A DNA stretch of 64,000 nucleotides, from contig JACTMO010000023.1 of assembly GCA_014584605.1 (NCBI GenBank), positions 1 through 64,000 of the forward strand, given 5' to 3'. The notes beneath the pieces were generated by a model. It made no database searches, was not told the DNA's origin, and saw only the letters and a list, made by a program, of their open reading frames with translations. A program made the translations under genes and the position numbers. The number at the start of each line of letters is the position of its first letter. Position 1 is the stretch's first letter. Of the stretch, positions 1-64,000 are shown piece by piece. The DNA is from Bacteroidota bacterium. Its GTDB lineage: Bacteria; Bacteroidota; Bacteroidia; Flavobacteriales_F; PHOS-HE28.

Positions 1-352
1 CTTCGGAGCGGATTGGTTCACCTACGATCCTGCTCAGTCTCCTTCAGAGGAAATCTTCCCTCGAAGATGATGTATCCACGAGGCGAGCAAGTGTAGAGTC
101 GGAGATGGCTGAAGGTAGCCACTGAACGTTGTCGATGTTGGCTTGGATTCGATCGATAGGTCGTTCGGTAGTGAAGGGCGCGCCGCCGGCCCGATGGGAG
201 CAGGGGCGTGCGCGTCACGGCGAGCGGTCTTGAAGGACCTTTCAAGAACGGCGCGCTCATCTCCGCCTCTTCCCGTTCCTACTGAACTTCTCCGCCACTT
301 TCGCATTTATGGTTTTCCGCAAGACAGCCGGCCCTGCCTTTGAGGGGACCTG

Positions 353-459
353 TCACGCTCTGCGAGATCGCCCTGGCTCAGCTGATCGCCGTCGCTTTCC
401 GATGGTGGCACCCGGAACATGATCAGCTCGACCGATACAGAACGGTCCAGGCGGTTGAG
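353..459 (-). pseudogene. Decayed fragment of clpB, inserts present
   Basis: Read on the minus strand, this stretch gives LNR, then a 6-residue insert, then VELIMFR, then a further insert, then LSQ. The same order ([15 protein letters not shown]) is encoded by intact clpB around 8193-8260. The first insert contains a small palindrome (GACCG, 8-base loop, CGGTC) and the second carries ATCG...CGAT ends. It has no start, no catalytic part and no downstream frame, so I read it as a remnant. The rest of 1-513 shows no supportable gene: its open frames are short and overlap each other on both strands. Confidence 0.6.
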
Positions 460-487
460 CTGAACACAGCGGATAACGAATCCCGCA

Positions 488-495
488 TACATTGG
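488..495 (+). promoter_or_regulatory. Possible Bacteroidota -7 box for the FISUMP gene
   Basis: TACATTGG resembles TAnnTTTG and ends 18 bases before the ATG at 514. It is the only such match just upstream. This is weak evidence on its own. Confidence 0.3.
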
Positions 496-513
496 CTCTG
501 CAACCCAACCGCC

Positions 514-1827
514 ATGAAACGCTTTCCGACCCTAGTGCTCGTGCTTCTGGTCCTCATCAGCAGCGTGAGGTCCCAAGTCATCACCATCACCTTCGAAGGC
601 ATGCTCAACGGTGCGCCTGTTCCGTTGGACAGCATCCTGGTGATGAACCTGACGTCCGGTGGCGACACTACCATCTACTTTCCTAACAACGTGCTGGTGC
701 TCGACGGTACCACAGGTATAGCGCCGGGGAATCCGTCAGTCATGGCCATGCAGAGTTGGCCCAATCCCTTCGCAGGCAGCACGGAGGTGGCGCTCAGGGC
801 AACAAGTGGCGAACTCCTGCTCACCCTCCAGGATGCCACAGGACGCTGGTTGAAGAGCCATACCCTCGAGGTGGCGGAAGGAGTACACCGCTTCCGTATC
901 GGCTGCGGGCAACCTGGGGTGCACCTGCTGACAGCGCGGCAGGGTGCTGAGAGCCGCACGGTCCGCCTGATGGCAATAGAAGGCCAGGGTGATCCGGATC
1001 TGCGGCACAATGGCCTGTGGGCAAGCGGTAGCGCGAAAGACAACCGCTCGTTGTTCACGTGGACGCCCGGTGATGAACTGCGCTACATCGGGCATGCGAC
1101 GGATGTCGGCATTGTGCATAGCGCGGCCATGGATGAGGTGCCCGTGGCCACTGCTACACGCACATTCGAGCTATTCGCCGGTCTTGTTTGCCCAGGAACC
1201 CCCACCGTGACCGACATCGACGGCAACATCTACCCCGTGGTGCAAATAGGGAACCAGTGCTGGATGGCTGCCAACCTGAAGACCACCCGCTACCGCGATG
1301 GCATCATCATCCCAAATGTGACTGACAACACGGATTGGACGCAATTGACCAGCGGCGCTTGGTGCAACTACAACAACAGCCCCGGTAACGACACCACATT
1401 CGGCAAACTCTACAACTGGTACGCCGCCGCCAATCCCCTCATTTGCCCCCAAGGCTGGCATGTGCCCACTGATGCCGAGTGGCAGCAATTGGAGAGCGCC
1501 TTGGGCATGCCGGGCAGTGAATTGGGACAGACATCTTTCCGCGGAATCGCCCAAAACGTAGGTGGTAAAATGAAGACCACTACCTCGTGGAATGCGCCCA
1601 ACCACGGCGCTACTAACGAAAGCGGTTTCTCAGGCCTTCCGGGCGGCCACCGCGACAGCGGCACTGGCGCCTTCACCACCATTGGCAGCTACGGGAACTG
1701 GTGGAGTGCCTCAGAGAGTGGTGTGGAGAGCGCTTGGCGCCGTGTCCTGTACGGCATCATGGTAGGTATCTACAGGGACGCCTATTACAAGAGGAATGGT
1801 TTCTGTCTGCGTTGTCTCAGGGATTGA
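514..1827 (+). CDS. Secreted FISUMP-domain protein
   Basis: 437 residues. I chose the ATG at 514 rather than upstream in-frame starts because it opens directly into a signal peptide (MKRFPTLVLVLLVLISSVRSQ). Residues about 22-65 form a beta-rich N-terminal segment. Residues about 72-140 look like a T9SS-style sorting module (WPNPF, GELLLTLQDATGR, GVHLLTARQG), here internal rather than C-terminal. Residues about 225-437 form the Fibrobacter succinogenes major paralogous domain (DGNIYPVVQIGNQCWMAANL, GWHVPTDAEWQQLE, NESGFSGLPGG, WWSASE, FCLRCLRD). The family is surface-associated and its function is unknown; its fold resembles formylglycine-generating-enzyme-like domains. The gene sits between clpB remnants in the accessory region. 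Confidence 0.85.
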   Translation: MKRFPTLVLVLLVLISSVRSQVITITFEGMLNGAPVPLDSILVMNLTSGGDTTIYFPNNVLVLDGTTGIAPGNPSVMAMQSWPNPFAGSTEVALRATSGELLLTLQDATGRWLKSHTLEVAEGVHRFRIGCGQPGVHLLTARQGAESRTVRLMAIEGQGDPDLRHNGLWASGSAKDNRSLFTWTPGDELRYIGHATDVGIVHSAAMDEVPVATATRTFELFAGLVCPGTPTVTDIDGNIYPVVQIGNQCWMAANLKTTRYRDGIIIPNVTDNTDWTQLTSGAWCNYNNSPGNDTTFGKLYNWYAAANPLICPQGWHVPTDAEWQQLESALGMPGSELGQTSFRGIAQNVGGKMKTTTSWNAPNHGATNESGFSGLPGGHRDSGTGAFTTIGSYGNWWSASESGVESAWRRVLYGIMVGIYRDAYYKRNGFCLRCLRD

Positions 1828-1990
1828 CCATTTTTCAATTTGACCCTTTGAATTAGACGGCAGCACGATCTTCCCGTCGAAGACATCGATCACCTGCGGC
1901 TTGCCGGTCTCCAGCGTGCCGGCGATGAACGGCGCTGCTCATCTCATTGAACAGCTCCCTCTTGATCATGCGCTATGGAGCGCGCGCCGA

Positions 1991-2011
1991 TCCCGCTCAG
2001 GCGGGACAGGA
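1991..2011. repeat. 21-bp palindromic insert, copy 1
   Basis: Core TCCCGCTCAGGCGGGA, interrupting the clpB remnant between the codons for DPQ and GARPIK. The intact gene has a single Phe codon here. Confidence 0.75.
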
Positions 2012-2038
2012 TCTGCGGGTCGAAGCCGGTGCTTGAGA

Positions 2039-2059
2039 TCCCGCTAAGGCGGGGCAGGT
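2039..2059. repeat. 21-bp palindromic insert, copy 2
   Basis: Core TCCCGCTAAGGCGGGG, interrupting the clpB remnant between the IAH and ISSTG codons. It lies at the same site as the copy at 4954-4974. Confidence 0.75.
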
Positions 2060-2117
2060 AGAGCGCGATGAGCTCCTCGCTGGGGATGAGGAGGATGTCT
2101 TTTCTTTTAGGATACTA

Positions 2118-3229
2118 TAGATCCGGCGGATCAATGCTTGGATCTTGAGTTTGTGAGTTGTTGGTTTGCGGCATGAGACGGGATGATGCAAGGAGGTTGA
2201 ACATGGAAGCCCTTCACGAACGAAGGCGGCAGATCGTCCGGTTGCATCGGCAGGGACATGGCCCCATGGCGGTGGCCAAGTTGGCCGGGGTGTCCTGGCC
2301 AACGGTGCGGCGGACGATCGACCTATACGAACAAGGCGGCTACAAGGCATTGAAGCCGGGCAAGCGTGGATCAAAGACCGGGGAGCGCCGCAAGCTGAGC
2401 TTGGAACAAGAGCGGCAAGTGCGCAAGCACATCTGCGAGAAGCGGCCGGAACAACTGAAGCTGGACTTCGCACTGTGGTCCCGCGGGGCGGTGATGGAGC
2501 TGATCGAACGGGAATTCGGCCTGCGACTGGGCGTGCGCACGGTGGGCGACTACCTGCAACGCTGGGGCTTCACGCCACAGAAGCCGATCAAGCGGGCCTA
2601 TGAGCGAAACGACCGTGCGATCAGGCAATGGAAGGAAGAGGTGTACCCGGGGATCGCCAAGCGCGCCCGTGCCGAAGGGGCCGTGATCCATTGGCTGGAC
2701 GAGACTGCCGTGGTGAACACCGATGTACGCGGACGCAGTTACGCCAAGCGAGGCCATACGCCGGTGGTGTATACGCCGGGTTCACGGGCCAAGCTCTCCA
2801 TGATCTCCACGGTCACCAACAAGGGCGAGGCTTGCTGGGAGATCATCGACGGCAACTTCAACATCGAACGGCTCCTTTCCTTTCTGCGGGCGCTGATCAA
2901 GGGCAAGCGGCGGAAGCTGTATGTGATCATGGACAACCTCCGTGCGCACCACAGCAGGCCGGTCAAGCAGTGGCTCGCCGAGAATGACAAGCGCATTGAG
3001 GTGTTCTACCTGCCCAGCTACGCCCCGGAACTCAACCCGGACGAGCGGCTCAACGCACTGCTCAAGCAAGAACTACGCAGCAAAGTCCCAGAGCGATCCA
3101 AGGCCAAGCTCTTGGCCGCCTCCAACCAGGTCATGACGCAACTGGCTGCGGACCGGCCTGTCATCCGATCCCTGTTCCAAGACCCATACGTCCGCTACGC
3201 TGCATGAACACTTTGACCCGCCGACTCAA
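2118..3229 (+). mobile_element. IS630-family insertion sequence, about 1.1 kb
   Basis: Imperfect terminal inverted repeats are visible at 2116-2142 and 3205-3231 (18 of 27 positions match by eye; core CGGCGG-TCAA). The element is bounded by TA at 2116-2117 and 3230-3231, as expected for the TA target duplication of IS630/Tc1-type elements. One transposase gene fills it. It sits between a clpB remnant and the 3' end of a toxin gene, whose last codons it replaces. Confidence 0.8.
2173..3207 (+). CDS. IS630-family transposase
   Basis: 344 residues from the ATG at 2173; a TTG at 2158 is an in-frame alternative. An N-terminal helix-turn-helix region (residues about 10-60, GVSWPTVRRTIDLYEQGG) is followed by a linker and winged segment (TVGDYLQRWGFTPQKP). 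The C-terminal DDE nuclease shows WLDETAV (Asp about 176), VIMDNLRAHHS (Asp about 254) and LPSYAPELNPDE (acid about 291). Length and motifs match complete IS630 transposases, so it is probably active. It acts on the terminal repeats of its own element. Confidence 0.95.
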   Translation: MRRDDARRLNMEALHERRRQIVRLHRQGHGPMAVAKLAGVSWPTVRRTIDLYEQGGYKALKPGKRGSKTGERRKLSLEQERQVRKHICEKRPEQLKLDFALWSRGAVMELIEREFGLRLGVRTVGDYLQRWGFTPQKPIKRAYERNDRAIRQWKEEVYPGIAKRARAEGAVIHWLDETAVVNTDVRGRSYAKRGHTPVVYTPGSRAKLSMISTVTNKGEACWEIIDGNFNIERLLSFLRALIKGKRRKLYVIMDNLRAHHSRPVKQWLAENDKRIEVFYLPSYAPELNPDERLNALLKQELRSKVPERSKAKLLAASNQVMTQLAADRPVIRSLFQDPYVRYAA

Positions 3230-3538
3230 TAACTGCACGATGCGATCAGCGACTTCACGATACTTCGCATTGCTCACTTTCCCGGCCACATATTGAATGA
3301 TCCGCCTATCCGCCGTAAAGACCTTGTTCGGCCGAATGTGACTGACGATCGGAAGACGACCATGATCGAAGTCGGCCTCGGTGAGCGGTATCTCCAGGCC
3401 ATCCCGCTTGGACTGGCTGGTGATCTGGCACAGCATGATGTCATCACCACCCCAGTCCGCGACAACAAGCGCTGGACGCCGTTTGCTGCCGCTCAGGTCC
3501 GAGAAAGGGAAGGGAATGACGACCACATCGCCTTTCAT
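3161..3538 (-). CDS. PemK/MazF-type toxin, 3' end altered by IS
   Basis: 125 residues. The start MKGDVVVIPFPFSD, then KRRPALVV, the central acidic/His strand region and SHIRPNKVFTAD are typical of the MazF/PemK endoribonuclease fold, which cleaves mRNA in the cytoplasm. Codons beyond IVQL are read from the IS630 inverted repeat: the last 22 residues are specified by the element and the stop lies inside it. The native C-terminus has therefore been replaced, probably by only a few to some tens of residues. The gene overlaps its antitoxin by 4 bp (ATGA). Whether the chimeric protein is still toxic cannot be told from sequence. Confidence 0.8.
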   Translation of the reverse strand: MKGDVVVIPFPFSDLSGSKRRPALVVADWGGDDIMLCQITSQSKRDGLEIPLTEADFDHGRLPIVSHIRPNKVFTADRRIIQYVAGKVSNAKYREVADRIVQLLSRRVKVFMQRSGRMGLGTGIG

Positions 3539-3732
3539 AGCCCCGCCCAGGCTTGGTCCTCCTCCTCATCGTCCCAGTCCTTGCCCAGGCTCGGTTCGCT
3601 GGCGATGGTCAAGGCTGCCGTATCATCCAGTAGCTCCTTCAACAGCACCTTTTTCTCCTGGGTGGAGCACTGCCGCACCAAGGCGAGGATCTGGCTGATG
3701 GAGACCGGAAGGTTGTGCTCGGAGGCGTGCAT
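3535..3732 (-). CDS. Putative antitoxin of the first TA pair
   Basis: 65 residues from the ATG at 3732 (MHASEHNLPVSISQILALVR). The longer upstream frame would run through the hairpin at 3770-3797 and is unlikely. Helical N-terminal half (QILALVRQCSTQEKKVLLKELLD) and acidic tail (DWDDEEEDQAWAGL), the usual layout of a small antitoxin that wraps a MazF-type partner. It lies directly upstream of the toxin with a 4-bp overlap, so the pair is translationally coupled. No family is assigned with certainty; the role comes from position and layout. Confidence 0.65.
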   Translation of the reverse strand: MHASEHNLPVSISQILALVRQCSTQEKKVLLKELLDDTAALTIASEPSLGKDWDDEEEDQAWAGL

Positions 3733-3769
3733 GAGTACACGAAGATAATACGAGGGGCACGCCCCAAAC

Positions 3770-3797
3770 ACACAAGGCCCCTTGCGGAGCCCTGTGT
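3770..3797 (-). terminator. Duplicate of the clpB terminator hairpin
   Basis: On the minus strand ACACAGGGC pairs with GCCTTGTGT (one G-U pair) around a 10-base loop. The sequence is the same as the hairpin behind intact clpB at 7833-7860. The U-run is poor. It probably came along with the clpB tail copy at 3871-3945. Confidence 0.6.
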
Positions 3798-3870
3798 TCA
3801 TTGGTTGCCCGATCCGGTCGTCCGTACCGGTCGCCCCGGTGGGTCGACGCTGCGGGTGCGGATCTCCACC

Positions 3871-3945
3871 GCCTTTTCCACCTTCTCCTTCCCGTTCTTC
3901 TCCCGCTCGTCGATCGGCTTGCGGAATTCGATCCGGCAGTCGAAC
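3871..3945 (-). pseudogene. Fragment of clpB C-terminal tail
   Basis: The minus strand encodes FDCRIEFRKPIDEREKNGKEKVEKA, colinear with the C-terminus of intact ClpB ([18 protein letters not shown]...). It lies 5' of the duplicated terminator, as in the intact gene. It is embedded in a 64-codon open frame (3798-3992) with no other recognisable content. It is shorter and more diverged than the other two 3' copies. Confidence 0.55.
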
Positions 3946-4009
3946 AAGAACAGACTCTCCGTAGCGAGGTCTTGCTTCAAGGTCAAGCGCAACGATCGAT
4001 ACCCTTCAC

Positions 4010-4351
4010 CTACTTGACCCGCCGTATCCAGACTGCCAGCCGCTCGCGGATCTGCTGCAGTGTGTCCGGGTCGATGCTGCCTATCTGCCCCTCGATCCAG
4101 GTAACAGGTACAACATGCGCATGACCCAAGCGGATGACACCGGGGAAGCCGAGCCGGGCCATCTCGAACGAAGGATGCCCACGGTCGATCACGATGTCCA
4201 GGTCCGGCACGGCCAGCCCAAGGCTGCCGCTGATGCCCACGACCAACCAGTCGCCGAAGGGAGGGAAGGCAGCAACGAGCACGGCAGGGCGTGGCTTGTG
4301 ATGCCCATCGCTCTGTGGCAGGGCCACGCGCACCACGTCACCGGCCTTCAC
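4010..4351 (-). CDS. PemK/MazF-type toxin of the second TA pair
   Basis: 113 residues. MKAGDVVRVALPQSDG, then HKPRPAVLVAAFPPFGDWLVVGIS and GVIRLGHAHVVP fit the MazF/PemK-like small beta-barrel endoribonuclease family. Length is usual. Its start overlaps the stop of the upstream antitoxin by 4 bp. It is not closely similar to the toxin at 3161-3538, so this is a separate acquisition rather than a duplication. Confidence 0.75.
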   Translation of the reverse strand: MKAGDVVRVALPQSDGHHKPRPAVLVAAFPPFGDWLVVGISGSLGLAVPDLDIVIDRGHPSFEMARLGFPGVIRLGHAHVVPVTWIEGQIGSIDPDTLQQIRERLAVWIRRVK

Positions 4352-4647
4352 TTGCCGTATTCCGGGTTGGGTTCGAGCAAGGTGATGCCGCTGATGTCCG
4401 GCTCGCTCATACCGTAGGCACGTTCCAGGCCTGCGGAGGATATGCGCTGCCAGAATGCGCGGTCGGCTTCATCAGACCCCGGTCCGATCCGTGATGTGAT
4501 GGCCTCACGCTCCTCGTTGGTCAACGACGCCTGGCCGCTCTTGCCTTGCAGCAGCTTCTTGAAACCCCACAACGCATTCAGCAGGCCCCGGTCGTCCAGC
4601 TTGCTGATCCAGGCGATCAGTTCGTTCCGCAGGCTTTCGGTGCTCAT
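4348..4647 (-). CDS. Putative antitoxin of the second TA pair
   Basis: 99 residues. N-terminal helices (MSTESLRNELIAWISKLDDR, LLNALWGFKKLLQG) resemble small antitoxin-like proteins common in Bacteroidota. The C-terminal half (RISSAGLERAYGMSEPDISG, LLEPNPEYGK) would be the toxin-binding tail. It lies directly upstream of the toxin with an ATGA overlap. Assignment rests on layout and partner; I recognise no strong DNA-binding motif. Confidence 0.65.
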   Translation of the reverse strand: MSTESLRNELIAWISKLDDRGLLNALWGFKKLLQGKSGQASLTNEEREAITSRIGPGSDEADRAFWQRISSAGLERAYGMSEPDISGITLLEPNPEYGK

Positions 4648-4777
4648 GGCATAGCGAAGGTACGCTAGTACGGGACGTCACACCCCGGCCTTTTCCTTCT
4701 TCCCCTTGCTCGCGCCGTTCCCGTTCTTCTCCTTCTCATCGATCGGCTTGCGCAGCACGATCTTGCCGTCGAACACG

Positions 4778-4798
4778 ACCTGTCCCGCCTTAGCGGGA
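4778..4798. repeat. 21-bp palindromic insert, copy 3 (inverted)
   Basis: Core TCCCGCCTTAGCGGGA. It lies exactly between GTGATCGA and CGTGTTCGAC of the clpB coding strand and is reversed relative to the other copies. It is absent from the 1862-2104 copy. Confidence 0.8.
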
Positions 4799-4905
4799 TC
4801 GATCACCTGCGGTTTGCCGGTCTCCAATGTGCCGGCGATGATCGGCGCTGCTCAGCTCGTTGAGCAGTTCCTTCTGGATCATGCGCTTGATGGGGCGCGC
4901 GCCGA

Positions 4906-4926
4906 TCCCGCTACGGCGGGACAGGA
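4906..4926. repeat. 21-bp palindromic insert, copy 4
   Basis: Core TCCCGCTACGGCGGGA, at the DPQ/GARPIK site. The two central bases differ from copy 1, so the spacer varies while the arms are kept. Confidence 0.8.
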
Positions 4927-4953
4927 TCTGCGGGTCGAAACCGGTGCTGCTGA

Positions 4954-4974
4954 TCCCGCTAAGGCGGGACGGGT
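4954..4974. repeat. 21-bp palindromic insert, copy 5
   Basis: Core TCCCGCTAAGGCGGGA, at the IAH/ISSTG site, same site as copy 2. Confidence 0.8.
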
Positions 4975-5118
4975 AGTGGGCGATCAGTTCCTCGCTGGGG
5001 ATCAGGTGGATGTCCTTTTCCTCCAACTTGTTCAGCAGCAGGTGCAGTTGCAGCTTCACGATCTCGCGCACATCATTCTGGCTCAGCGGACGGAACATGA
5101 TCAGCTCGTCCACGCGGT

Positions 5119-5549
5119 GTAGAAGCCAACTCCACCTTGATCCTCGGGCTGTGCAAGGGTCTCTCACACCCATGCGGCGTTACTCGTCCCTTGCATAGCC
5201 CCGGCTATGCGCGGTCCTCGCGCCTTGCCTGGCCGCGAGATCCCGCTTGCTCGCTACCGAGGCCAACATGGAGATGGCTTCCTGGAACTCGGGGCGCTTG
5301 GTCCAAACCTCGACAGGGCATCATGTAGCTCCTCCTGCCGTGACTACCGACAAGGTGCACGGTCTTCCGAAGGAGACCTGCACAGGTTCAGGTTTGGGTT
5401 ATTGGGGATCATGTGGTGAGTTGCCCCCGTGGCGACCTATCATGGAAATGGCCCTTCGCAATATGGCCAATTGATATGCTGAACACTTCTACTATCTTGC
5501 GTGATTATGGACCAGTCCGCCTTAGATTGAACACTTCAACACTTGGATT
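5119..5549. other. Gene-free stretch with hairpin-rich insert
   Basis: No supportable gene. From 5119 to about 5283 a segment interrupts the clpB remnant. It contains an 8-bp stem with a 2-base loop (GCATAGCC CC GGCTATGC) and other short inverted repeats, as in small structured repeats. From about 5300 base composition falls and nothing is recognisable apart from a possible -7 box (TAGATTGA, 5523-5530) before the gene at 5550. Confidence 0.5.
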
Positions 5550-7499
5550 ATGCACGCACGCGGTTCAAGATTTCTTTGGGTGATTGTTCTTCCGTTTCTC
5601 CTTCAGAACAGCACTGCCTGCTGCCAGCCGGGGGCATTGGACCATTCCTTCGCCCCATTGCTCGGTGTTCAATATGGGGAGGAGCCTTGGGGTTACGGGT
5701 GGGGTATACAGGCCATTGCACAACAACCCGATGGCCGGATCCTGATCGGAGGCGCATTCACCAGTTACGACATGGAGTGGCGGGGCGGTGTGGCCCGGAT
5801 TCATGCTGATGGAAGCCTGGACACCTCCTTCACGACAGGGGCAGGCATTGAACTGGGGGGGCTCGCGGTCCCGTCCGTGAACGCGATCGCATTACAACCG
5901 GATGGAAAGGTCCTGATCGCAGGCAGTTTCGATTCCTACAACGGGGTGGCAAGGGGGGGCATCGCCCGGCTGTTCCCTAACGGGGAGCTGGACACCACAT
6001 TTATTCCAGGCACTGGTGCCAACAACCACACTTGGTCGGTCGCGGTGCAACCCGATGGCCGGATCCTGATCGCGGGTGAGTTCACCCAATATGACGGTAT
6101 CAACAGAAATCGCATCGCCCGCCTGAACACCGACGGCAGCCTTGACGGATCCTTTGACCCCGGCACCGGCAGCAATGGACATCTAAGGCGCTTGGTCCTG
6201 CTGGCGGATGGCAGGATCCTGGTAGCGGGTGGCTTCACCCATTTTGATGGAGTGGCCTCCGGGAACATCGTGCGGCTGGAAACGGATGGTAGCCTGGATA
6301 TCACCTTTCATTCGGAACTGGGTGCCGGAGTGGCCGGGGCCGTCATGGACATCGCTGTGCAACCGGATGGCCGCATCATCGCTGTGGGCCTGTTCCATAA
6401 GAGGGTGTTAAGGTTATGCCCCGACGGAGGCTTGGACCCATTCTTCGATCCAGAAGAAGGGGCGGATGACTACCTGTTCACTACGGCCATACAGCCCGAT
6501 GGCAAGATCCTGGTCGGTGGCTCCCTTGGTGCCTACAACGGGGAAACCCGGAACGGCCTCGCCCGGCTCATGCCGGACGGTGGCTTGGACACCGGATTTG
6601 ATCCAGGGTCGGGCATAGGATCCGGCGCCACGGCATATATGATCTTGTTACAAGCAGATGGCCGGATCCTGCTTGGCGGGGGGTTTACCAGTTACGATGG
6701 AGTGGCCCGTTGGGGCATAGCCGGTGTGCAAGGTGGCACAATGCAAGCGGACAATCACCTTCGGCTGGGAATGCGTGTTTTCTTGGGAGGGCCATTCGAC
6801 CCTGTCCAGCAGCGCATGAGCGATGGCATCCGTTCCTTGGGCCTACTACCTACCAACGAACCATATACCGCCCTCGGCATGCCGCTGCCGGAGAGCGATG
6901 AGGCTTCCATACCTGAGGCTGTTATCGGTGGCCTGTGCGATGGCCGACTGCCTGTGGATTGGGTCCAGATCAGGATCAGCACGTCGGAAGACCCGGGGAC
7001 GACCATTGCTGGCCGCCACGCACTGGTCCTTGAGGATGGATGGATCGTAGGGACCGATGGCAGGCCCGGTGTGGCCTTGGCCGGACTGCCACCCGGCCTC
7101 TATCATGTCATGATCCTCCACCGGAATCATCTGGCGTGCATGACGGCCGATCCGGTCGAGCTGTCAACGACACTTGCTTCGGTGGATTTCACCGATCCAG
7201 GGGTCGCTACCTGGGGCATCGATGCACGTATGAACGTGAACGGCATAAAGGTGCTTTGGGCCGGTGATGTGAACGGCGATGGCGTGATCCGCTACACCGG
7301 CGGCGACAACGACCGCGACCCCATCCTGGTCCGCGTGGGCGGACTGGTGCCCACGAGCACCGTGTCAGGCTACTTCGAGGAGGACGTGAACATGGACGGG
7401 ACGGTGAAGTACACCGGACAGAACAACGACCGCGACCCGATCCTACCGAACATCGGAGGCGTCGTGCCCACCAATACCAGAATACAACAACTGCCCTGA
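5550..7499 (+). CDS. Secreted delta-60-repeat protein with dockerin-like tail
   Basis: 649 residues. Signal peptide MHARGSRFLWVIVLPFLLQNSTACCQ. Residues about 25-390 hold seven delta-60-type beta-propeller repeats (for example QPDGRILIGGAFTSYD, QPDGKVLIAGSFDSYN, GGIARLFPNGELDTTF). After a linker, the last about 90 residues carry two calcium-loop-like units, GDVNGDGVIRYTGGDNDRD and EDVNMDGTVKYTGQNNDRD, each followed by DPIL. These resemble EF-hand/dockerin loops in Bacteroidota surface proteins. There is no canonical T9SS C-terminal domain, so the tail may serve in anchoring (inference). The protein is extracellular and its substrate unknown. Confidence 0.85.
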   Translation: MHARGSRFLWVIVLPFLLQNSTACCQPGALDHSFAPLLGVQYGEEPWGYGWGIQAIAQQPDGRILIGGAFTSYDMEWRGGVARIHADGSLDTSFTTGAGIELGGLAVPSVNAIALQPDGKVLIAGSFDSYNGVARGGIARLFPNGELDTTFIPGTGANNHTWSVAVQPDGRILIAGEFTQYDGINRNRIARLNTDGSLDGSFDPGTGSNGHLRRLVLLADGRILVAGGFTHFDGVASGNIVRLETDGSLDITFHSELGAGVAGAVMDIAVQPDGRIIAVGLFHKRVLRLCPDGGLDPFFDPEEGADDYLFTTAIQPDGKILVGGSLGAYNGETRNGLARLMPDGGLDTGFDPGSGIGSGATAYMILLQADGRILLGGGFTSYDGVARWGIAGVQGGTMQADNHLRLGMRVFLGGPFDPVQQRMSDGIRSLGLLPTNEPYTALGMPLPESDEASIPEAVIGGLCDGRLPVDWVQIRISTSEDPGTTIAGRHALVLEDGWIVGTDGRPGVALAGLPPGLYHVMILHRNHLACMTADPVELSTTLASVDFTDPGVATWGIDARMNVNGIKVLWAGDVNGDGVIRYTGGDNDRDPILVRVGGLVPTSTVSGYFEEDVNMDGTVKYTGQNNDRDPILPNIGGVVPTNTRIQQLP

Positions 7500-7832
7500 T
7501 GCCCTGAACGGACCATGGTCGTACTTCCAAGGAGGCCATGTGATCACATTGCCTCCGTAGGTTTCGCGCAGTCGTCCCTGCCGTGCCTGCGAATCAGGTG
7601 TAGGTGGCGGGTCTGCATAGGTTCAAGGGTCGTGCTTGGTATGCGACAACTCAATAATGAACTTCAAGCTCTCAAGCCTGATCGCTCTTCAAGCTAGGCG
7701 TGGCCTGTGCGTGGCCCGCGTGAGCGATCGAGGCGGTTACCCCGCAGGCCCCTGCTCTGAGGGGCCGAGGAAAAGCGAAGCACCCGACCCGTGTGCTGGC
7801 TGGTGCGGTAGGTGATGGGTACACCCCCAAAT
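7500..7832. other. Intergenic, no gene seen
   Basis: Open frames here are short and have no family signal. A perfect 7-bp stem (GGCCCCT, loop GCTCTG, AGGGGCC) at 7747-7766 could be a terminator for the upstream gene or a small structured element, but no U-run follows. Confidence 0.4.
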
Positions 7833-7860
7833 ACACAAGGCCCCTTGCGGAGCCCTGTGT
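7833..7860 (-). terminator. clpB terminator hairpin
   Basis: On the minus strand a 9-bp stem (ACACAGGGC with GCCTTGTGT) and 10-base loop lie about 20 bases after the clpB stop. It is followed by UAUUUGGGGG. The same hairpin is found at 3770-3797. Confidence 0.7.
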
Positions 7861-7879
7861 TCATGCAGTACAGTTACGG

Positions 7880-10534
7880 TTACGCGCTCGCCTTTTCCTT
7901 CTTCCCCTTGCTTGCGCCGTTCCCGTTCTTCTCCTTCTCATCGATCGGCTTGCGCAGCACGATCTTCCCATCGAACACGTCGATCACCTGGGGCTTGCCC
8001 GTTTCCAGCGTGCCGGCGATGATCTGCTTGCTCAGCTCGTTGAGCAGTTCCTTCTGGATCATGCGCTTGATGGGGCGCGCGCCGAACTGCGGATCGAAAC
8101 CGGTGCTGCTGATGTGGGCGATCAGCTCCTCGCTGGGGATCAGGTGGATATCCTTTTCCTCCAACTTGTTCAGCAGCAGGTGCAGTTGCAGCTTCACGAT
8201 CTCACGCACGTCGCTTTGGCTCAGCGGACGGAACATGATCAGTTCGTCCACGCGGTTGAGGAACTCGGGGCGCACGGTCTTGCGCAGGAGGTCCATCACC
8301 TCGCCGCGGGTCTTCTCCACCACGGCATCCACATCCTTCTTCTCCAGGTTCTCGAAGTTCTCCTGGATGATGTGCGAGCCGATGTTGCTCGTCATGATGA
8401 TGAGGGTGTTCTTGAAGTTCACCACCCGGCCTTTGTTGTCGGTGAGGCGGCCATCGTCGAGCACCTGCAGCAGGATGTTCCACACGTCGGGGTGGGCCTT
8501 CTCGATCTCGTCCAACAGCACCACGCTGTAGGGCTTGCGGCGCACGGCCTCGGTGAGCTGGCCGCCCTCGTCGTAGCCCACGTAGCCGGGAGGCGCGCCC
8601 ACGAGGCGGCTCACGCTGTGGCGCTCCTGGTACTCGCTCATGTCGATGCGCGTCATGGCGTTCTCGTCGTTGAAGAGCACCTCGCTGAGCGCCTTCGCCA
8701 GCTCGGTCTTACCCACGCCGGTGGTACCGAGGAAAATGAATGAACCGATGGGGCGCTTCTCATCGCCCATGCCCGCGCGGCTGCGACGCACGGCGTCGGC
8801 CACGGCGCGCACGGCCTCGTCCTGGCCGATCACGCGCTTGTGCAGCTCGTCCTCCAGCTTCAGCAACTTGGTGCGTTCGGCCTCCAGCATGCGGGTCACG
8901 GGGATGCTGGTCCAGCGGCTCACCACCTCGGCGATCTCCTCCACATCCACCTCCTCCTTGATCATCTTGCTGTCGGCCTGCACCTTCAGCAGTTCGTCCT
9001 TGGCGGTGGCCAGTTCCTTCTCGGTCTCCTGGATGCGGCCGTAGCGGATCTCGGCCACACGACCGAAGTCGCCTTCGCGCTCGGCCTGCTGCGCCTGGTG
9101 CTTCAGTTCCTCGATCTTGTCCTTGGCGCTGTTGATGCGTTCCACCAGCTGGCGCTCGCTCTCCCAGCGGGCCTTGAAGCCGTCGCGCCTGCCGCCCAGC
9201 TCGGCCAGCTCCTTGTTGATCTCGGCCAGCTTGGCCTCGTCGTTCTCGCGCTTGATGGCCTCGCGCTCGATCTCCAGCTGCATGATGCGGCGGTCGATCT
9301 CGTCGAGCTCCTCGGGCTTGGAGTTGATCTCCATGCGCAGTTTGCTGGCGGCCTCGTCGATCAGGTCGATGGCCTTGTCCGGCAGGAAGCGGTCGGCGAT
9401 GTAGCGCGTGCTCAGCTCCACGGCGGCGATGATGGCGGCGTCCTTGATCAACACCTTGTGGTGGCTCTCGTACTTCTCCTTCAGGCCGCGCAGGATGCTG
9501 ATGGCGTCCTCGCGCGAGGGCTCGTCCACCATCACCTTCTGGAAGCGGCGCTCCAGGGCCTTGTCCTTCTCGAAGTACTTCTGGTACTCGTTCAGCGTGG
9601 TGGCGCCGATGCTGCGCAGCTCGCCGCGGGCCAGGGCGGGCTTCAGGATGTTGGCGGCGTCCATGGCGCCTTCGCCACCGCCCGCGCCCACCAGGGTGTG
9701 GATCTCGTCGATGAAGAGGATGATGTGGCCTTCGCTGGCGATCACCTCCTTCACCACGGCCTTGAGGCGCTCCTCGAACTCGCCCTTGTACTTGGCGCCG
9801 GCGATCAGCGCGGCGATGTCGAGGCTGAAGACCTGCTTGCCCTTGAGGTCCTCGGGGATGTCGCCGCTGACGATGCGCTGGGCGATGCCCTCGGCGATGG
9901 CGGTCTTGCCCACGCCCGGCTCACCGATCAGGATCGGGTTGTTCTTGGTGCGGCGGCTCAGGATCTGCAGCACGCGGCGGATCTCCTCGTCACGGCCGAT
10001 GACCGGATCGAGCTTGTTGTCCTTGGCGAGCTGGTTGAGGTTCTTGGCGTACTTGTTCAGCGCGTTGTAGGTCTCCTCCTGGCTCTGGCTGGTGACCTTG
10101 CTGCCCTTGCGCAGCTCCTTGATGGCCGCGATCAGGTCCTTCTTGGTGACGCCGTTGTCCTTCAGCAGCTGACCCACGGTGTCGCCGCTGTCGAGGATGC
10201 CGATGAGCAGGTGCTCCACGCTGGCGAACTCATCGCCGAACTCCTTCAGCGAGGCCAGGGCCTTGGTGAGGGCGTCGCTGCTGTGGCGCGAGAGGCTGAT
10301 CTGCCCGCCGCTCACCTTGGGGTAGCCCTGCACGATGCGGTCCAGCGCCTGCGTCATCGCAGGCACGTTCACGTTCAGCTTCTTCAGCAGGAAGGGCGTC
10401 ACGTCGGGGTCCACCTCCAGGATGCCCTTGAGCAGATGGCCGTTCTCGAGCATCTGCTGGCCGTATCCCGTGGCGATGGTCTGCGCCTGTTGGATGGCCT
10501 GCTGGGAGCGGATGGTGAATTTGTTAAGGTCCAT
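7880..10534 (-). CDS. clpB: ATP-dependent disaggregase ClpB
   Basis: 884 residues from the ATG at 10534 ([18 protein letters not shown]); the 30-codon upstream extension lacks family similarity. Clp N-domain repeats (about 1-145), first AAA+ module with Walker A GEPGVGKT (204-211) and Walker B ILFIDE (272-277), coiled-coil middle domain (about 410-525), second AAA+ with GTTGVGKT (603-610) and VVLLDE (671-676), then ClpB D2-small. There is no ClpP-binding loop, as expected. With DnaK/J/GrpE it resolubilises aggregated protein in the cytoplasm. The tail after FDGKIVL is extended and Lys-rich. It is monocistronic, divergent from the gene at 10770. Its 3' end is the source or relative of the remnants at 353-5118. 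Confidence 0.97.
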
Positions 10535-10755
10535 GGTGTATCGCGGATCGCGTTGCGGTCGTTGGTGCTGTTCCTCCGCCCGGGGCCGGCTGGCTGCACC
10601 GGTGGCGGCGCCTGTTCCGCTCAAAGCAGGTTCCGATGCGTGAATGCTGTCCGGATGTCAGGGCCGGGGTGGTCGTCGCTGACGGGATGGCTGCGGAAGC
10701 TGCGGTCGGCCTGCACTTTCGGCAGTGTCGGTGACCACCTTGCATGCAAGGGAAG

Positions 10756-10763
10756 TACCTTCG
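10756..10763 (+). promoter_or_regulatory. -7 box, TACCTTCG
   Basis: Matches Bacteroidota TAnnTTTG except one base. The ATG at 10770 follows after 6 bases, implying an almost leaderless mRNA. Confidence 0.55.
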
Positions 10764-10769
10764 TTGGGG

Positions 10770-13700
10770 ATGCATCGCTTGGCGAAGTTCCTGCTTGCGC
10801 CGTTCCTGTGCAGCCTGCACCTGTGGGCCCAGGCGCAGGTGCACTGGTCGCGCACGATCGCCTCGCCGAGCGTGGAGCATGTGGCGGACGTGGTGGCGGC
10901 GCCGAACGGGGACCTGTTCATCACGGGGGAGTTCAGCGATGCCGCCATGCTCGGGGGCCAACTGCTGACGGCAGCGGGATCCACCGACCTGTTCGTGGCG
11001 CGGCTGGACCCGGCGGGCGACCCGATCTGGGTGGTGCAGGGCGGAGGGCCGGGACTGGACAGGGGGCTGCGGCTCGCCCTGGGCGCGAACGGCCGGCTGA
11101 TCGTCGCGGGCCAGTTCATGGGATCGGCCGATCTCCAAGGGACCTTGCTCAGCTCCCAGGGCGGTTCGGTGGACCTGTTCGTGGCGAGCCTCGACGCCGC
11201 GACCGGTGTGCAGCAATGGGTGGTGCACGGGGCGGGCCCCACGGGCCATGAACGACCCGGCGCGGTGTCGGTGGCCCCGAACGGCGATGTGGTGGTGATG
11301 GGTGAGTTCCGGGACGCGTTCACCTTCAACGGCGGCACGCTGCAAAGCACCCTCGACCCCGGCACCCAGCTGCCCGGCACCGATGTGTTCATCGCGTCGA
11401 TGACGGCCAACGGTACACTGCTATGGACCAGGCAGGGCCTTGCGCCGGCGGACGATGCGGCCACCGCCGTGGTGCACGATGCGGCCGGGAACGCCTACCT
11501 GCTCGGCCAGTTCAGCGATACCATCACCTTCGACCAGACCCACTTCAACACCTGGGACGATGCGCTCTTCCTGTTGAAGCTGAACGGCGCCGGCCAGGAG
11601 CAGTGGTTCCGCCGCTGCGGGGGCGCGATGCTGAACCGGGGCGCCGACCTGCGCTGGCGGCCTGGGGACGGCCTGTACCTGCTGGGCGAACTGCAGGGGG
11701 TGATGAGCTTCGAGGACGGCAGCCCCGACCAGGTGTCCGAGCTCGATCCAGAGAGCTATTTCCTCCTGCGCGCCGACGAACAGGGGCAGTTCATCGCGGC
11801 GGTGAGCCGCGGGTCGCAAGGCGATGTGGACGTCGCGCGGCTGGCCCTGACGGCCGACACGGTGGCGGTGTACGGCAGCTTCGGCTGCCAGTTCACGGAC
11901 CTGGCCCAGGTCCATGGCGACGGGGTGTTCCTGGCGGTGGGCGCGCCGGACCTCTTCATCGCACGGCACCGCGCCGACGACCTTTCCTTCCTGGATGCGC
12001 AGCAGTTCGGTGGGGCGGGGGAGAAGCGCGCGGGTGGGATCGCGGCACAGGCCGACGGGCAGCTGGTGTTCACCGGTTCCTTCGACCACCTGCTGGTGTT
12101 CCCGGCGGACGCCTCGTTCAGCGCATCGCTCTCCTCGCCGAACGAGCTGGTGGTCTCGCCCCAGCCGCCGGGTTATTGCGGCGATCCGGACTACGGCCGC
12201 TATGCCGGCGAGCGGAGCACGGGCCTGCTGGACGGCTTCGTCGCGCGCGGGTTCGTGAGCGGCCGCACGCCCTACGACATCTGGGAGCGGACGGGTGGCG
12301 CGTGCGACCGCAGTGCGGGCGCGTTGTGCCTGGGCCTGTTCATGCCGCTCGTGGATCACATGACCGACTCCTGCATCACGGCGCGTACCGAGTGCGGGCG
12401 CTTCTGGCTCGGGATCGACACCACGTTCAGCTACTCGACGGAGGACTACGATGGGTCCTCCGACATCGGCCCCGCGATGCAGTTCCAGTGGAGCACGGGC
12501 AGTACCGCGGACAGCACCTGCGTGAACGTTTCCGGGCCGGTCTCCCTGACGGCAGGTTTCTCCAACGGCTGTGCGGTGCTCTCCGCCACCGTGCTGGCCG
12601 AGGTGCTGGTCGGGCCGGACCCTCCGCTGATCACCGATTCGCATGGGTACAACGTCATGACCGCCCTGCCCAGCACCCTGGTGGAGCTGTGCCCGGGCGA
12701 CAGCGCGACGCTCACCTGCGACAACTACATGGGCGGGCCCTTCAGCTACTGGACCGATGGCGACACGGTGGTGCACGCGCAGTCCGTGGTCACCGATACC
12801 ACCGGCACGTGGACCTTCCATGTGGAGATGCCCAACGGCTGCGACGGGAATACCACGGTGAACGTCGCCGTGGTGCCCTACGTCCCGATCCCCGCGCTGA
12901 CGCTGGAGCTGGACCACCTGTTCCCGCAGGACCTGGACCACAACGACAGCCTGGTGCTCTGCGGCCTGGGGTTGCTCGAACTGGAGCTGGACATGCAGTG
13001 GTCCGAGAACGGACAGCCCTGCGATCTGGACCCCGTGCTGAACTACGGCCTGTACACCTCGGGCTTCCTGCAACTGGTGCTTCAGGACACGAGCAACCTG
13101 AGCACCGGCCTGTATCCGCCGCAGCAGAGCGGCTGGTTCGTGCTGGAGACGCGCGTGGTGGTCACCAACCAGCCCTGCTCCGACAGCCTGGTCTTCCTGT
13201 TCACCGACAGCATCCACCTGGTCTTCGCGGACCCTGCCCCGCCGGCGCTCACCCTGAACGCGCCGCCCTTCCTGTGCCCCGGCCAGGCGGCGTGGCTGGT
13301 GGCCGATTGCCCCACCTGCTTCAGCTGGCAGTGGGTGGGCCAGCAGTTCCTGGACATCGATCAGGACAGCGCGCAGGTGGCGGCCTTCGGCTACTACGCG
13401 GTGCATGTGATGGCGGTGGACAGCAACGGCTGCCCGAGCCAGGCCTACGCCGATGTGTTCCTGGACGCACCGCCCATACCGCAGGTGCTGGTGGTGCCCG
13501 AGGTGTTGTGCCCGGACAGCGGGGCGACGCTCATCGGCACGGTGCCGGGCACCTACAGCTGGTTCGGCCCAAACGGTGCCCTTCCGGACAGCGGTTCCAT
13601 CGCCTACGTCACCGAACCCGGGCTGTACTACTGCGATGTGATGACCGACCAGGGCTGCGCGGTGCAATCGCCGCCGGTGGAACTGCTCCCGTACCAGCCG

Positions 13701-15098
13701 CCCGCCCTCAACCTGCTGCCGGACGGCAGCCTGTGCGGTCCGGCGGACAGTGTGCTGCTGCAGGTGAACGCCGAAGCGGTGACCGCCATCGCCTGGGCCG
13801 CACCGCTGAGCGGGAGCGACCCCATCCAGGTGGTCCAGCAGCCGGGCCTGTACAGCGTGGAGGTCACCTCATGCGGCATCGACACCACCCTGCAGGCCCA
13901 GGTCGGGCTGGTGCCGCCGGTGGCGCAGCTGCTCACCCCGGGGCCCTACGCGCTCTGCCCCGGCGACAGCGTGCCACTGGCCGTGGTCCCCTTGGGCGGT
14001 GGCGCGCTCTGGTGGCCGGGCGGGCTGGTGGGCGACAGCATCTGGGCGACCTTCCCCGGCGACTGGTGGGCCGTGGTCTTCGATGCGGGCGGATGCACCG
14101 CGATCTCCGACACCGTGACGGTGACCGCCGTGACCTTCGACCAGCCCGTGACGGCCAGCGACACCGCAGGCTGCGTGGGCAGCACCGTGCTGCTGGAGGC
14201 CAGCGGCAGCGGGCAGCTCACCTGGTTTGCCGACAGCACCGGGCAGCAGCCGCTGGGCACGGGGCCCGGGCTGCAGGTCACCGTACCGCCAGACGGCACC
14301 ATCGTGTTCGTGAACCAGGGGATCGACGGCTGCACCACATTGCCCGTGCCCGTCCAGGTGCTGGCGCTGGCGACACCGCCGGCACCGGTGCTGGACACGC
14401 CATGGGTCTTCTGCGTGGGCGCCGATACGGTGCTCCACGCGGAGGGCACTGCCGGCGCAGCCTTCACCTGGACCACACCGGGGGGAACGCTGAGCGGACC
14501 GTCGGTGGCGATCGACGATGCGGGCCCGGACGATGCCGGACCGTACATCTGTACGCTCACGGCGAGCGGATGCACGGGCCCGGGAGCGGTCGGCGAGCTG
14601 GTGCTCCTCCCCGGCAGCATCATCGACTTCGACCCCGTGGTGGGCTGCGCAGGCTCGCCGGTATGGCTGGTGGTGGGGCCGGGGCTCAGCGCCATCGTGT
14701 GGTCCAACGGTGCGCTGGGCGACAGCGCGATGGTCACCGGTGCGGGCGCGTACACGATGACGGCCCTGGATGCCGACGGCTGTTCGGTGAGCGGCACGGT
14801 GACGGTGCGGTTCGAACCCTGCGACCTCGAGGTGCCCAACGTGTTCAGCCCGAACGGCGACGGCGCCAACGATGCGGTGGTGCTGGATGCACCGTACGGC
14901 GGCACACTGGAACTCCAGGTGTTCAACCGGTGGGGGCAGCGGCTGTACCTCGGCAGCGGGTCGCATGTGGAGTGGAATGGACGCAGCGGCCTTAGCGGCG
15001 AGCTCGTCCCGGAGGGAACGTATTTCTACACGCTGGAGCTGCAGACCTTTACCGGGGTCGGGCGCACCTTGCGGGGGACCTTCCAGCTGCTGCGGTAG
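10770..15098 (+). CDS. Very large T9SS-exported propeller/Ig-like protein
   Basis: 1442 residues from the ATG at 10770, which opens a signal peptide (MHRLAKFLLAPFLCSLHLWAQAQ); an upstream GTG would place 15 extra residues before it. Residues about 25-480 are beta-propeller-type repeats (APNGDLFITGEFSDAAMLGG, STDLFVARLDPAGD). A long array of Ig/PKD-like domains follows with recurring LCPGD/CPGDS and TYSW or AITW motifs. The end (CDLEVPNVFSPNGDGANDAV, VFNRWGQRLY, LVPEGTYFYTLEL) is the gliding-motility-associated type B T9SS sorting domain. Such proteins are exported across the outer membrane and often act as adhesins. Ligand unknown. Confidence 0.9.
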   Translation: MHRLAKFLLAPFLCSLHLWAQAQVHWSRTIASPSVEHVADVVAAPNGDLFITGEFSDAAMLGGQLLTAAGSTDLFVARLDPAGDPIWVVQGGGPGLDRGLRLALGANGRLIVAGQFMGSADLQGTLLSSQGGSVDLFVASLDAATGVQQWVVHGAGPTGHERPGAVSVAPNGDVVVMGEFRDAFTFNGGTLQSTLDPGTQLPGTDVFIASMTANGTLLWTRQGLAPADDAATAVVHDAAGNAYLLGQFSDTITFDQTHFNTWDDALFLLKLNGAGQEQWFRRCGGAMLNRGADLRWRPGDGLYLLGELQGVMSFEDGSPDQVSELDPESYFLLRADEQGQFIAAVSRGSQGDVDVARLALTADTVAVYGSFGCQFTDLAQVHGDGVFLAVGAPDLFIARHRADDLSFLDAQQFGGAGEKRAGGIAAQADGQLVFTGSFDHLLVFPADASFSASLSSPNELVVSPQPPGYCGDPDYGRYAGERSTGLLDGFVARGFVSGRTPYDIWERTGGACDRSAGALCLGLFMPLVDHMTDSCITARTECGRFWLGIDTTFSYSTEDYDGSSDIGPAMQFQWSTGSTADSTCVNVSGPVSLTAGFSNGCAVLSATVLAEVLVGPDPPLITDSHGYNVMTALPSTLVELCPGDSATLTCDNYMGGPFSYWTDGDTVVHAQSVVTDTTGTWTFHVEMPNGCDGNTTVNVAVVPYVPIPALTLELDHLFPQDLDHNDSLVLCGLGLLELELDMQWSENGQPCDLDPVLNYGLYTSGFLQLVLQDTSNLSTGLYPPQQSGWFVLETRVVVTNQPCSDSLVFLFTDSIHLVFADPAPPALTLNAPPFLCPGQAAWLVADCPTCFSWQWVGQQFLDIDQDSAQVAAFGYYAVHVMAVDSNGCPSQAYADVFLDAPPIPQVLVVPEVLCPDSGATLIGTVPGTYSWFGPNGALPDSGSIAYVTEPGLYYCDVMTDQGCAVQSPPVELLPYQPPALNLLPDGSLCGPADSVLLQVNAEAVTAIAWAAPLSGSDPIQVVQQPGLYSVEVTSCGIDTTLQAQVGLVPPVAQLLTPGPYALCPGDSVPLAVVPLGGGALWWPGGLVGDSIWATFPGDWWAVVFDAGGCTAISDTVTVTAVTFDQPVTASDTAGCVGSTVLLEASGSGQLTWFADSTGQQPLGTGPGLQVTVPPDGTIVFVNQGIDGCTTLPVPVQVLALATPPAPVLDTPWVFCVGADTVLHAEGTAGAAFTWTTPGGTLSGPSVAIDDAGPDDAGPYICTLTASGCTGPGAVGELVLLPGSIIDFDPVVGCAGSPVWLVVGPGLSAIVWSNGALGDSAMVTGAGAYTMTALDADGCSVSGTVTVRFEPCDLEVPNVFSPNGDGANDAVVLDAPYGGTLELQVFNRWGQRLYLGSGSHVEWNGRSGLSGELVPEGTYFYTLELQTFTGVGRTLRGTFQLLR

Positions 15099-15233
15099 CG
15101 CCCGCCGACGCGGGTGGGCGGTGTGACGTGGTCGTGGGTTCCAGGGTCGGTGTGCGATCCTTCGGGCAAGGTGCACGGACCGACCGAGGTCCGTTCGGAA
15201 CCGCTGCTGCGGACGTGCATGACCCCACCGCCC

Positions 15234-15241
15234 TACCTTCG
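15234..15241 (+). promoter_or_regulatory. -7 box, TACCTTCG
   Basis: Eight bases before the ATG at 15250. Same placement as at 10756, 25747 and 42525. Confidence 0.55.
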
Positions 15242-15249
15242 ACGCCCGC

Positions 15250-15852
15250 ATGCGAAACGCGTTCCTGCTCGCTCTGCTCGCCCTGTCTCCCGTCCTTCAC
15301 GGCCAGGCGAGGCCGCTGCCCATCGCGGTCTCGGTGTTCAACACTTCCACGGCGGTGCCGTACACCCGTTTCCTTACCACGCCGGTGCATCCGGGCGTCC
15401 AGGTGGGCACGGAGTTCGATCATCGGGTGCGGGAGTGCTCGCGGTTGTTCCAGAGCGTGTACCTGAACTACTTCTACCACAAACACCTGGCACAGGGCAT
15501 CGGGATCGGTTCGGAACTGGGCTATGAGCATCGCGTGTGGCGGGGCCTGGTCGCCGAGGCGCGCTTCGGCCTGGGATTCACCCACACCTTCACCACCGCC
15601 GTGGAGTACACCTTCTCCAACGGTCGTTACGAACGCAAGGGCGACCGGGGCAACGCGCGCCTCACGCCATCGCTCTCCCTGGACCTCGCTTACTACCTGC
15701 GTCGGGACGACCGCAACGCGCCCAAGGTCTTCCTCCGCTACCAGTCGTGGGTGGAGTATCCGTACTCCCCGGACTTCATTCCGGTCATGGCACACATCAA
15801 CCTGCACCTCGGCGTTCGGTTCACCATTCAACGGAAAGGCAGCGATGCATAG
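15250..15852 (+). CDS. Outer-membrane beta-barrel-like protein
   Basis: 200 residues. Signal peptide MRNAFLLALLALSPVLHGQA. The rest alternates polar and aromatic residues in strands (SVYLNYFYHKHLAQGIGIGS, LVAEARFGLGFTHTFTTAVE, SLSLDLAYYLRR, LHLGVRFTIQ), with an aromatic-rich end as in small outer-membrane barrels. No family is recognised with confidence. Its stop overlaps the start of the next gene by 8 bases, suggesting co-transcription with the beta-lactamase-fold lipoprotein. Confidence 0.7.
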   Translation: MRNAFLLALLALSPVLHGQARPLPIAVSVFNTSTAVPYTRFLTTPVHPGVQVGTEFDHRVRECSRLFQSVYLNYFYHKHLAQGIGIGSELGYEHRVWRGLVAEARFGLGFTHTFTTAVEYTFSNGRYERKGDRGNARLTPSLSLDLAYYLRRDDRNAPKVFLRYQSWVEYPYSPDFIPVMAHINLHLGVRFTIQRKGSDA

Positions 15853-17023
15853 AAAGATCCTTTTGCTGGCCTGCGCGTTGGTGCTCGGATCCTGCCGGAA
15901 AGGGGAGGACATGCCGGCCACTTTCTACGATTGCCAATACAGCCACACGGACAGCAGCGCCGCGAACCCGGAGGGTGGTGCGTACCAGGCGGTGCTGGAC
16001 GACATGGTCTCGAGCGGCGTGGTGGGCGTGACCATGTCCGTGTACCACGCAGGCACCGGCATGTGGACGGGAGCGGCGGGCATGGCGGACCTGCACAACG
16101 GGGTGCCCATGAAGGCGTGCAACCGCTCCCGGATGGGCTCCACGGTGAAGACCTTCACGGCCACCGCGGTGATGATGCTGGCCGAGGATGGCCTGATAGA
16201 CCTCGACGACCGGATCGCGTCCTACCTCAGCGGCGACGTGATCGACCGGATCGAGAACGCGGACCGGGCCACCATCCGGCAGTTGCTGCAGCATTCGAGC
16301 GGGATCTACAACTACATCCAGAGCACGGCCTTCCAGACCGCATCGCTGAACGACCTGGTGCGGGAGTGGGGACCGTACGACCTGCTGGCCTACGCCTACG
16401 GCAAGGACGCCTACTTCGAGCCGGGCACCGATGTGCGCTACTCGAACACCGGCTACATCATGCTCGGCATGTTGATCGAACAGGTCACGGGCAAGCCGTT
16501 CCATCAGGTCTTCGCGGAGCGGATCTTCCAGCCGCTCGGTCTTGGCATGACGCGCTTTGCGGCCAGTGATCCCGTGCCGGACGGCATCGTGCGCGGTTAC
16601 GTGGACCTGTACAGCAACCTGCAGGTGATCGAGAGCACCTACTTCAGCGGCTGGGACCATTACACGGCGGATGGAGGACTGATCTCCAACCCATACGACA
16701 TGAGCGTCTTCCTGCGGGCCTTGATGAACGGCGAGCTGATCAACGCGGCATCGCTGGCCGAGATGCTCACCTGGCGCACCGAGAGCGCGCCGGACCCGGA
16801 GTTCTTCCCGATCGCATACGGGTTGGGCATTTTCAAGATCGAGACCCCGCAGGGCACGGCCTACATGCACAGCGGCGATGCCATCGGCTACTATGCGAAC
16901 ATGCTCCATTTCCCGGATGACGGGACCACCGTGGTGTACGCGGTGAACAGCAACTACGGGAAGATCGACGCCTTCGTGTCCACCCGCGAGGCGATGGAGC
17001 GGATCCTGGCGGGCACGCGTTAG
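15845..17023 (+). CDS. Serine beta-lactamase-fold lipoprotein
   Basis: 392 residues. Start MHRKILLLACALVLGSC with lipobox Cys17 predicts a lipoprotein. The catalytic set of class C beta-lactamase/DD-peptidase proteins is present: SxxK as STVK (99-102), the YxN motif YSN (199-201) and HSG near residue 345 (AYMHSGDAIGYY). In this family the Ser is acylated by peptides, esters or beta-lactams; most environmental members are esterases or peptidases rather than resistance enzymes. It probably acts in the periplasm or at the cell surface. It overlaps the upstream barrel gene. Confidence 0.88.
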   Translation: MHRKILLLACALVLGSCRKGEDMPATFYDCQYSHTDSSAANPEGGAYQAVLDDMVSSGVVGVTMSVYHAGTGMWTGAAGMADLHNGVPMKACNRSRMGSTVKTFTATAVMMLAEDGLIDLDDRIASYLSGDVIDRIENADRATIRQLLQHSSGIYNYIQSTAFQTASLNDLVREWGPYDLLAYAYGKDAYFEPGTDVRYSNTGYIMLGMLIEQVTGKPFHQVFAERIFQPLGLGMTRFAASDPVPDGIVRGYVDLYSNLQVIESTYFSGWDHYTADGGLISNPYDMSVFLRALMNGELINAASLAEMLTWRTESAPDPEFFPIAYGLGIFKIETPQGTAYMHSGDAIGYYANMLHFPDDGTTVVYAVNSNYGKIDAFVSTREAMERILAGTR

Positions 17024-17030
17024 GCGGGGC

Positions 17031-17792
17031 TCACACCACCCGTTTCACCAGGCGCAGCTTGTGCGTGTAGCGCTGCGCCTCCCGGTCGAAGATGCCCTGC
17101 TGGTCGAGCATGTCGATGCGGACGCGGCCGCTGGCATGCACGATGCGGTGCCCGCTGAGCACGATGCCGACATGGATGATGCGGCCCTCCTCGTTGTCGA
17201 AGAAGGCCAGGTCGCCCGGTTCGGCCAGCTCCACGAACTCCACCGGCTCGCCCTCCCCGGCCTGCATCCAGGCGTCGCGCGGCAGGTAGATGCCCATGAA
17301 CATGAAGAGGGACTGGGTGAGGCCGCTGCAGTCCACGCCCCAGGGCGTGCGGCCGCCCCACAGGTAGGGCGCACCGAGGAAGGGGTGCATGAAGGTTTCC
17401 ACCAGGGCCTCCCGTTCGCCGCTCGCGTCCAGTGTGTTGGTCACGGCGTTCACCGGCACCCGACGCCCCTGGAACAGGATGCTTCCCTCGCGGTGGAAGG
17501 GCAGCACCGCGCCGTAGGGCAGCATCACCTGCCGGTCGCCGAGGTCCACGATGGAGGCGCTGTCCAGCACGCGGAGGTCGGGCTCGTTGTTGGGTGTGTC
17601 GCAGGGCAGCAGCTGCTTGTTGTCCACCCAGCCCTCATAGCCGTCGTGGTCGAAGCGGAGGCGGCTCCACTTGTCGGTACGCTCAAGCACTTCGGCCGTT
17701 TCGCCGAAGAGCCACTGGGTCACCATCTCGGCACGGTCGCTCGGTTCCTTGCGCACCGGCACGATGGAGAGCGGGCAGATGACGGAGGACAT
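17031..17792 (-). CDS. NlpC/P60 peptidoglycan peptidase with SH3 domains
   Basis: 253 residues from the ATG at 17792 (MSSVICPLSIVPVRKEPSDR); an upstream in-frame ATG would add 16 residues encoded by ACAC-rich repeat DNA and is less likely. Residues about 5-65 and 75-120 are SH3b-like. The NlpC/P60 domain has Cys155 (WGVDCSGLTQS), His207 (RIIHVGIVLSG) and His219 (IVHASGRV), the Cys-His-His triad of gamma-D-Glu-diamino-acid endopeptidases that cleave stem peptides. I see no signal peptide, as in several Bacteroidota homologues thought to act on recycled muropeptides. Confidence 0.9.
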   Translation of the reverse strand: MSSVICPLSIVPVRKEPSDRAEMVTQWLFGETAEVLERTDKWSRLRFDHDGYEGWVDNKQLLPCDTPNNEPDLRVLDSASIVDLGDRQVMLPYGAVLPFHREGSILFQGRRVPVNAVTNTLDASGEREALVETFMHPFLGAPYLWGGRTPWGVDCSGLTQSLFMFMGIYLPRDAWMQAGEGEPVEFVELAEPGDLAFFDNEEGRIIHVGIVLSGHRIVHASGRVRIDMLDQQGIFDREAQRYTHKLRLVKRVV

Positions 17793-17890
17793 GGGTGTTG
17801 CGTGTTGGTAGGCTGGGTGTTGCGTGGTGGGCGTCTTCAACCCGCAACACGTGAAGCGTCACCAAGTAACGCGTGCAGGCCGGAGTGGGA

Positions 17891-19069
17891 TCAGAGCGCC
17901 TCGATCACCATCGCGCTGGCGCCGCCACCGCCGTTGCAGATGCCGGCACCGCCGTAGCGGGCGCCGTTCTGCTTCAGCACGTGGATGAGGGTGACGATGA
18001 TGCGGGCGCCGCTGCAACCCAGCGGGTGGCCGAGGCTCACGGCGCCGCCGTTCACGTTCACCTTCGCCGGGTCGAGGCCCATGAGGCGGGTGTTGACGAT
18101 GCCCACCACGCTGAAGGCCTCGTTGAGCTCCACGCATTGCAGGTCGCTCATCTTCAGGCCGGCCTTCTCCACGGCGCGGGGCAGGGCCTTGGCGGGGGTG
18201 GTGGTGAACCACTCGGGCGCCTGTTCGGCATCGGCGTAGCTCACGATGCGGGCCAGCGGCTTCAGGCCGAGCGCTTTGGCCTTGTCGGCGCTCATCAGCA
18301 CCAGGGCGGCGGCCCCGTCGTTGATGGTGCTGGCGTTCGCGGCGGTCACCGTGCCGTCCTTGCTGAACACGGGCTTCAGCGCGGGGATCTTGTCGAAGCT
18401 CACGTTCTTGTACTCCTCGTCCTCGGCCACCACCATATCGCCCTTGCGGCCCTTCACGGTCACGGGCACCACCTCGTCCTTGAACTTGCCGGCGGCCCAG
18501 GCGGCGGCGCTGCGCTTGTAGCTCTCGATGGCGAAGGCGTCCTGCTCCTCGCGGCCGATCTTGTGCTCCTTCGCGGTGTTGTCCGCGCTCACGCCCATGG
18601 CGGTCTGGTGGTACACGTCGGTGAGGCCGTCCTTGCCGATGCCGTCGATCAACTGGCCGTTGCCGAAGCGATAGCCGTAGCGGGCGTTCTCCACGTAGTA
18701 GGGCGTGCGGCTCATGTTCTCCATGCCGCCGGCCACCACGACGTCGGCGTCGCCGAGCAGGATGTCCTGTGCGCCCATCATGATCGCCTTCATGCCGCTG
18801 GCGCATACCTTGTTCACCGTGGTGCAGGCCACGCCGTCGGGCAGGCCGGCGAAACGCGCGGCCTGGCGGGCGGGCGCCTGGCCCAGGTTGGCCTGCAGCA
18901 CGCTGCCCATGATCACTTCGTTCACGTCCTCGGGCTTGATGCCGGCCTTCTCCACCGCGGCTTTGACGGCGGCGGCGCCGAGCTGGGTGGCGGGCACGTC
19001 GGCCAGGCTGCCGCCGAAGCTGCCGATGGGGGTGCGTACTGCGGAAACGATGACGACTTCGCGGGCCAT
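17891..19069 (-). CDS. Acetyl-CoA C-acetyltransferase (thiolase)
   Basis: 392 residues from the ATG at 19069 ([18 protein letters not shown]); the frame continues upstream only as read-through opposite the symporter gene. Nucleophile Cys89 ([11 protein letters not shown]), NEAFSVV, His348 ([11 protein letters not shown]) and Cys378 (ICNGGGG) complete the thiolase active site. It condenses or cleaves acetoacetyl-CoA in the cytoplasm, in fatty-acid or branched-chain degradation, ketone or polyhydroxyalkanoate metabolism. Length is standard. Single gene with its own -7 box at 19092-19099. Confidence 0.95.
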
Positions 19070-19091
19070 GGATGCTGTTCGTTTGGGGGCG

Positions 19092-19099
19092 CAAAGGTA
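19092..19099 (-). promoter_or_regulatory. -7 box, TACCTTTG, for the thiolase gene
   Basis: Exact TAnnTTTG on the minus strand, 22 bases before the start at 19069. Confidence 0.6.
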
Positions 19100-19201
19100 A
19101 AGCACCGGTCCCTGGCGGCCGTGGCAGCGGCCGGTTCCCGGCGGGCGCATTTGGCCCCTTGCCCCGAACGTGCTTTCTTGCGGGTTCACCCATCGCCGCG
19201 C

Positions 19202-20536
19202 ATGGAAGGCCAGGACCGCAGGAAGCGACCGCTGCACGTGAGGATCATGCTGGGCCTGCTGGCGGGCGTGGTGGCGGGCCTGCTGGCGAGCCTGCTGCTG
19301 GGCCCCGAGGACGCGCGGCTGGAATGGGCGGTGGCCAACGTCACCGCGCCCCTGGGCAACGTCTGGCTGCGGCTGCTGCTGATGGTGGTGATGCCGCTGG
19401 TCTTCTCGGCGCTGGTGGTGGGCGTGGCGGGCATGGGCGACGTGCGGCGCCTGGGGCGTGTGGGCCTGCGCACGCTGGGCTACACCATCGGCATCTCCGC
19501 CGTGTCCGTGCTGATCGGGCTGGTGCTGGTGAACGTGGTGCGGCCGGGGGAGCGCATCGACCCGTCCACGGCGGCGGCGCTCGAGGCCGAGTACGGGCGC
19601 AGTGCCGGTGAGCAGGTAGGGGCCACCACGGCGGCCCTGGAGCAGAAGAAGGCGAAGCCCGTGGCGCTGATCACCGAGGTGGTGGACCGGCTGGTACCGC
19701 AGAACCCGGTGTCGGCCATGGTGGGTACGCCCAACCTGCTGCACATCATGTTCTTCGCCCTGGTGCTGGGCATTGCGGCCACCCAGGTGCCGCCCGCGAC
19801 GGCGAAGCCCTTCCTGGGCTTCTTCGAGGCGCTGTACGAGATCACCGTGCGCATCATCAACGCCATCATGGTGCTGGCGCCGTGGGCCGTGGCTCTGCTG
19901 GTGTTCAGCAGCGTGGCCTCCTTCGGGTCCGATCTGCTGGTGGCGCTGCTCTGGTACGTCGGCACGGTGCTCGGCGGCCTGCTCATCCACGGTTTCCTGG
20001 TGTACGGCCTCAGCGTGCGCTTCCTCTCGGGCCTGCGGCCGATGGAGTTCTTCGGCCGGGTGAGGACGGTGGCCGTCACGGCCTTCTCCACCTCCTCGTC
20101 CAACGCCACGCTGCCCACGGCCCTGCGTGAGACGCACGAGAAGCTGGGCGTGCCGCAGGAGATCAACTCCTTCGTGCTCACCATCGGCGCCACGGCCAAC
20201 CAGAACGGCACCGCGCTCTATGAGGGGGTCACCATCCTTTTCCTGGCGCAGCTCGCGGGTGCGGACCTCGGGCTGTCCATGCAGCTCACCGTCACCTACC
20301 TGGCCATCCTGGGCGGCATCGGCACGGCGGGCGTGCCCGGCGGTTCCATCCCGTACATCATCGTGGTGCTGGCCTCGCTGGGCGTGGATCCCGCCCTCAT
20401 CGCGATCATCCTGGGCGTGGACCGCATCCTGGACATGTGCCGCACGGCGGTGAACGTGGTGGGCGACATCACGGCGGCCACCTACGTGGCGAAGTCCGAG
20501 GGTCATACCCTGCTGGGGGCGGTGGGCAAGGGTTGA
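19202..20536 (+). CDS. DAACS dicarboxylate/amino acid:cation symporter
   Basis: 444 residues from the ATG at 19202. Multiple hydrophobic helices, the serine-rich re-entrant loop ([15 protein letters not shown]), the cation/substrate motif [14 protein letters not shown] in place of the more usual NMDGT, and the second loop [16 protein letters not shown] mark the GltP/DctA (SDF) family. It takes up glutamate, aspartate, C4-dicarboxylates or neutral amino acids with Na+ or H+ at the inner membrane. The Gln in NQNGT suggests neutral amino acids are possible (inference). Divergent from the thiolase gene. Confidence 0.93.
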
Positions 20537-20605
20537 GCGGCGATGCACGGCGCACCGGCCCCGGACCGGCGATGACGGTCCGGGCGGGACATGGGGCCTG
20601 CCGCG

Positions 20606-22171
20606 TTACGGAACGGGCTGCAGGTCGAACACGCGCACGTTCTCGAATCGGCCCACCGGCCGCGCCAGAAAGGGCTGCAGCGTGGGTTTTAGCAGCACGT
20701 TGTCGCTGGTCGTCAGCAGAAAGCGGGCGCCCGCCCGCATCCTGGCACGGATGCCCTCCGGATCATCGCTGAGCGTGCCGAAGTCGGTCCATCCCGAACG
20801 TTCCAGCAGGTACAGGCTGCGGTTGAAGCTGATGTCCGGGAAGCACAGCACGCGTGCCTCACGATCGACACCCATCGCGAGGAGCGCCTCCTGCATGCGG
20901 CCGAGGGGCTCATGCTGCGTGAGGTATTCGTGGTTCATCCAGGTGCCGTAGCGGTCCGCCATCCTGCGCCGCGCGAAATCGGTGCCGTGCACCAGCACGG
21001 CCAGCAGGGCCAGCTGGAAGGGCCACGACCTGCACAGCGCCGGACGGCCCTTCGCAAGGGCGGTGAGCCCCACGAGCAGCACGGTGGGGAACAGGACCGC
21101 CTGGTCCAGCGAATAGTAGTCGTGGTCCCTCAGGGCGCCAAAGAAGAGCACCCCGAAAGCGAAGGTCCCGGCGGTCAGCATCAGCAGAGCGGCCCACAGC
21201 AGAAGCGGCACGCGACGCGGGGTGAGGAGCGCAGGTACGAGGGTGATGAGCAGCACCAGGTACAGGTCGGGACGCAGGTAATCGCGAAGTACGTGATCGC
21301 GGAAGCCCTGCCACACCGCTCCGGCCTCTTCCGGTGGTATGCTCCACCAAGGCAGTACGCCGATGAGGAAGATGCCTTGTGCCTGCCCGGCGTTGTACGA
21401 CCGGGCATAGGCATACCAGGCCGCGATCAGGGCCATGCCGAAGCATCCGGCGAACACGGCCAGGACCGGGCCGGACCGGTGGCCCGGAGCGGGGGAGCTG
21501 CCGCGTGGTGCGATGGAGCGGAGGAGGTGGAGCGCGACGAACACCAGGAGGCCAAGGGCGGCCGTGGCCTTGAGCAGCCCGGCCAGGGTGAGGAGCGCGA
21601 TCGCCAGCAGGGTGGCCCTGCGGTCGTCGCGGACCAGGCCGATCGCCGCGGGGTAGGAGCCGATGAGGACCAGCGCCAGGGCGGCGGCGTTCGGCAGGAA
21701 GTTGTTCGCGTAGTACGCCACCATGGGCGAGGTGAACAGGAAGGCGGGCACGTAGGCGGCCAGCACGCCGTCCTTCAGGAGCAGATGGGCGCTGCGGTAG
21801 AGCGCGATCATTCCAACGAGCGTGAGCAGCAGGACCACGGCGCGGTAGATCCACTCCTGTTGCCCGGTGAGCCGCCACAGCCTGCCGATGGCGAAGGGAA
21901 GCATCGGCAGTTCGCTCAAGGCGCGGCCCGTGCCGTCCGTTCCGAGGAAGTGCATGCGACCCTCCCAGGGCGGCAGGTCGTACCGCATGTAATGCCACGT
22001 CATCGAGAGGCAATCGCTCTGGCGCCAGGCATGATAGCCCTGCGGCCTTTTGAAGAGCAGGTCGGGATAGCGGTACGTCCAGGCCTGCACGGCAAGGATG
22101 GCCAGCAGCAGGATCAGACCGCCGGTGCGTCCGGGCCGCAGCCCCCCCTTTCGTTCGATCCACCGGCCCAT
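20606..22171 (-). CDS. GT39/ArnT-like membrane glycosyltransferase
   Basis: 521 residues from the ATG at 22171, preceded by a CCTTTG -7-like box; an in-frame ATG at 22201 overlapping the upstream stop is possible. TM1 (GGLILLLAILAVQAWTYRY) is followed by a periplasmic loop with the HAWRQSD motif common in dolichyl/polyprenyl-phosphate-sugar transferases, then about ten further helices and a soluble C-terminal region. Such enzymes move sugars from polyprenyl-phosphate donors to lipids, glycans or proteins. Acceptor unknown. It lies directly downstream of the metallophosphoesterase gene. Confidence 0.75.
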   Translation of the reverse strand: MGRWIERKGGLRPGRTGGLILLLAILAVQAWTYRYPDLLFKRPQGYHAWRQSDCLSMTWHYMRYDLPPWEGRMHFLGTDGTGRALSELPMLPFAIGRLWRLTGQQEWIYRAVVLLLTLVGMIALYRSAHLLLKDGVLAAYVPAFLFTSPMVAYYANNFLPNAAALALVLIGSYPAAIGLVRDDRRATLLAIALLTLAGLLKATAALGLLVFVALHLLRSIAPRGSSPAPGHRSGPVLAVFAGCFGMALIAAWYAYARSYNAGQAQGIFLIGVLPWWSIPPEEAGAVWQGFRDHVLRDYLRPDLYLVLLITLVPALLTPRRVPLLLWAALLMLTAGTFAFGVLFFGALRDHDYYSLDQAVLFPTVLLVGLTALAKGRPALCRSWPFQLALLAVLVHGTDFARRRMADRYGTWMNHEYLTQHEPLGRMQEALLAMGVDREARVLCFPDISFNRSLYLLERSGWTDFGTLSDDPEGIRARMRAGARFLLTTSDNVLLKPTLQPFLARPVGRFENVRVFDLQPVP

Positions 22172-22200
22172 GCCGCCGCAAAGGTCCGTACGGCCCGGCA

Positions 22201-23472
22201 TCACGTCGCGGGTGCCTCGTCCCGGTGGCGCAGTTCGAGGACGGTGATCTCCGGCGGCATGCCCACACGGCCCGGGAAGCCGATGTAGCCGAAGCCCCGG
22301 TTCACGTACAGCTGTTGCGCACCCTCGGTGTACAGGCCCGCCCAATGCTTGTACACCCACTGTGCCGGGCTGTAGGTCTGCCCCGCGATGGTGATGCCCA
22401 ACTGGGCGCCGTGCGTGTGGCCGCTGAGGGTGAGCTCGATGCCCGTGCCCAGCACCTGTGCCTCCCAGTGCGTGGGGTCGTGGCTCATCAGGATGCGGAA
22501 GCTGGAGGCCTCGTGGCCCTGCATGGCCCTGGCCAGGTCGCCGTACTGCTGGAAACGCCGCCCCCAGTTCTGCACGCCGAGCAGGGTGATCGCCTGCCCG
22601 TCCCGCTCGATGCGGACGTGCTCGTCGAGCAGCAGCCGGAAGCCCATGGCCTGATGGTGCCGCTTCAGCCGTTCGAGGTTCGCGCGCTTCCCCTTGGGTG
22701 GGTCCCACTGGACGTAGTCCGCATAGTCGTGGTTGCCGAGGATGGCGTACTTGCCCATGTGCGCCTGCAAGCCCTGCAGCGTGTCCACCCATTCCTCGGC
22801 CTCGTCGGCATAGTCGTTCACCAGGTCGCCTGTGAACAGGACCAGGTCGGGCCGCTCGTCGTTGATCAGGTCCACGCCCTTGCGCACGATGTCGGTGCCG
22901 GAGGGGAAGCTGCCCAGGTGCAGGTCGCTGATCTGCACGATGCGCAGCCCGTCGAAGGCCTTGGGCAGTTTGCTCGAGCTCAGCCGCACGCGTTCCACGC
23001 GGAAGTTCCGCCTCCCCTGGGTGATGCCGTAGAGCACGCCGATGAAGGGGATGGCCGAGAAGGCGAGGCCCGCCTGCGAGAGGAACCGCAGGCGGCTGAT
23101 GGGTTCTCCCGATGCCACGGGGTCGCCGGGGGTGAGCCTGCCGAGGAGCCAGCGCCCGCCCTCCACGAGGTCCTCCAGTCCATGGAAGAGCACGATGACC
23201 AGCTTGGGCAGCAGGAACAGCAGGAACAGGGCGGCCAGCGAGAACATGAAGGAATGGTTCCGCGTGCTGCGCAGGTCCTGCATGCTCACCATCACCCACA
23301 CCAGGAGGGCCAGCATGCCGATGGACAGGGCCCAGTAGCCCAGCCGCACCCAGCGTTTCAGGCCCGGACCGGCCTGGGCCAGCGCGGTGTTCACCCCCTT
23401 GTACGCGTAGAGATCGATCAGCGCGAGCACGAACAGGAAGATGGCGAAGCCCAAGATCCCTCGGGTGGTCAT
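22201..23472 (-). CDS. Membrane-anchored metallophosphoesterase (YkuE-like)
   Basis: 423 residues from the ATG at 23472 (MTTRGILGFAIFLFVLALID). About four N-terminal membrane helices are followed by a calcineurin-like domain with the full metal ligand set: ISDLHLG, TGDLVND, LGNHDY, MSHDPTHW and SGHTHGAQLG. Members act on phospholipid or nucleotide phosphoesters (for example lipid head groups); the substrate here is unknown. Upstream CCTTTG (about 23480-23495, minus strand) resembles the local -7 box. The stop at 22201 abuts the glycosyltransferase gene, so the two may share a transcript. Confidence 0.9.
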   Translation of the reverse strand: MTTRGILGFAIFLFVLALIDLYAYKGVNTALAQAGPGLKRWVRLGYWALSIGMLALLVWVMVSMQDLRSTRNHSFMFSLAALFLLFLLPKLVIVLFHGLEDLVEGGRWLLGRLTPGDPVASGEPISRLRFLSQAGLAFSAIPFIGVLYGITQGRRNFRVERVRLSSSKLPKAFDGLRIVQISDLHLGSFPSGTDIVRKGVDLINDERPDLVLFTGDLVNDYADEAEEWVDTLQGLQAHMGKYAILGNHDYADYVQWDPPKGKRANLERLKRHHQAMGFRLLLDEHVRIERDGQAITLLGVQNWGRRFQQYGDLARAMQGHEASSFRILMSHDPTHWEAQVLGTGIELTLSGHTHGAQLGITIAGQTYSPAQWVYKHWAGLYTEGAQQLYVNRGFGYIGFPGRVGMPPEITVLELRHRDEAPAT

Positions 23473-23567
23473 GGTCGTTCGGCTTGGGCCACGGGCAACG
23501 CAAAGGCCGCGCGGGCTGTCAAAAGTAGGCCCTGTACGGCGGGTGTTCCGATATTCGGGGTTCCAAC

Positions 23568-25022
23568 ATGGCACGCATCTCCCTGTCCAGGTTTCTTGTG
23601 GCCGTTTCGCTGGCGAGTGCCACGGCCCCGCTCTTCGCGCAGCTCGTATGGCAGCGCACCTATGGGGGATACGGCTCGGACGAGGGCGTGTCGGTGGTGG
23701 TCACTCCGGACAGTGGGTTCGCGTTCCTGGGGAGCACGGGAAGCTTCGGCCTGGGTGGCGATGCCTACCTGGTGCGTGTGGACAGCACGGGCGACCTGCG
23801 CTGGTCCAGGTCCTTCGGAGGCTCCGGCGTGGACCGTGGCGAGGACCTTGTCCAGGAGGCGGATGGCGGTTTCTTGGTCGTCGGGTCCACCTACACCGAT
23901 CCGCTGACCGGCTACGACGGCCTGGTGGTGCGGACCGACGCACAGGGTGCACCGGTTTGGGAAAAGACCCTGGGCGGTACGGACTGGGACCTGTTGCATG
24001 CAGCGGCGGACGCGCCCGGCGGATGGTATGTGGTGGGGCAGACCTTCGGGACCGGGAGCGGTGCGGCCTGGGTGCTGCGCTTGAACGAGCAGGGCGATAC
24101 GCTATGGACCAGGACCTATGGGCCTGGGACCGGGTCGTGGGCGACGGCGGTGGTGACAACACCCGATGGTGGCTGTGTGGTGCTGGCCAACACCGAGCAG
24201 GCTTCGGACCGCAACGTGGTGCTGCTGCGGTTCGCGGCCGATGGGACCGCTGGCTGGGAGACGAGCTGGGGCGGTGCCGCGCTCGATGAGGGTCGCTCCC
24301 TGGCGGCCACGGCGGACGGCGGCTTCGTCGTTGGCGGGATCACCGAAGGGGTGATGCCGTACAGGACCATGTTGTTGCTCAAGTTCGATGGCGGCGGGAA
24401 CGCCTTGTGGAGCGAGGTCACCTACGGGCAGGGTACCTGGGAAGGGTACGGGGTGATGGAGCTCGCGAACGGGGATCTGTGCATGGCCGGCTCCACGGAC
24501 GCCTTTGGCGCGGGAGGAAAGGACATGTACATGTGGCACACCAGTTCCACAGGTGCGTACATCGAAGGGCCGACCTTCGGGGGGCTTGAGCAGGAGGAGG
24601 CCTTCGATGTGGCAGCCGCGCCGGATGGTGGTTACATCCTGGTGGGACGCACGAACAGCGCGGGCCCGGGGCCCCAGGCCCTGGCGGCGATCAAGCACTT
24701 CGGGAGCCCGCTGGTCGGCGGCTTCATCGAGGGTCTGGACCCGCTCCCGGTACCTGAAGCACAGCCCGACGACGGCGTCCTGCTTCCGAGCCCCAACCCG
24801 GCCCGTCCCGGTGAGGCCATCGTCCTTGCCCGGGAAGGAACAGGGGCTGCGCGCCGCATGGCCTGTCTGTTGGATCAGCAGGGCCGCACTGTGGTGTGCT
24901 GGCCAGCCGCGCCGGTGACCGGGCCCCTGCTGCTTCCGGTGCTCGCTCCGGGGACCTACCTGCTGTGCGTGGAGCTTGATGACGGTCTGCGTCGGGTCGC
25001 ACCGCTCTGCATCGCCCCCTGA
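23568..25022 (+). CDS. Secreted beta-propeller protein, T9SS-type tail
   Basis: 484 residues. Signal peptide MARISLSRFLVAVSLASATAPLFAQ. Seven or so repeats of about 48 residues of the type TYGGYGSDEGVSVVVTPDSG, GFAFLGSTGS, DAYLVRVDSTGD predict a beta-propeller. After residue about 395 comes a C-terminal module (LPSPNPARPGEAIVL, RMACLLDQQGRTV, LAPGTYLLCVELDDG) like a T9SS type A sorting domain. Extracellular, function unknown. Confidence 0.85.
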   Translation: MARISLSRFLVAVSLASATAPLFAQLVWQRTYGGYGSDEGVSVVVTPDSGFAFLGSTGSFGLGGDAYLVRVDSTGDLRWSRSFGGSGVDRGEDLVQEADGGFLVVGSTYTDPLTGYDGLVVRTDAQGAPVWEKTLGGTDWDLLHAAADAPGGWYVVGQTFGTGSGAAWVLRLNEQGDTLWTRTYGPGTGSWATAVVTTPDGGCVVLANTEQASDRNVVLLRFAADGTAGWETSWGGAALDEGRSLAATADGGFVVGGITEGVMPYRTMLLLKFDGGGNALWSEVTYGQGTWEGYGVMELANGDLCMAGSTDAFGAGGKDMYMWHTSSTGAYIEGPTFGGLEQEEAFDVAAAPDGGYILVGRTNSAGPGPQALAAIKHFGSPLVGGFIEGLDPLPVPEAQPDDGVLLPSPNPARPGEAIVLAREGTGAARRMACLLDQQGRTVVCWPAAPVTGPLLLPVLAPGTYLLCVELDDGLRRVAPLCIAP

Positions 25023-25040
25023 CCACCTGGGCCCGGAGCC

Positions 25041-25736
25041 ATGGACACGCAGGCCATCGTCCTCAAGCTTCACGTCCTTGCCGGGACCGTGGCGTTGGGC
25101 GCTGCTCCGCTGGCGTTGGCGGTGGCCAAGGGTGGCCGGTGGCACCGGCGCTGGGGGATCGGCTTCTTCGTGGCCATGCTGCTCACCTGCGTCACCGCCA
25201 TGCTCGCCGGGCTCTGGCGCCCCGACCCGCTCATGGCGCTGGTGGCCCTCTTCAGCATGCACCTCGCCGCCACAGGCTACCGGGGCCTGTACCTCAAAGG
25301 GCTGCACAAGGGCCAGCGCCCGGGACGCTGGGACCTGCTGATGCATGGCGCCGCAGGGGTGGTGAACGTCGCCCTGCTCCTGTGGGGGGTGGTGCACCTG
25401 CTCCATGGCGAGGGCGGCCCGGCCGCCCTCATCTTCACCACCTTCGGCTGCCTCGGCTGCCTGCTGGTGCTGGTGCAGCTGCGGCGGTTCTTCCGCAACC
25501 GCCACGACAAGCAGGAGTGGCTCTACGCGCACATGGGCGGCTTCCTGGGCAGCTACATCGCCACGGTCTCGGCCTTCAGCGGCGTGAACCTGGACATGAT
25601 CAAGCCCCTCTGGCTGCAGTGGCTCTGGCCCACCCTGGTCGGTGTGCCGCTGATGCTGGCCTGGTTCCGCCATTGCCGCAAGCGCTTCGACAAGGGCGAG
25701 CGGCCCCGTTTCCTCGGCCGCCTGCGCATCCGCTGA
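25041..25736 (+). CDS. Small polytopic membrane protein, possibly DUF2306-like
   Basis: 231 residues. About seven hydrophobic helices (for example LHVLAGTVALGAAPLALAVA, WGIGFFVAMLLTCVTAMLAG, FLGSYIATVSAFSGVNL) with conserved-looking His residues in the first, third and sixth helices. This layout resembles DUF2306-type membrane proteins, sometimes linked to haem or electron transport. Function not known. 18 bases downstream of the propeller gene. Confidence 0.6.
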   Translation: MDTQAIVLKLHVLAGTVALGAAPLALAVAKGGRWHRRWGIGFFVAMLLTCVTAMLAGLWRPDPLMALVALFSMHLAATGYRGLYLKGLHKGQRPGRWDLLMHGAAGVVNVALLLWGVVHLLHGEGGPAALIFTTFGCLGCLLVLVQLRRFFRNRHDKQEWLYAHMGGFLGSYIATVSAFSGVNLDMIKPLWLQWLWPTLVGVPLMLAWFRHCRKRFDKGERPRFLGRLRIR

Positions 25737-25746
25737 ACCGTCCGGG

Positions 25747-25754
25747 TACCTTTG
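25747..25754 (+). promoter_or_regulatory. -7 box, TACCTTTG, for the polysaccharide/pigment cluster
   Basis: Exact TAnnTTTG, only 4 bases before the ATG at 25759. It probably drives a long transcript and implies leaderless initiation. Confidence 0.65.
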
Positions 25755-25758
25755 CCGC

Positions 25759-26619
25759 ATGGCGGCGCGCTGTGTGTTCTCGGTGGACGTCGAGGAATGG
25801 TTCCACATCCTGGACGTGCCCTCCACGCCGCCGCTCGAGGCGTGGGACCGGCAGGAGTCGCGCGTGGAGGCCTCGTTCCGTCGCATGCTCGATGTGTTCG
25901 CCGAGAAGCGGGTCCGCACCACGCTCTTCTTCCTGGGCTGGGTGGCCGAGCGCCACCCGCAGCTGGTGCGCGACGCCGCCGCCCTGGGCCACGAGATCGC
26001 CTCGCACGGCTATGCGCACGAACTGGTGTACAAGCACGACCGGCGGCATTTCACCGAGGATGTGCGCCGCGCCAAGGGCGTCATCGAGGCGGCGGCCGGG
26101 GTGCGGGTGCGCGGCTACCGGGCCCCGGGTTTCAGCGTGACGCGCCAGACCCCGTGGTTCTTCGAGGCGCTCGCGGAGACCGGCCATGCCTACGACAGCA
26201 GCATCTGGCCCGGCGATCGCAACCACGGCGGCTGGCCCGGCGCACAGCCCGTGCCGCATGTGGTGCCCACGGCGCTGGGCGACATCGTGGAGTTCCCCAT
26301 CAGCATGGGTCGTGTCTTCGGCCGCGACCTCTACTTCTTCGGCGGCGGCTACCTGCGCTTCTTCCCCTACCGGCTGATCCGCGACCGCGCGCGCGCCGTG
26401 CTGGAACAGGACCGGCCCGTGGTGTTCTACCTGCACCCCCGCGAAGTGGACCCCGAGCATCCCCGCCTGCCCATGAGCTGGAAGCGCCACTTCATGAGCT
26501 ACGTGAACCTCCACACCACCGAGCCCAAGATGCGCCGGCTGTTCGACGACCTGCCCATGACCACCTTCGGCGACCTGCTCGACGCCGGCGTGGCCCACCT
26601 CCCGCGACAGGTAGCATGA
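25759..26619 (+). CDS. Polysaccharide deacetylase (DUF3473 type)
   Basis: 286 residues. NodB-fold carbohydrate esterase: metal/catalytic motif SVDVEEWFHI near residue 10, second metal motif IASHGYAHE (about 80), RGYRAPGFSV (about 117), and the DUF3473-type end (FYLHPREVDPEHP, KRHFMSYVNLHTTEPKMRRL). It removes acetyl groups from N-acetylated exopolysaccharide, often in XrtA/PEP-CTERM-type clusters. First gene of the cluster; its stop overlaps the next start (ATGA). Confidence 0.92.
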   Translation: MAARCVFSVDVEEWFHILDVPSTPPLEAWDRQESRVEASFRRMLDVFAEKRVRTTLFFLGWVAERHPQLVRDAAALGHEIASHGYAHELVYKHDRRHFTEDVRRAKGVIEAAAGVRVRGYRAPGFSVTRQTPWFFEALAETGHAYDSSIWPGDRNHGGWPGAQPVPHVVPTALGDIVEFPISMGRVFGRDLYFFGGGYLRFFPYRLIRDRARAVLEQDRPVVFYLHPREVDPEHPRLPMSWKRHFMSYVNLHTTEPKMRRLFDDLPMTTFGDLLDAGVAHLPRQVA

Positions 26620-27713
26620 GCGCCCCCCGCAAGGTCCTCTTCCTGTACACCGAGCTGGCGCCTTATTTCCTGGCCGGCGTGGAACGGCTGGTGGGCGACC
26701 ACGGGGTGGAGGTCCACGTCGTGCGCTGGCCGGTGAACCGCGAGGCCCCTTTCGAGCTGCGCTTCGCCGACCGGGTGAAGGTGCACGCGCGCGACGCGTT
26801 CGACGATGCGGGGCTCCTGCGCCTCGTTCACGACATCGCACCGGACATCGCCTTCGCCAGCGGCTGGGTGGACAAGGGCTACCTGAAGGTGTGTCGCGCG
26901 CTGCGGCGGCGGGGCGTGCCCACGGTGATGTGCAGCGACACGGCCTGGCGCGGCGACGCCCGGCAATGGGCCGCAGTGGCCGCCGCGCAGCTCTGGATCA
27001 AGGGCACCTTCACGCATGCCTGGGTCACCGGGGAGCCCCAGGCCAACTACGCCCGCCACCTCGGCATCGCCGATGCCCGGGTGCGCACCGGCTTCTACAG
27101 CGCCGACACCGACCGTTTCCTCCCCTTGGGCGAGCGCCTGCTGCGGGAACGCAGCACCCGCTGGCCGCACCGCCTCCTTTGTGTGGCCCGCTACATCCCC
27201 ACCAAGGGGCATCAGCTGCTCTGCGAGGTGTTCGCCGGGCTCTGCGACGAGGGGCTGGCCGGCGACTGGGAATTGTGGATCGCAGGGACCGGGGAGCTGC
27301 TGGAACAGGTGAAGGCCTCGCCCGCCGGACGGCACCCGCGCATCAGGCACCTGGGCTTCGTGCAGGTGGAGGATATGCCCGGGGTGCTGGAACACTGCGG
27401 CGCCTTCGTGCTGCCCAGCACCTACGAGCCCTGGGGCGTGGTGGTGCACGAGCATGCCTGCGCGGGCCTGCCGTTGCTGTTGAGCAGTGCCGTGGGCGCG
27501 GGCGAACGCTTCCTGCGCGAGGGCCACAACGGCGTGCGCTTCGGCGCGGGCCGGGCGACGGACCTGCGCGAAGCCCTGTTGCGCGTGCTGCGGACCGACG
27601 ATGCCGCCCTGCATGCCATGGGCGCCAAGAGCCGCGAACTGGGCAGCCGTTGGACCCCGGCCGACTGGGCACGCACCGTGATGGACCTGATGCCTGCGCC
27701 GCGTGAGACCTAA
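26616..27713 (+). CDS. GT4-family glycosyltransferase
   Basis: 365 residues. Start MSAPRKVLFLYTELAPYFLAG. C-terminal GT-B donor-binding motifs: LLCVARYIPTKGHQLL, RHLGFVQVEDMP, VLPSTYEPWGVVVHEHACAG with the EX7E-type Glu pair, and GHNGVRFGAG. It transfers a sugar from a nucleotide donor to a surface polysaccharide intermediate at the cytoplasmic face. Coupled to the deacetylase by a 4-bp overlap and to the next gene by an 11-bp overlap. Confidence 0.88.
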   Translation: MSAPRKVLFLYTELAPYFLAGVERLVGDHGVEVHVVRWPVNREAPFELRFADRVKVHARDAFDDAGLLRLVHDIAPDIAFASGWVDKGYLKVCRALRRRGVPTVMCSDTAWRGDARQWAAVAAAQLWIKGTFTHAWVTGEPQANYARHLGIADARVRTGFYSADTDRFLPLGERLLRERSTRWPHRLLCVARYIPTKGHQLLCEVFAGLCDEGLAGDWELWIAGTGELLEQVKASPAGRHPRIRHLGFVQVEDMPGVLEHCGAFVLPSTYEPWGVVVHEHACAGLPLLLSSAVGAGERFLREGHNGVRFGAGRATDLREALLRVLRTDDAALHAMGAKSRELGSRWTPADWARTVMDLMPAPRET

Positions 27714-28842
27714 GGTGCTCGTGTTCATCGACTGGTACCTGCCGGGCTACAAGGCGGGCGGACCGGTGCGCAGCATGGCCAACCTGGTGGAACACCTGCG
27801 CGATCGGGTGGACCTGCACCTGGTGACCACCGACACCGACTACACCGAGGCCACACCCTACCCGGACGTCACGCCGGACCGGTGGACCGTGATGCCCGGG
27901 GGCGAAAAGGTCTGGTACGCCTCGCGCAACGGCGTGAACGCCGCCACCTGGCGGAAGCTGCTGGACCAGGAGGACTGGCGCACGGTGTACATCAACGGCC
28001 TGTACTCGCGCTGGTTCAGCGTGATGCCGCTGTGGCTGTTGAAAGGCTCGGTCCGGCATCGGGTGGTGGCCGTGCGCGGCATGCTGGCGGCGGGCATGAT
28101 GAAGCACGGGACCCTGAAGAAGCGCGCCTTCCTGGCGGGGATGCGGCTGCTCGGCAGTTACCGGGGCGTCACCTTCCAGGCCACCAACGCCGAGGAGGTG
28201 GAGGATGTGAAGCGCTGGATCGGAAAGGAGGTCGCGGTGAAGCTGGTGCCCAACCTGGGCCGGAAGCTCACGGCGACCGCACCACCGCTGCGTGCGAAAC
28301 AGCCCGGCGAGCTGCGCGTGCTGAGCGTGGCCCGCATCGCCGTGGAGAAGAACACGCTCTTCGCCATCGAGTGCCTGAAGCAGGTGCAGGGCCGCGTCAC
28401 CTTCGACCTGTACGGGCCCATCTACGACGAGGCTTACTGGGCGAAGTGCCGCGCGGCCATCGCGGAGCTCCCTCCCGGCATCACCGTGACGCACAAGGGC
28501 CCCGTGCCGCCCGAGGAGGTGCCGGAGCTGTTCGCGCACTACCACGCCCTGTTCATGCCCAGCCAGGGCGAGAACTTCGGGCACACGATGGTGGAGGCGC
28601 TGGCCACCGGCCTGCCGCTGGTGATCAGTGACCGCACCCCGTGGCGTGGCCTGTGCGAACTGAACGCTGGATGGGACCTACCGCTCGAGGAGCCTTCGTG
28701 CTTCTGGGAGGAACTGAACGACCTGGTGGCCTACGACCAGAATGACCTGGATGCCGTGTCACGCGGTGCGTTCGCGTTGGGCAGGCGATATTTGGACGAT
28801 CCCGCAACCGCCCAACGCACGCTGGACCTGCTGGTGCCATGA
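27703..28842 (+). CDS. GT4-family glycosyltransferase, GTG start
   Basis: 379 residues; the GTG at 27703 is the only start giving the expected first strand (MRPKVLVFIDWYLPGYKAGGP). GT-B motifs: RVLSVARIAVEKNTLF, THKGPVPPEEVPELF, MPSQGENFGHTMVEALATG (EX7E) and LVISDRTPWRGL. The N-terminal GG(P)VRS motif is typical of GT4 enzymes in exopolysaccharide clusters. Sugar specificity is unknown. It overlaps both neighbours, so it is part of one operon. Confidence 0.88.
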   Translation: MRPKVLVFIDWYLPGYKAGGPVRSMANLVEHLRDRVDLHLVTTDTDYTEATPYPDVTPDRWTVMPGGEKVWYASRNGVNAATWRKLLDQEDWRTVYINGLYSRWFSVMPLWLLKGSVRHRVVAVRGMLAAGMMKHGTLKKRAFLAGMRLLGSYRGVTFQATNAEEVEDVKRWIGKEVAVKLVPNLGRKLTATAPPLRAKQPGELRVLSVARIAVEKNTLFAIECLKQVQGRVTFDLYGPIYDEAYWAKCRAAIAELPPGITVTHKGPVPPEEVPELFAHYHALFMPSQGENFGHTMVEALATGLPLVISDRTPWRGLCELNAGWDLPLEEPSCFWEELNDLVAYDQNDLDAVSRGAFALGRRYLDDPATAQRTLDLLVP

Positions 28843-29399
28843 CCGACCGCAAGCGCGTCGACCTCAGCCGTTTCACCAACGCCGACTTCCCGAAGGGGGC
28901 GGGTGCGGTGAAGATGACGCTGTGGTACTTCACCAACGCGCTCTTCTTCCTGAACCCGCTGTTCCCGTTCCGCTCGCCCAAGCCCGCGCTGCTGCGGCTC
29001 TTCGGGGCACGGGTGGGGAAGGGGGTGGTGGTGCATCCCGGGGTGAACATCAAGTACCCGTGGAAGCTTACCATCGGCGACCACGTGTGGGTCGGGCAGC
29101 GCGCCTGGCTCGACAACATCGACCAGCTCATCATCCGGGACCATGTGGTGATCAGCCAGGGCGCCATGATCATCCAGGGCAGCCACAACTACAAGAAGGT
29201 CGATTACCCCACCCTCAGCGGTCCGGTGGTGCTGGAGGAAGGCAGCTGGGTGGGCGCCGGTGCCATGGTGATGCTCGGGGTGACCCTGAAGAGCCACAGC
29301 GTGCTGGCCGCCGGCAGCGTGGCCACGAAGGACCTGGAGCCGTACACGATCTACCAGGGGAATCCCGCCCAGCCGGTGCGTGAAAGGGTGATCGAGTAG
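28839..29399 (+). CDS. wcaF: WcaF-like acyltransferase (left-handed beta-helix)
   Basis: 186 residues. Hexapeptide repeats (VVVHPGVNIKYPWKLTIGDH, GAMIIQGSHNY, GAMVMLGVTLKSHSVLAAGS) and the end YTIYQGNPAQPVRERVI match colanic-acid acetyltransferase WcaF and relatives. It acetylates sugars of the surface polysaccharide using acetyl-CoA. ATGA overlap with the preceding glycosyltransferase. The symbol is by family; orthology to E. coli WcaF is not proven. Confidence 0.85.
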   Translation: MTDRKRVDLSRFTNADFPKGAGAVKMTLWYFTNALFFLNPLFPFRSPKPALLRLFGARVGKGVVVHPGVNIKYPWKLTIGDHVWVGQRAWLDNIDQLIIRDHVVISQGAMIIQGSHNYKKVDYPTLSGPVVLEEGSWVGAGAMVMLGVTLKSHSVLAAGSVATKDLEPYTIYQGNPAQPVRERVIE

Positions 29400-29465
29400 G
29401 TGCGAAAGCGGTCGGGGAGCAATAGGTCAAGGACATTTTCGTTGAGCGGGCTGGATCGTATCCCC

Positions 29466-29864
29466 ATGAACCGCCCGGCTCTGATGCTCACTTTGCCGGT
29501 TCTTGTCATCGCGTGCTATGCCGCGTTCGCTGCACCGCGTATCAGGATCGATGGTTTCTTAGGCGAGCCCTTCGAGCTTTTAGGGCAGACCGACACGCAG
29601 TATGCGGAGGACTACTCGCACCTGGCGTTCAAGCGGATTGAGGTTGGTATGACTGAACAGCAGGTACTGGCCATACTGGGTGAACCTCTGTACCGATGGA
29701 TGCCTTACGGTGGACGCAGCACGCGCAAGAGGTTCCCTGAGAAGGCCCATTTCGTTGGACTGGCCTATAGCAGAAGCCCAACGAGCAAGCACTATCGCCT
29801 TAGGCAGATCAACTTGGACAACGGTGTCGTCGCAGAGGTCAGAGGGTACTTCTATGTCGATTGA
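29466..29864 (+). CDS. BamE/SmpA-like small exported protein
   Basis: 132 residues from the ATG at 29466, which opens a hydrophobic segment (MNRPALMLTLPVLVIAC); Cys17 could be a lipidation site. RIEVGMTEQQVLAILGEPLY is the hallmark of the SmpA/OmlA/BamE-type alpha-beta fold. It sits between two polysaccharide genes with 66-bp and 45-bp gaps and has visibly lower GC and different codon use from both neighbours, suggesting later insertion. Role unknown; the main BamE function is not implied by fold alone. Confidence 0.7.
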   Translation: MNRPALMLTLPVLVIACYAAFAAPRIRIDGFLGEPFELLGQTDTQYAEDYSHLAFKRIEVGMTEQQVLAILGEPLYRWMPYGGRSTRKRFPEKAHFVGLAYSRSPTSKHYRLRQINLDNGVVAEVRGYFYVD

Positions 29865-29909
29865 GTCCCGGCGGTGTTGTGCCGCTGACATTGCGTTCTT
29901 TGCTGTGGG

Positions 29910-30689
29910 ATGTCAATACCCAACGGCGTGAAATTCTCCCTGATCACCGTGTGCTTCAAGGCCGGGGAGGAACTGGCCGAGACCGTGGCCAGCGTGCGTG
30001 CGCAGACCCATCCGGACATCGAGCACATCATCGTGGACGGCGCTTCCCCCGATGCGGCCACGCGGTCCGTGCTCAAGCGCCTCGACGATGGCCGGTCCGT
30101 TCTGATCAGCGAGCCCGACCGAGGCGTGTACGATGCCATGAACAAGGGCCTGGCCCGCGCCACCGGCGAGGTGGTCGGCTTCGTGAACGCCGGCGACCTG
30201 CTGGAGGCCCCCGGTGTGGTCGCCGCGCTCGCGACGGAGTTCGCCAGGGGCGATGCGGACGTGATCTACGGCGACGCCAACATGGTGGACCCGCACGACA
30301 TCCGGAAGCTGCGGCGGTTCTGGAAGGGGGGCGAATACCACCGCGACAACTTCCGCAAGGGATGGATGCCGCCGCACCTGGGCACCTACATCCGCCGCGA
30401 GGCTTACCAGCGGTTCGGCGGTTTCGACCTGCGATTCCGCATCGCGGCCGACTACGAACTGATGTTCCGCTTCCTGTATAAGCACCGGCTGCGGGCGCGC
30501 TACGTGCCGCTCACCATCGTGCGTTTCCGCCTGGGCGGGGCCAGCAACAAGAGCCTCGGCCACGTGTGGAAGGCCAACCGCGAAGTGCTGGAGGCCTGGC
30601 GTGCCAACGGCCTGAAGCCGCCGCCGCTGTTGGCGTTCCGCAAGCCCCTGCGCAAGCTGGCGCAATACATCCTACCTTCCGCCCCATGA
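29910..30689 (+). CDS. GT2-family glycosyltransferase (WcaE-like)
   Basis: 259 residues. KFSLITVCFKAGEELAETVASVRAQTH, EHIIVDGASPDAATRSVLK, SEPDRGVYDAMNKGLARATGEVVGFVNAGD (DxD-like region) and PPHLGTYIRREAYQRFGGFD are typical of GT2 enzymes close to colanic-acid WcaE. It adds a sugar to the growing polysaccharide repeat unit. Its last bases overlap the start of darA (ATGA), linking the polysaccharide and pigment blocks. Confidence 0.9.
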   Translation: MSIPNGVKFSLITVCFKAGEELAETVASVRAQTHPDIEHIIVDGASPDAATRSVLKRLDDGRSVLISEPDRGVYDAMNKGLARATGEVVGFVNAGDLLEAPGVVAALATEFARGDADVIYGDANMVDPHDIRKLRRFWKGGEYHRDNFRKGWMPPHLGTYIRREAYQRFGGFDLRFRIAADYELMFRFLYKHRLRARYVPLTIVRFRLGGASNKSLGHVWKANREVLEAWRANGLKPPPLLAFRKPLRKLAQYILPSAP

Positions 30690-31591
30690 AGCGCGTGCTC
30701 GTCATCCACTATTCGCAGACCGGCCAGCTCACCGTACTGTTGGACCGCATCGTGGCGCCGCTGCGCGAGGCGGGGATCGCCGTGGACCACCTGCCGCTGC
30801 GCCCCGCCACGCCCTATCCCTTCCCGTGGTCGAGGGTCAGCTTCTTCAACTGCTTTCCCGAGGCGGTGGGCCACGACCCCGTGCCGTTGGAGCCGCTGGC
30901 GCTGGCGCCGGAAGGGCCGTACGACCTGGTGGTGCTGGGCTACACCATCTGGTTCCTCAACCCGAGCATCCCCATGACCAGCTTCCTCAAGCACCCGGAG
31001 GCCGCGCGCTACCTGGCGGACCGGCCGGTGGTGACGGTGGTGGGCGCGCGCAACATGTGGGTGCTGGCCCAGGAGCACATGCGGCGGTCGGTGGCGGCCC
31101 TGCGCGGGCGCCTGGTGGGCCATGTCACCGTGGTGGACCGCAGCCCCAACCTGGTGAGCGTCATCACCATCATCCGTTGGATGTTCCACGGTCGCCGCGA
31201 TCCCTTCCTGATCTTCCCGGCCGCGGGGATCCGGGCCGCCGACATGGACGCCTCGGCCCGTTTCGGGACGGTGATGGCCCGGCACCTGGCCACCGGCGAC
31301 CTCGACGGGCTGAACCCCGCGCTGCGCCGGGAGGGCTCCATCCACATCGTGCCGAGCCTGCTGATGCTGGAGAAGCGTGCCACCTTCCTGTTCGGCAAGT
31401 ACCGGCGGTACATCCTGGCCAAGGCCGACCGCGACCCGGCCAGCCGCCTGCGACGGGTGAAGGTCTTCAGCGTGGTGCTCACCATCGGCGTCTTCATCCT
31501 GGGGCCCATCACCAGCCTCACCACGGCGCTGCTCTCCCTGGTGAAGCGCCGGGCGCTCAAGGCCGAGGTGGAGCGCCTGTCCACCTACTGA
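30686..31591 (+). CDS. darA: DarA-like dialkylresorcinol condensing enzyme
   Basis: 301 residues. The N-terminal flavodoxin-like half (MKRVLVIHYSQTGQLTVLLD, FPWSRVSFFNCFPEAV, DLVVLGYTIWFLNPSIPMTS, VTVVGARNMWVLAQE) and C-terminal hydrophobic segment (VFSVVLTIGVFILGPITSL) match, as I remember them, DarA proteins of flavobacterial flexirubin clusters. DarA works with DarB to form the dialkylresorcinol part of flexirubin-type pigments from two beta-keto/acyl chains. It overlaps the GT2 gene upstream by 4 bp; darB follows after a gap with its own promoter-like box. Confidence 0.88.
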   Translation: MKRVLVIHYSQTGQLTVLLDRIVAPLREAGIAVDHLPLRPATPYPFPWSRVSFFNCFPEAVGHDPVPLEPLALAPEGPYDLVVLGYTIWFLNPSIPMTSFLKHPEAARYLADRPVVTVVGARNMWVLAQEHMRRSVAALRGRLVGHVTVVDRSPNLVSVITIIRWMFHGRRDPFLIFPAAGIRAADMDASARFGTVMARHLATGDLDGLNPALRREGSIHIVPSLLMLEKRATFLFGKYRRYILAKADRDPASRLRRVKVFSVVLTIGVFILGPITSLTTALLSLVKRRALKAEVERLSTY

Positions 31592-31643
31592 ACTGCCGGA
31601 CCCCGGCGCCCGCCCGGTATTTGGGGTAGGTGCCCCAAGCGGT

Positions 31644-31651
31644 TACTTTTG
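31644..31651 (+). promoter_or_regulatory. -7 box, TACTTTTG, before darB
   Basis: Fits TAnnTTTG exactly in its fixed positions. It lies in the 95-base darA-darB gap, 35 bases before the proposed TTG start, so darB and the genes after it may be expressed apart from the polysaccharide genes. Confidence 0.5.
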
Positions 31652-31686
31652 CCGGTCGCATCGAAAAAAGGGGAGCGCTCAAGACC

Positions 31687-32817
31687 TTGCACGACGTTTA
31701 CATCACCCGGGTGTCCGGGTTCCTGCCGAATACACCGGTCTCCAACGACGAGATGACGGATCACCTGGGCATGGTGGACGGGAAGCCGTCGCGCGCCCAG
31801 CGCATCGTTCTGCGCAACAACGGCATCGTACAGCGGTACTACGCGCTGGACCGTCAGGGGCGGATCACCCACACCAACGCCCAACTGGTGGCCCGGGCGG
31901 TGGAGGGCCTGGCCGGCGACGGCCTTGCGGTGAGCGACTTGGAAGTGCTGGCCTGCGGCACCAGCAGCCCGGACCAGTTCCTGCCCTCCCACGCCTCGCA
32001 GGTGCACGGGGAGCTCGGCCATCCCCTGGAGATCGTGAGCACCGCTGGCGCCTGTTGCACGGGCATGCACGCCCTGAAGTACGGCTACATGAGCGTGGCC
32101 ACCGGCCTGTCGCGCAACGCCGTGGCCACCGGCAGCGAGCTGGTGAGCCCCATGATGCGCGCCGGCAACTTCGAGAGCGAGACCGAGCGCTATCGCCAGC
32201 TGGAGCAGGACCCCATCGTCGGCTTCGAGAAGGAGTTCCTGCGCTGGATGCTGAGCGACGGCGCGGCGGCCGTGCTGATGGAACCCGCACCACGGGGACC
32301 GCTGAGCCTCCGCATGGAGTGGGTGGTGAGCCGCTCCTTCGCCCATGAGCTGGATGTGTGCATGTACAGCGGGGGCGACAAGGATGAGGAAGGCCGCTAC
32401 CTGGGGTGGAAGCAGTTCCCCCCGCAGGACCTGGCCGGGCGCGCGCTCTTCACCATGAAGCAGGACGTGAAACTGCTGGGCCGCAACATCGTGCCCGTGG
32501 GCGTGCGTTTCCTGCGCGAGACCTTTGAGCATCACGGCCTCGACCCCGCTTCGATCGACCACATGCTCGTGCACCTCAGCAGCATGTTCTTCCGGGACAG
32601 GGTGCATGATGAGATGGTGGCCCAGGGCATCGGGGTTCCGATGGACAAGTGGTACATCAACCTGCCCCGGGTGGGCAATGTGGGCTCGGCCTCCATCTTC
32701 CTGCAGTTGCGCGACCTGCTGGCCGAGGGCCATGTGCGCAAGGGGCAGCGTGTGCTGCTGATGGTGCCCGAGAGCGCCCGCTTCAGCTACGCCTTCGCCC
32801 TGTTCACCGCAGTGTGA
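31687..32817 (+). CDS. darB: DarB-like beta-ketoacyl synthase III
   Basis: 376 residues from a TTG at 31687, giving the family's usual beginning (HDVYITRVSGFLPNTPVSND); a GTG at 31630 lies upstream of the -7 box and is less likely. Thiolase-fold KAS III: active Cys about 123-124 (STAGACCTGMHALKYG), His in DHMLVHLSSMFF, Asn in LPRVGNVGSASIF. DarB condenses acyl chains for the dialkylresorcinol moiety with DarA. It forms the start of the pigment/export block. Confidence 0.88.
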   Translation: MHDVYITRVSGFLPNTPVSNDEMTDHLGMVDGKPSRAQRIVLRNNGIVQRYYALDRQGRITHTNAQLVARAVEGLAGDGLAVSDLEVLACGTSSPDQFLPSHASQVHGELGHPLEIVSTAGACCTGMHALKYGYMSVATGLSRNAVATGSELVSPMMRAGNFESETERYRQLEQDPIVGFEKEFLRWMLSDGAAAVLMEPAPRGPLSLRMEWVVSRSFAHELDVCMYSGGDKDEEGRYLGWKQFPPQDLAGRALFTMKQDVKLLGRNIVPVGVRFLRETFEHHGLDPASIDHMLVHLSSMFFRDRVHDEMVAQGIGVPMDKWYINLPRVGNVGSASIFLQLRDLLAEGHVRKGQRVLLMVPESARFSYAFALFTAV

Positions 32818-32841
32818 CCCCCCCGCCGTCCGGTGCTGGAG

Positions 32842-32849
32842 TATCTTCG
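32842..32849 (+). promoter_or_regulatory. Possible -7 box, TATCTTCG
   Basis: In the 85-base gap after darB, 53 bases before the start at 32903. Confidence 0.35.
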
Positions 32850-32902
32850 CAGTCCGCTCCCCCGGGAAGCTGCAGCAGCGCAGGGCACCGGGGCCCATGG
32901 CC

Positions 32903-33304
32903 ATGAAAAAGGAGGAAGTGCCCCAGGATGACGCCAACCTGCTGGAAGGCAAGTTCAAGGTGGTGAAATACGCCCTGAACGAGGACGGCGAGTTCGAGAA
33001 GGTGCCCAGCGTGGGCTGGGAGCCCGAGAACGTGGCCCTGCGCCAGGCCTGGGAGGTGGTCAACGAGCGGGTGGAGGCCGCCCGGCAGCAGGTGCTCCGG
33101 GGCGAACGCAGCCCCCTGGCCTACCACATGGCCCGCAACATGATGGAGGCCGATCTGCTGGCCCGGCATGTGGACCTGCCCGCCCGCCGGGTGAAGCGCC
33201 ACCTGGAGCCCTCGGGTTTCAGCGAGCTCGATCAGGCCCTGCTGGAGCGCTATGCCCAGGCGCTCCAAGTGACCGTGGACGAGCTGAAGCAGGTGCCCCG
33301 ATGA
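32903..33304 (+). CDS. Small conserved protein of flexirubin clusters
   Basis: 133 residues from the ATG at 32903 (MKKEEVPQDDANLLEG); an ATG two codons earlier is equally possible. Contains a WEPENVALRQAWEVVNERVEAARQ segment and a C-terminal helical part (RVKRHLEPSGFSEL, LERYAQALQVTVDELKQV) reminiscent of XRE-type helix-turn-helix ends. I recall similar proteins at the same place in Flavobacterium flexirubin clusters; their function is not established. It overlaps the BtrH gene by 4 bp. Confidence 0.75.
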   Translation: MKKEEVPQDDANLLEGKFKVVKYALNEDGEFEKVPSVGWEPENVALRQAWEVVNERVEAARQQVLRGERSPLAYHMARNMMEADLLARHVDLPARRVKRHLEPSGFSELDQALLERYAQALQVTVDELKQVPR

Positions 33305-34323
33305 GCCAGCGCGACCTTGTGATCCCCTTCGATCACCAGCAGAGCGCCCACTGCGAAACAGGGGTGATCAGCAACCTGATGCGTTTCCACGGGCTGCCGG
33401 TGAGCGAGCCCATGGCCTTCGGCATCGGCTCGGGGCTGTTCTACAGCCACATGCCCTTCCTGAAGCTCAACGGCATCCCGGTGACCAGCTACCGGATCCT
33501 GCCCGGGCACATCTTCAAGCGCTTCGCCCGCAACGTGGGCGTGGGCATCAAGCGCATGAAGTTCCGCGAGCCGCTGGCCGCCATGGCCGAGATGGACCGC
33601 GTGCTGGACCAGGGCCTTCCGGTGGGCATGCTCACCAGCGTGTTCTACCTGCCCTACCTGCCCAAGGCGTTCCGCTTCCACTTCAACGCGCACAACATCG
33701 TGGTCTTCGGTCGCGAGGGCGACGAGTACCTGGTGAGCGACCCGGTGATGGACGGCACCACGCGCATCCACCGCACGGCGTTGATGCGGGCGCGCTTCGC
33801 CAAGGGCATGCCCAACACCAGCGGCCGCATGTACTTCCCCACCCACGTGCCCAGCGATGCCGACCTGCGCGCCGCCGCGCTCAAGGGCCTGCGGCGCACG
33901 GCCCGCGACATGAGCACCACCCCGCTGCCCATGTTCGGCACCAAGGGCATCGGCTACCTGGCCGGCAAGCTCCGCCATTACGAGCGCAGGATGGGCGAGA
34001 AGGATGCACGGCTGGCCCTGGGCAACCTGATCCGCATGCAGGAGGAGATCGGTACCGGCGGTGCCGGCTTCCGCTTCATCTTCGCCGCCTTCCTGATGGA
34101 GACGGCCAAGCTGTTGAACGCCTCCGTGCTGCGCGAGAAGGCCCTGGAGATGTCCCGCATCGGTGATCAGTGGCGCGATTTCGCCTACGAAGCCGGGCGC
34201 CTGTGCAAGGGGCGCGCCGAGAGCCACATCACCTACGACCACCTGGCCGAAAAGCTCCTCGAGATCGGTCGCCAGGAGACCGCCTTCTTCAAGCAGCTCC
34301 ACCAGCTCGCCCGGCAGCTATGA
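33301..34323 (+). CDS. BtrH N-terminal-domain protein
   Basis: 340 residues. The N-terminal FDHQQSAHCETGVISNLMRFHG carries the Cys of BtrH-type papain-like acyltransferases. The middle (FNAHNIVVFGREGDEYLVSDPVMDG) supplies the matching His/Asp region, and the C-terminal part is a helical DUF4872-like domain. BtrH moves an acyl group from a carrier protein to its acceptor; in flexirubin clusters it may perform the ester-forming step (inference). Embedded with 4-bp overlaps on both sides. Confidence 0.85.
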   Translation: MSQRDLVIPFDHQQSAHCETGVISNLMRFHGLPVSEPMAFGIGSGLFYSHMPFLKLNGIPVTSYRILPGHIFKRFARNVGVGIKRMKFREPLAAMAEMDRVLDQGLPVGMLTSVFYLPYLPKAFRFHFNAHNIVVFGREGDEYLVSDPVMDGTTRIHRTALMRARFAKGMPNTSGRMYFPTHVPSDADLRAAALKGLRRTARDMSTTPLPMFGTKGIGYLAGKLRHYERRMGEKDARLALGNLIRMQEEIGTGGAGFRFIFAAFLMETAKLLNASVLREKALEMSRIGDQWRDFAYEAGRLCKGRAESHITYDHLAEKLLEIGRQETAFFKQLHQLARQL

Positions 34324-35060
34324 CCGCGCCGGACATCCGGGTGGAGGGCCTGGTGAAGCGCTATGGGCACCGCGCCCCCCCTGCGGTGGACGGCATGGAC
34401 CTGGAGGTGCGCCCCGGCGAGTTCCTCGGCCTGCTGGGTCCCAACGGTGCCGGCAAGACCACCCTCATCGGCATCCTCACCGGCGTGCTGGCCCCCACGG
34501 CGGGCAAGGCGCTGGTGCACGGCATGGACGTGGTGAAGGAGCGCCACAGGGTGCATCGCCTCATCGGCCTGGTGCCGCAGGACATCGCCCTCTACGACAC
34601 GCTCACCGCCTGGGAGAACCTGCGCTACTTCGGCCGGTTGCACGGCCTGCGGCGCGGGCCCCTGGACCAGCGCGCCGAAGTCCTGTTGGAGCGCACCGGC
34701 CTGCGGGACCGCGCCCACGAGCAGGTGCGGGGCTGGAGCGGCGGCATGCAGCGACGCCTCAACATCGTGGCCGCCGTGTTGCACGCACCCCCGATCATCT
34801 TCCTGGACGAGCCCACCGTGGGCATCGACGTCCAGAGCCGGGCCGCCATCCGCGAACTGCTCCAGGAGATCAATGCCGAAGGCACCACCGTGCTGTACAC
34901 CGGCCACCATCTGGAAGAGGCTGAGATGCTGTGCTCACGGGTGGTGGTGATGGACCACGGGCGCCGGGTGGGCGAGGTGGCCGACATGCAGCGCGGCGAG
35001 GGCCGCGAACGGCTGGAGGACCTGTTCCTCCGCCTCACCGGGCGCGCCCTGCGCGATTGA
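34320..35060 (+). CDS. ABC transporter ATP-binding protein
   Basis: 246 residues. Walker A LLGPNGAGKTTLIG (about 38-51), Q-loop GLVPQDIALYD, signature RGWSGGMQRRLNI, Walker B IIFLDEPTVGID, H-loop LYTGHHLEEAE. This is the DrrA/NodI-type exporter subfamily. With the permease just downstream it would form an inner-membrane exporter, probably for the pigment or its precursor. Start overlaps the previous stop (ATGA). Confidence 0.93.
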   Translation: MTAPDIRVEGLVKRYGHRAPPAVDGMDLEVRPGEFLGLLGPNGAGKTTLIGILTGVLAPTAGKALVHGMDVVKERHRVHRLIGLVPQDIALYDTLTAWENLRYFGRLHGLRRGPLDQRAEVLLERTGLRDRAHEQVRGWSGGMQRRLNIVAAVLHAPPIIFLDEPTVGIDVQSRAAIRELLQEINAEGTTVLYTGHHLEEAEMLCSRVVVMDHGRRVGEVADMQRGEGRERLEDLFLRLTGRALRD

Positions 35061-35063
35061 CCC

Positions 35064-36350
35064 ATGCTCCAACGCATCCGCGCCCACGCCCACAAGGAAC
35101 TGCTTCTGCTGCTGCGGGACCGCACCGGCCTGCTGCTGGTGTTCGCCATGCCGCTGCTGTTGGTGACCGTGATGGCCGTGGTGCAGGACGCCCCCTTCCG
35201 GGATTTCAGCGACAGGCAGCTGCGCGTGCTTTACAAGGACCTGGACGACGGGCCCGTGGGCGCGGCCATCCGGCAGGGACTGGAGGCCACCGGCAGTTTC
35301 ACCCTCACCGATGGGCGTGACCTCACGGACGCCGAGCTCCGCGACCAGGTGCGCAGCGGTCGGCATCAGGTGGGCGTGCTGGTGCCCGCCAACGCCAGCG
35401 AGGTGGTCGCCGCCGGTTCGGCCCACGCCATGGCCCTGCTCTTCAACCCCCTCACCGGGGACAGCACGGCGACGACCGCACCGGACAGCTCCCGCGTATG
35501 GATGGTCGTGGACCCCACGGTCAAACACATGTTCCGCGACCTGGTGCACGGCAGCCTGGTGCGCGTGCTGGCGGGCATCAGCTCCGAGCGGCTGCTGGCC
35601 GACATGCGCGTGCGGATCGAGGCCCTGACCGGCAACAGCCTGCCCGCCCTCGACCTGCGGCGCCCCTTCGTGGGGGTGGAGCAGCACCTGGCGGCCGGCG
35701 AGCTCCACGGCGATCTGGTGGCCACCGACTCCACGGCCCACAACGTGCCCGCCTGGACCATCTTCGCCATGTTCTTCACCGTGGTGCTGCTGGCCGGCAA
35801 CATGGTGAAGGAGCGGACCTCCGGATGCATGGTGCGCCTGCTCACCATGCCCGGGGGCACGGCCGAACGGATCACCGGTCGCATCGCCGCCTACCTGCTG
35901 GTCTGCCTGGCCCAGCTGGCGTTGTTGCTCGCCGCCGGGCTCTGGCTCCTGCCCCTGCTGGGCTTGCAGGCGTTGGACCTCGGAGCGCCGGATGCGCTGC
36001 CCCTGCTCCTGGCCGCCGCCCTTACCATCGGTCTGGCGGCCACGGCCTTCGGGACCTTCATCGGTTCGGTTTGCCGCACCCAGCAGCAGTCGGCCATCCT
36101 GGGCAGCACGGCCGTGGTGCTCCTCAGCGCCATCGGAGGCATCTGGGTGCCGCTGTACATCATGCCCCGGGCCATGCAGGCCATCGGGCGTCTCTCGCCG
36201 TTGCACTGGAGCATGGAGGCCTTCAACACCGTGATCCTTCGGCAGGGCGGCCTGCTGGAGCTGGCGGCCCACCTGGTGCCGCTGCTCCTCTTCGCCGCAG
36301 TGTGCCTGCTTTTGTCCATCATGGCCGAACGGGTCGTTTCTTCGCGTTGA
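35064..36350 (+). CDS. ABC-2 type exporter permease
   Basis: 428 residues. TM1 (GLLLVFAMPLLLVTVMAVV), a large periplasmic domain (about 50-225), then five helices (WTIFAMFFTVVLLAGNMV, AAYLLVCLAQLALLLAAGLWL, LLLAAALTIGLAATAFGTFI, AVVLLSAIGGIWVPLYIM, LLLFAAVCLLLSIM). The ABC-2/YhgE-like layout and the LSPLHWSMEAFN motif are typical. It pairs with the ATPase 3 bases upstream. Confidence 0.9.
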   Translation: MLQRIRAHAHKELLLLLRDRTGLLLVFAMPLLLVTVMAVVQDAPFRDFSDRQLRVLYKDLDDGPVGAAIRQGLEATGSFTLTDGRDLTDAELRDQVRSGRHQVGVLVPANASEVVAAGSAHAMALLFNPLTGDSTATTAPDSSRVWMVVDPTVKHMFRDLVHGSLVRVLAGISSERLLADMRVRIEALTGNSLPALDLRRPFVGVEQHLAAGELHGDLVATDSTAHNVPAWTIFAMFFTVVLLAGNMVKERTSGCMVRLLTMPGGTAERITGRIAAYLLVCLAQLALLLAAGLWLLPLLGLQALDLGAPDALPLLLAAALTIGLAATAFGTFIGSVCRTQQQSAILGSTAVVLLSAIGGIWVPLYIMPRAMQAIGRLSPLHWSMEAFNTVILRQGGLLELAAHLVPLLLFAAVCLLLSIMAERVVSSR

Positions 36351-36352
36351 CC

Positions 36353-37570
36353 ATGAGCGACCGCGTGGTGATCACCGGCATGGGCGTGATCAGCGCCCTG
36401 GGCGTCAACGTGGAGGAGAATCTGCGTGCGCTGCTCGAGGAACGTTCGGGCATCGGCGACATCACCATCCTGCCCACCCGGCACCGGGGTGTCATCCCCG
36501 TGGCCGAGGTAGCGCTGGACGACGACGCCCTCGGCGCCCTGGCCGCGCCGCGCAGCCAGCGCAGCTGGACGCGTACCGCCCTGCTGGGTCTCTGTGCCGC
36601 CAAGGAGGCCCTGGCCCAGGCCGGCATCGACCCCGCCGCGGCGCGTACCGCCTTCATCTCCGCCACCACCGCAGGCGGTATCGACAAGACGGAGCCCGTG
36701 TACGACCAGTTCTACCTGCCGGAGATCCCCGATGAGGTCGCCCAGTACCTGGGCACGCACGACCCCGGCGACCACGCCCAGCGCATCGCGGCCGAACTGG
36801 GCTTCAACGACCTGGTGACCACCATCAGCACCGCGTGCTCCAGCAGCGCCAACGCCTTGAAGCTCGGCGACCGCCTGCTGCGCCACGGCCTCACCGATGT
36901 GGCCGTGGTGGGAGGCACCGATGCCTTGTGCAAGTTCACCGTCAACGGCTTCAACTCGCTCATGATCCTGGACCGCGAGCCCTGCCGCCCCTTCGACCGC
37001 GACCGGGCCGGGCTCAACCTGGGCGAGGCGGCGGCCTACCTGGTGCTGGAGACCGAGGCCCATGCGCGGGCGCGCGGCGCCGCGGTGCTCGCCGTGGTGA
37101 GCGGCCATGCCAACACCAACGAGGCCTTCCACGCCACCGCCTCTTCGCCCGATGGCACCGGGGCCTACGAGGCCATGCGGCAGGCCCTGGCCATGGCGCA
37201 GCTCGCTCCGGAGGACATCAGCTACATCAACGTGCATGGCACCGGCACCCTGAACAACGACGCCTCGGAGGGCATCGCGCTCACCCGCCTGTTCGGCAGT
37301 GCCGTGCCACCGTTCAGCAGCACCAAGTCGTTCACCGGACATACCCTCGGCGCTGCGGGCGCGGTGGAGGCGGTGTATTCGGTGCTGGCCATCCGCAACG
37401 AGGTGCACTTCGCCAACCTGCGGTGGCGCACACCGCTGGCGGAGGCCGCCCTGGTGCCCGTGGTCCGCACGCAGCGCGGCGCCCGGGTGCGCCATGTGCT
37501 CAGCAGTTCCTTCGGCTTCGGCGGCAACAACACCAGCCTGGTGCTCAGTGCACCGGTCCAGCAGGGATGA
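36353..37570 (+). CDS. Beta-ketoacyl-ACP synthase (FabB/FabF type)
   Basis: 405 residues from the ATG at 36353. Complete Cys-His-His triad: Cys162 (STACSSSANALK), His295 (INVHGTGTLNND), His330 (STKSFTGHTLGAAG), with Lys325. It elongates an acyl or aryl-polyene chain on a carrier protein. In flexirubin and aryl polyene clusters such a synthase works as a heterodimer with a chain-length-factor-like partner, which fits the next gene. ATGA overlap with that gene. Confidence 0.93.
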   Translation: MSDRVVITGMGVISALGVNVEENLRALLEERSGIGDITILPTRHRGVIPVAEVALDDDALGALAAPRSQRSWTRTALLGLCAAKEALAQAGIDPAAARTAFISATTAGGIDKTEPVYDQFYLPEIPDEVAQYLGTHDPGDHAQRIAAELGFNDLVTTISTACSSSANALKLGDRLLRHGLTDVAVVGGTDALCKFTVNGFNSLMILDREPCRPFDRDRAGLNLGEAAAYLVLETEAHARARGAAVLAVVSGHANTNEAFHATASSPDGTGAYEAMRQALAMAQLAPEDISYINVHGTGTLNNDASEGIALTRLFGSAVPPFSSTKSFTGHTLGAAGAVEAVYSVLAIRNEVHFANLRWRTPLAEAALVPVVRTQRGARVRHVLSSSFGFGGNNTSLVLSAPVQQG

Positions 37571-38685
37571 AGCGGCCGGTGTACATCCGCGAGGCCTCGG
37601 CCATCGGACCGCAGCCGGTGTTCGATACCGACCGCCTGGAACGGGTGGAGGCCTACACGGGTCATCCGCTCCGGTCCATCGTGCCGGCCCTGCGCCGCTA
37701 TGTGGACCCCGTGCGCGGCCGTCGCATGGAGAAGGTGGCCCGCATCGGGCTGGGCGCCGCGCTGAACGCCCTGGACCGGGCGGGAGGGGCCTTGCCGGAG
37801 GCCATCATCGTAGGCACCGGACTGGGGTGCATGGAGAGCACCGAGCGTTTTTTCGTGCCCCTGCTCCACAACAACGAGGACGTGCCCAACCCCACGGCCT
37901 TCATTCAAAGCACGCATAACAACGTCGCCGGGCAGATCGCCCTTGCCACCAACTGCACCGGCTACAACTTCACCTATCTGCACCGCGGCATCTCCTTCAC
38001 CAGCGCCCTGCTCGACGGTTGGATGCAGGTGGGCCTGGAGGGCAGGGGCACGGTGCTGGTGGGCGGGGCCGAATCGATCACGCCCGACTACTATACGGTG
38101 CAGCGCCGAAGCGGCATCTGGAAGCAGCACGACGTGCCCAACCTCGAAGTGCTGAAGGCCACCGACGGCGGGGCGCTGTGCGGGGAGGGCGCCGCCTTCT
38201 TCGTGCTGGGCGACGGCCCGGGCCCGGGTCCTGCGGTACGCGTGGTCGATGTGGACATCAGCTTCCGCGGCGGACCGGGCTCACTGCGCGACCGGGTGCA
38301 TGCCTTCCTGGACCGCCATGGGCTGAGCGCCGACGCGATCGATCTGCTGATGATCGGTCGCAATGGCGACGGGCCACAGGACACGGCCTACGCACCGGTG
38401 GAGACCGATCTGCCGCTGGCCACCCATGCGGCCTTCAAGCATCTCTGTGGTGAGTTCCATACCGCCAATGCGTTCGGCCTCTGGTTGCTGTGGTCGGGCT
38501 TGCGCACCGGCCATCTGCCGGGCGAAGCCGTGCTGCACCGGGGCGCGCGGTCCAACATGCGTTGGGGCCTGTTGGTGGACCATTTCCAGCGCAAGGACCA
38601 CAGCCTGGTGCTGCTGGAACGTTGCGGGCCCGAGCACCCCGACGCGCAGGCCCTGCCGTCCGGTTGCGCCGATCAGCTCCGCTGA
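37567..38685 (+). CDS. Ketosynthase-like partner with altered active site
   Basis: 372 residues. Thiolase-fold ketosynthase N-terminal domain (VARIGLGAALNALDRAG, IIVGTGLGCMESTERFF, IQSTHNNVAGQIAL). The nucleophile position reads ATNCTGYN (Cys130) rather than ACSSS. The first catalytic His region reads MIGRNGDGPQD instead of VHGTGT. The second His seems kept (CGEFHTANAFGL). This loss suggests a chain-length-factor-like or otherwise specialised subunit of the preceding synthase (inference). Last gene of the cluster; the gene at 38758-39798 converges on it. Confidence 0.82.
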   Translation: MKRPVYIREASAIGPQPVFDTDRLERVEAYTGHPLRSIVPALRRYVDPVRGRRMEKVARIGLGAALNALDRAGGALPEAIIVGTGLGCMESTERFFVPLLHNNEDVPNPTAFIQSTHNNVAGQIALATNCTGYNFTYLHRGISFTSALLDGWMQVGLEGRGTVLVGGAESITPDYYTVQRRSGIWKQHDVPNLEVLKATDGGALCGEGAAFFVLGDGPGPGPAVRVVDVDISFRGGPGSLRDRVHAFLDRHGLSADAIDLLMIGRNGDGPQDTAYAPVETDLPLATHAAFKHLCGEFHTANAFGLWLLWSGLRTGHLPGEAVLHRGARSNMRWGLLVDHFQRKDHSLVLLERCGPEHPDAQALPSGCADQLR

Positions 38686-38757
38686 GCGCGCCATCGGCCC
38701 CGGACGCATACGGCGTGACCGACCATCGGAAGTGTTCAGCTCATGCGCCGGATGCGC

Positions 38758-39798
38758 TCAGCGCTGCACCACGAACGGGCGCTCGTCCACCCGCCTGGCG
38801 TCCACGGTGCGAAGGGCATAGGTGCCGGCGGGCCAGCGGCTCACATCGATCTCCTGGGTGCGCTGCGTCTTCACGTGCCCCCAAGCGATCGCCCGGCCGG
38901 CCGCGTCGATCACGGCCCAGGTGGCAGGCTCCGAACCCGGCCACGCGAAGCGGACCGTGTGGGTGGCGGGGTTGGGCGCGACCATCACCTCGGTGGGGTC
39001 CTTCAGGTCATCGATGCCCGTGCTGATCTCGAAGGGTTCAGAGGGCAGCTGGCAGGGCAGGCCGTAGTCCACGAACACCGTGTAGGTGCCCGGGCCCCCC
39101 ATGGTGATGCACGGCGTGTTGCCAACGATGGGCTGCCAGTTCATGTACCACTGGTAGCTGATGCCCGCTGGGCTGGCGCACAGGTCGGCCCCGTTGAGGG
39201 TGATGACCGGCTGCGCGACCGGGGTGAACGCCACTTGGATGGTGACGCCCAGCTGCATGAGGAAGTTCGGACAGATGGCCGGTGCGCCGCTCACCGAATA
39301 CGCCCCGTTCTCCGTCACCGCCAGCACCGGGCCGTTGGCGCCCGGGATCGGCTGTCCACCGTTGGTCCATTGGATGTTCGTGTCGTAGGGCGGCATCAGC
39401 CTCAGCAGCAGGGTGTCGCCTTCGCAGTAGAGCAGTTCTCCGTTCGGCCCCGTGCCGTAGGTGGTATCGCCTTCGTGCATCACATACGGTAGCAGGAAGA
39501 CCCAGCCGTCCACCAGCACGGGTGGTGACATCTCCGTGCAACCTTCCAGGGTGCATTCCACCGTGAAGCTCGATCCACCATCGGTGTTGGCGTTCACCAT
39601 GTGGCCCTGCTGGACCGCGCCGGGTATCGGCTGGCCGTCCTTGTACCACTGGTAGCTGTCGTAGGGCTGGGTCATCAACACCTCCGACGCGTTCGGACAA
39701 AGCAGCACGGGATCCGGTTGGATGCTGGGATCGAAGGGGCACTGCGCCCGGAGGGATAAGATGGTGATCGAAGCGGCGAGGGTGAAGGCTGTACGCAT
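38758..39798 (-). CDS. Secreted Ig-like protein with T9SS sorting domain
   Basis: 346 residues. Signal peptide MRTAFTLAASITILSLRAQ. Three Ig/PKD-like repeats with the pattern YQWYKDGQPIPGA, IQWTNGGQPIPGA, YQWYMNWQPIVGN. The last about 75 residues (VMVAPNPATHTVRFAW, WAVIDAAGRAIAWG, RWPAGTYALRTVDARR) are a T9SS type A sorting domain. Extracellular or surface-attached; ligand unknown. 39799-40049 downstream shows no gene. Confidence 0.88.
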   Translation of the reverse strand: MRTAFTLAASITILSLRAQCPFDPSIQPDPVLLCPNASEVLMTQPYDSYQWYKDGQPIPGAVQQGHMVNANTDGGSSFTVECTLEGCTEMSPPVLVDGWVFLLPYVMHEGDTTYGTGPNGELLYCEGDTLLLRLMPPYDTNIQWTNGGQPIPGANGPVLAVTENGAYSVSGAPAICPNFLMQLGVTIQVAFTPVAQPVITLNGADLCASPAGISYQWYMNWQPIVGNTPCITMGGPGTYTVFVDYGLPCQLPSEPFEISTGIDDLKDPTEVMVAPNPATHTVRFAWPGSEPATWAVIDAAGRAIAWGHVKTQRTQEIDVSRWPAGTYALRTVDARRVDERPFVVQR

Positions 39799-40049
39799 GG
39801 TCCTGGGTCAAGGGGTTCACAGGTCGGCTCCGGAAGGTTCATGGACCGAAGTCCCGCCGTGCATTCTCCAGCCTGCCCGGTGGGTGCGCAGGTGTGGCGT
39901 CCACGGCGGATGGGTCCCGCGTCGTGGTGCTTGAAGCACATCAGGGACGATCAAGGAACTCCGGGGCTTCCACACGTGGACGCCCATGGGACGCACGGCG
40001 CTGCTTCAAGGTGACACACTTTCCGTCACCGGGACGAACCGTGCCGGTG

Positions 40050-41474
40050 CTATCGCGCCACGATGATCCTCTCCGAAGCGAAGCTCGACCGTTCGAACAG
40101 GAGCACGTACGCCCCGCGGTCGAGGCCCGCCAGGTCCAGCGTGTTGCGACCGCCGTGCAGCGCGACCTTCCACAGCGACCGTCCGGAGGCGTCGCACAGC
40201 CTTGCCTGCACCGTCCGCGCCGTTCCGGGAAGGATCGCGATCAGCTGATCCGTTGCCGGCATGGGGAACAGCTGCACCTGTTCCGCGGTGTCGTTGGCAC
40301 CGACGGCGGTACTGCCGCAGGCCAGGGCCTCGTTGGCCATGATCACCGGGCTGAACGCCATGAACATGCTGTCCCTCACGGCCGGCGCGTTGTTCACGTA
40401 GTGGAAGGAGCCGTTCTGCGACACGTTGATGCAATTGAAGGACCAGGGGAACTGGGCCAGCACGGCATCGCACACCGCATGGTCCTGGATGCTGGCCAGC
40501 ACCTTCGCTCCCAACAAGGCCTCCAGCGCAAGGCTTCCGGCGGACCAGGGGTAGTGGGTGCTCCACCAGGTGCCGGTGGCGCAGAGGGCGGACATCTCCC
40601 GCAGGAGCTGGGCACTGCCGTTGGGTACGATGGCATCGCAGGTCTGGTGGTAGAGGAAGACCGCGGGCGTATCCGGCCCCTGCACCCAGTTCTCCGCGAC
40701 CCCCAGGAGCGGGATGCCCCCGTACATCGCCGCAACGCCGGCCACCCGGTCGTCGTGCCCGTTCTGGGCGACATCACCGGCCACCGGTCCCAGGTCGGGG
40801 CGGCTGCGCTGGTCGATGGTGAGCGGCCAGGGTGCCGCATGGCAGCCCCCGAGGAAGAAGTTGGGCTCGGGGGCGGGTCCCAGCGCAGCGCAGGCGGCCG
40901 GCCGTTCGTCCGGGTCGTCCAGGAACACTGCGGTCAGGCCGCTGATGGCCCCTGCGCTCTCCCCGTACAGGAACACGTTGCAGATCGAGGTGCTGTCAAG
41001 CGGGCTACGCCCTTTCAGGAAGCGGACCGCCCCCTTCACGTCCTGCTGGGCCCTGTAGAGGGCCCGCAGCACCTCGGCGCTGTCGGGCACGTACACGCAG
41101 GGGTCGACCCCGAGGGAGATGGAGACGTTCTGCGGCACGTGGTGCCTGAGGCGGTAGCTGATGGTGGTCGCCACGTACCCGCGTTGGGCCGCTGCATGGC
41201 ACACGGTCCACAGGTCTTGCCGGGCACCGCCCATCCAGGAGCCGCCATGCACGGCCACCAGCAGGGGCCGCGCCGCATTGCCGTCGGCCACCGGGCGGAA
41301 GAGATCGAGCTTCAGGGTGTCGATCCCGCCGAGATAGTTGGTGTCCCAGCCATAGACGATGTTGCGCACCGTGTCCACCTCCCAGAGGGGCTGGGTGTAG
41401 GGTTGCGCGGTACCCGTGTGGCCCAGCAGGGCGGCGACGCCGTACGGCAGGGCGTGGAGTATGGACCGCTTCAT
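40050..41474 (-). CDS. T9SS-exported alpha/beta-hydrolase (esterase)
   Basis: 474 residues from the ATG at 41474 (MKRSILHALPYGVAALLGHTGTAQ, a signal peptide), with a TATCTTGG box 3 bases upstream. Carboxylesterase features: HGGSWMGGARQ (oxyanion region, about 84), nucleophile elbow YGESAG (about 178), and a C-terminal His region (YHQTCDAIVPNG carries the likely acid). The tail (QVQLFPMPATDQLIAIL, CDASGRSLWK, LDRGAYVLLFE) is a T9SS type A sorting domain. It would hydrolyse esters outside the cell, perhaps acylated polysaccharides. Confidence 0.85.
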   Translation of the reverse strand: MKRSILHALPYGVAALLGHTGTAQPYTQPLWEVDTVRNIVYGWDTNYLGGIDTLKLDLFRPVADGNAARPLLVAVHGGSWMGGARQDLWTVCHAAAQRGYVATTISYRLRHHVPQNVSISLGVDPCVYVPDSAEVLRALYRAQQDVKGAVRFLKGRSPLDSTSICNVFLYGESAGAISGLTAVFLDDPDERPAACAALGPAPEPNFFLGGCHAAPWPLTIDQRSRPDLGPVAGDVAQNGHDDRVAGVAAMYGGIPLLGVAENWVQGPDTPAVFLYHQTCDAIVPNGSAQLLREMSALCATGTWWSTHYPWSAGSLALEALLGAKVLASIQDHAVCDAVLAQFPWSFNCINVSQNGSFHYVNNAPAVRDSMFMAFSPVIMANEALACGSTAVGANDTAEQVQLFPMPATDQLIAILPGTARTVQARLCDASGRSLWKVALHGGRNTLDLAGLDRGAYVLLFERSSFASERIIVAR

Positions 41475-41563
41475 ACCCCAAGATACCGCAGCCCGGCTCA
41501 GCACTGGGGGGCTTGCCCGCCCGATCCTGGCTCAAAGGGAAGGACCTTGGTGGGCAATTGTGG

Positions 41564-41944
41564 TCAGCGTTTCATGGCGATCGCGCTGATCTCCACGTTG
41601 GCGCCACGCGGCAGTTCCTTCACCCCCACGGTTTCGCGGGCCGGTGCGTCTCCTTTGAAACAGGCGATGTACACGTTGCTCACCGCCGTGTAATACTGCA
41701 GATTGGTGAGGTATATCGTGCATTTCACCAGGTCGTCAAAGGTGAGGCCGGAGGCAGCCAGGATCTCGCCGATGTTCGCCATGATCTGTTCGGCCTCCTT
41801 GGTGATGTTGTCCGTCAGCACCGTTCGGGTGCCTTTCACCGATGCGATCTGGCCACTGATGAAGACGAAGCCGTTGGCCTCCACGGCGGCCGTGAAGGGG
41901 CTGGATCCTTCCAGTTTTTCGTCAAGGTGGATCGATCTTTTCAT
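41564..41944 (-). CDS. ridA: RidA family enamine/imine deaminase
   Basis: 126 residues. The fold is complete: FVFISGQIAS, ANIGEILAASGLTFDDLVK, and the active-site strand with Arg103 and Glu118 (PARETVGVKELPRGANVEIS). RidA hydrolyses reactive enamines/imines from PLP enzymes in the cytoplasm. Single gene; standard length. Confidence 0.93.
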   Translation of the reverse strand: MKRSIHLDEKLEGSSPFTAAVEANGFVFISGQIASVKGTRTVLTDNITKEAEQIMANIGEILAASGLTFDDLVKCTIYLTNLQYYTAVSNVYIACFKGDAPARETVGVKELPRGANVEISAIAMKR

Positions 41945-41999
41945 CTTGCTTTGGGTACGGCCGGTTGGTCGGCTTGTGACGAAGATGCGACGAAAGTGG

Positions 42000-42431
42000 T
42001 CAGCGCCGATGTGCGGACTTCATTCCGAGCGCCAGACGGTGCCCCAGCCAGGCCATGGGCAGGTAGGCGGCGCCGAGGTCGAGCGCGCTGAACCAGAGCG
42101 GGCTGTTGGGGATCATGCGCACGGCCATGATGCCCCCGAACAGGAAGATGGCGCCGATCACCAGGGCCAGCGGCAGCTTCCAGGAGGCGGCGGTCCGGGC
42201 TGTGATGAAGGCCCCGGCCAGTGTGCCGATGGCGTGGGCCAGAAAGGGTGCCAGCAGTTGCATGAAGCCATATTCGCCGATGTGGGCATTGATGCTGGTC
42301 ACATCGTTCACATCGACGCCGGGCGGAGGGGGCAGCAGCTTACCGCCCAGCAGGATCAGGCCCATGTTGACCAGGCTGCCCAGGAGGATGCCGACGACCA
42401 CGGCCAGGCTGTTGCGGAGGAGGGGATGCAT
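42000..42431 (-). CDS. Small membrane protein, four helices
   Basis: 143 residues from the ATG at 42431 (MHPLLRNSLAVVVGILLGSLVN); upstream codons lie in the promoter. Four hydrophobic segments, with GTLAGAFITARTAASWK and LVIGAIFLFGGIMAVRMIP. I recall similar uncharacterised membrane proteins of about 140 residues in Bacteroidota. TACCTTTC lies on the minus strand just upstream. Function unknown. Confidence 0.75.
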   Translation of the reverse strand: MHPLLRNSLAVVVGILLGSLVNMGLILLGGKLLPPPPGVDVNDVTSINAHIGEYGFMQLLAPFLAHAIGTLAGAFITARTAASWKLPLALVIGAIFLFGGIMAVRMIPNSPLWFSALDLGAAYLPMAWLGHRLALGMKSAHRR

Positions 42432-42524
42432 GCGGTGGTCTTTCCGGGAAAGGTAGGCCGGGGGCCTGGACCTGCACAACAGGTGGTGCCGGTCGCGGCG
42501 TGCGTCGGCCCGGCCGGCCCCGGC

Positions 42525-42532
42525 TACCTTTG
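42525..42532 (+). promoter_or_regulatory. -7 box, TACCTTTG, for phnA
   Basis: Exact TAnnTTTG, 8 bases before the ATG at 42541. Confidence 0.6.
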
Positions 42533-42540
42533 CCCGCGTC

Positions 42541-42882
42541 ATGAGCGAGAACCCCAAGTGCCCCGAGTGCGCGTCGTTGATCACCTATCCCACCGGAGGT
42601 TCGCAGATGTGCGCCGAGTGCGGCCATGAATGGAACCCCGCAGAACTGGAAGCGGCCGCACAGGTGAAGGATGCCAACGGCAACGTGCTGCAGGACGGCG
42701 ACGATGTGGTGGTGATTAAGGACCTGCCGGTGAAAGGCATGCCCAAGCCGGTGAAGGCCGGCACCAAGGTGAAGAACATCCGCCTTGTGGACGGTGCAGG
42801 CAACGCGGGCCACGACATCGACTGCAAGATCGATGGCTTCGGGGCCATGGGCCTGAAGAGCATCTACGTGCGGAAGGCATAG
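42541..42882 (+). CDS. phnA: PhnA/YjdM family zinc-ribbon protein
   Basis: 113 residues. Zinc ribbon with Cys7-x2-Cys10 and Cys24-x2-Cys27 ([19 protein letters not shown]). Then the conserved PhnA body ([59 protein letters not shown]). Named after the phn region of E. coli but not part of C-P lyase; its role is not settled. Divergent from the membrane protein gene. Confidence 0.93.
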
Positions 42883-42913
42883 GGGAGGCCGCGCCCGGAA
42901 GGCGACGTGGGGC

Positions 42914-44062
42914 CTACGGTTCCGTTTCCACCTGCCGCCACTGGTCCACCTGATCGCTGTTCACGTTCGGGTCGTACATCGCGTCGTTGGTCCCGAAGTA
43001 TTCGCCGTTGCTGTTCATCCAGTACCGGTCGTGTCCGTCCTGGAGCTTGATCCCTTCGCCTGAGTACGGGTTGGTCGCGTTCCGTTCCCCGCGGATGCCG
43101 TTGATCGTGGCCTCCTGCATGCGGTCCATGGTGGCGCTGGTGTTGTTCCAGGTGCCCATGATCGCGTCGTTCACGCTGTTCACGCGGTCGCGGTGCGCGG
43201 CCTGTTGCGCGTCGAACGCGGCCTGGTTGGCACGCATGCGGCCGTTGTGCGCGGCCCAGCTCAGTTGTTCCTTCTGCTGCTCGCTCTGTGCGTAGGCGGC
43301 GAAGAAGGCGGGGTCATGGCGCGCCGTGGAGAGGACGTGCAGGAGTGCCGTCTTTTCCCGCTCGTAGTTGGCCGGTCCAGCCTTGAGGACGGTGAGGCTG
43401 TACCCCCAGTTCATCAGGTCCCCGCCGTCCATCGCGTACCAGTGCAGCACCAGGCCCAGGCGCTCCTGACCGCGGCGCCAGTCGCTGATGTTCGCCTGGC
43501 AGGTCTTGCGCGTGTTCCCCACCGAGTAGAGGCCGTTCAGGCCGCGTTGGTCCGTACGGGCCACGTCCGGGGCGTTCTGGCGACCCACCAGCTCGTACCC
43601 CTGCTGCTGCAGCTGGGGCAGCACGTCCTCCATGAGCACCTGGTCCGCCGGGATGGCGGGGCGCATCTGCATGCCGGACTGCTGGTAGAAACCGGCCATC
43701 TGACCGGTCGCATACATGAAATTGCCGCCGGTCATGTGCTTCACCTTCAGCCCATCACCCTCCACTTCCCAGTCGCCCGATGCCGTGGTGCGCACCGGCC
43801 ATCGGGCGGGCATTTCGAAGTGGACCATCGGCACGTTGAACTGGATGCTCCGCACCGTGAAGAGGCGGTATCCGTCATCCGTCGGGGCATCCAGGCCCGC
43901 TTCGGGCCCAGGGATGTCGCCGCCGTCCCGGCCGGTGACCTCGGACACGCGCGAGGCCAGTTCGTCGTATTCCATTTCGTCCGATGGTTCGTCGGAACCG
44001 CTCTGGCCGCACGCGATGAGGACCAGGGCAAGGAGGCCGGGGAGGTGCTGATGGGTGCGCAT
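42914..44062 (-). CDS. Lipoprotein of unknown function
   Basis: 382 residues from the ATG at 44062 (MRTHQHLPGLLALVLIACGQ; lipobox LIAC, Cys18). An acidic linker follows. A mixed alpha/beta body begins with GYRLFTVRSIQFNVPMVHFE, and the C-terminal region is Asn/Gln-rich and helical (AQSEQQKEQLSWAAHNGR, AAFDAQQAAHRDRVNSVND). The end (KLQDGHDRYWMNSNGEYFGT) resembles short Tyr/Trp repeats of surface lipoproteins. No family recognised. Confidence 0.75.
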   Translation of the reverse strand: MRTHQHLPGLLALVLIACGQSGSDEPSDEMEYDELASRVSEVTGRDGGDIPGPEAGLDAPTDDGYRLFTVRSIQFNVPMVHFEMPARWPVRTTASGDWEVEGDGLKVKHMTGGNFMYATGQMAGFYQQSGMQMRPAIPADQVLMEDVLPQLQQQGYELVGRQNAPDVARTDQRGLNGLYSVGNTRKTCQANISDWRRGQERLGLVLHWYAMDGGDLMNWGYSLTVLKAGPANYEREKTALLHVLSTARHDPAFFAAYAQSEQQKEQLSWAAHNGRMRANQAAFDAQQAAHRDRVNSVNDAIMGTWNNTSATMDRMQEATINGIRGERNATNPYSGEGIKLQDGHDRYWMNSNGEYFGTNDAMYDPNVNSDQVDQWRQVETEP

Positions 44063-44272
44063 GGCAGGTCGTTCACACCCATTCATCGGGGAACCCGGTG
44101 GAATGTGAACGGTGCATGACCGCCGCCGGCGGCGGACCGTTGGTCGGGACGACGAGCATGCCTCCGACAGAGACCACCCGGCACGGCGGCGGGGTTCAGG
44201 CCACCGGCAGATGGTGCGTGCTCCGGCCGCCGCCTTTCCCCTCGAGTGCTCCTCTGATCTGCCTTCTCCGAC

Positions 44273-44965
44273 TTAGAGCGGGTTGCCGTTCCCGTCCGTG
44301 GTGAGCACCTCGCTCACGTGGTCCAGCCAGGGGCGGATGGCCCGGTAGTGCGCATCCACGCGGTCGGCGAGATCAGGCGCCAGCACTTCCTTGTCGGAGA
44401 AGGCATGGCTGAAGATGAACTGCTTGTAGCGGAGCAGGTCCACCGCCGGATGGTCCTTGGGGAAGCCCTGCGGCGCCGTCTTCAGTTGTTCGCCCTCCAG
44501 TTCGCCCCAATGGTCACGCAGGCGTTCCGCGCCGAGCAGTTTCCGCCAGACCGGGTGATCGTACAGGATGTCCGTGCGGATCTTCTTCAGGTCGTCCGGC
44601 TCCGGCGCCCAGAAGCCGCAGGCGATGAAGCTGTCGCCCGGTGCGATGTGGAAGTAGTAGCCACCGCGCAGGGCGGGCTTCACGCGTGCCAGGCTGCCCG
44701 CCAGATGCTCCTTGTACGGCGGCTTGTCCTTGTGGAAGCGCAGGTCGTTGTAGATGCGGTACATCGCCTCCTTGCCGTCGGCCGTGGCGATCTTGTCGTG
44801 TCGCCGCATCCGCTCGATCAGGGCGTCGGCGAAGGCGCGCATGTCCGCCATTGCGGCCTCGTACCGGTCCTTGTGGGCGGTGAACCAGTCACGGTCGTTG
44901 TTCTTCTTCAAGTCGGAGAGGAAGCGGAGGGTGGCGCGGTCAATGGCGCCATGGGAGGTGCTCAT
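44273..44965 (-). CDS. DUF2461 family protein
   Basis: 230 residues from the ATG at 44965 (MSTSHGAIDRATLRFLSDLK); an ATG 4 codons upstream is possible. Family motifs: LKKNNDRDWFTAHKDRYEAA, RIYNDLRFHKDKPPYKEHLA, GGYYFHIAPGDSFIACGFW. Cytoplasmic, biochemical role unknown. ACCTTTG precedes it on the minus strand. 44063-44272 upstream of the lipoprotein gene holds no gene. Confidence 0.9.
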   Translation of the reverse strand: MSTSHGAIDRATLRFLSDLKKNNDRDWFTAHKDRYEAAMADMRAFADALIERMRRHDKIATADGKEAMYRIYNDLRFHKDKPPYKEHLAGSLARVKPALRGGYYFHIAPGDSFIACGFWAPEPDDLKKIRTDILYDHPVWRKLLGAERLRDHWGELEGEQLKTAPQGFPKDHPAVDLLRYKQFIFSHAFSDKEVLAPDLADRVDAHYRAIRPWLDHVSEVLTTDGNGNPL

Positions 44966-45004
44966 GGTCGGTGACAAAGGTCGTGCGACCTTCGGACCGT
45001 TCCG

Positions 45005-45355
45005 TCAGGCCGCCTCCCCGAACGTGAGCAGATTGTTATCCGGATCCAACAAGGCGAACTCCCGCTGTCCCCAAGGTTTGTTCTGCAGGGCACCGTTCGG
45101 ATGGATGACCACACCGTGGTCCACCAACGACCGATACAGCGCATCGATCTCCGCGACCCGGAAGTACACCTGCCCATCGTTGGTCAGCGGGTCAAGGTCC
45201 ATGGAAAGAAAGAAGTGCAATTCGATGCCATCGCGACGAAGGATGAGGTAGTTGTCGTACTCCCCGGCAACGGAGAACCCCAGTGCTTCGGAGTAATAGG
45301 ACCGAGTCGCTGCCTGGTCGCGCATCGGTAGCTTGGGGTGAATGGAGGTGAGCAT
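45005..45355 (-). CDS. VOC (glyoxalase/bleomycin-resistance-type) protein
   Basis: 116 residues from the ATG at 45355 (MLTSIHPKLPMRDQAATRSYY); a TTG at 45373 would overlap the upstream stop by 4 bases. Two beta-alpha-beta-beta-beta units with DNYLILRRDGIELHFFL and EFALLDPDNNLLTFGE. Fold typical of bleomycin-binding or glyoxalase-like proteins; substrate unknown. Cytoplasmic. Probably co-transcribed with the YdeI-like gene upstream. Confidence 0.85.
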   Translation of the reverse strand: MLTSIHPKLPMRDQAATRSYYSEALGFSVAGEYDNYLILRRDGIELHFFLSMDLDPLTNDGQVYFRVAEIDALYRSLVDHGVVIHPNGALQNKPWGQREFALLDPDNNLLTFGEAA

Positions 45356-45369
45356 GGCTGGTATGGCGG

Positions 45370-45948
45370 TCAATCGTCCAGTCCCTTCCCGGCCAGGATC
45401 CGGTCCACGTGCTTCTCGATGCGCGCCATGCGTGTGCTGGCCTGCTTGGCCCCGGCAAAGTGCAGCATGTAACCACGCTGTCGGCCCGGTGTCAGGGCAT
45501 TGAACGCCTTCTTCAGCTCCGGCATCTGCTTCATCGCCGTTGCGAACTCAGCCGGCATCTCGAACTCGACGGTCTTTTTCAGCACCACCTTTCTGCCCGC
45601 TTTCTCCAAAGTGATCGCCTCCCGGATGTAGCGCTTCAGTACCGGTGTCTGCTTCACGATCTCCTTCACGCTGGTGAACCGGATCTGCCGTGCGCTCTGC
45701 ACGTTCTTGGTCTGCTGAACGAGCAGTCCTTTCGCATCCTTCAGCAGGGCGCCCTTGTGGAAGAGCAGCGCGCAATACTCCTTGAATCCGTGGATCAGGA
45801 AGACGTTCTTGCCGTTGAGCGTGTAGCAGGGATGGCCCCATTTCAGTTCCTCGGTGAGGCCGCTGTCCAATGCGATGTCGCGCAGCAGGCCGAACGCTTC
45901 CTGCCAGGGGGTGTCCTTGTCAAAGAACCATTGGACCTTGGGGTTCAT
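45370..45948 (-). CDS. YdeI/OmpD-associated family protein
   Basis: 192 residues from the ATG at 45948 (MNPKVQWFFDKDTPWQEAF). N-terminal DUF1801-like domain (LRDIALDSGLTEELKWGHPCYTL, VFLIHGFKEYCALLFHKG) and C-terminal YdeI-like helical domain (AFNALTPGRQRGYMLHFAGA, RMARIEKHVDRILAGKG). Found in many Bacteroidota; role unknown. Confidence 0.88.
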   Translation of the reverse strand: MNPKVQWFFDKDTPWQEAFGLLRDIALDSGLTEELKWGHPCYTLNGKNVFLIHGFKEYCALLFHKGALLKDAKGLLVQQTKNVQSARQIRFTSVKEIVKQTPVLKRYIREAITLEKAGRKVVLKKTVEFEMPAEFATAMKQMPELKKAFNALTPGRQRGYMLHFAGAKQASTRMARIEKHVDRILAGKGLDD

Positions 45949-45984
45949 GGCGTCATGCAACGGGATAATGGCTGGCTTGATGCC

Positions 45985-46443
45985 TCACATTTTCACCCCC
46001 GGCAGCTTCGCCGCCTCCTTCACCCAACGCATGAACTGCTCCTCGTCCAGCTTGTCGTTCTCGTGGATGTGCACGTAGCGCACCTCCTTTTGTGTGCTGG
46101 CCACGGGCGGCATGGGGTCCAGGTGTGCGCCTTTGAAGAAAGCCACCTTCACGTACTTGGTGGTGCAGTGGAAGCCCATGAAGCGGTGGTCCCGGTCCAG
46201 TCCGTAGAGCGGCGTATTCCACTTCACGGCCTTGGTCACCTTGGGCACGGCGTGGGTGATCAGGCGGTCCAATAGTTCGCCCACCGCACGCTTCCATCCG
46301 GGCATGGCGGCGATGTAGGTCTGCACGGTGTCATCGCCATGACCCAGGGCGATCTGCGGATTGCCGCCGCTGAGCAGCTTGATCTTTCCACTGGGACCGG
46401 ACTTTGTCAGTTGCAACTTGGGCTTGGTGGTGCGGGCTGGCAT
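45985..46443 (-). CDS. DUF1801 domain protein
   Basis: 152 residues. Basic N-terminus, then VQTYIAAMPGWKRAVGELLD, VKWNTPLYGLDRDHRFMGFH, YVKVAFFKGAHLDPMPP and YVHIHENDKLDEEQFMRWVK, as in DUF1801 (YdhG/YjbR-like fold) proteins. Function unknown. It is the third minus-strand gene in a row of small conserved proteins, separated from the next by 36 bases. Confidence 0.85.
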   Translation of the reverse strand: MPARTTKPKLQLTKSGPSGKIKLLSGGNPQIALGHGDDTVQTYIAAMPGWKRAVGELLDRLITHAVPKVTKAVKWNTPLYGLDRDHRFMGFHCTTKYVKVAFFKGAHLDPMPPVASTQKEVRYVHIHENDKLDEEQFMRWVKEAAKLPGVKM

Positions 46444-46488
46444 CGTGCCGGGATGTTTTCACAAAGTTGCACTGCACAACGGTTCATT

Positions 46489-46850
46489 TTATTCCGGCCA
46501 GCAGCGTTCCACAAAGTACATCTCCATTTCCCCTTTGCCCTTGGCCAGCACAGTGCCGCGGGGGGTGAAGGTGAAGGTGAAGGCGGGCGCGGTTGCGGGT
46601 TGAAGGGTTGCGGGCTTGCCAGCCGCGGCTGGTTGCGGGTTGCGCGTGCTCTCTCCTTCTTCACTTCCTTCCTTCCTCACCTCCTTCACCAGCGCATACG
46701 TCGCCTCACTGATGTTCACATGGCCCACCTCACAGCTGCTCTCCATGCGGCCGCCCCTCTTCAACGGATCACCTTGGATACTGTGCCGGACCATCCGCAC
46801 GGCCATGCTATCGGTGGGCGTGTGACATGGACCTCGGTCGATCCCGGTGA
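46489..46850 (-). pseudogene. Remnant of an adenylate cyclase 3' end
   Basis: The minus strand encodes RMESSCEVGHVNISEATYALVKE and ends with TFTPRGTVLAKGKGEMEMYFVE, colinear with the last 110 residues of the cyclases at 48.9-55.8 kb. Upstream only traces of the IHTGP strand remain (GIDRGPCHTP), and the rest of the catalytic domain is gone. Between the two parts lies about 100 bases of simple repeats (GGTTGCGGGTTG-like units). No intact start. Confidence 0.75.
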
Positions 46851-46983
46851 ACAATTTCGTTGATGAACGCTGCTCGAGCACCGCGATCATCCGGAGGTTT
46901 TTCGGATATTGGACATCATGAAGTGGGGTGGGTTCGGGACGGAGCGGGTCGGCGCTCGACGATCCATCGTCCGTGTACCGAGA

Positions 46984-48900
46984 ATGACTGGCGGGATGGT
47001 GGCCCGGCCATCGGGTGTTCGGCTGTGGCACAAGCATGTTCCCATCATGATGGCTTTGATGGTGTTGACGCCGTTCACGGCCCATGCACAGAACCCCGTG
47101 GGTTTCTACGGCTACGGACCCACCTTTTCCTGGGGCAATCATCTCTCCATCAATCCGGCAGGGAACCTGGTGATCGCCGGGACCTCCAACAGTGACCCGG
47201 GATTCATCATCACCAATTCCGCAGGTGCCTATCTGGCCGGGCGAAGGGTTGGGAATGACTACGGCGAACTGTTCACCTCAGTGATCCAAAGCAACGGCGA
47301 CTTCTATGTTGGCGGGATGGGTGGTTTCATCGGTTCTGAGGTGAAGTACATCGTGAAATATTCGGCCGGTCTGGCGCAGCTTTTCGCCAGGCAGTACGGC
47401 CCTGGGAGCATCCGGTACATGATCCAGGACGGAACGAACATCGCGGCGTGCGGTTTCGAGCACACGAACAACGCCAGCCACAAACCCAGCATCCTGAAGA
47501 TCGACAATGCGGGGAACCTCATCTATCACAAGCGGTACACGATCAATGGTTCCAACGCGACAGGGTACGCGCTCGGTGCGTCCGGTGGGGCATACTACAT
47601 GACCGGAAGCATCAAGGGTTCGGGCACCGTGGCCTCGTACATCCTGTGCGCGGACGCTGCCACCGGCAACGTGAATTGGTGCAGGACCTATGTGGGCGCC
47701 GCTTTCTCGCCGCACTTCACGGGCATGGCGATTTCGCCATCGGGGATCACCGTGTGCGGCACCACCGGGGAGAACAGCGACGGGGACCTGGTCGTGATGA
47801 AGACGGACTTCTCCGGCAACGTGCAATGGACCCGCCGGGTGGTCGGCGCGCATAGCTGGTATAACCGGGCCGTCGATGCCGGTTTCAGTTGGGCGATCAA
47901 CTGTGCGGTGGATGCGTATGGCGCCGTTGTGGTGGCCTTCGAGGAGACCGCCGCGAACAACCGGGGCGGCCTGCTCGCCAAGCTGAACGGTACCACGGGG
48001 GGCGTGCTCTGGATAAAGAAGTACAAGACATCGAACGGCGATGGTTTCCATGGGATCACCACATCCGGTTGCACCTACCTGGGCAGCGGTTGGTTCCACA
48101 GTACCAACTACAAGTTCGGGCTGGTCGTGACCGATACCAGCGGTTTTGCCGGTGCATCTTGCGCGACCAATGTGACCAAGACGAGCTCGGCCCCGACCTT
48201 GACGGTGGTGAGCGTTACCGCGACCAGCACCAATTTGACCGCGGCCGGCAACTACGCCAACGCCAGCAACACTACGCTCAGCTGGACGCGCTCCACGAGC
48301 TGTTCCGGGACTTCAACCACGTGTTCCATCCCGTTGCCGGTGGAGTTGCTCTCCTTCAATGGCGTGGTCAACTGCGATGAGGCGACGGTCCAATTGCAAT
48401 GGGTGACCGCCACCGAGACGAACAACAGCCATTTCAGCCTGGAGTCAAGTGTCGATGGGGTTGTGTGGGAACACCTGGGCCATGTCAATGATGTGGCGGG
48501 GAATTCCATGACGATGACCGCCTATTCATTCAACGCGCCGCTGCCGCCGGGCTCGCCTACCTACTATCGCTTGACACAGGAGGACATGGATGGCAATGCG
48601 GAGCATGTTGGAGGCATCCTGGCCGTACCGACCAATTGCAGGGGGCTGGCCCAGGGTGCGAGCTTGTATTTCGACCAGGGCAGCGATCAGTTGCATGTGC
48701 AATTCAGTTCTCCGGTCGAGGGAGAATTGCGGTTCATGGTGCACGACGCACTGGGCAGGCGGGTATTGGACCGGCAGGAGCGGATACAGCGTGGAGAGAA
48801 CGCCTTCCGCTACGACCTGTCCCGGGTCGCTACCGGTGCCTATGTCTGCTCCTTTGGTTCCGATCGGAACCTCGAGCCATTGAAGTTCATCCGGCCATGA
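46984..48900 (+). CDS. Large secreted protein with T9SS sorting domain
   Basis: 638 residues from the ATG at 46984; other in-frame ATGs at 46918 and 47038 are possible, the latter closest to the hydrophobic core (MMALMVLTPFTAHAQ). Residues about 40-410 form propeller-like repeats (NPAGNLVIAGTSNSDPGFII, GDLVVMKTDFSGNVQWTRR). A module LPVELLSFNGVVNCDEATVQ then precedes a fibronectin-like domain (ETNNSHFSLESSVDGVVW), and a T9SS-like end (LRFMVHDALGRRVLDRQE, ATGAYVCSFGS). This layout is common among Bacteroidota secreted proteins. Function unknown. Confidence 0.82.
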   Translation: MTGGMVARPSGVRLWHKHVPIMMALMVLTPFTAHAQNPVGFYGYGPTFSWGNHLSINPAGNLVIAGTSNSDPGFIITNSAGAYLAGRRVGNDYGELFTSVIQSNGDFYVGGMGGFIGSEVKYIVKYSAGLAQLFARQYGPGSIRYMIQDGTNIAACGFEHTNNASHKPSILKIDNAGNLIYHKRYTINGSNATGYALGASGGAYYMTGSIKGSGTVASYILCADAATGNVNWCRTYVGAAFSPHFTGMAISPSGITVCGTTGENSDGDLVVMKTDFSGNVQWTRRVVGAHSWYNRAVDAGFSWAINCAVDAYGAVVVAFEETAANNRGGLLAKLNGTTGGVLWIKKYKTSNGDGFHGITTSGCTYLGSGWFHSTNYKFGLVVTDTSGFAGASCATNVTKTSSAPTLTVVSVTATSTNLTAAGNYANASNTTLSWTRSTSCSGTSTTCSIPLPVELLSFNGVVNCDEATVQLQWVTATETNNSHFSLESSVDGVVWEHLGHVNDVAGNSMTMTAYSFNAPLPPGSPTYYRLTQEDMDGNAEHVGGILAVPTNCRGLAQGASLYFDQGSDQLHVQFSSPVEGELRFMVHDALGRRVLDRQERIQRGENAFRYDLSRVATGAYVCSFGSDRNLEPLKFIRP

Positions 48901-48925
48901 TCGCCGGTTCTGGTTGTGCGATGGC

Positions 48926-51331
48926 TCAGTCCGCTTGCCTCAGATCGACGAAGTACATCTCCATTTCCCCTTTGCCCTTCGCCTGCACTTTTGCGCTCGG
49001 GGTGAAGGTGAATGCGGGGGAGGGTGAATGGTGAATGGGAGTTGGTGAATGGGTCGGACCGTCCTCACCATTCGCCATTCGCCAAGTCCTATTCACCTGC
49101 ATCTCATCCTTCACCAGCGCATACGTCGCTTCGCTGATGTTCACCTGGCCCACCTCGCCGCTGCTCTCCATGCGGTTGGCGGTGTTCACCGTATCGCCCC
49201 AGATGTCGTACTGGAACTTCTTCACGCCTACGATTCCCGCGACCACCGGACCGGTATGGATGCCTACACGCATCTCGAAGGCGGGCTTGTCCAGCGCATC
49301 GCGTTCGGCCTTCCGCGCCTTCATGAAAGCCTGCATCTCAAGCGCTGCGTACACGACATCGGCGGGGGAGGAGGACCTGGGATCCGGCAGGCCGCCCGCG
49401 CACATGTAGGCATCGCCGATGGTCTTGATCTTCTCGATGCCTCGCGCGGTGATGATGTTGTCGAAGGCCTTGAAGCAGGTGTTCAACTCGGCGACAAGAT
49501 CCTGCGGTGATAGTTTCTCGCTGACAGCGGTGAATCCCTTGAAGTCGGTGAAGAGGATGGTAGCGGCATCGAAATGCTTCGCGTCGGCCTCGCCCTTGTG
49601 CTTCAGTTCATCCGCCACCTCCTCCGGCAGGATGTTAAGCAGGAGTTCATCGCTGCGTTTGCGGGCCTTGCTGATGCGGTTGCGTTGCACGAAGAAGACC
49701 ATGGCGAACAGGCCAACGAAGGCGAAGCCACCGATGAAACCGTTGCGCACGAGCTTCTGCTTCTCGATCTCCTGCTGTTGCACCTCCTTCTCCTTGCCCA
49801 GCAGCACGATCTGTTGTTCCTTCCTTTCGGTGTCGTACTGGATCTGAAGGTTGCTGATGGCGCGCGCCTTATCGGCACTGAGCAGGCTATCCTTCACCAC
49901 CAGGTATTCCTTCAAGTAACGCAATGCCCCGGGAACATCGCCCAGAAGCTGGTGGACCTCGTACAGCCCATTGAGCGCATCGCGCTGGAGGTTGAGCCAT
50001 CCATTCGCTGCTGCGCTATCGTTGACCTGCTCATAGAGTTGCCCCGCACGTTCTGGTCGGGGTGGCGTGGCCTTGCGCAGGGCATCCGCATAACGCGTGC
50101 GCGTCGTGGCGGCATCCAGTTGGAGCCCACCTTCATCGCTGATGCGCATGGATGCCTCGAAGGCGGCACTGGCACCCGGGATATCTCCCAGCGCCGCCTT
50201 GGCCATGCCTATGTTGCGGTTGCTTTCAGCAAGGCGAGAGTTCATTCCGTTTGTGCCGAAGGTGCGCTCGACCTGGGGACTTAGACGAAGGGCTTCGGTG
50301 AACTTGACCAGTGCCGATCGTGCATCGCCTTGGGCCAGTTCCTCGCCCCCGATATCGTTCAGTCCCGCAATGATGCGGTCTGTGGATCCAATGGATACGG
50401 CGATCTCATAGCTCCGCCGGAAATGCTGCAGCGCATTGGCGTGATCGTTCATCTCCCGGTAGAGGCAGCCCACATTGTTCTCGGTGGCACATGTCCCGTC
50501 CTTGTAGCCGAGGGCCTCATACTTCCGGAGCGCCTTCACCATCAGATCCATCGCAAGGGGATAATTGCCGAGGTTCCAGTAGGCATACCCCTTGTTGTCC
50601 TCCCACAACGTCAGTTGAAAGACAGCGCCGCCTTCCTCGGCCGTGCGCGCGGCAAGATCAAATCGTTCCAAGGCCAGTTTTGACTTGCCGTCGTTGAGCA
50701 GCGCGTTCCCTTCGACCCCGATCAGCTCAGCCAATTCCCCCTTTGTTCCATGCGCGGTCATCAATGCAATAGCCTGCTGCATGCAACTATCGGCGGCGAG
50801 CCGGTCCGTGGCCATCAGTTCGCTGACCATCAACACCAAGCAACGGGCCTCTTCCCTCCGATCACCGGCTTCACGGGCCAGTCGGTATGCCTCTTCCAGC
50901 ATGGTGACCTTCCCGTCGGTTCGTCCAGCGTACGCGTCATTGATGTGCTTAATACGCAGCGCGATCGCCCGTTCCCCGGTGCCACCGAACGTAGGGTCCA
51001 GAGCGAACGCTTCACCGATCGCCGCCGAATCATCCTGCAATGCGTATTGTGCCTGGCGGATGGCCACTTTGGCGATGAGGGCCCGGGCCGTGAGCGTGCC
51101 GTCCTTGAGCGTCCGTGCGATGCCCACGGCCTCATCCGCCCAGGGTTCGGCCTTGAAGGGATCCACGGTGCCGCTGTACCTCACCATGCTGATGAGCAGG
51201 TGGACCCGTTCCGCATCCAGCTCCGGATGTTGCGCGAGCAGGTGTTGCAGGCTGTCGATCTGCGCCTTCTGCGCCGCCGCGCCGAACGACGCGAGGACCA
51301 GGACCAGTAGTGCTCCGATGATCCGCTTCAT
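48926..51331 (-). CDS. TPR-membrane class III adenylate cyclase A
   Basis: 801 residues. Signal-like N-terminus (MKRIIGALLVLVLASFGAAAQ), periplasmic TPR repeats (about 40-480), one membrane helix (GFIGGFAFVGLFAMVFFV, about 538-556), a linker SKARKRSDELLLNILPEEVA and a cyclase domain. Metal ligands Asp596 (FTDFKGFT) and Asp640 (IGDAYM); adenine-selecting Lys636 and Asp709 (YDIWGD); Asn716 and Arg720 (VNTANRM). It should make cAMP in response to a periplasmic signal. Residues about 742-772 are encoded by GAATGG/CATTCACC simple repeats. Last gene of a three-cyclase operon; ATGA overlap with B. Confidence 0.9.
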   Translation of the reverse strand: MKRIIGALLVLVLASFGAAAQKAQIDSLQHLLAQHPELDAERVHLLISMVRYSGTVDPFKAEPWADEAVGIARTLKDGTLTARALIAKVAIRQAQYALQDDSAAIGEAFALDPTFGGTGERAIALRIKHINDAYAGRTDGKVTMLEEAYRLAREAGDRREEARCLVLMVSELMATDRLAADSCMQQAIALMTAHGTKGELAELIGVEGNALLNDGKSKLALERFDLAARTAEEGGAVFQLTLWEDNKGYAYWNLGNYPLAMDLMVKALRKYEALGYKDGTCATENNVGCLYREMNDHANALQHFRRSYEIAVSIGSTDRIIAGLNDIGGEELAQGDARSALVKFTEALRLSPQVERTFGTNGMNSRLAESNRNIGMAKAALGDIPGASAAFEASMRISDEGGLQLDAATTRTRYADALRKATPPRPERAGQLYEQVNDSAAANGWLNLQRDALNGLYEVHQLLGDVPGALRYLKEYLVVKDSLLSADKARAISNLQIQYDTERKEQQIVLLGKEKEVQQQEIEKQKLVRNGFIGGFAFVGLFAMVFFVQRNRISKARKRSDELLLNILPEEVADELKHKGEADAKHFDAATILFTDFKGFTAVSEKLSPQDLVAELNTCFKAFDNIITARGIEKIKTIGDAYMCAGGLPDPRSSSPADVVYAALEMQAFMKARKAERDALDKPAFEMRVGIHTGPVVAGIVGVKKFQYDIWGDTVNTANRMESSGEVGQVNISEATYALVKDEMQVNRTWRMANGEDGPTHSPTPIHHSPSPAFTFTPSAKVQAKGKGEMEMYFVDLRQAD

Positions 51332-53712
51332 GTGTGTTCGACGAAGTACATCTCCATTTCTCCCTTGCCTTTCGCCTGCACTTTGCCGCGCGGGGTGAAG
51401 GTGAAGGCGGGTGCGGTTGTCAGGTGCTGGTTGTCAGTTGTCGGGCTACCGCCGTCCGGACTGACAACGGACAACTGCGAACCGACAACCAAGCGGTACG
51501 TCGCCTCACTGATGTTCACCTGGCCTACCTCGCCGCTGCTCTCCATGCGGCTCGCCGTGTTCACCGTGTCGCCCCAGATGTCGTACTGGAACTTCTTCAC
51601 ACCTACGATGCCCGCGACGACAGGGCCGGTGTGGATGCCCACGCGCATTTGGAACGCAGGCAGATCCATCTGATCGCGTTCGGCTTTGCGTGCCTCGATG
51701 AAAGCCTGCATCTCCAATGCGGCCTTGACCGCACTCATTGCGCCAGCGGCCGCGTTCCCCTTCAGCCCTGCTGCGGCCATATAGCTGTCGCCGATGGTCT
51801 TGATCTTCTCCACGCCGTGGCGGCCGATGATGCCATCGAATGTCTGGAAGCAGGCGTTCAGCTCGTTCATCAGCTCCTGCCGGCTGATGCGCGCGCTCAG
51901 TTCAGTGAATCCCTTGAAATCGGTGAAGAGGATGCTCACCTGATCGATCTCACGGCTCTGCGCGCCGCCGGTTTTGCGGATCTCCTCCGCGACCTCCTGT
52001 GGCAGCACATTGTAGAGGATCTCGTCACTCCGCGCTTTCGCCTTCTTGACGCGGTTGCGCTGGTAGAGGAACACGCCGGCGAACAGCGCGATCACCACCG
52101 CTCCGCCTCCCAGCCAGTTGCGCAACAACTTCTGTCCGCTCAATTCCGCTTGCGCTTCAGCGTCCTTCGCCGCCTGCTCAGCACGCAGGGCTTTGTTGCG
52201 CTGCTCCTCCTCGTATGCGCTTTCCAGCCGCACCACGGCCTTCGTCTTCTCGTCGTTGTTCACGCTATCCTGCAGGACCAGGTAGCGCTTCTGGTATTCG
52301 AAGGCCTTGCTCACCTGGCCTGCATCCTCATACAACTGGGCCAATTGGTACAGGGCATCTTGCTGCTCTTTCAGCATATGCTGTTCGCCGCCAAGCTCCG
52401 CGGCATGCTCCAGCAGCTGGATCGCTTGCGCCCGCGCTATGTTCGAGGAAAGTCCCAGCTCCACCAGTTGCGCGGCGTCGGCACCTGCCAGCATCCGCCC
52501 CAGCCCGAGACTGAAGTAGACCTCCTGCATGTAGTTGGAGGCACGTTTCCGATGAACCTCCAGTGCGGCGTTGAACAACTCAGCCGCACGTACAACAGAA
52601 TCCTGTTGCGCCAGGAGCTCCGCCAGAAAACCCCGGGTTTCGGCATTACGGTGTTCGTCGCCCGAGTACGGATTCTCTTTGAGGGCCCGGTCCAAATAGT
52701 AACGCGCGCTGTCGGGCATGCCGAAGAGCCGGTAGATGCGGCCGATGCTATTGAGCGAATTCAGCCGATGGTCGAGCATCGTTGCGCGATGGCCCAGACC
52801 GCGGAGGTGGTGATCCAGCGCAAGCCGATGGTCCCCAATGGCCAGATAGACGTCGCCCAGTGCGCTCTCGGCCGCCGACAATTCGTCCGGCAGCCCAAGG
52901 CGTTCGGCTGCATCCAGGGAGAAGCGCGCGTTGCGGGCCGCTTTCACGTAATCGGTGCGTTCCAGGTAGTACCAGATCAGATAGGTGCGCATCCAGATGG
53001 TACACATCACGTTGCCGTCCTGTTCAAAGAGCTCCACGGCACGTTCGATGCGCGCCAACGATCCCTCCGCGTCGCTCGCAAAGGGCTCGTAGTAGTTCAG
53101 GCTGGTCAAGCAAATCCCCACCCCGCTGCTGTCGCCCACTGAACGGAACAAAGCCAGGGCTTCCAGCAAAGAGTTCGCATCTTGATGGAACCGTGTATTG
53201 ACGCCATACCTCCAAAGCCCCTCCGCCAGCAATGCCCGGTCGCCCGTGGAGCGGAGCGCCGCTATCGCCCGCTCGCTCCGCTCCCTGATGATCCGCAGCT
53301 GGGTACTATCGGTTGGATCCTCCGTGCCATACACCCAAGTGTTCAGGCCGATCAGAAGAGGATCCCGTGTGCGCTCTGCAACGGCCTGGATCGCGTGGCC
53401 GAGGGAGTCGCTGACCTGGAATTCGCTCATGCAGTAGTAGACCCACCGCTGGGATGCCCAGGCCAGTGCCAGCCCCTTTTCATCCTTGAGTGTTCGCGCC
53501 AGTTGCGTGGCTTCCTTGGAGATCCCCACCGCCCTATTTGGATCGATGGTGGCGCAGGTCTTCGCGAGTGCGGTGAGCGTGCGCAGGCGTTCTGCGTTCG
53601 CCTTGGGCTGGTTCTTGAGCACACGCTGCAAGCTGTCAAGACGTGCCTTCTGCGCGTGCGCGCTGAAGCAGTGGGCAAGGATGAACACCACTATGGCGAT
53701 CGCCGTTCTCAT
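51328..53712 (-). CDS. TPR-membrane class III adenylate cyclase B
   Basis: 794 residues. Same architecture as A: signal peptide MRTAIAIVVFILAHCFSAHAQ, TPR repeats, membrane helix (WLGGGAVVIALFAGVFLYQR), linker KKAKARSDEILYNVLPQEVA, cyclase domain with Asp598 and Asp642 and an intact TIGDSYM/YDIWGD set. The catalytic part is nearly the same as in A and C; the TPR part is much more diverged, so each may sense a different input (inference). Residues about 744-768 come from TTGTC/GACAAC repeat DNA. Overlaps both neighbours by 4 bp. Confidence 0.9.
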   Translation of the reverse strand: MRTAIAIVVFILAHCFSAHAQKARLDSLQRVLKNQPKANAERLRTLTALAKTCATIDPNRAVGISKEATQLARTLKDEKGLALAWASQRWVYYCMSEFQVSDSLGHAIQAVAERTRDPLLIGLNTWVYGTEDPTDSTQLRIIRERSERAIAALRSTGDRALLAEGLWRYGVNTRFHQDANSLLEALALFRSVGDSSGVGICLTSLNYYEPFASDAEGSLARIERAVELFEQDGNVMCTIWMRTYLIWYYLERTDYVKAARNARFSLDAAERLGLPDELSAAESALGDVYLAIGDHRLALDHHLRGLGHRATMLDHRLNSLNSIGRIYRLFGMPDSARYYLDRALKENPYSGDEHRNAETRGFLAELLAQQDSVVRAAELFNAALEVHRKRASNYMQEVYFSLGLGRMLAGADAAQLVELGLSSNIARAQAIQLLEHAAELGGEQHMLKEQQDALYQLAQLYEDAGQVSKAFEYQKRYLVLQDSVNNDEKTKAVVRLESAYEEEQRNKALRAEQAAKDAEAQAELSGQKLLRNWLGGGAVVIALFAGVFLYQRNRVKKAKARSDEILYNVLPQEVAEEIRKTGGAQSREIDQVSILFTDFKGFTELSARISRQELMNELNACFQTFDGIIGRHGVEKIKTIGDSYMAAAGLKGNAAAGAMSAVKAALEMQAFIEARKAERDQMDLPAFQMRVGIHTGPVVAGIVGVKKFQYDIWGDTVNTASRMESSGEVGQVNISEATYRLVVGSQLSVVSPDGGSPTTDNQHLTTAPAFTFTPRGKVQAKGKGEMEMYFVEHT

Positions 53713-55793
53713 GTTTGCGTGACGAAGTACATCTCCATCTCCCCCTTCCCCTTCGCCTGCACTTTCCCGCGTGGGGTGAAGGTCAGACCATTCTCGCCCT
53801 TCACCAAAGCATAGGTCACCTCGCTGATGTTGACTTGTCCGGGCTCACCGGATGATTCCATGCGACTCGCCGTGTTCACCGTGTCGCCCCAGATGTCGTA
53901 CTGGAACTTCTTCACACCTACGATGCCCGCTACGACAGGGCCGGTGTGGATGCCCACGCGCACCTCGAAGAAGGGGAGGCCCGCCGCGACTTTCCTCGCC
54001 TTGCCCTCCGCGATGAAGTCGCGCATCTCGAGCGCTGCCTGGATCACATCGGTGGCGTGGGTCGTGTTCGGCGTGGGCAAGCCGCCGGCGGCCATGTAGG
54101 CATCACCGATGGTCTTGATCTTCTCCAGGCCATGCTTTTCGCAGATGTTGTCGAAGGCGCTGAAGCACTCGTGCAGGTCGCGCACGAGTTCCTTCGGGCT
54201 CATCGTCTCGCTCATGGCCGTGAAGCCTTTGAAGTCGGTGAAGAGCACGGTGACCTGATCGATCTGCACGGCTTCGGCCTCTCCCTTGGCTTTGAGCTCA
54301 TCGGCCACTTCCTCCGGCAGAATGTTCAGCAGCAACTCATCGCTCCGCTTCCGCGCCTTGTTGATCTTGTTGCGTTGGCGATAGACCACGACCAGGAAGA
54401 TGAGCGCCCCGGCCAGACCTGCGCTGATCGAGTTACGGATGTTCCGCTGGCGCAGTTCGCGTTTCTCCTGTTCCGTGCGTTGGGCCATTTCCTTCTTGTC
54501 GAATTCGTGGCGCATCTGGGCCTTCACCATGCGCTCGCGCGATTCAATGTTCGCGATGCTGTCACGGATGGCCGTGTACAGCTTGTGGTGCTTGTACGCG
54601 TTCGCCCAATCGCCACGGTTGCTGTCCATCAGTTCCATTCCCCGGTGGTAGTAGGTGAGCAGCAGGCGACTGTTCATTTCCTTCGCCAGCGAGTCCACAC
54701 GACCGAGGTAGCGTTCCGCGGCGGGGTCATTGCCAAGGCACACGTTGCAGGTGGCAATGTCCGCATACACGCGTGCGAGGTCGCTTTTCGCGAAGCCTGC
54801 CTGCTCGAACTCACTGGCAGCGAAGAGAAGCTCCTGCAGCGCGGCCCGATGGTCGCCCTTGCGCAACTGCAAGCCACCCATGCCGGACCGCGCATGGCCC
54901 ACCTGGGTGCGGTCGTTGATGCTGTTGGCGGTTTCCAGTGCCCGCTGGAATTGGGCCATGGCCTCATCGGGGCGTCCCATCCGCGCATAGAGCTGACCGA
55001 AGTCGCTCAGGGTCTCGGCGAAATTCACTGCGTCCAGCACGGGTTCGGCATCCTGCATATCGACGACGCGCTGATAGAGCTTCAGGGCCTCCTCATCACG
55101 ACCGAGCGCTGCGTACGCCGAGGCGATGTTGCCTGTTGTCATGGCGATGCCTCCTTTGTTGCCGAGCGATTCGTGGATCTGCAAAGCCGCCTGGCTCTCC
55201 ATGGCCGACGCGGCCGGGTCGCCCTCGATCTCGTGGATGTAAGCGTACAGGACATGCATTTCGGCCAGGCGATCCAATTCGCCCGCTGCTTTGTAGATCA
55301 CCTCCGCCTTACGCAACTGATCCATGGCGTCGCGGGTACGGCCTCCGTCCAACAGATCCTGCCCCACGCGCTTCAACTGCCCGGCCAGGAACATGCGGTC
55401 CTGCGTCCCTTCGAGCAGGCGCAACGCTTCAAGGTCATGCTCCAGGGCCAGTTGGAATTCACCTCTTTTCCAGAAACTGAAGCCGATCAAGCGCTGCGCT
55501 TCAGCCTCGCCACGGCGCCAGACCAGCTTCCGGGCCAGCGCCAGTGCGGCGGTGCCGTATTGCTCGGCATCCGTCGGACGCTCGTGTATCGCCGCGTTCC
55601 CGACCTTTAGGAAGCGCCGCACTTTGATGGTGTCATCCGGCAAAGACCCGATGGTCGCGAGCGAATCGGGGATCTGCGGTTTCGTGATCGTGCGCTCGGA
55701 GAGCCCGCCTGACGACACTTGGCCCTGCACGCAGGGCAACGCACCAAGCAGGCTCAGCAGAACCGATGAGAACGCGGTGGAACAGTAGTTCAT
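53709..55793 (-). CDS. TPR-membrane class III adenylate cyclase C
   Basis: 694 residues from the ATG at 55793 (MNYCSTAFSSVLLSLLGALPC), 11 bases after a TACGTTCG box; the longer frame would run through a cyclase remnant. TPR repeats about 60-400, membrane helix (SISAGLAGALIFLVVVYRQR), cyclase domain with Asp520 (FTDFKGFT) and Asp564 (IGDAYM), YDIWGD and VNTASRM. The tail goes straight from YALVKGENG to LTFTPRGKVQ without the simple-repeat insert seen in A, B and the remnant. First gene of the operon. Confidence 0.9.
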   Translation of the reverse strand: MNYCSTAFSSVLLSLLGALPCVQGQVSSGGLSERTITKPQIPDSLATIGSLPDDTIKVRRFLKVGNAAIHERPTDAEQYGTAALALARKLVWRRGEAEAQRLIGFSFWKRGEFQLALEHDLEALRLLEGTQDRMFLAGQLKRVGQDLLDGGRTRDAMDQLRKAEVIYKAAGELDRLAEMHVLYAYIHEIEGDPAASAMESQAALQIHESLGNKGGIAMTTGNIASAYAALGRDEEALKLYQRVVDMQDAEPVLDAVNFAETLSDFGQLYARMGRPDEAMAQFQRALETANSINDRTQVGHARSGMGGLQLRKGDHRAALQELLFAASEFEQAGFAKSDLARVYADIATCNVCLGNDPAAERYLGRVDSLAKEMNSRLLLTYYHRGMELMDSNRGDWANAYKHHKLYTAIRDSIANIESRERMVKAQMRHEFDKKEMAQRTEQEKRELRQRNIRNSISAGLAGALIFLVVVYRQRNKINKARKRSDELLLNILPEEVADELKAKGEAEAVQIDQVTVLFTDFKGFTAMSETMSPKELVRDLHECFSAFDNICEKHGLEKIKTIGDAYMAAGGLPTPNTTHATDVIQAALEMRDFIAEGKARKVAAGLPFFEVRVGIHTGPVVAGIVGVKKFQYDIWGDTVNTASRMESSGEPGQVNISEVTYALVKGENGLTFTPRGKVQAKGKGEMEMYFVTQT

Positions 55794-55804
55794 CCTTCGT
55801 CCCA

Positions 55805-55812
55805 CGAACGTA
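55805..55812 (-). promoter_or_regulatory. -7 box, TACGTTCG, of the cyclase operon
   Basis: TAnnTT-G pattern on the minus strand, 11 bases before the start at 55793. Confidence 0.5.
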
Positions 55813-55887
55813 CGAAGCTCATTGTTGTGGCAGTGCACACGGTCATGCCCGATGATGTTCCGCGAAGTCAGCCTACTCGATGACTTC

Positions 55888-55950
55888 GGCAAACAAAGTA
55901 CATTCCCATCCCGCCCTTGCCCTTGGCCTGCACCTTGCCGCGAAGAGTGG
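55888..55950 (-). pseudogene. Second remnant of a cyclase tail
   Basis: The minus strand encodes RGKVQAKGKGGMGMYFVCR, the C-terminal signature of cyclases A-C (GEMEMYFV) with two Glu-to-Gly changes. Nothing else of a cyclase is nearby. It marks a fifth copy of the 3' end and suggests unequal recombination in this array. Confidence 0.65.
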
Positions 55951-56047
55951 ATCCGAAAGCAAGTGAATGGCAGTTGTTGAACGGTGACCGGGAGCTGCTC
56001 CATCCACCAACTCGATCGCTATTCGCCATGATGCGAGCTGGCCACCT

Positions 56048-57313
56048 TCACTTCCCCGCCGCGTACCGGAACCGCATGATGCTGCCTTTGGCGATGCCCT
56101 TCTTGTCCCCTTCGGAGGAGATGAGCATGTCGCCGTTCGGGAGGAAGGCGAGGCCTTCAGGCTTGTAGAAGATCTCGGCCGGCAAAGGATGCACGGTGAT
56201 GGTCTCGCCCTGGAGCACCACCAGCAGGCGGTCGCTGGCGGAGAGGACGTACAGCGCCTTCGTCACCGGGTGGATCTCCGCGGCCGAGGGCTGGAAGAGC
56301 ACGCCACTTGCCGCCAACGTGGGCAGGTCGCGGGCGAGGGCCTGCGACACGGCGGCATTGCTCAATGTACGCTGCACTTTCACGCGGCCATCGCGACCGA
56401 TGCGCTGCACCTGCCGCTCGTCCGCCGATCCGGTCACGGGCGCGTCCTTGCTCACGATCAGGTGGTCGCCGGTGGCGGGGTCGAGGTAGAGGCCTTCCTG
56501 GTTCAGCGAGGCCAGTGCGGGCATTTGCGCATTGATGAGGGTGCGGCGGCGGCGGTCCAGGCGCACCAGGTGCCCATCACTGCGCAGCACGGTGATGGTG
56601 TCGCCCTGCACGGTGATGTCCTCGAAGTCGCCGATGTCCGTGAAGCGCAGCACATCGGTGATCCGCCCTTCGCGCAGGTCGTAGGTGAAGACCGCGCCCA
56701 GCTCATCCTGCACGCACAGCACACGGCCCTCGGCATCCAGCGCGATGCCGGAGATCTCGCGCAGCAGATCAGGCATCTCGTACACCGTGTCGGGGTCCAG
56801 CAGGTCATAGCCGAACTTCGGCATCGCCAGCCCGTGCAGGGTGGCCAGCGTCCACTTGTCGGAGGCCAGCAGGGCGCTGGGTTTGTATTTGCGGCCGGTG
56901 GTGGTGAAATACAGGTTCTGTTCCACACCGTCCTGCAACACCTCCACCTTCAAGAAGCTCGTATCGGCTGTGGTCACCAGCGCGACCTCGTCCAGCGACC
57001 AGCCGGCATACTGCTTCGCCAGGGTTTTGTCGATCCGCTCCATCACCGCCGCGTCAGGGCGCACTTCACGCTCCTCGTAGCTCACACGGCCGTTGTGGAT
57101 GCCCGCCTCCACCAGCTCGGTGCCGCAGAGGTATTCCACCTCCACCAGGCCGGACCCGGAGCGTTCGATGCGCAAGATGTCAGCGCCGGGGCAGCGCTCG
57201 CGAACAAGGTTGGCGAGTGCACGGTCGTCGGACGTTTGCCCATGGCCCGGCGAAGGCAAGCAGGAGGCGAGGAGGAGCAGGAGGATGGCGCGATGAAGCA
57301 AGGTGTTCGGCAT
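56048..57313 (-). CDS. PepSY-like plus SdiA-regulated-type propeller protein
   Basis: 421 residues from the ATG at 57313 (MPNTLLHRAILLLLLASCLPSPGHGQ, possible lipoprotein), with TGCCTTTG 4 bases upstream. Residues about 27-135 look like a PepSY-like/BLIP-like domain (LVEVEYLCGTELVEAGIHNG, SFLKVEVLQDGVEQNLYF). Residues about 165-421 match SdiA-regulated-type propellers (EISGIALDAEGRVLCVQDE, GDFEDITVQGDTITVLRSDG, HPLPAEIFYKPEGLAFLPNG). Periplasmic or surface; ligand unknown. Divergent from the response regulator gene across an 88-base region, so likely controlled by it (inference). Confidence 0.8.
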   Translation of the reverse strand: MPNTLLHRAILLLLLASCLPSPGHGQTSDDRALANLVRERCPGADILRIERSGSGLVEVEYLCGTELVEAGIHNGRVSYEEREVRPDAAVMERIDKTLAKQYAGWSLDEVALVTTADTSFLKVEVLQDGVEQNLYFTTTGRKYKPSALLASDKWTLATLHGLAMPKFGYDLLDPDTVYEMPDLLREISGIALDAEGRVLCVQDELGAVFTYDLREGRITDVLRFTDIGDFEDITVQGDTITVLRSDGHLVRLDRRRRTLINAQMPALASLNQEGLYLDPATGDHLIVSKDAPVTGSADERQVQRIGRDGRVKVQRTLSNAAVSQALARDLPTLAASGVLFQPSAAEIHPVTKALYVLSASDRLLVVLQGETITVHPLPAEIFYKPEGLAFLPNGDMLISSEGDKKGIAKGSIMRFRYAAGK

Positions 57314-57401
57314 GGTGCAAAGGCACGAAGTGAATTTGGGAAAGATCGGGAATGTACCGATCCCCAGTTCCTTCCCACATTCCCCCGATAGCTTTGGCCC
57401 C
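57314..57401. promoter_or_regulatory. Divergent promoter with 8-bp inverted repeat
   Basis: Holds two opposed -7 boxes: TGCCTTTG on the minus strand (57318-57325) and TAGCTTTG on the plus strand (57389-57396, 5 bases before the ATG at 57402). Between them GGGAATGT (57348-57355) and ACATTCCC (57377-57384) form an exact inverted repeat with a 21-base spacer. TTCC repeats within it are OmpR-box-like and recur at 59341-59355. Confidence 0.55.
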
Positions 57402-58079
57402 ATGAAGGTCCTGGTGGTGGAGGACGAGCCCGGCCTGGCCGACGTGATCACGCGATCGCTGGAGCGCGAGCAGTACGTGGTGGAGCTGGCACGCGATCAA
57501 CGCAGCGCCCTGCTGAAGATCGCCGACCACAGCTACGATGTGATCCTGCTGGACATCATGCTGCCCGGCGGCAGCGGCCTGGACGTACTGCGGGCGCTGA
57601 AGCAGCAGGGCACGCCTGGCAACGTGATCATCATCTCCGCCAAGGACTCGCTGGATGACAAGCTCACCGGTCTTGACCTGGGGGCGGACGATTACCTCAC
57701 GAAGCCCTTCCACCTCGCCGAGCTGCATGCACGCGTACGGTCCGTGCTCCGGCGCAAGGCCCTGGGTGGCGGCAGCAGCATCGCGGCGGGCAACCTGCGC
57801 ATGGACCTGGACGCGCGAAGCGTACACGTGGACGGTACGGAGGTCGCGCTGAACCGCAAGGAGTTCGATACGCTGCAGCATCTCCTGCTGAACAAGGACC
57901 GCCTCGTATCCCGTGGGGCATTGGCCGAGCACGTCTGGGGGGACCACGCAGACGGGGGCGACGACCTGGACTTCATCTATTCGCAGATCAAGAACCTGCG
58001 CCGGAAACTGAAGCAGAGTGGGGCTACGCTGGAGATCCTGGCGGTGTACGGCATCGGGTACAAGCTGGTGGAGGCATGA
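57402..58079 (+). CDS. OmpR/PhoB-family response regulator
   Basis: 225 residues. Receiver: acidic pocket Glu7/Asp8, phospho-acceptor Asp51 (VILLDIMLP), Lys101 (YLTKPFHLAEL). Winged-helix output domain: LNRKEFDTLQHLLLNKDRLV, ALAEHVWGDH, DFIYSQIKNLRRKL, VYGIGYKLVE. It binds direct-repeat boxes as a dimer when phosphorylated by the kinase encoded next, whose start overlaps its stop by 4 bp. Confidence 0.95.
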   Translation: MKVLVVEDEPGLADVITRSLEREQYVVELARDQRSALLKIADHSYDVILLDIMLPGGSGLDVLRALKQQGTPGNVIIISAKDSLDDKLTGLDLGADDYLTKPFHLAELHARVRSVLRRKALGGGSSIAAGNLRMDLDARSVHVDGTEVALNRKEFDTLQHLLLNKDRLVSRGALAEHVWGDHADGGDDLDFIYSQIKNLRRKLKQSGATLEILAVYGIGYKLVEA

Positions 58080-59329
58080 AGTTGTTGAACCGTTCGCTGC
58101 TGCATCTTTCACTGGCACTGCTGCTGGTGCTGGCGGTATGGGCCGTGGCCTTCTTCTTCATCGTGCGGCATGCGGTGGTGACCAGCATCGACGAAGGCCT
58201 GGAGGATCAGGAGGAGATCATCCGCTACCGCCTGGAGCAGGACAGCAGCCTGCTGCAGGTACGCGATCTGGGGCTGTATGGCTTCGCCTTCAGCCCGGTA
58301 CCTCACAAGATGAAGACCGGTTTCCGGGACACGTTGCTGTACGTGCCCAGTGAAGGGGAGGTGGAGCCGGTACGGCTGCTCACCAAGACCTTCAAACACG
58401 ATGGCGGCTACCAACAATTGCAGATCTACACGAGCACCGTGGAGGAGGATGACCTGATCGAGGTGATCCTTTACGCGTTGGTGGGGCTCTACCTCACGCT
58501 GCTGATCACCATCGTGGTGGTGAACAACGTGGTGCTGCGCCGTGTGTGGCGGCCCTTCCACCGCATCCTGACCCAGGTGCAGGGCTTCCGCTTGGGGCGC
58601 GACAGGTCCCTGCAGGAGGTACGCACGAACATCGATGAGTTCAAGGAGCTGAAGACCGCCGTGGATGCCATGGTAGGCCATGCCGCGGCCACCTTCGACC
58701 AACAGCGTGCATTCACGGAGAACGCTGCACATGAGCTGCAGACGCCGCTGGCCATCGCCATCAACAAGCTGGAGCTGCTGGCCGAACGACCGGCAGGCGA
58801 GGAAGAGCGCATGGCGGCCGTGGGGGAGGTGATCACTTCGCTGGAGCGGCTCACCCGCCTGAACCGGTCACTGCTGTTGTTGGCACGCATCGAAAACCGT
58901 CAGTTCCCGGATGAACGGTCCATCGCATTCGGGCCGCTGATGCAGGAGGTGGTGGAAGAGTTCGGTGACCTTGCCGGGCATCGCGGGGTGACCCTTGATC
59001 TGCGCGTGGACAGCGATTTCGAGCACCGTATGGACCCCGGGCTTGCGCGCAGCCTGGCCAACAACCTGGTGAAGAACGCGATCGTGCACAACGTGCGCGG
59101 CGGTTCGGTGCAGGTGCAGGTGGACCGTTCGGGTATTACCGTGAGCAACAGCGGTACGGAGCAACCGCTGGACCCCACGCGCATCTTCAACCGCTTCCAC
59201 AAGGAGACCACGACCGATGGGGGCACCGGTCTGGGACTGGCGATCGCGAAGGCCATCGCGGAGATGTACGGGCTGCGGTTGAGGTACGCGTACGAGGGCG
59301 CGCATGTGATGCGGCTTCGCATGGCGTGA
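58076..59329 (+). CDS. Membrane sensor histidine kinase
   Basis: 417 residues. TM1 about 7-30, periplasmic loop about 31-129, TM2 about 130-152, HAMP-like linker. Phospho-His219 (AFTENAAHELQTPLAIAI), N-box NNLVKNAIVHN, G-boxes ITVSNSGTE and GGTGLGLAIAKAI. A QseC/ArlS-like kinase that would phosphorylate the regulator upstream. The loop is about 100 residues with no known sensor family. Flanked by two PepSY-like exported proteins that may take part in sensing. Confidence 0.94.
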   Translation: MKLLNRSLLHLSLALLLVLAVWAVAFFFIVRHAVVTSIDEGLEDQEEIIRYRLEQDSSLLQVRDLGLYGFAFSPVPHKMKTGFRDTLLYVPSEGEVEPVRLLTKTFKHDGGYQQLQIYTSTVEEDDLIEVILYALVGLYLTLLITIVVVNNVVLRRVWRPFHRILTQVQGFRLGRDRSLQEVRTNIDEFKELKTAVDAMVGHAAATFDQQRAFTENAAHELQTPLAIAINKLELLAERPAGEEERMAAVGEVITSLERLTRLNRSLLLLARIENRQFPDERSIAFGPLMQEVVEEFGDLAGHRGVTLDLRVDSDFEHRMDPGLARSLANNLVKNAIVHNVRGGSVQVQVDRSGITVSNSGTEQPLDPTRIFNRFHKETTTDGGTGLGLAIAKAIAEMYGLRLRYAYEGAHVMRLRMA

Positions 59330-59397
59330 TCTAGTGGGCTTTCCCAATTCTTTCCAGAACGCGGTCGTCCCTTTGGTGCATCAAAACTCAATGCATA

Positions 59398-59865
59398 ATG
59401 GAACACAGCAACATCATCGCCCGAGCCTGCGGCCTTGTCATCGCCACCGGCAGCCTGTTCAGCGCGGCAAACGCACAGATTACGCAGCCTGCTGGCCCGC
59501 CTGAGGCCGTTACCGCTGCCTTCAACCAAGCCTTCCCCAACGCGATGGATGTGGAGTGGAAGCTGCGCGGCACCCAGTACAAGGTGGAGTTCGAGACCGG
59601 TCTCTTCTTCACCGACCATGAAGCATGGTACGACGCTACCGGCAAGTTGCTCCGCCATGAGGAGGAGATCTCCACGAGCGATCTGCCTGCTGCGGTCGCG
59701 AACGCGATCGCCAAGGAATTCCCCGGCTATGCCATCGACGATGCGGAACGGATCACCATGGATGGCGCGGCGACCTACGTGGTGGACCTGGAACTGAAGG
59801 GCCAGCCCGACTGGAAGGTGGCCTACGACGACGCGGGCAAGCAGCTGCAGAAGGCGCAGGACTGA
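59398..59865 (+). CDS. PepSY-like (BLIP-fold) exported protein
   Basis: 155 residues. Signal peptide MEHSNIIARACGLVIATGSLFSAANAQ. Two PepSY-like/DUF2874 repeats (VTAAFNQAFPNAMDVEWKLR, YKVEFETG; AIAKEFPGYAIDDAERITMD, YVVDLELKG, DWKVAYDDAGKQL). Periplasmic, probably binding a peptide or the kinase loop; not an enzyme. TCCCTTTG lies 22 bases upstream. Position after the two-component pair and the repeated TTCC box suggest it is a regulated target (inference). Confidence 0.85.
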   Translation: MEHSNIIARACGLVIATGSLFSAANAQITQPAGPPEAVTAAFNQAFPNAMDVEWKLRGTQYKVEFETGLFFTDHEAWYDATGKLLRHEEEISTSDLPAAVANAIAKEFPGYAIDDAERITMDGAATYVVDLELKGQPDWKVAYDDAGKQLQKAQD

Positions 59866-60026
59866 GCACGTGTGCGATGCCGGACCGGAAAGCAGGCACC
59901 GCTCTTAGGGGGCGCGGCCTTCAGCCAAGGGCTCCAGCACCTTGCATTCTTCCGGCTGCACCCGGGAAGAGGTCCGGGCAGAGCAGTGCGACCAGATCAT
60001 CCCTGCTGCCCGGAGCGCGGCGAAGC

Positions 60027-61196
60027 CTACTGGATCAACAGTTTCCGCGCGACATACGAGCCCTTCCTGGTGATCCCGACCAGATAGGTCCCGGTCGGCA
60101 GGTGGCCCAGGTCGATGCGCTGGATGCCGGCCGCACGATGTTCAAGGATGGTCCGGCCCATGGCATCCATGATCAGGACACCCGTCACAGGATCATCACC
60201 GGAATGGATATGAAGGGTTCCGTCCACTGGATCGGACCATAGTGCGAATTCATCTTCACGCTGCTCCTGCACAGACGACGAGGTGGTCCGTTGGTGCTGG
60301 CTGAAGAAGCGCCAGATCTCCAAGCGCGCGTCGAAGTCCATGCAGGTATTCCCGGAGGTGCCTGGCATGGGCGAACCCGGCCACGTATGCCCGCCACCGA
60401 TCACCTTGAACAACTCGACGGTGTGCCCATCGGTTCCGCCGGTGTACAAGTGATGTTCGGCGGCCGCACCATCACCCGGATCGAGGTCGGGGACCGGGGT
60501 CACCGTGGGGGTGCTATCGCAACCGTTACGATCCAGCCAGAACGCGACCAGGTCCTCGATGCCCACCATGGTCGAGGTCCCCGCATAGGGGTTGGTGCCG
60601 TCATCGGTCCCGTGGATATGGATGACGGGTGTGGGATAGGACGGGGAGCACGAGTCGTGCATGCCGGTGGACATGGAACCCGTCACACCACCCACCGCCG
60701 CGAAGCGATCGCTCCTGCAGGCCAGCGCATAGCACATGAAACTCCCGTTGCTCATGCCCGTGGCGTACACGCGCAGGGGATCTACGGTGTAGTGTGCAGC
60801 GATCGTGTCGATCAGCGCTTCCAGGAAGCCCACATCATCCACGGTGGAGCCCAGGACGTTGTCGTAATTCCAAAAGCGGATGCCACCCAGCAGGGTGGAG
60901 CCGTCCGGATGTGCCATGATGAAACCGGCGGTATCGGCGATGGGGCGGAAGTCGCGGTATTCGGCGAACTCATCCCCACTGGATCCCAAGCCGTGCAGAC
61001 CAAGCACCAGCGGAACGGCCTGCCCGGGGACATAGCTGGCAGGAACATGGTACGAATACGTTCGGGTGATGCCATCGTGGAGGAAGGAGCCATCGACGGT
61101 GACCTGTCCGATCGTTGCGTTCCCGATCAGCAGTCCGGCCCAGAGGTGCGCCATACGGAAAGCGGTACGACTTCCACCGAGGGATGTGGTGCGCAT
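60027..61196 (-). CDS. Exported PHB-depolymerase-like esterase, T9SS tail
   Basis: 389 residues from the ATG at 61196, after a TATTTTG box (61218-61224); signal peptide MRTTSLGGSRTAFRMAHLWAG...; an ATG at 61154 is an alternative. LpqC/feruloyl-esterase-like hydrolase: LVLGLHGLGSSGDEFAEY, nucleophile YATGMSNGSFMCY, acid in IHIHGTDDGTNPY, His in GGGHTWPGSP. The end (GVLIMDAMGRTILEHR, HLPTGTYLVGITRKGSY) is a T9SS type A sorting domain. It hydrolyses polyester or aryl esters outside the cell. Confidence 0.88.
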   Translation of the reverse strand: MRTTSLGGSRTAFRMAHLWAGLLIGNATIGQVTVDGSFLHDGITRTYSYHVPASYVPGQAVPLVLGLHGLGSSGDEFAEYRDFRPIADTAGFIMAHPDGSTLLGGIRFWNYDNVLGSTVDDVGFLEALIDTIAAHYTVDPLRVYATGMSNGSFMCYALACRSDRFAAVGGVTGSMSTGMHDSCSPSYPTPVIHIHGTDDGTNPYAGTSTMVGIEDLVAFWLDRNGCDSTPTVTPVPDLDPGDGAAAEHHLYTGGTDGHTVELFKVIGGGHTWPGSPMPGTSGNTCMDFDARLEIWRFFSQHQRTTSSSVQEQREDEFALWSDPVDGTLHIHSGDDPVTGVLIMDAMGRTILEHRAAGIQRIDLGHLPTGTYLVGITRKGSYVARKLLIQ

Positions 61197-61281
61197 GGAC
61201 GACGGGATCGGAAGTGGCAAAATACGACCGAATCAGGACCCGGGGCCGTAGCGTCCCCATCTTTACAGGGCAACAGACCTC

Positions 61282-61704
61282 ATGGCCAAAACCGAACTGA
61301 AGACCAAGGCGACCGACGCCAGCGTGGAAGCCTTCATCGACGCGCAGTCCGATGAGATGGCCGCCGACTGCCGGGCGATCATGCAGCTGATGCGCAAGGC
61401 CACCGGGGAGGAAGCGCGGATGTGGGGCGCGAGCATCGTGGGTTTCGGCAAATACCGGTACAAGGGCGCCAGCGGCCGCGAAGGCGAATGGATGCTCACC
61501 GGCTTCAGCCCGCGCAAGGTCAACCTCTCGCTGTACATCCTCACCGGGCTGGACAAGTCGGCCGCGCAGTTGAAGAAGCTGGGCAAGCACAGCACTGGCA
61601 AGGGCTGCCTGTACATCAAGCGCCTCAGCGATGTCGATCTGAAGGTGCTGGAGGACCTGATCGCGATAGGAGTGAAGGGGCTGGAGAAGATGCGGGTGAG
61701 GTAG
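61282..61704 (+). CDS. DUF1801 protein
   Basis: 140 residues. KATDASVEAFIDAQSDEMAA, CRAIMQLMRKATGEEARMWG, SIVGFGKYRYKG, FSPRKVNLSLYILTG and GKGCLYIKRLSDVDLKVLED are typical of DUF1801. Cytoplasmic; role unknown. Divergent from the esterase. 61705-61932 downstream contains only the marR promoter. Confidence 0.9.
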   Translation: MAKTELKTKATDASVEAFIDAQSDEMAADCRAIMQLMRKATGEEARMWGASIVGFGKYRYKGASGREGEWMLTGFSPRKVNLSLYILTGLDKSAAQLKKLGKHSTGKGCLYIKRLSDVDLKVLEDLIAIGVKGLEKMRVR

Positions 61705-61862
61705 GAGGGAGGGACAGGGCCGCCGCTGTACATGGCATGCCCGCCCATGGGCCTCGCCGGACGAGCCATTCGTGGGAAAGTGTGCCTCGTGTGCCGGGAC
61801 AAAGGGTTGCCTTGGTCTGCGGCCGGTGCCGCTGCCCGGGCTGATACGCCGCTCATCATAAA

Positions 61863-61906
61863 TATTGCGAAATATAATAGTTGCATAAGTCAATAGTATA
61901 TCTTTG
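61863..61906 (+). promoter_or_regulatory. AT-rich promoter/operator of the efflux operon
   Basis: Unlike the GC-rich surroundings, 61855-61906 is AT-rich and holds TATCTTTG (61899-61906, exact TAnnTTTG). TTG at 61881 and CAA at 61891-61893 flank CATAAGT, a short inverted repeat of the kind bound by MarR proteins. The encoded MarR could repress itself here (inference). Confidence 0.55.
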
Positions 61907-61932
61907 CGCCGTTGTTAGAAGCGATCAAAGCC

Positions 61933-62376
61933 ATGAGCCAACAGACCGAAGAGATCGCCCGCATGCTTCCCGCGCTGCTCCGGAGCCTGATCAGCCGGAT
62001 GGCGGTGGCGATGGACGGGCAGGGCATGGAACTGCGCCTGCCGCAGTTCGGTGTGCTGGATTTCCTCCTCAGTAACAACCGGGCGGTCCAGACGGACCTG
62101 GCGAACCATTTCGCCAAGGACAGGAGCGTGATGCTGCGACAGCTCGATGAGATGGAGCGCGTCGGCTGGATCGAGCGGCAGATGGACCCCGAGGACCGCC
62201 GACGCAAGAACCTGGTGGTGACCCGGAGCGGCATGGAGGTGTACAGGCACGGCGCCAGGCTGCGCTCCAAGGTCTTCGCACAGGTGCTGGACGGTGTGAG
62301 CGAGAAGGACCTCGCGTGTTTCCTGAAGGTGTTGAGGGCGATGGACGAAAAGGCCAATGCCGGCGCTGCGAAATGA
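61933..62376 (+). CDS. MarR-family transcriptional regulator
   Basis: 147 residues from the ATG at 61933 (MSQQTEEIARMLPALLRSLI); a TTG at 61912 is too close to the -7 box. Winged helix: LPQFGVLDFLLSNNRAVQTDLAN, DRSVMLRQLDEMERVGWIERQ, wing DPEDRRRKNLVVTRSG. MarR proteins are ligand-relieved repressors, usually of the operon they start. The stop overlaps the start of the TolC-like gene (ATGA). Confidence 0.93.
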   Translation: MSQQTEEIARMLPALLRSLISRMAVAMDGQGMELRLPQFGVLDFLLSNNRAVQTDLANHFAKDRSVMLRQLDEMERVGWIERQMDPEDRRRKNLVVTRSGMEVYRHGARLRSKVFAQVLDGVSEKDLACFLKVLRAMDEKANAGAAK

Positions 62377-63695
62377 GGTCCGAGCTCCTTCTCGCCGCCC
62401 TGCTGCTGGTCAACGCCGGCCGGGCCCAGCACGCCTTCACGCTGCGGCAGGCCATCGATCACGGACTGGCCCATGGTGTGGGCATCGTGTTGGCCCTGAA
62501 CGACCGGGAAAAGGCCGATGCCCAGGTCATGGAGGCCTTGAGCGGCTACCTGCCTCAGATCAACGGTATGGCTCAGCTGGACGACAACCTGAAGCGCCAG
62601 ACGACCATCCTTCCGGCCGGCGTGTTCAGCGACCAGCCGACACCTGTCCAGTTCGGGACGCAGTACAGCACCAACATGAGCGTCCAGGTGGAACAGGTGC
62701 TCGTGGACGTGACGCTGCTCAACGGGATCCAGGCCAGCAAGCCCGGCCAGGCCATGGCGGACATCCGGGTGCGACAGGCCCAGGAGCGCCTGGTGTACGA
62801 GACGGCCCGCAGCTACGCCCAGGCACAGACCTACCAGGAGCAGGTGCGCCTGCTGGACGAGAACCTCGCCCAGTATGAAGAGCTGGTGCCGATCCTTCGG
62901 TTGCGGCTGGAGAAAGGGGTGGTGCAGGCCATCGACCTGGACCGCGTGGAGGTCACCCGTCGCAACATCGCCTCGCAGCGCGTGGTGGCCCAGGCCAACT
63001 ACGACCTCGCGGTGGCCCGGCTCAAACGCATCATCGGAGTGCCCATCGGGGAGGAGCTGATGCTCACCGAGCGGTTGCCCGATGCCGGGGACATGCGTCA
63101 GCCCAGCGCGACACCCTTCTCCCCGTCGAACCTGCTCGCGTACGCGTACGATGAGCGATCGGTGCTGCTCCAGCGCATCGACCTGCACCGCAAGCGCAAC
63201 GCCTTCCTGCCCACCTTGAGCGCCTATGGGCGGCTGGGGGCCATGGCGCAGGGCAACGACCTGGGCGACAGCTATGAACGGTTGTTCGACTACAGCTCCA
63301 TCGGGGTGAAGTTGAACGTGCCCCTGTTCAGCGGGCTGCGCCGCAGCAGCCAGATCAGGCAGAGCCGCATCGCCCTGGACAACATGCGCGAGCAGCAGCG
63401 GGACAACATCCAGGCCTACGAACTGGACTACCGCAGCGCCGATACGCGGCTGATGGCCAGCAACACCACCGTGCAGAGCGATGAGGAGAACCTGCGGCTC
63501 GCCCAGCAGGTGTTCGCGAACACCAACCTGCAATATCAGCTCGGCACGGCCTCCCTGAGCGACCTGCTCAACGCCGACTACCAGTTGAAGGAGGCGCGGA
63601 ACAACTGGGCCGTGTCGCACCTGGACCGCGTCATCGCCCTCATCGACCTGGAAAAGGCCAAGGGCACCCTGCTCGAATTCGCCAAGACCCTTTGA
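62373..63695 (+). CDS. TolC-family outer-membrane efflux channel
   Basis: 440 residues from the ATG at 62373 (MRSELLLAALLLVNAGRAQ). Two OEP repeats with long helices (YETARSYAQAQTYQEQVRLL, RNIASQRVVAQANYDLAVAR; QQRDNIQAYELDYRSADTRL, NTNLQYQLGTASLSDLLNAD). It is a trimeric outer-membrane exit duct working with the fusion protein encoded next and an RND or MFS pump probably beyond the window. Confidence 0.93.
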   Translation: MRSELLLAALLLVNAGRAQHAFTLRQAIDHGLAHGVGIVLALNDREKADAQVMEALSGYLPQINGMAQLDDNLKRQTTILPAGVFSDQPTPVQFGTQYSTNMSVQVEQVLVDVTLLNGIQASKPGQAMADIRVRQAQERLVYETARSYAQAQTYQEQVRLLDENLAQYEELVPILRLRLEKGVVQAIDLDRVEVTRRNIASQRVVAQANYDLAVARLKRIIGVPIGEELMLTERLPDAGDMRQPSATPFSPSNLLAYAYDERSVLLQRIDLHRKRNAFLPTLSAYGRLGAMAQGNDLGDSYERLFDYSSIGVKLNVPLFSGLRRSSQIRQSRIALDNMREQQRDNIQAYELDYRSADTRLMASNTTVQSDEENLRLAQQVFANTNLQYQLGTASLSDLLNADYQLKEARNNWAVSHLDRVIALIDLEKAKGTLLEFAKTL

Positions 63696-63713
63696 CCCCC
63701 TGAACCGGACCTG

Positions 63714-64000
63714 ATGAAACGCAATTGGATCCTGCCGCTGGTGCTCATCGTGCTCGCGCTGGGCATCGGCCTGAAACTGGCCGCGAACAAGAAGAAGATC
63801 GACGCATCCAGGCAGCCCGTGGACCGCAGTGGATCTGCCCTTCCCGTGAATGCGATCGTGACCGCCGTCGGCCGGGTGGAGGGTGCCTTCACCGTGCCCG
63901 GCACCCTGGAGCCGTTCGACCATGCCCGGGTGATGGTGCAGGCGCAGGGCAAGCTGGCCAGCCTGAACGTGGACCTCGGCACCCGGGTGCACCAGGGCCA
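63714..64000 (+). CDS. Membrane fusion protein (HlyD/AcrA type), 5' part
   Basis: First 95 codons, running off the window. MKRNWILPLVLIVLALGIGL is an N-terminal membrane anchor. GAFTVPGTLEPFDHARVMVQ and GKLASLNVDLGTRVHQGQ are the first half of the barrel-sandwich (biotinyl-lipoyl-like) domain of RND periplasmic adaptors. 18 bases after the TolC gene, completing MarR-TolC-adaptor. Confidence 0.88.
   Translation, partial: MKRNWILPLVLIVLALGIGLKLAANKKKIDASRQPVDRSGSALPVNAIVTAVGRVEGAFTVPGTLEPFDHARVMVQAQGKLASLNVDLGTRVHQG

Follow-up and report, generated by a model that had tools for sequence, protein, structure and literature searches.

A set of pigment-type genes that begins within the last gene of a surface-glycan operon raises the question of whether it specifies a product of its own, perhaps tied to the neighbouring sugars, or one part of a larger pathway. 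In the window, that is, the whole 64,000-nucleotide stretch of Bacteroidota DNA analysed here, the segment at 30686-38685 is best read, with a probability of about 0.88, as encoding the dialkylresorcinol (DAR) half of a flexirubin-type pathway, with the genes for the aryl-polyene half at a second locus, on contig C52. The gene order and coordinates given by an earlier sequence-only reading held on re-examination. Its inventory of DarA, DarB, a BtrH protein, an ABC exporter and two ketosynthase-like proteins was also right, but it had overlooked the DarG-family gene at 32897-33304. The dar segment and its boundary consist of the following features.

30686-31591, + strand: DarA, predicted dialkylresorcinol aromatase, identified through homologues adjoining DarB in other Bacteroidota
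31620-31651, + strand: Bacteroidota-type promoter motif TTTG-N20-TACTTTTG, 5' of darB, the sole match in the 64-kb window
31687-32817, + strand: DarB, ketosynthase/cyclase (NF005293, 503 bits, cut-off 450; NF053539, 520.8 bits, cut-off 550)
32897-33304, + strand: DarG-family protein (NF053536, 145.2 bits, cut-off 70)
33301-34323, + strand: DarH, BtrH-related acyltransferase (NF053550, 433 bits, cut-off 300; PF14399 and PF16169)
34320-35060, + strand: ABC exporter ATPase, DrrA-like (PF00005; TIGR01188, 253.5 bits, cut-off 312.45)
35064-36350, + strand: ABC-2 permease (PF12698, 99.9 bits)
36353-37570, + strand: ketosynthase with catalytic Cys (STACSSS; PF00109/PF02801)
37567-38685, + strand: chain-length-factor-like partner, last gene of the dar operon (PF00109, 29.2 bits), with Gly in the catalytic column and without the catalytic Cys
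38758-39798, - strand: T9SS-sorted protein bounding the dar segment (TIGR04183, 27.5 bits, cut-off 23)

The two proteins that would build the resorcinol ring were recognised in different ways. DarB exceeded the cut-off of the StlD/DarB subfamily model, fell under that of the DarB exception model, and matched the StlD structure 5gk0 at E 3.8e-102. DarA has no Pfam or NCBIfam match and was assigned by homology and synteny, its homologues beside DarB being 24-41% identical (nearly all 31-41%, and 36% in Chitinophaga pinensis); DarA is annotated as a DAR aromatase in Table 1 of PMC3949708. Heterologous expression of the corresponding genes of C. pinensis and Azoarcus is reported to have yielded a DAR. 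Searches of the PDB with the DarA and DarH sequences returned nothing useful. The start of DarB is most likely TTG 31687 rather than GTG 31630, at which the open reading frame opens, because the GTG codon lies within the promoter motif and the match to the family sets in at residue 22 of the longer frame.

An ACP, a ketoreductase, a dehydratase and an ammonia-lyase had been reported as lacking here, and none was found among the called and scanned genes between 23568 and 41504; to list an aromatase as lacking too is misleading, since DarA itself carries the annotation of DAR aromatase. An ACP precedes the ketosynthase in 46 of 59 other dar loci and is absent from the dar locus of the window. 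The proposal that the pathway is split across loci, and the suggestion to search the genome for the rest of it, both proved sound, as the "missing" genes lie in the same genome at about 44-65 kb of contig C52. This second locus encodes FlxY, FlxJ, the ammonia-lyase FlxA, FlxB, ketosynthases, two ACPs, a FabZ-like dehydratase-like protein, an exporter and LolA2, as well as a thioesterase and an acyltransferase. Both members of the starter pair, a tyrosine ammonia-lyase (FlxA, 693 bits, cut-off 700) and a ligase for a 4-coumaroyl starter (FlxY, 476 bits, cut-off 520), score below their cut-offs with the FlxA and FlxY models as best matches, and FlxJ is likewise below (469 bits, cut-off 560). The type II FAS-like polyene set comprises FlxB, which exceeds its cut-off (377 bits against 340), several ketosynthases, the two ACPs and a FabZ-like protein of 128 aa with a weak match (31 bits against 155). 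The members of the transport-associated set (LolA, exporter, LPLAT, deacetylase and GT) are likewise all encoded on C52, with LolA2 at 99.5 bits (cut-off 125). The dar genes occupy 30.7-38.7 kb of a 73.7-kb contig (C49) and the flx genes 43.7-65.0 kb of the 65.2 kb of C52, so that at least about 30 kb separates the two whatever the contig order.

The existence of a large flx cluster on C52 might suggest that this cluster is the complete one and that the dar genes of the window are stray paralogues, an outcome that the sequence-only reading had named as its refutation. We consider this extremely improbable and rejected it on copy number: DarA and DarH each have one match in the genome, in the window, and DarB has one full match there plus one weak, partial match (E 3.4e-4), such as most dar-negative genomes yield as well. 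No dar gene, including darA and darB, was found in the C52 stretch scanned, and the assembly is 99.9% complete, although C52 stops 0.2 kb past the last flx gene.

The two halves are also distributed together. DarH was found in 12 of the 45 genomes compared within the genus, and FlxA in exactly those 12, with a probability of 3.5e-11 if genomes are taken as independent; FlxA presence was scored at E 1e-100, and in none of the 45 does it pass the NCBIfam cut-off. When 40 of these genomes are placed on an rpoB tree, the co-occurrence involves at least 7 changes, and on well-supported branches it comes down to four pairs (sign test, p 0.125), that is, to few independent events. It is therefore very unlikely that the product is a simpler, free resorcinol lipid, whether or not it is joined to the glycan of the upstream operon: this genome carries a polyene locus, and FlxA accompanies dar in 12 of 12 dar-positive genomes.

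Whether the glycan itself belongs to the product can be judged from the upstream operon, which spans 25759-30689 and runs into darA.

25747-25754, + strand: TACCTTTG, possible -7 box of a Bacteroidota-type promoter, 4 nt 5' of the deacetylase ATG
25759-26619, + strand: XrtA-type polysaccharide deacetylase (TIGR03006, 283.4 bits, cut-off 276.2)
26616-27713, + strand: GT4 glycosyltransferase (PF13692/PF00534), overlapping the preceding gene by 4 bp
27703-28842, + strand: GT4 glycosyltransferase (PF00534)
28839-29399, + strand: WcaF-family acetyltransferase (NF007797, 208.2 bits, cut-off 192)
29466-29864, + strand: small protein with a weak BamE-domain match (PF04355, 24.4 bits, cut-off 23.2), its start taken from the sequence
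29910-30689, + strand: GT2 glycosyltransferase, final gene of the glycan operon (top NCBIfam match WcaE, TIGR04009, 78.9 bits, far below the cut-off of 369.2)

The joint between the operons is genuine: the GT2 TGA ends at 30689 and the DarA ATG begins at 30686, giving a 4-bp ATGA overlap. Such a joint with GT2 is found in eight of the 12 dar-positive genomes, and six of these eight loci, the window counted, share the 4-bp overlap, the other two having gaps of 2 and 11 bp. This recurrence speaks for a glycan-linked lipid, as does the slightly higher frequency of the deacetylase where dar is present (9/12, against 13/33 dar-negative genomes; Fisher p 0.047 ignoring relatedness). The deacetylase was chosen as glycan marker since GT2 homologues occur in 44 of the 45 genomes at E 1e-20 and are uninformative alone. 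However, the same marker is thus present in 13 genomes that lack dar and was not found in three that have it, one of which is only 79% complete, and where the two members of a pair differ in dar they hardly ever differ in the glycan trait as well (0.1 of 4 pairs on the rpoB tree). Across the 45 genomes, the deacetylase counts do not identify the glycan module as required by dar or co-inherited with it.

Location points the same way. Eight of the 12 dar-positive genomes have the dar operon behind the glycan operon, two have it next to flx genes and two elsewhere. The dar operon follows FlxY-FlxJ in L097, whereas in L098, where as in L096 and L101 the neighbours were named from sequence starts only, a MATE-like gene separates it from C45-FlxY. 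In L101 dar sits among what appear, from those starts, to be other surface-polysaccharide genes, which can again be counted in favour of a glycan link. Conversely, two dar-negative relatives (L106 and L122) have a homologue of the T9SS gene (49-50% identical) directly adjoining the glycan GT2, the dar segment being absent between them. The module was not seen in the fetched stretches, many of them short, of 79 DarH loci from other lineages, apart from one GT2 match on the opposite strand (L048). Since the glycan-adjacent loci do not form one clade in the dar and flx trees, any of the locations could be ancestral, and the glycan site may either have acquired dar or have lost it. Presence/absence and site comparison thus led us to reject the glycan-linked lipid as the main reading, and the adjacent surface-sugar genes are in all likelihood bystanders.

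The earlier view that the two operons are translationally joined applies to GT2 and darA but does not extend to darB and the genes after it, which have a Bacteroidota-type motif of their own. A sigma-70 promoter scan gave no sites; it used the E. coli consensus, which is not expected to suit Bacteroidota, and TTTG/TANNTTTG was therefore searched instead. The full motif upstream of darB has one match in the window against 0.07 expected, with 7 of 100 shuffles containing one. It is not exceptional window-wide, as with TTG and a local shuffle there is one match against 0.475 expected, and TANNTTTG occurs 7 times against 7.3; the argument for a darB promoter accordingly comes from position and conservation. 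The -7 box is found in 8 of 11 darA-darB spacers of the genus, compared with at most 3 in 5000 shuffles, and the -33 and -7 boxes occur jointly in 6 of the 11. Terminator-like sites numbered five, the same as in shuffles (5.1). At the head of the glycan operon, TANNTTTG lies within 20 nt upstream of the deacetylase ATG in 8 of the 19 loci compared (of 22), including the dar-negative L106 and L108, and no -33 box was found at the scanned spacing. As 8 of the 11 darA-darB spacers carry the motif, perhaps only darA is co-read with the glycan genes and transcription from darB onward would start at its own promoter, which also weighs against a glycan-linked lipid. One could go further and propose that darA is wired to the glycan promoter, with darB onward separate, so that resorcinol aromatisation and pigment are tuned to surface-glycan synthesis. 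We regard this as rather improbable; if true, two outer-surface products would share a regulatory link, and 8 of the 12 dar-positive species in the genus would have retained it.

The dar genes of the window, then, probably make the dialkylresorcinol half of a flexirubin, an orange pigment common among bacteria. In the proposed pathway, FlxA would deaminate tyrosine to 4-coumarate, FlxY would activate it, and the type II FAS-like set of C52 (ketosynthases, FlxB, dehydratase and ACPs) would elongate it to the polyene. In parallel, DarB is predicted to join two fatty-acid-derived chains into a ring, which DarA would aromatise to the resorcinol. DarH belongs to an acyltransferase family and is a candidate for forming the ester between polyene and resorcinol. 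The ketosynthase/chain-length-factor-like pair of the window would take its carrier protein from C52, while transfer of the product to the outer membrane is predicted to involve the ABC pair of the window and, from C52, LolA2 and the MMPL exporter. The glycan operon would be independent of the dar operon, which happens to lie downstream of it, with darA readable along with the glycan genes.

FlxA, FlxY, FlxJ, DarB (521/550 bits) and the DarG-family protein against the flexirubin-specific model NF053545 (147.9 bits, cut-off 170) all fall under their NCBIfam cut-offs, which marks the lineage as diverged, and its product could differ from a classical flexirubin. These scores are one reason to consider a flexirubin-like but chemically distinct aryl-polyene-DAR ester, in which a second ketosynthase/chain-length-factor-like pair sets another chain length. 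The other is that this genome has two such pairs (36353-38685, and 15055-17057 of L084, in the flx locus; ketosynthases 52% and partners 37% identical), against one within 21 kb in the nine single-locus clusters inspected. Nevertheless, this alternative is somewhat unlikely, as candidates are present for the reaction types that flexirubin needs, excerpts of PMC3992019 list five putative ketosynthases in the C. pinensis flx locus alone, and the dar locus of C. pinensis YS-16 (L017) has the same pair, so that a classical flexirubin producer has additional ketosynthases too.

The flexirubin-type reading points to such pigments in a group examined here as sequence only. It shows that a cluster seemingly incomplete within one window can be completed elsewhere in the same genome, and it provides a within-genus case of half a pathway that swaps neighbours (glycan operon, flx genes, others) without losing its tie to the other half. 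It also cautions against taking "partial" pigment clusters, or neighbouring glycan genes, for new chemistry.

Comparison with known systems places the locus among these split pathways. Listings of the open-licence literature showed no prior report of a glycan-adjacent dar operon. The single-locus clusters of Flavobacteriaceae (for example Kriegella, L040, and Bizionia, L072) contain homologous genes with both dar and flx blocks, but their dar genes lie inside flx (LPLAT-darA...ABC-TE) and they have one ketosynthase/chain-length-factor-like pair. The arcuflavin system of Azoarcus sp. BH72, according to excerpts of PMC3949708, also has a dar operon with aromatase, cyclase, BtrH-like protein, ABC transporter and ketosynthase, and its physically unlinked dar and arc clusters cooperate; it differs in that its polyene starter derives from chorismate (XanB2 type), not tyrosine, and in that its dar locus has an ACP (darC). 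Closest is C. pinensis, whose YS-16 dar order, A-B-G-H-ABC-ABC-(ACP)-KS-KS, is that of the window, although the window lacks the ACP before the ketosynthase and has its dar operon behind a glycan operon. In C. pinensis, as here, the DAR and polyene genes lie at separate loci (dar, Cpin_6850-6851; flx, Cpin_1853-1877; excerpts of PMC3992019), and a split flexirubin-type pathway is thus of a known kind, already published for that species.

The flexirubin-type pathway of this genome is split across loci, an arrangement of a kind already known. Its dialkylresorcinol (dar) genes lie in the window, on contig C49 (73,715 bp; genome 3.74 Mb, 89 contigs, 99.91% complete), where all genes of 25759-38685 are on the plus strand:

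25759-30689, +: glycan operon; in order, XrtA-type deacetylase, two GT4, WcaF acetyltransferase, small BamE-like gene, GT2
30686-30689, +: ATGA, the end of GT2 and the start of DarA
30686-38685, +: pigment genes; in order, DarA, DarB, DarG-family protein, DarH (BtrH type), ABC ATPase, ABC permease, ketosynthase, ketosynthase-like protein
38758-39798, -: T9SS gene bounding the dar segment

The sequence-only reading had this gene content and the 4-bp GT2-darA overlap right but overlooked the DarG-family gene. The last pigment gene encodes Gly in place of the catalytic Cys, and its product is therefore chain-length-factor-like (CLF-like). A genome search for the pathway genes noted earlier as missing found the aryl-polyene (flx) genes in a block on contig C52, where genes were called by a purpose-written script:

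C52, other strand: FlxY, FlxJ, FAD enzyme, MMPL exporter with acyltransferase- and methyltransferase-like regions
C52, further genes: FlxA (the lyase), FlxB, ketosynthases, two ACPs, LPLAT, thioesterase, CLF-like protein
C52, rest: deacetylase, LolA2, FabZ-like protein, GT2

This block stops 0.2 kb short of the contig end (65,175). The genome search gave two aromatic amino acid lyases, one on C52 and the second on C55, single matches for DarA and DarH, and for DarB one full match and one weak partial match (3.4e-4). Thus, the proposal of a split pathway is borne out. Because several proteins score under their NCBIfam cut-offs (FlxA 693/700, FlxY 476/520, FlxJ 469/560, LolA2 99.5/125, DarB 521/550), we call the pathway flexirubin-type rather than proven flexirubin. 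Each locus carries a ketosynthase/CLF-like pair (window 36353-38685; 15055-17057 of L084, the flx stretch), paralogous at 52% and 37% identity; nine single-locus clusters inspected have one such pair each within 21 kb.

DarH occurs in 12 of the 45 genus genomes, 11 of them over cut-off, and FlxA, at an analyst-set threshold of E <= 1e-100, also in 12 (none over the curated cut-off). The two sets are identical, with a probability of 3.5e-11 if genomes are assumed independent. DarB proper is present in 11 of the 12; in the twelfth, G014, dar is in pieces, on contigs that break off at loci L105 and L111. Because the genomes are related, presence was mapped on an rpoB phylogeny covering 40 of them, among which are 11 of the 12 with dar. 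It excludes G025, G026 and G028, in which rpoB is not matched at E 1e-50, as well as G001 and G036, where rpoB is fragmented. The trait changes at least 7 times on this tree, and since only 4 independent pairs fall on well-supported branches, p is 0.125, which is not significant.

Of the 12 genomes with dar, 8 have it behind the glycan GT2 (window, L095, L099, L100, L102, L103, L104 and L111, the last with no WcaF match), and 6 of these 8 loci have the 4-bp overlap. Elsewhere, dar follows FlxY-FlxJ (L097) or a small ribosomal-protein-like gene (L096), diverges from a MATE-like gene and C45-FlxY (L098), or sits amid other polysaccharide-like genes (L101); the MATE-like, ribosomal-protein-like and polysaccharide-like neighbours are named from sequence starts. 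In G005 (L102, oriented 7481-8635), an opposite-strand 384-aa gene lies between WcaF and GT2, at the position of the window's BamE-like gene. In G041, GT4b and WcaF are separated by an inserted gene for a PIN-domain protein (PF01850; L103 10910-11284, minus strand); the Azoarcus dar operon also contains genes for a PilT-domain and a prevent-host-death protein (PMC3949708).

A deacetylase orthologue (E <= 1e-40) is found in 22 of the 45 genomes, 9 of the 12 with dar and 13 of the 33 without (Fisher p 0.047, relatedness ignored), and on the rpoB tree the glycan trait almost never differs between pairs differing in dar. This frequency in dar-negative genomes, together with FlxA accompanying DarH throughout, argues against the suggested attachment of a resorcinol lipid to the glycan, which is not supported. 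Ten of the 13 dar-negative genomes have a contiguous deacetylase-to-GT2 module (GT2 cut by the contig end in one), in two the contig ends before reaching GT2, and G012 has deacetylase and GT genes on separate contigs. In dar-negative G011 (L106) and G012 (L122), a homologue of the window's T9SS gene (49-50% identity) directly follows GT2 with a 4-bp convergent overlap; a dar-less version of the site therefore exists, compatible with either gain or loss of dar here. Among others, L107, L108 and L112 have a large gene between GT2 and the T9SS homologue. In these three, a gene for a protein of about 939-975 aa, presumably M16-peptidase-like by its HYLEH motif, is downstream of the glycan operon; in L109, L117 and L119 it is upstream of the deacetylase.

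TTTG-N17-22-TANNTTTG has its sole match in the 64 kb at 31620-31651, between darA and darB (expectation 0.07; 7 of 100 shuffles contain one), which would place the DarB start downstream, at TTG 31687. In Flavobacterium psychrophilum, TANNTTTG is the sigma-A -7 consensus (PMC9723704). Within the genus, 8 of 11 spacers between darA and darB contain it (maximum 3 in 5000 shuffles), 5 of the 8 being from close relatives, with a -33 element at the scanned spacing in 6 of 11; the spacers of L096, L097 and L101 lack the box. A possible -7 box, TACCTTTG, lies 4 nt upstream of the deacetylase ATG (window 25747-25759, TTTG then 4 nt), so near that the glycan transcript would have almost no leader. Of the 22 deacetylase loci, 19 were compared, and TANNTTTG precedes the gene in 8 of these, both with and without dar. 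Boxes before darB and the deacetylase suggest two probable transcription units, one running from the glycan genes through darA and the other starting at darB. Of the translational joining proposed earlier, the GT2-darA overlap stands, but darB onward probably forms a separate unit, judging by motifs only.

Beyond the genus, 79 loci were compared (L004-L082, from the best 80 of 584 relatives; L003 was set aside since its contig equals G041's dar contig in length), of which 59 have DarA and/or DarB besides DarH. For the 47 full-length loci with DarA/DarB, the stretch compared holds two or more flx genes in 27 cases and none in 20; stand-alone dar loci are therefore common in this sample. FlxA is over cut-off in 15 of 16 genomes picked by the analyst from the 80, the exception being that of L012. 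In the remaining 20 of the 79 loci, the stretch, truncated in 12 cases, shows DarH but neither DarA nor DarB; some, such as L030 and L057, have a DarG-DarH pair alone. Outside Bacteroidota, L062 and L080, from Desulfobulbaceae and Desulforhopalus MAGs, are DarG-DarH-ABC sets.

The remaining interest lies in half a pathway relocated within one genus and in the possibility that darA expression is tied to the glycan operon. Chitinophaga pinensis YS-16 has the same dar gene order as the window but an extra ACP, and dar and flx are reported to lie at separate loci in C. pinensis (PMC3992019). In Azoarcus, the dar operon is reported to contain an aromatase, a cyclase, a BtrH-like protein and an ABC transporter, and physically unlinked clusters are both required for pigment (PMC3949708).
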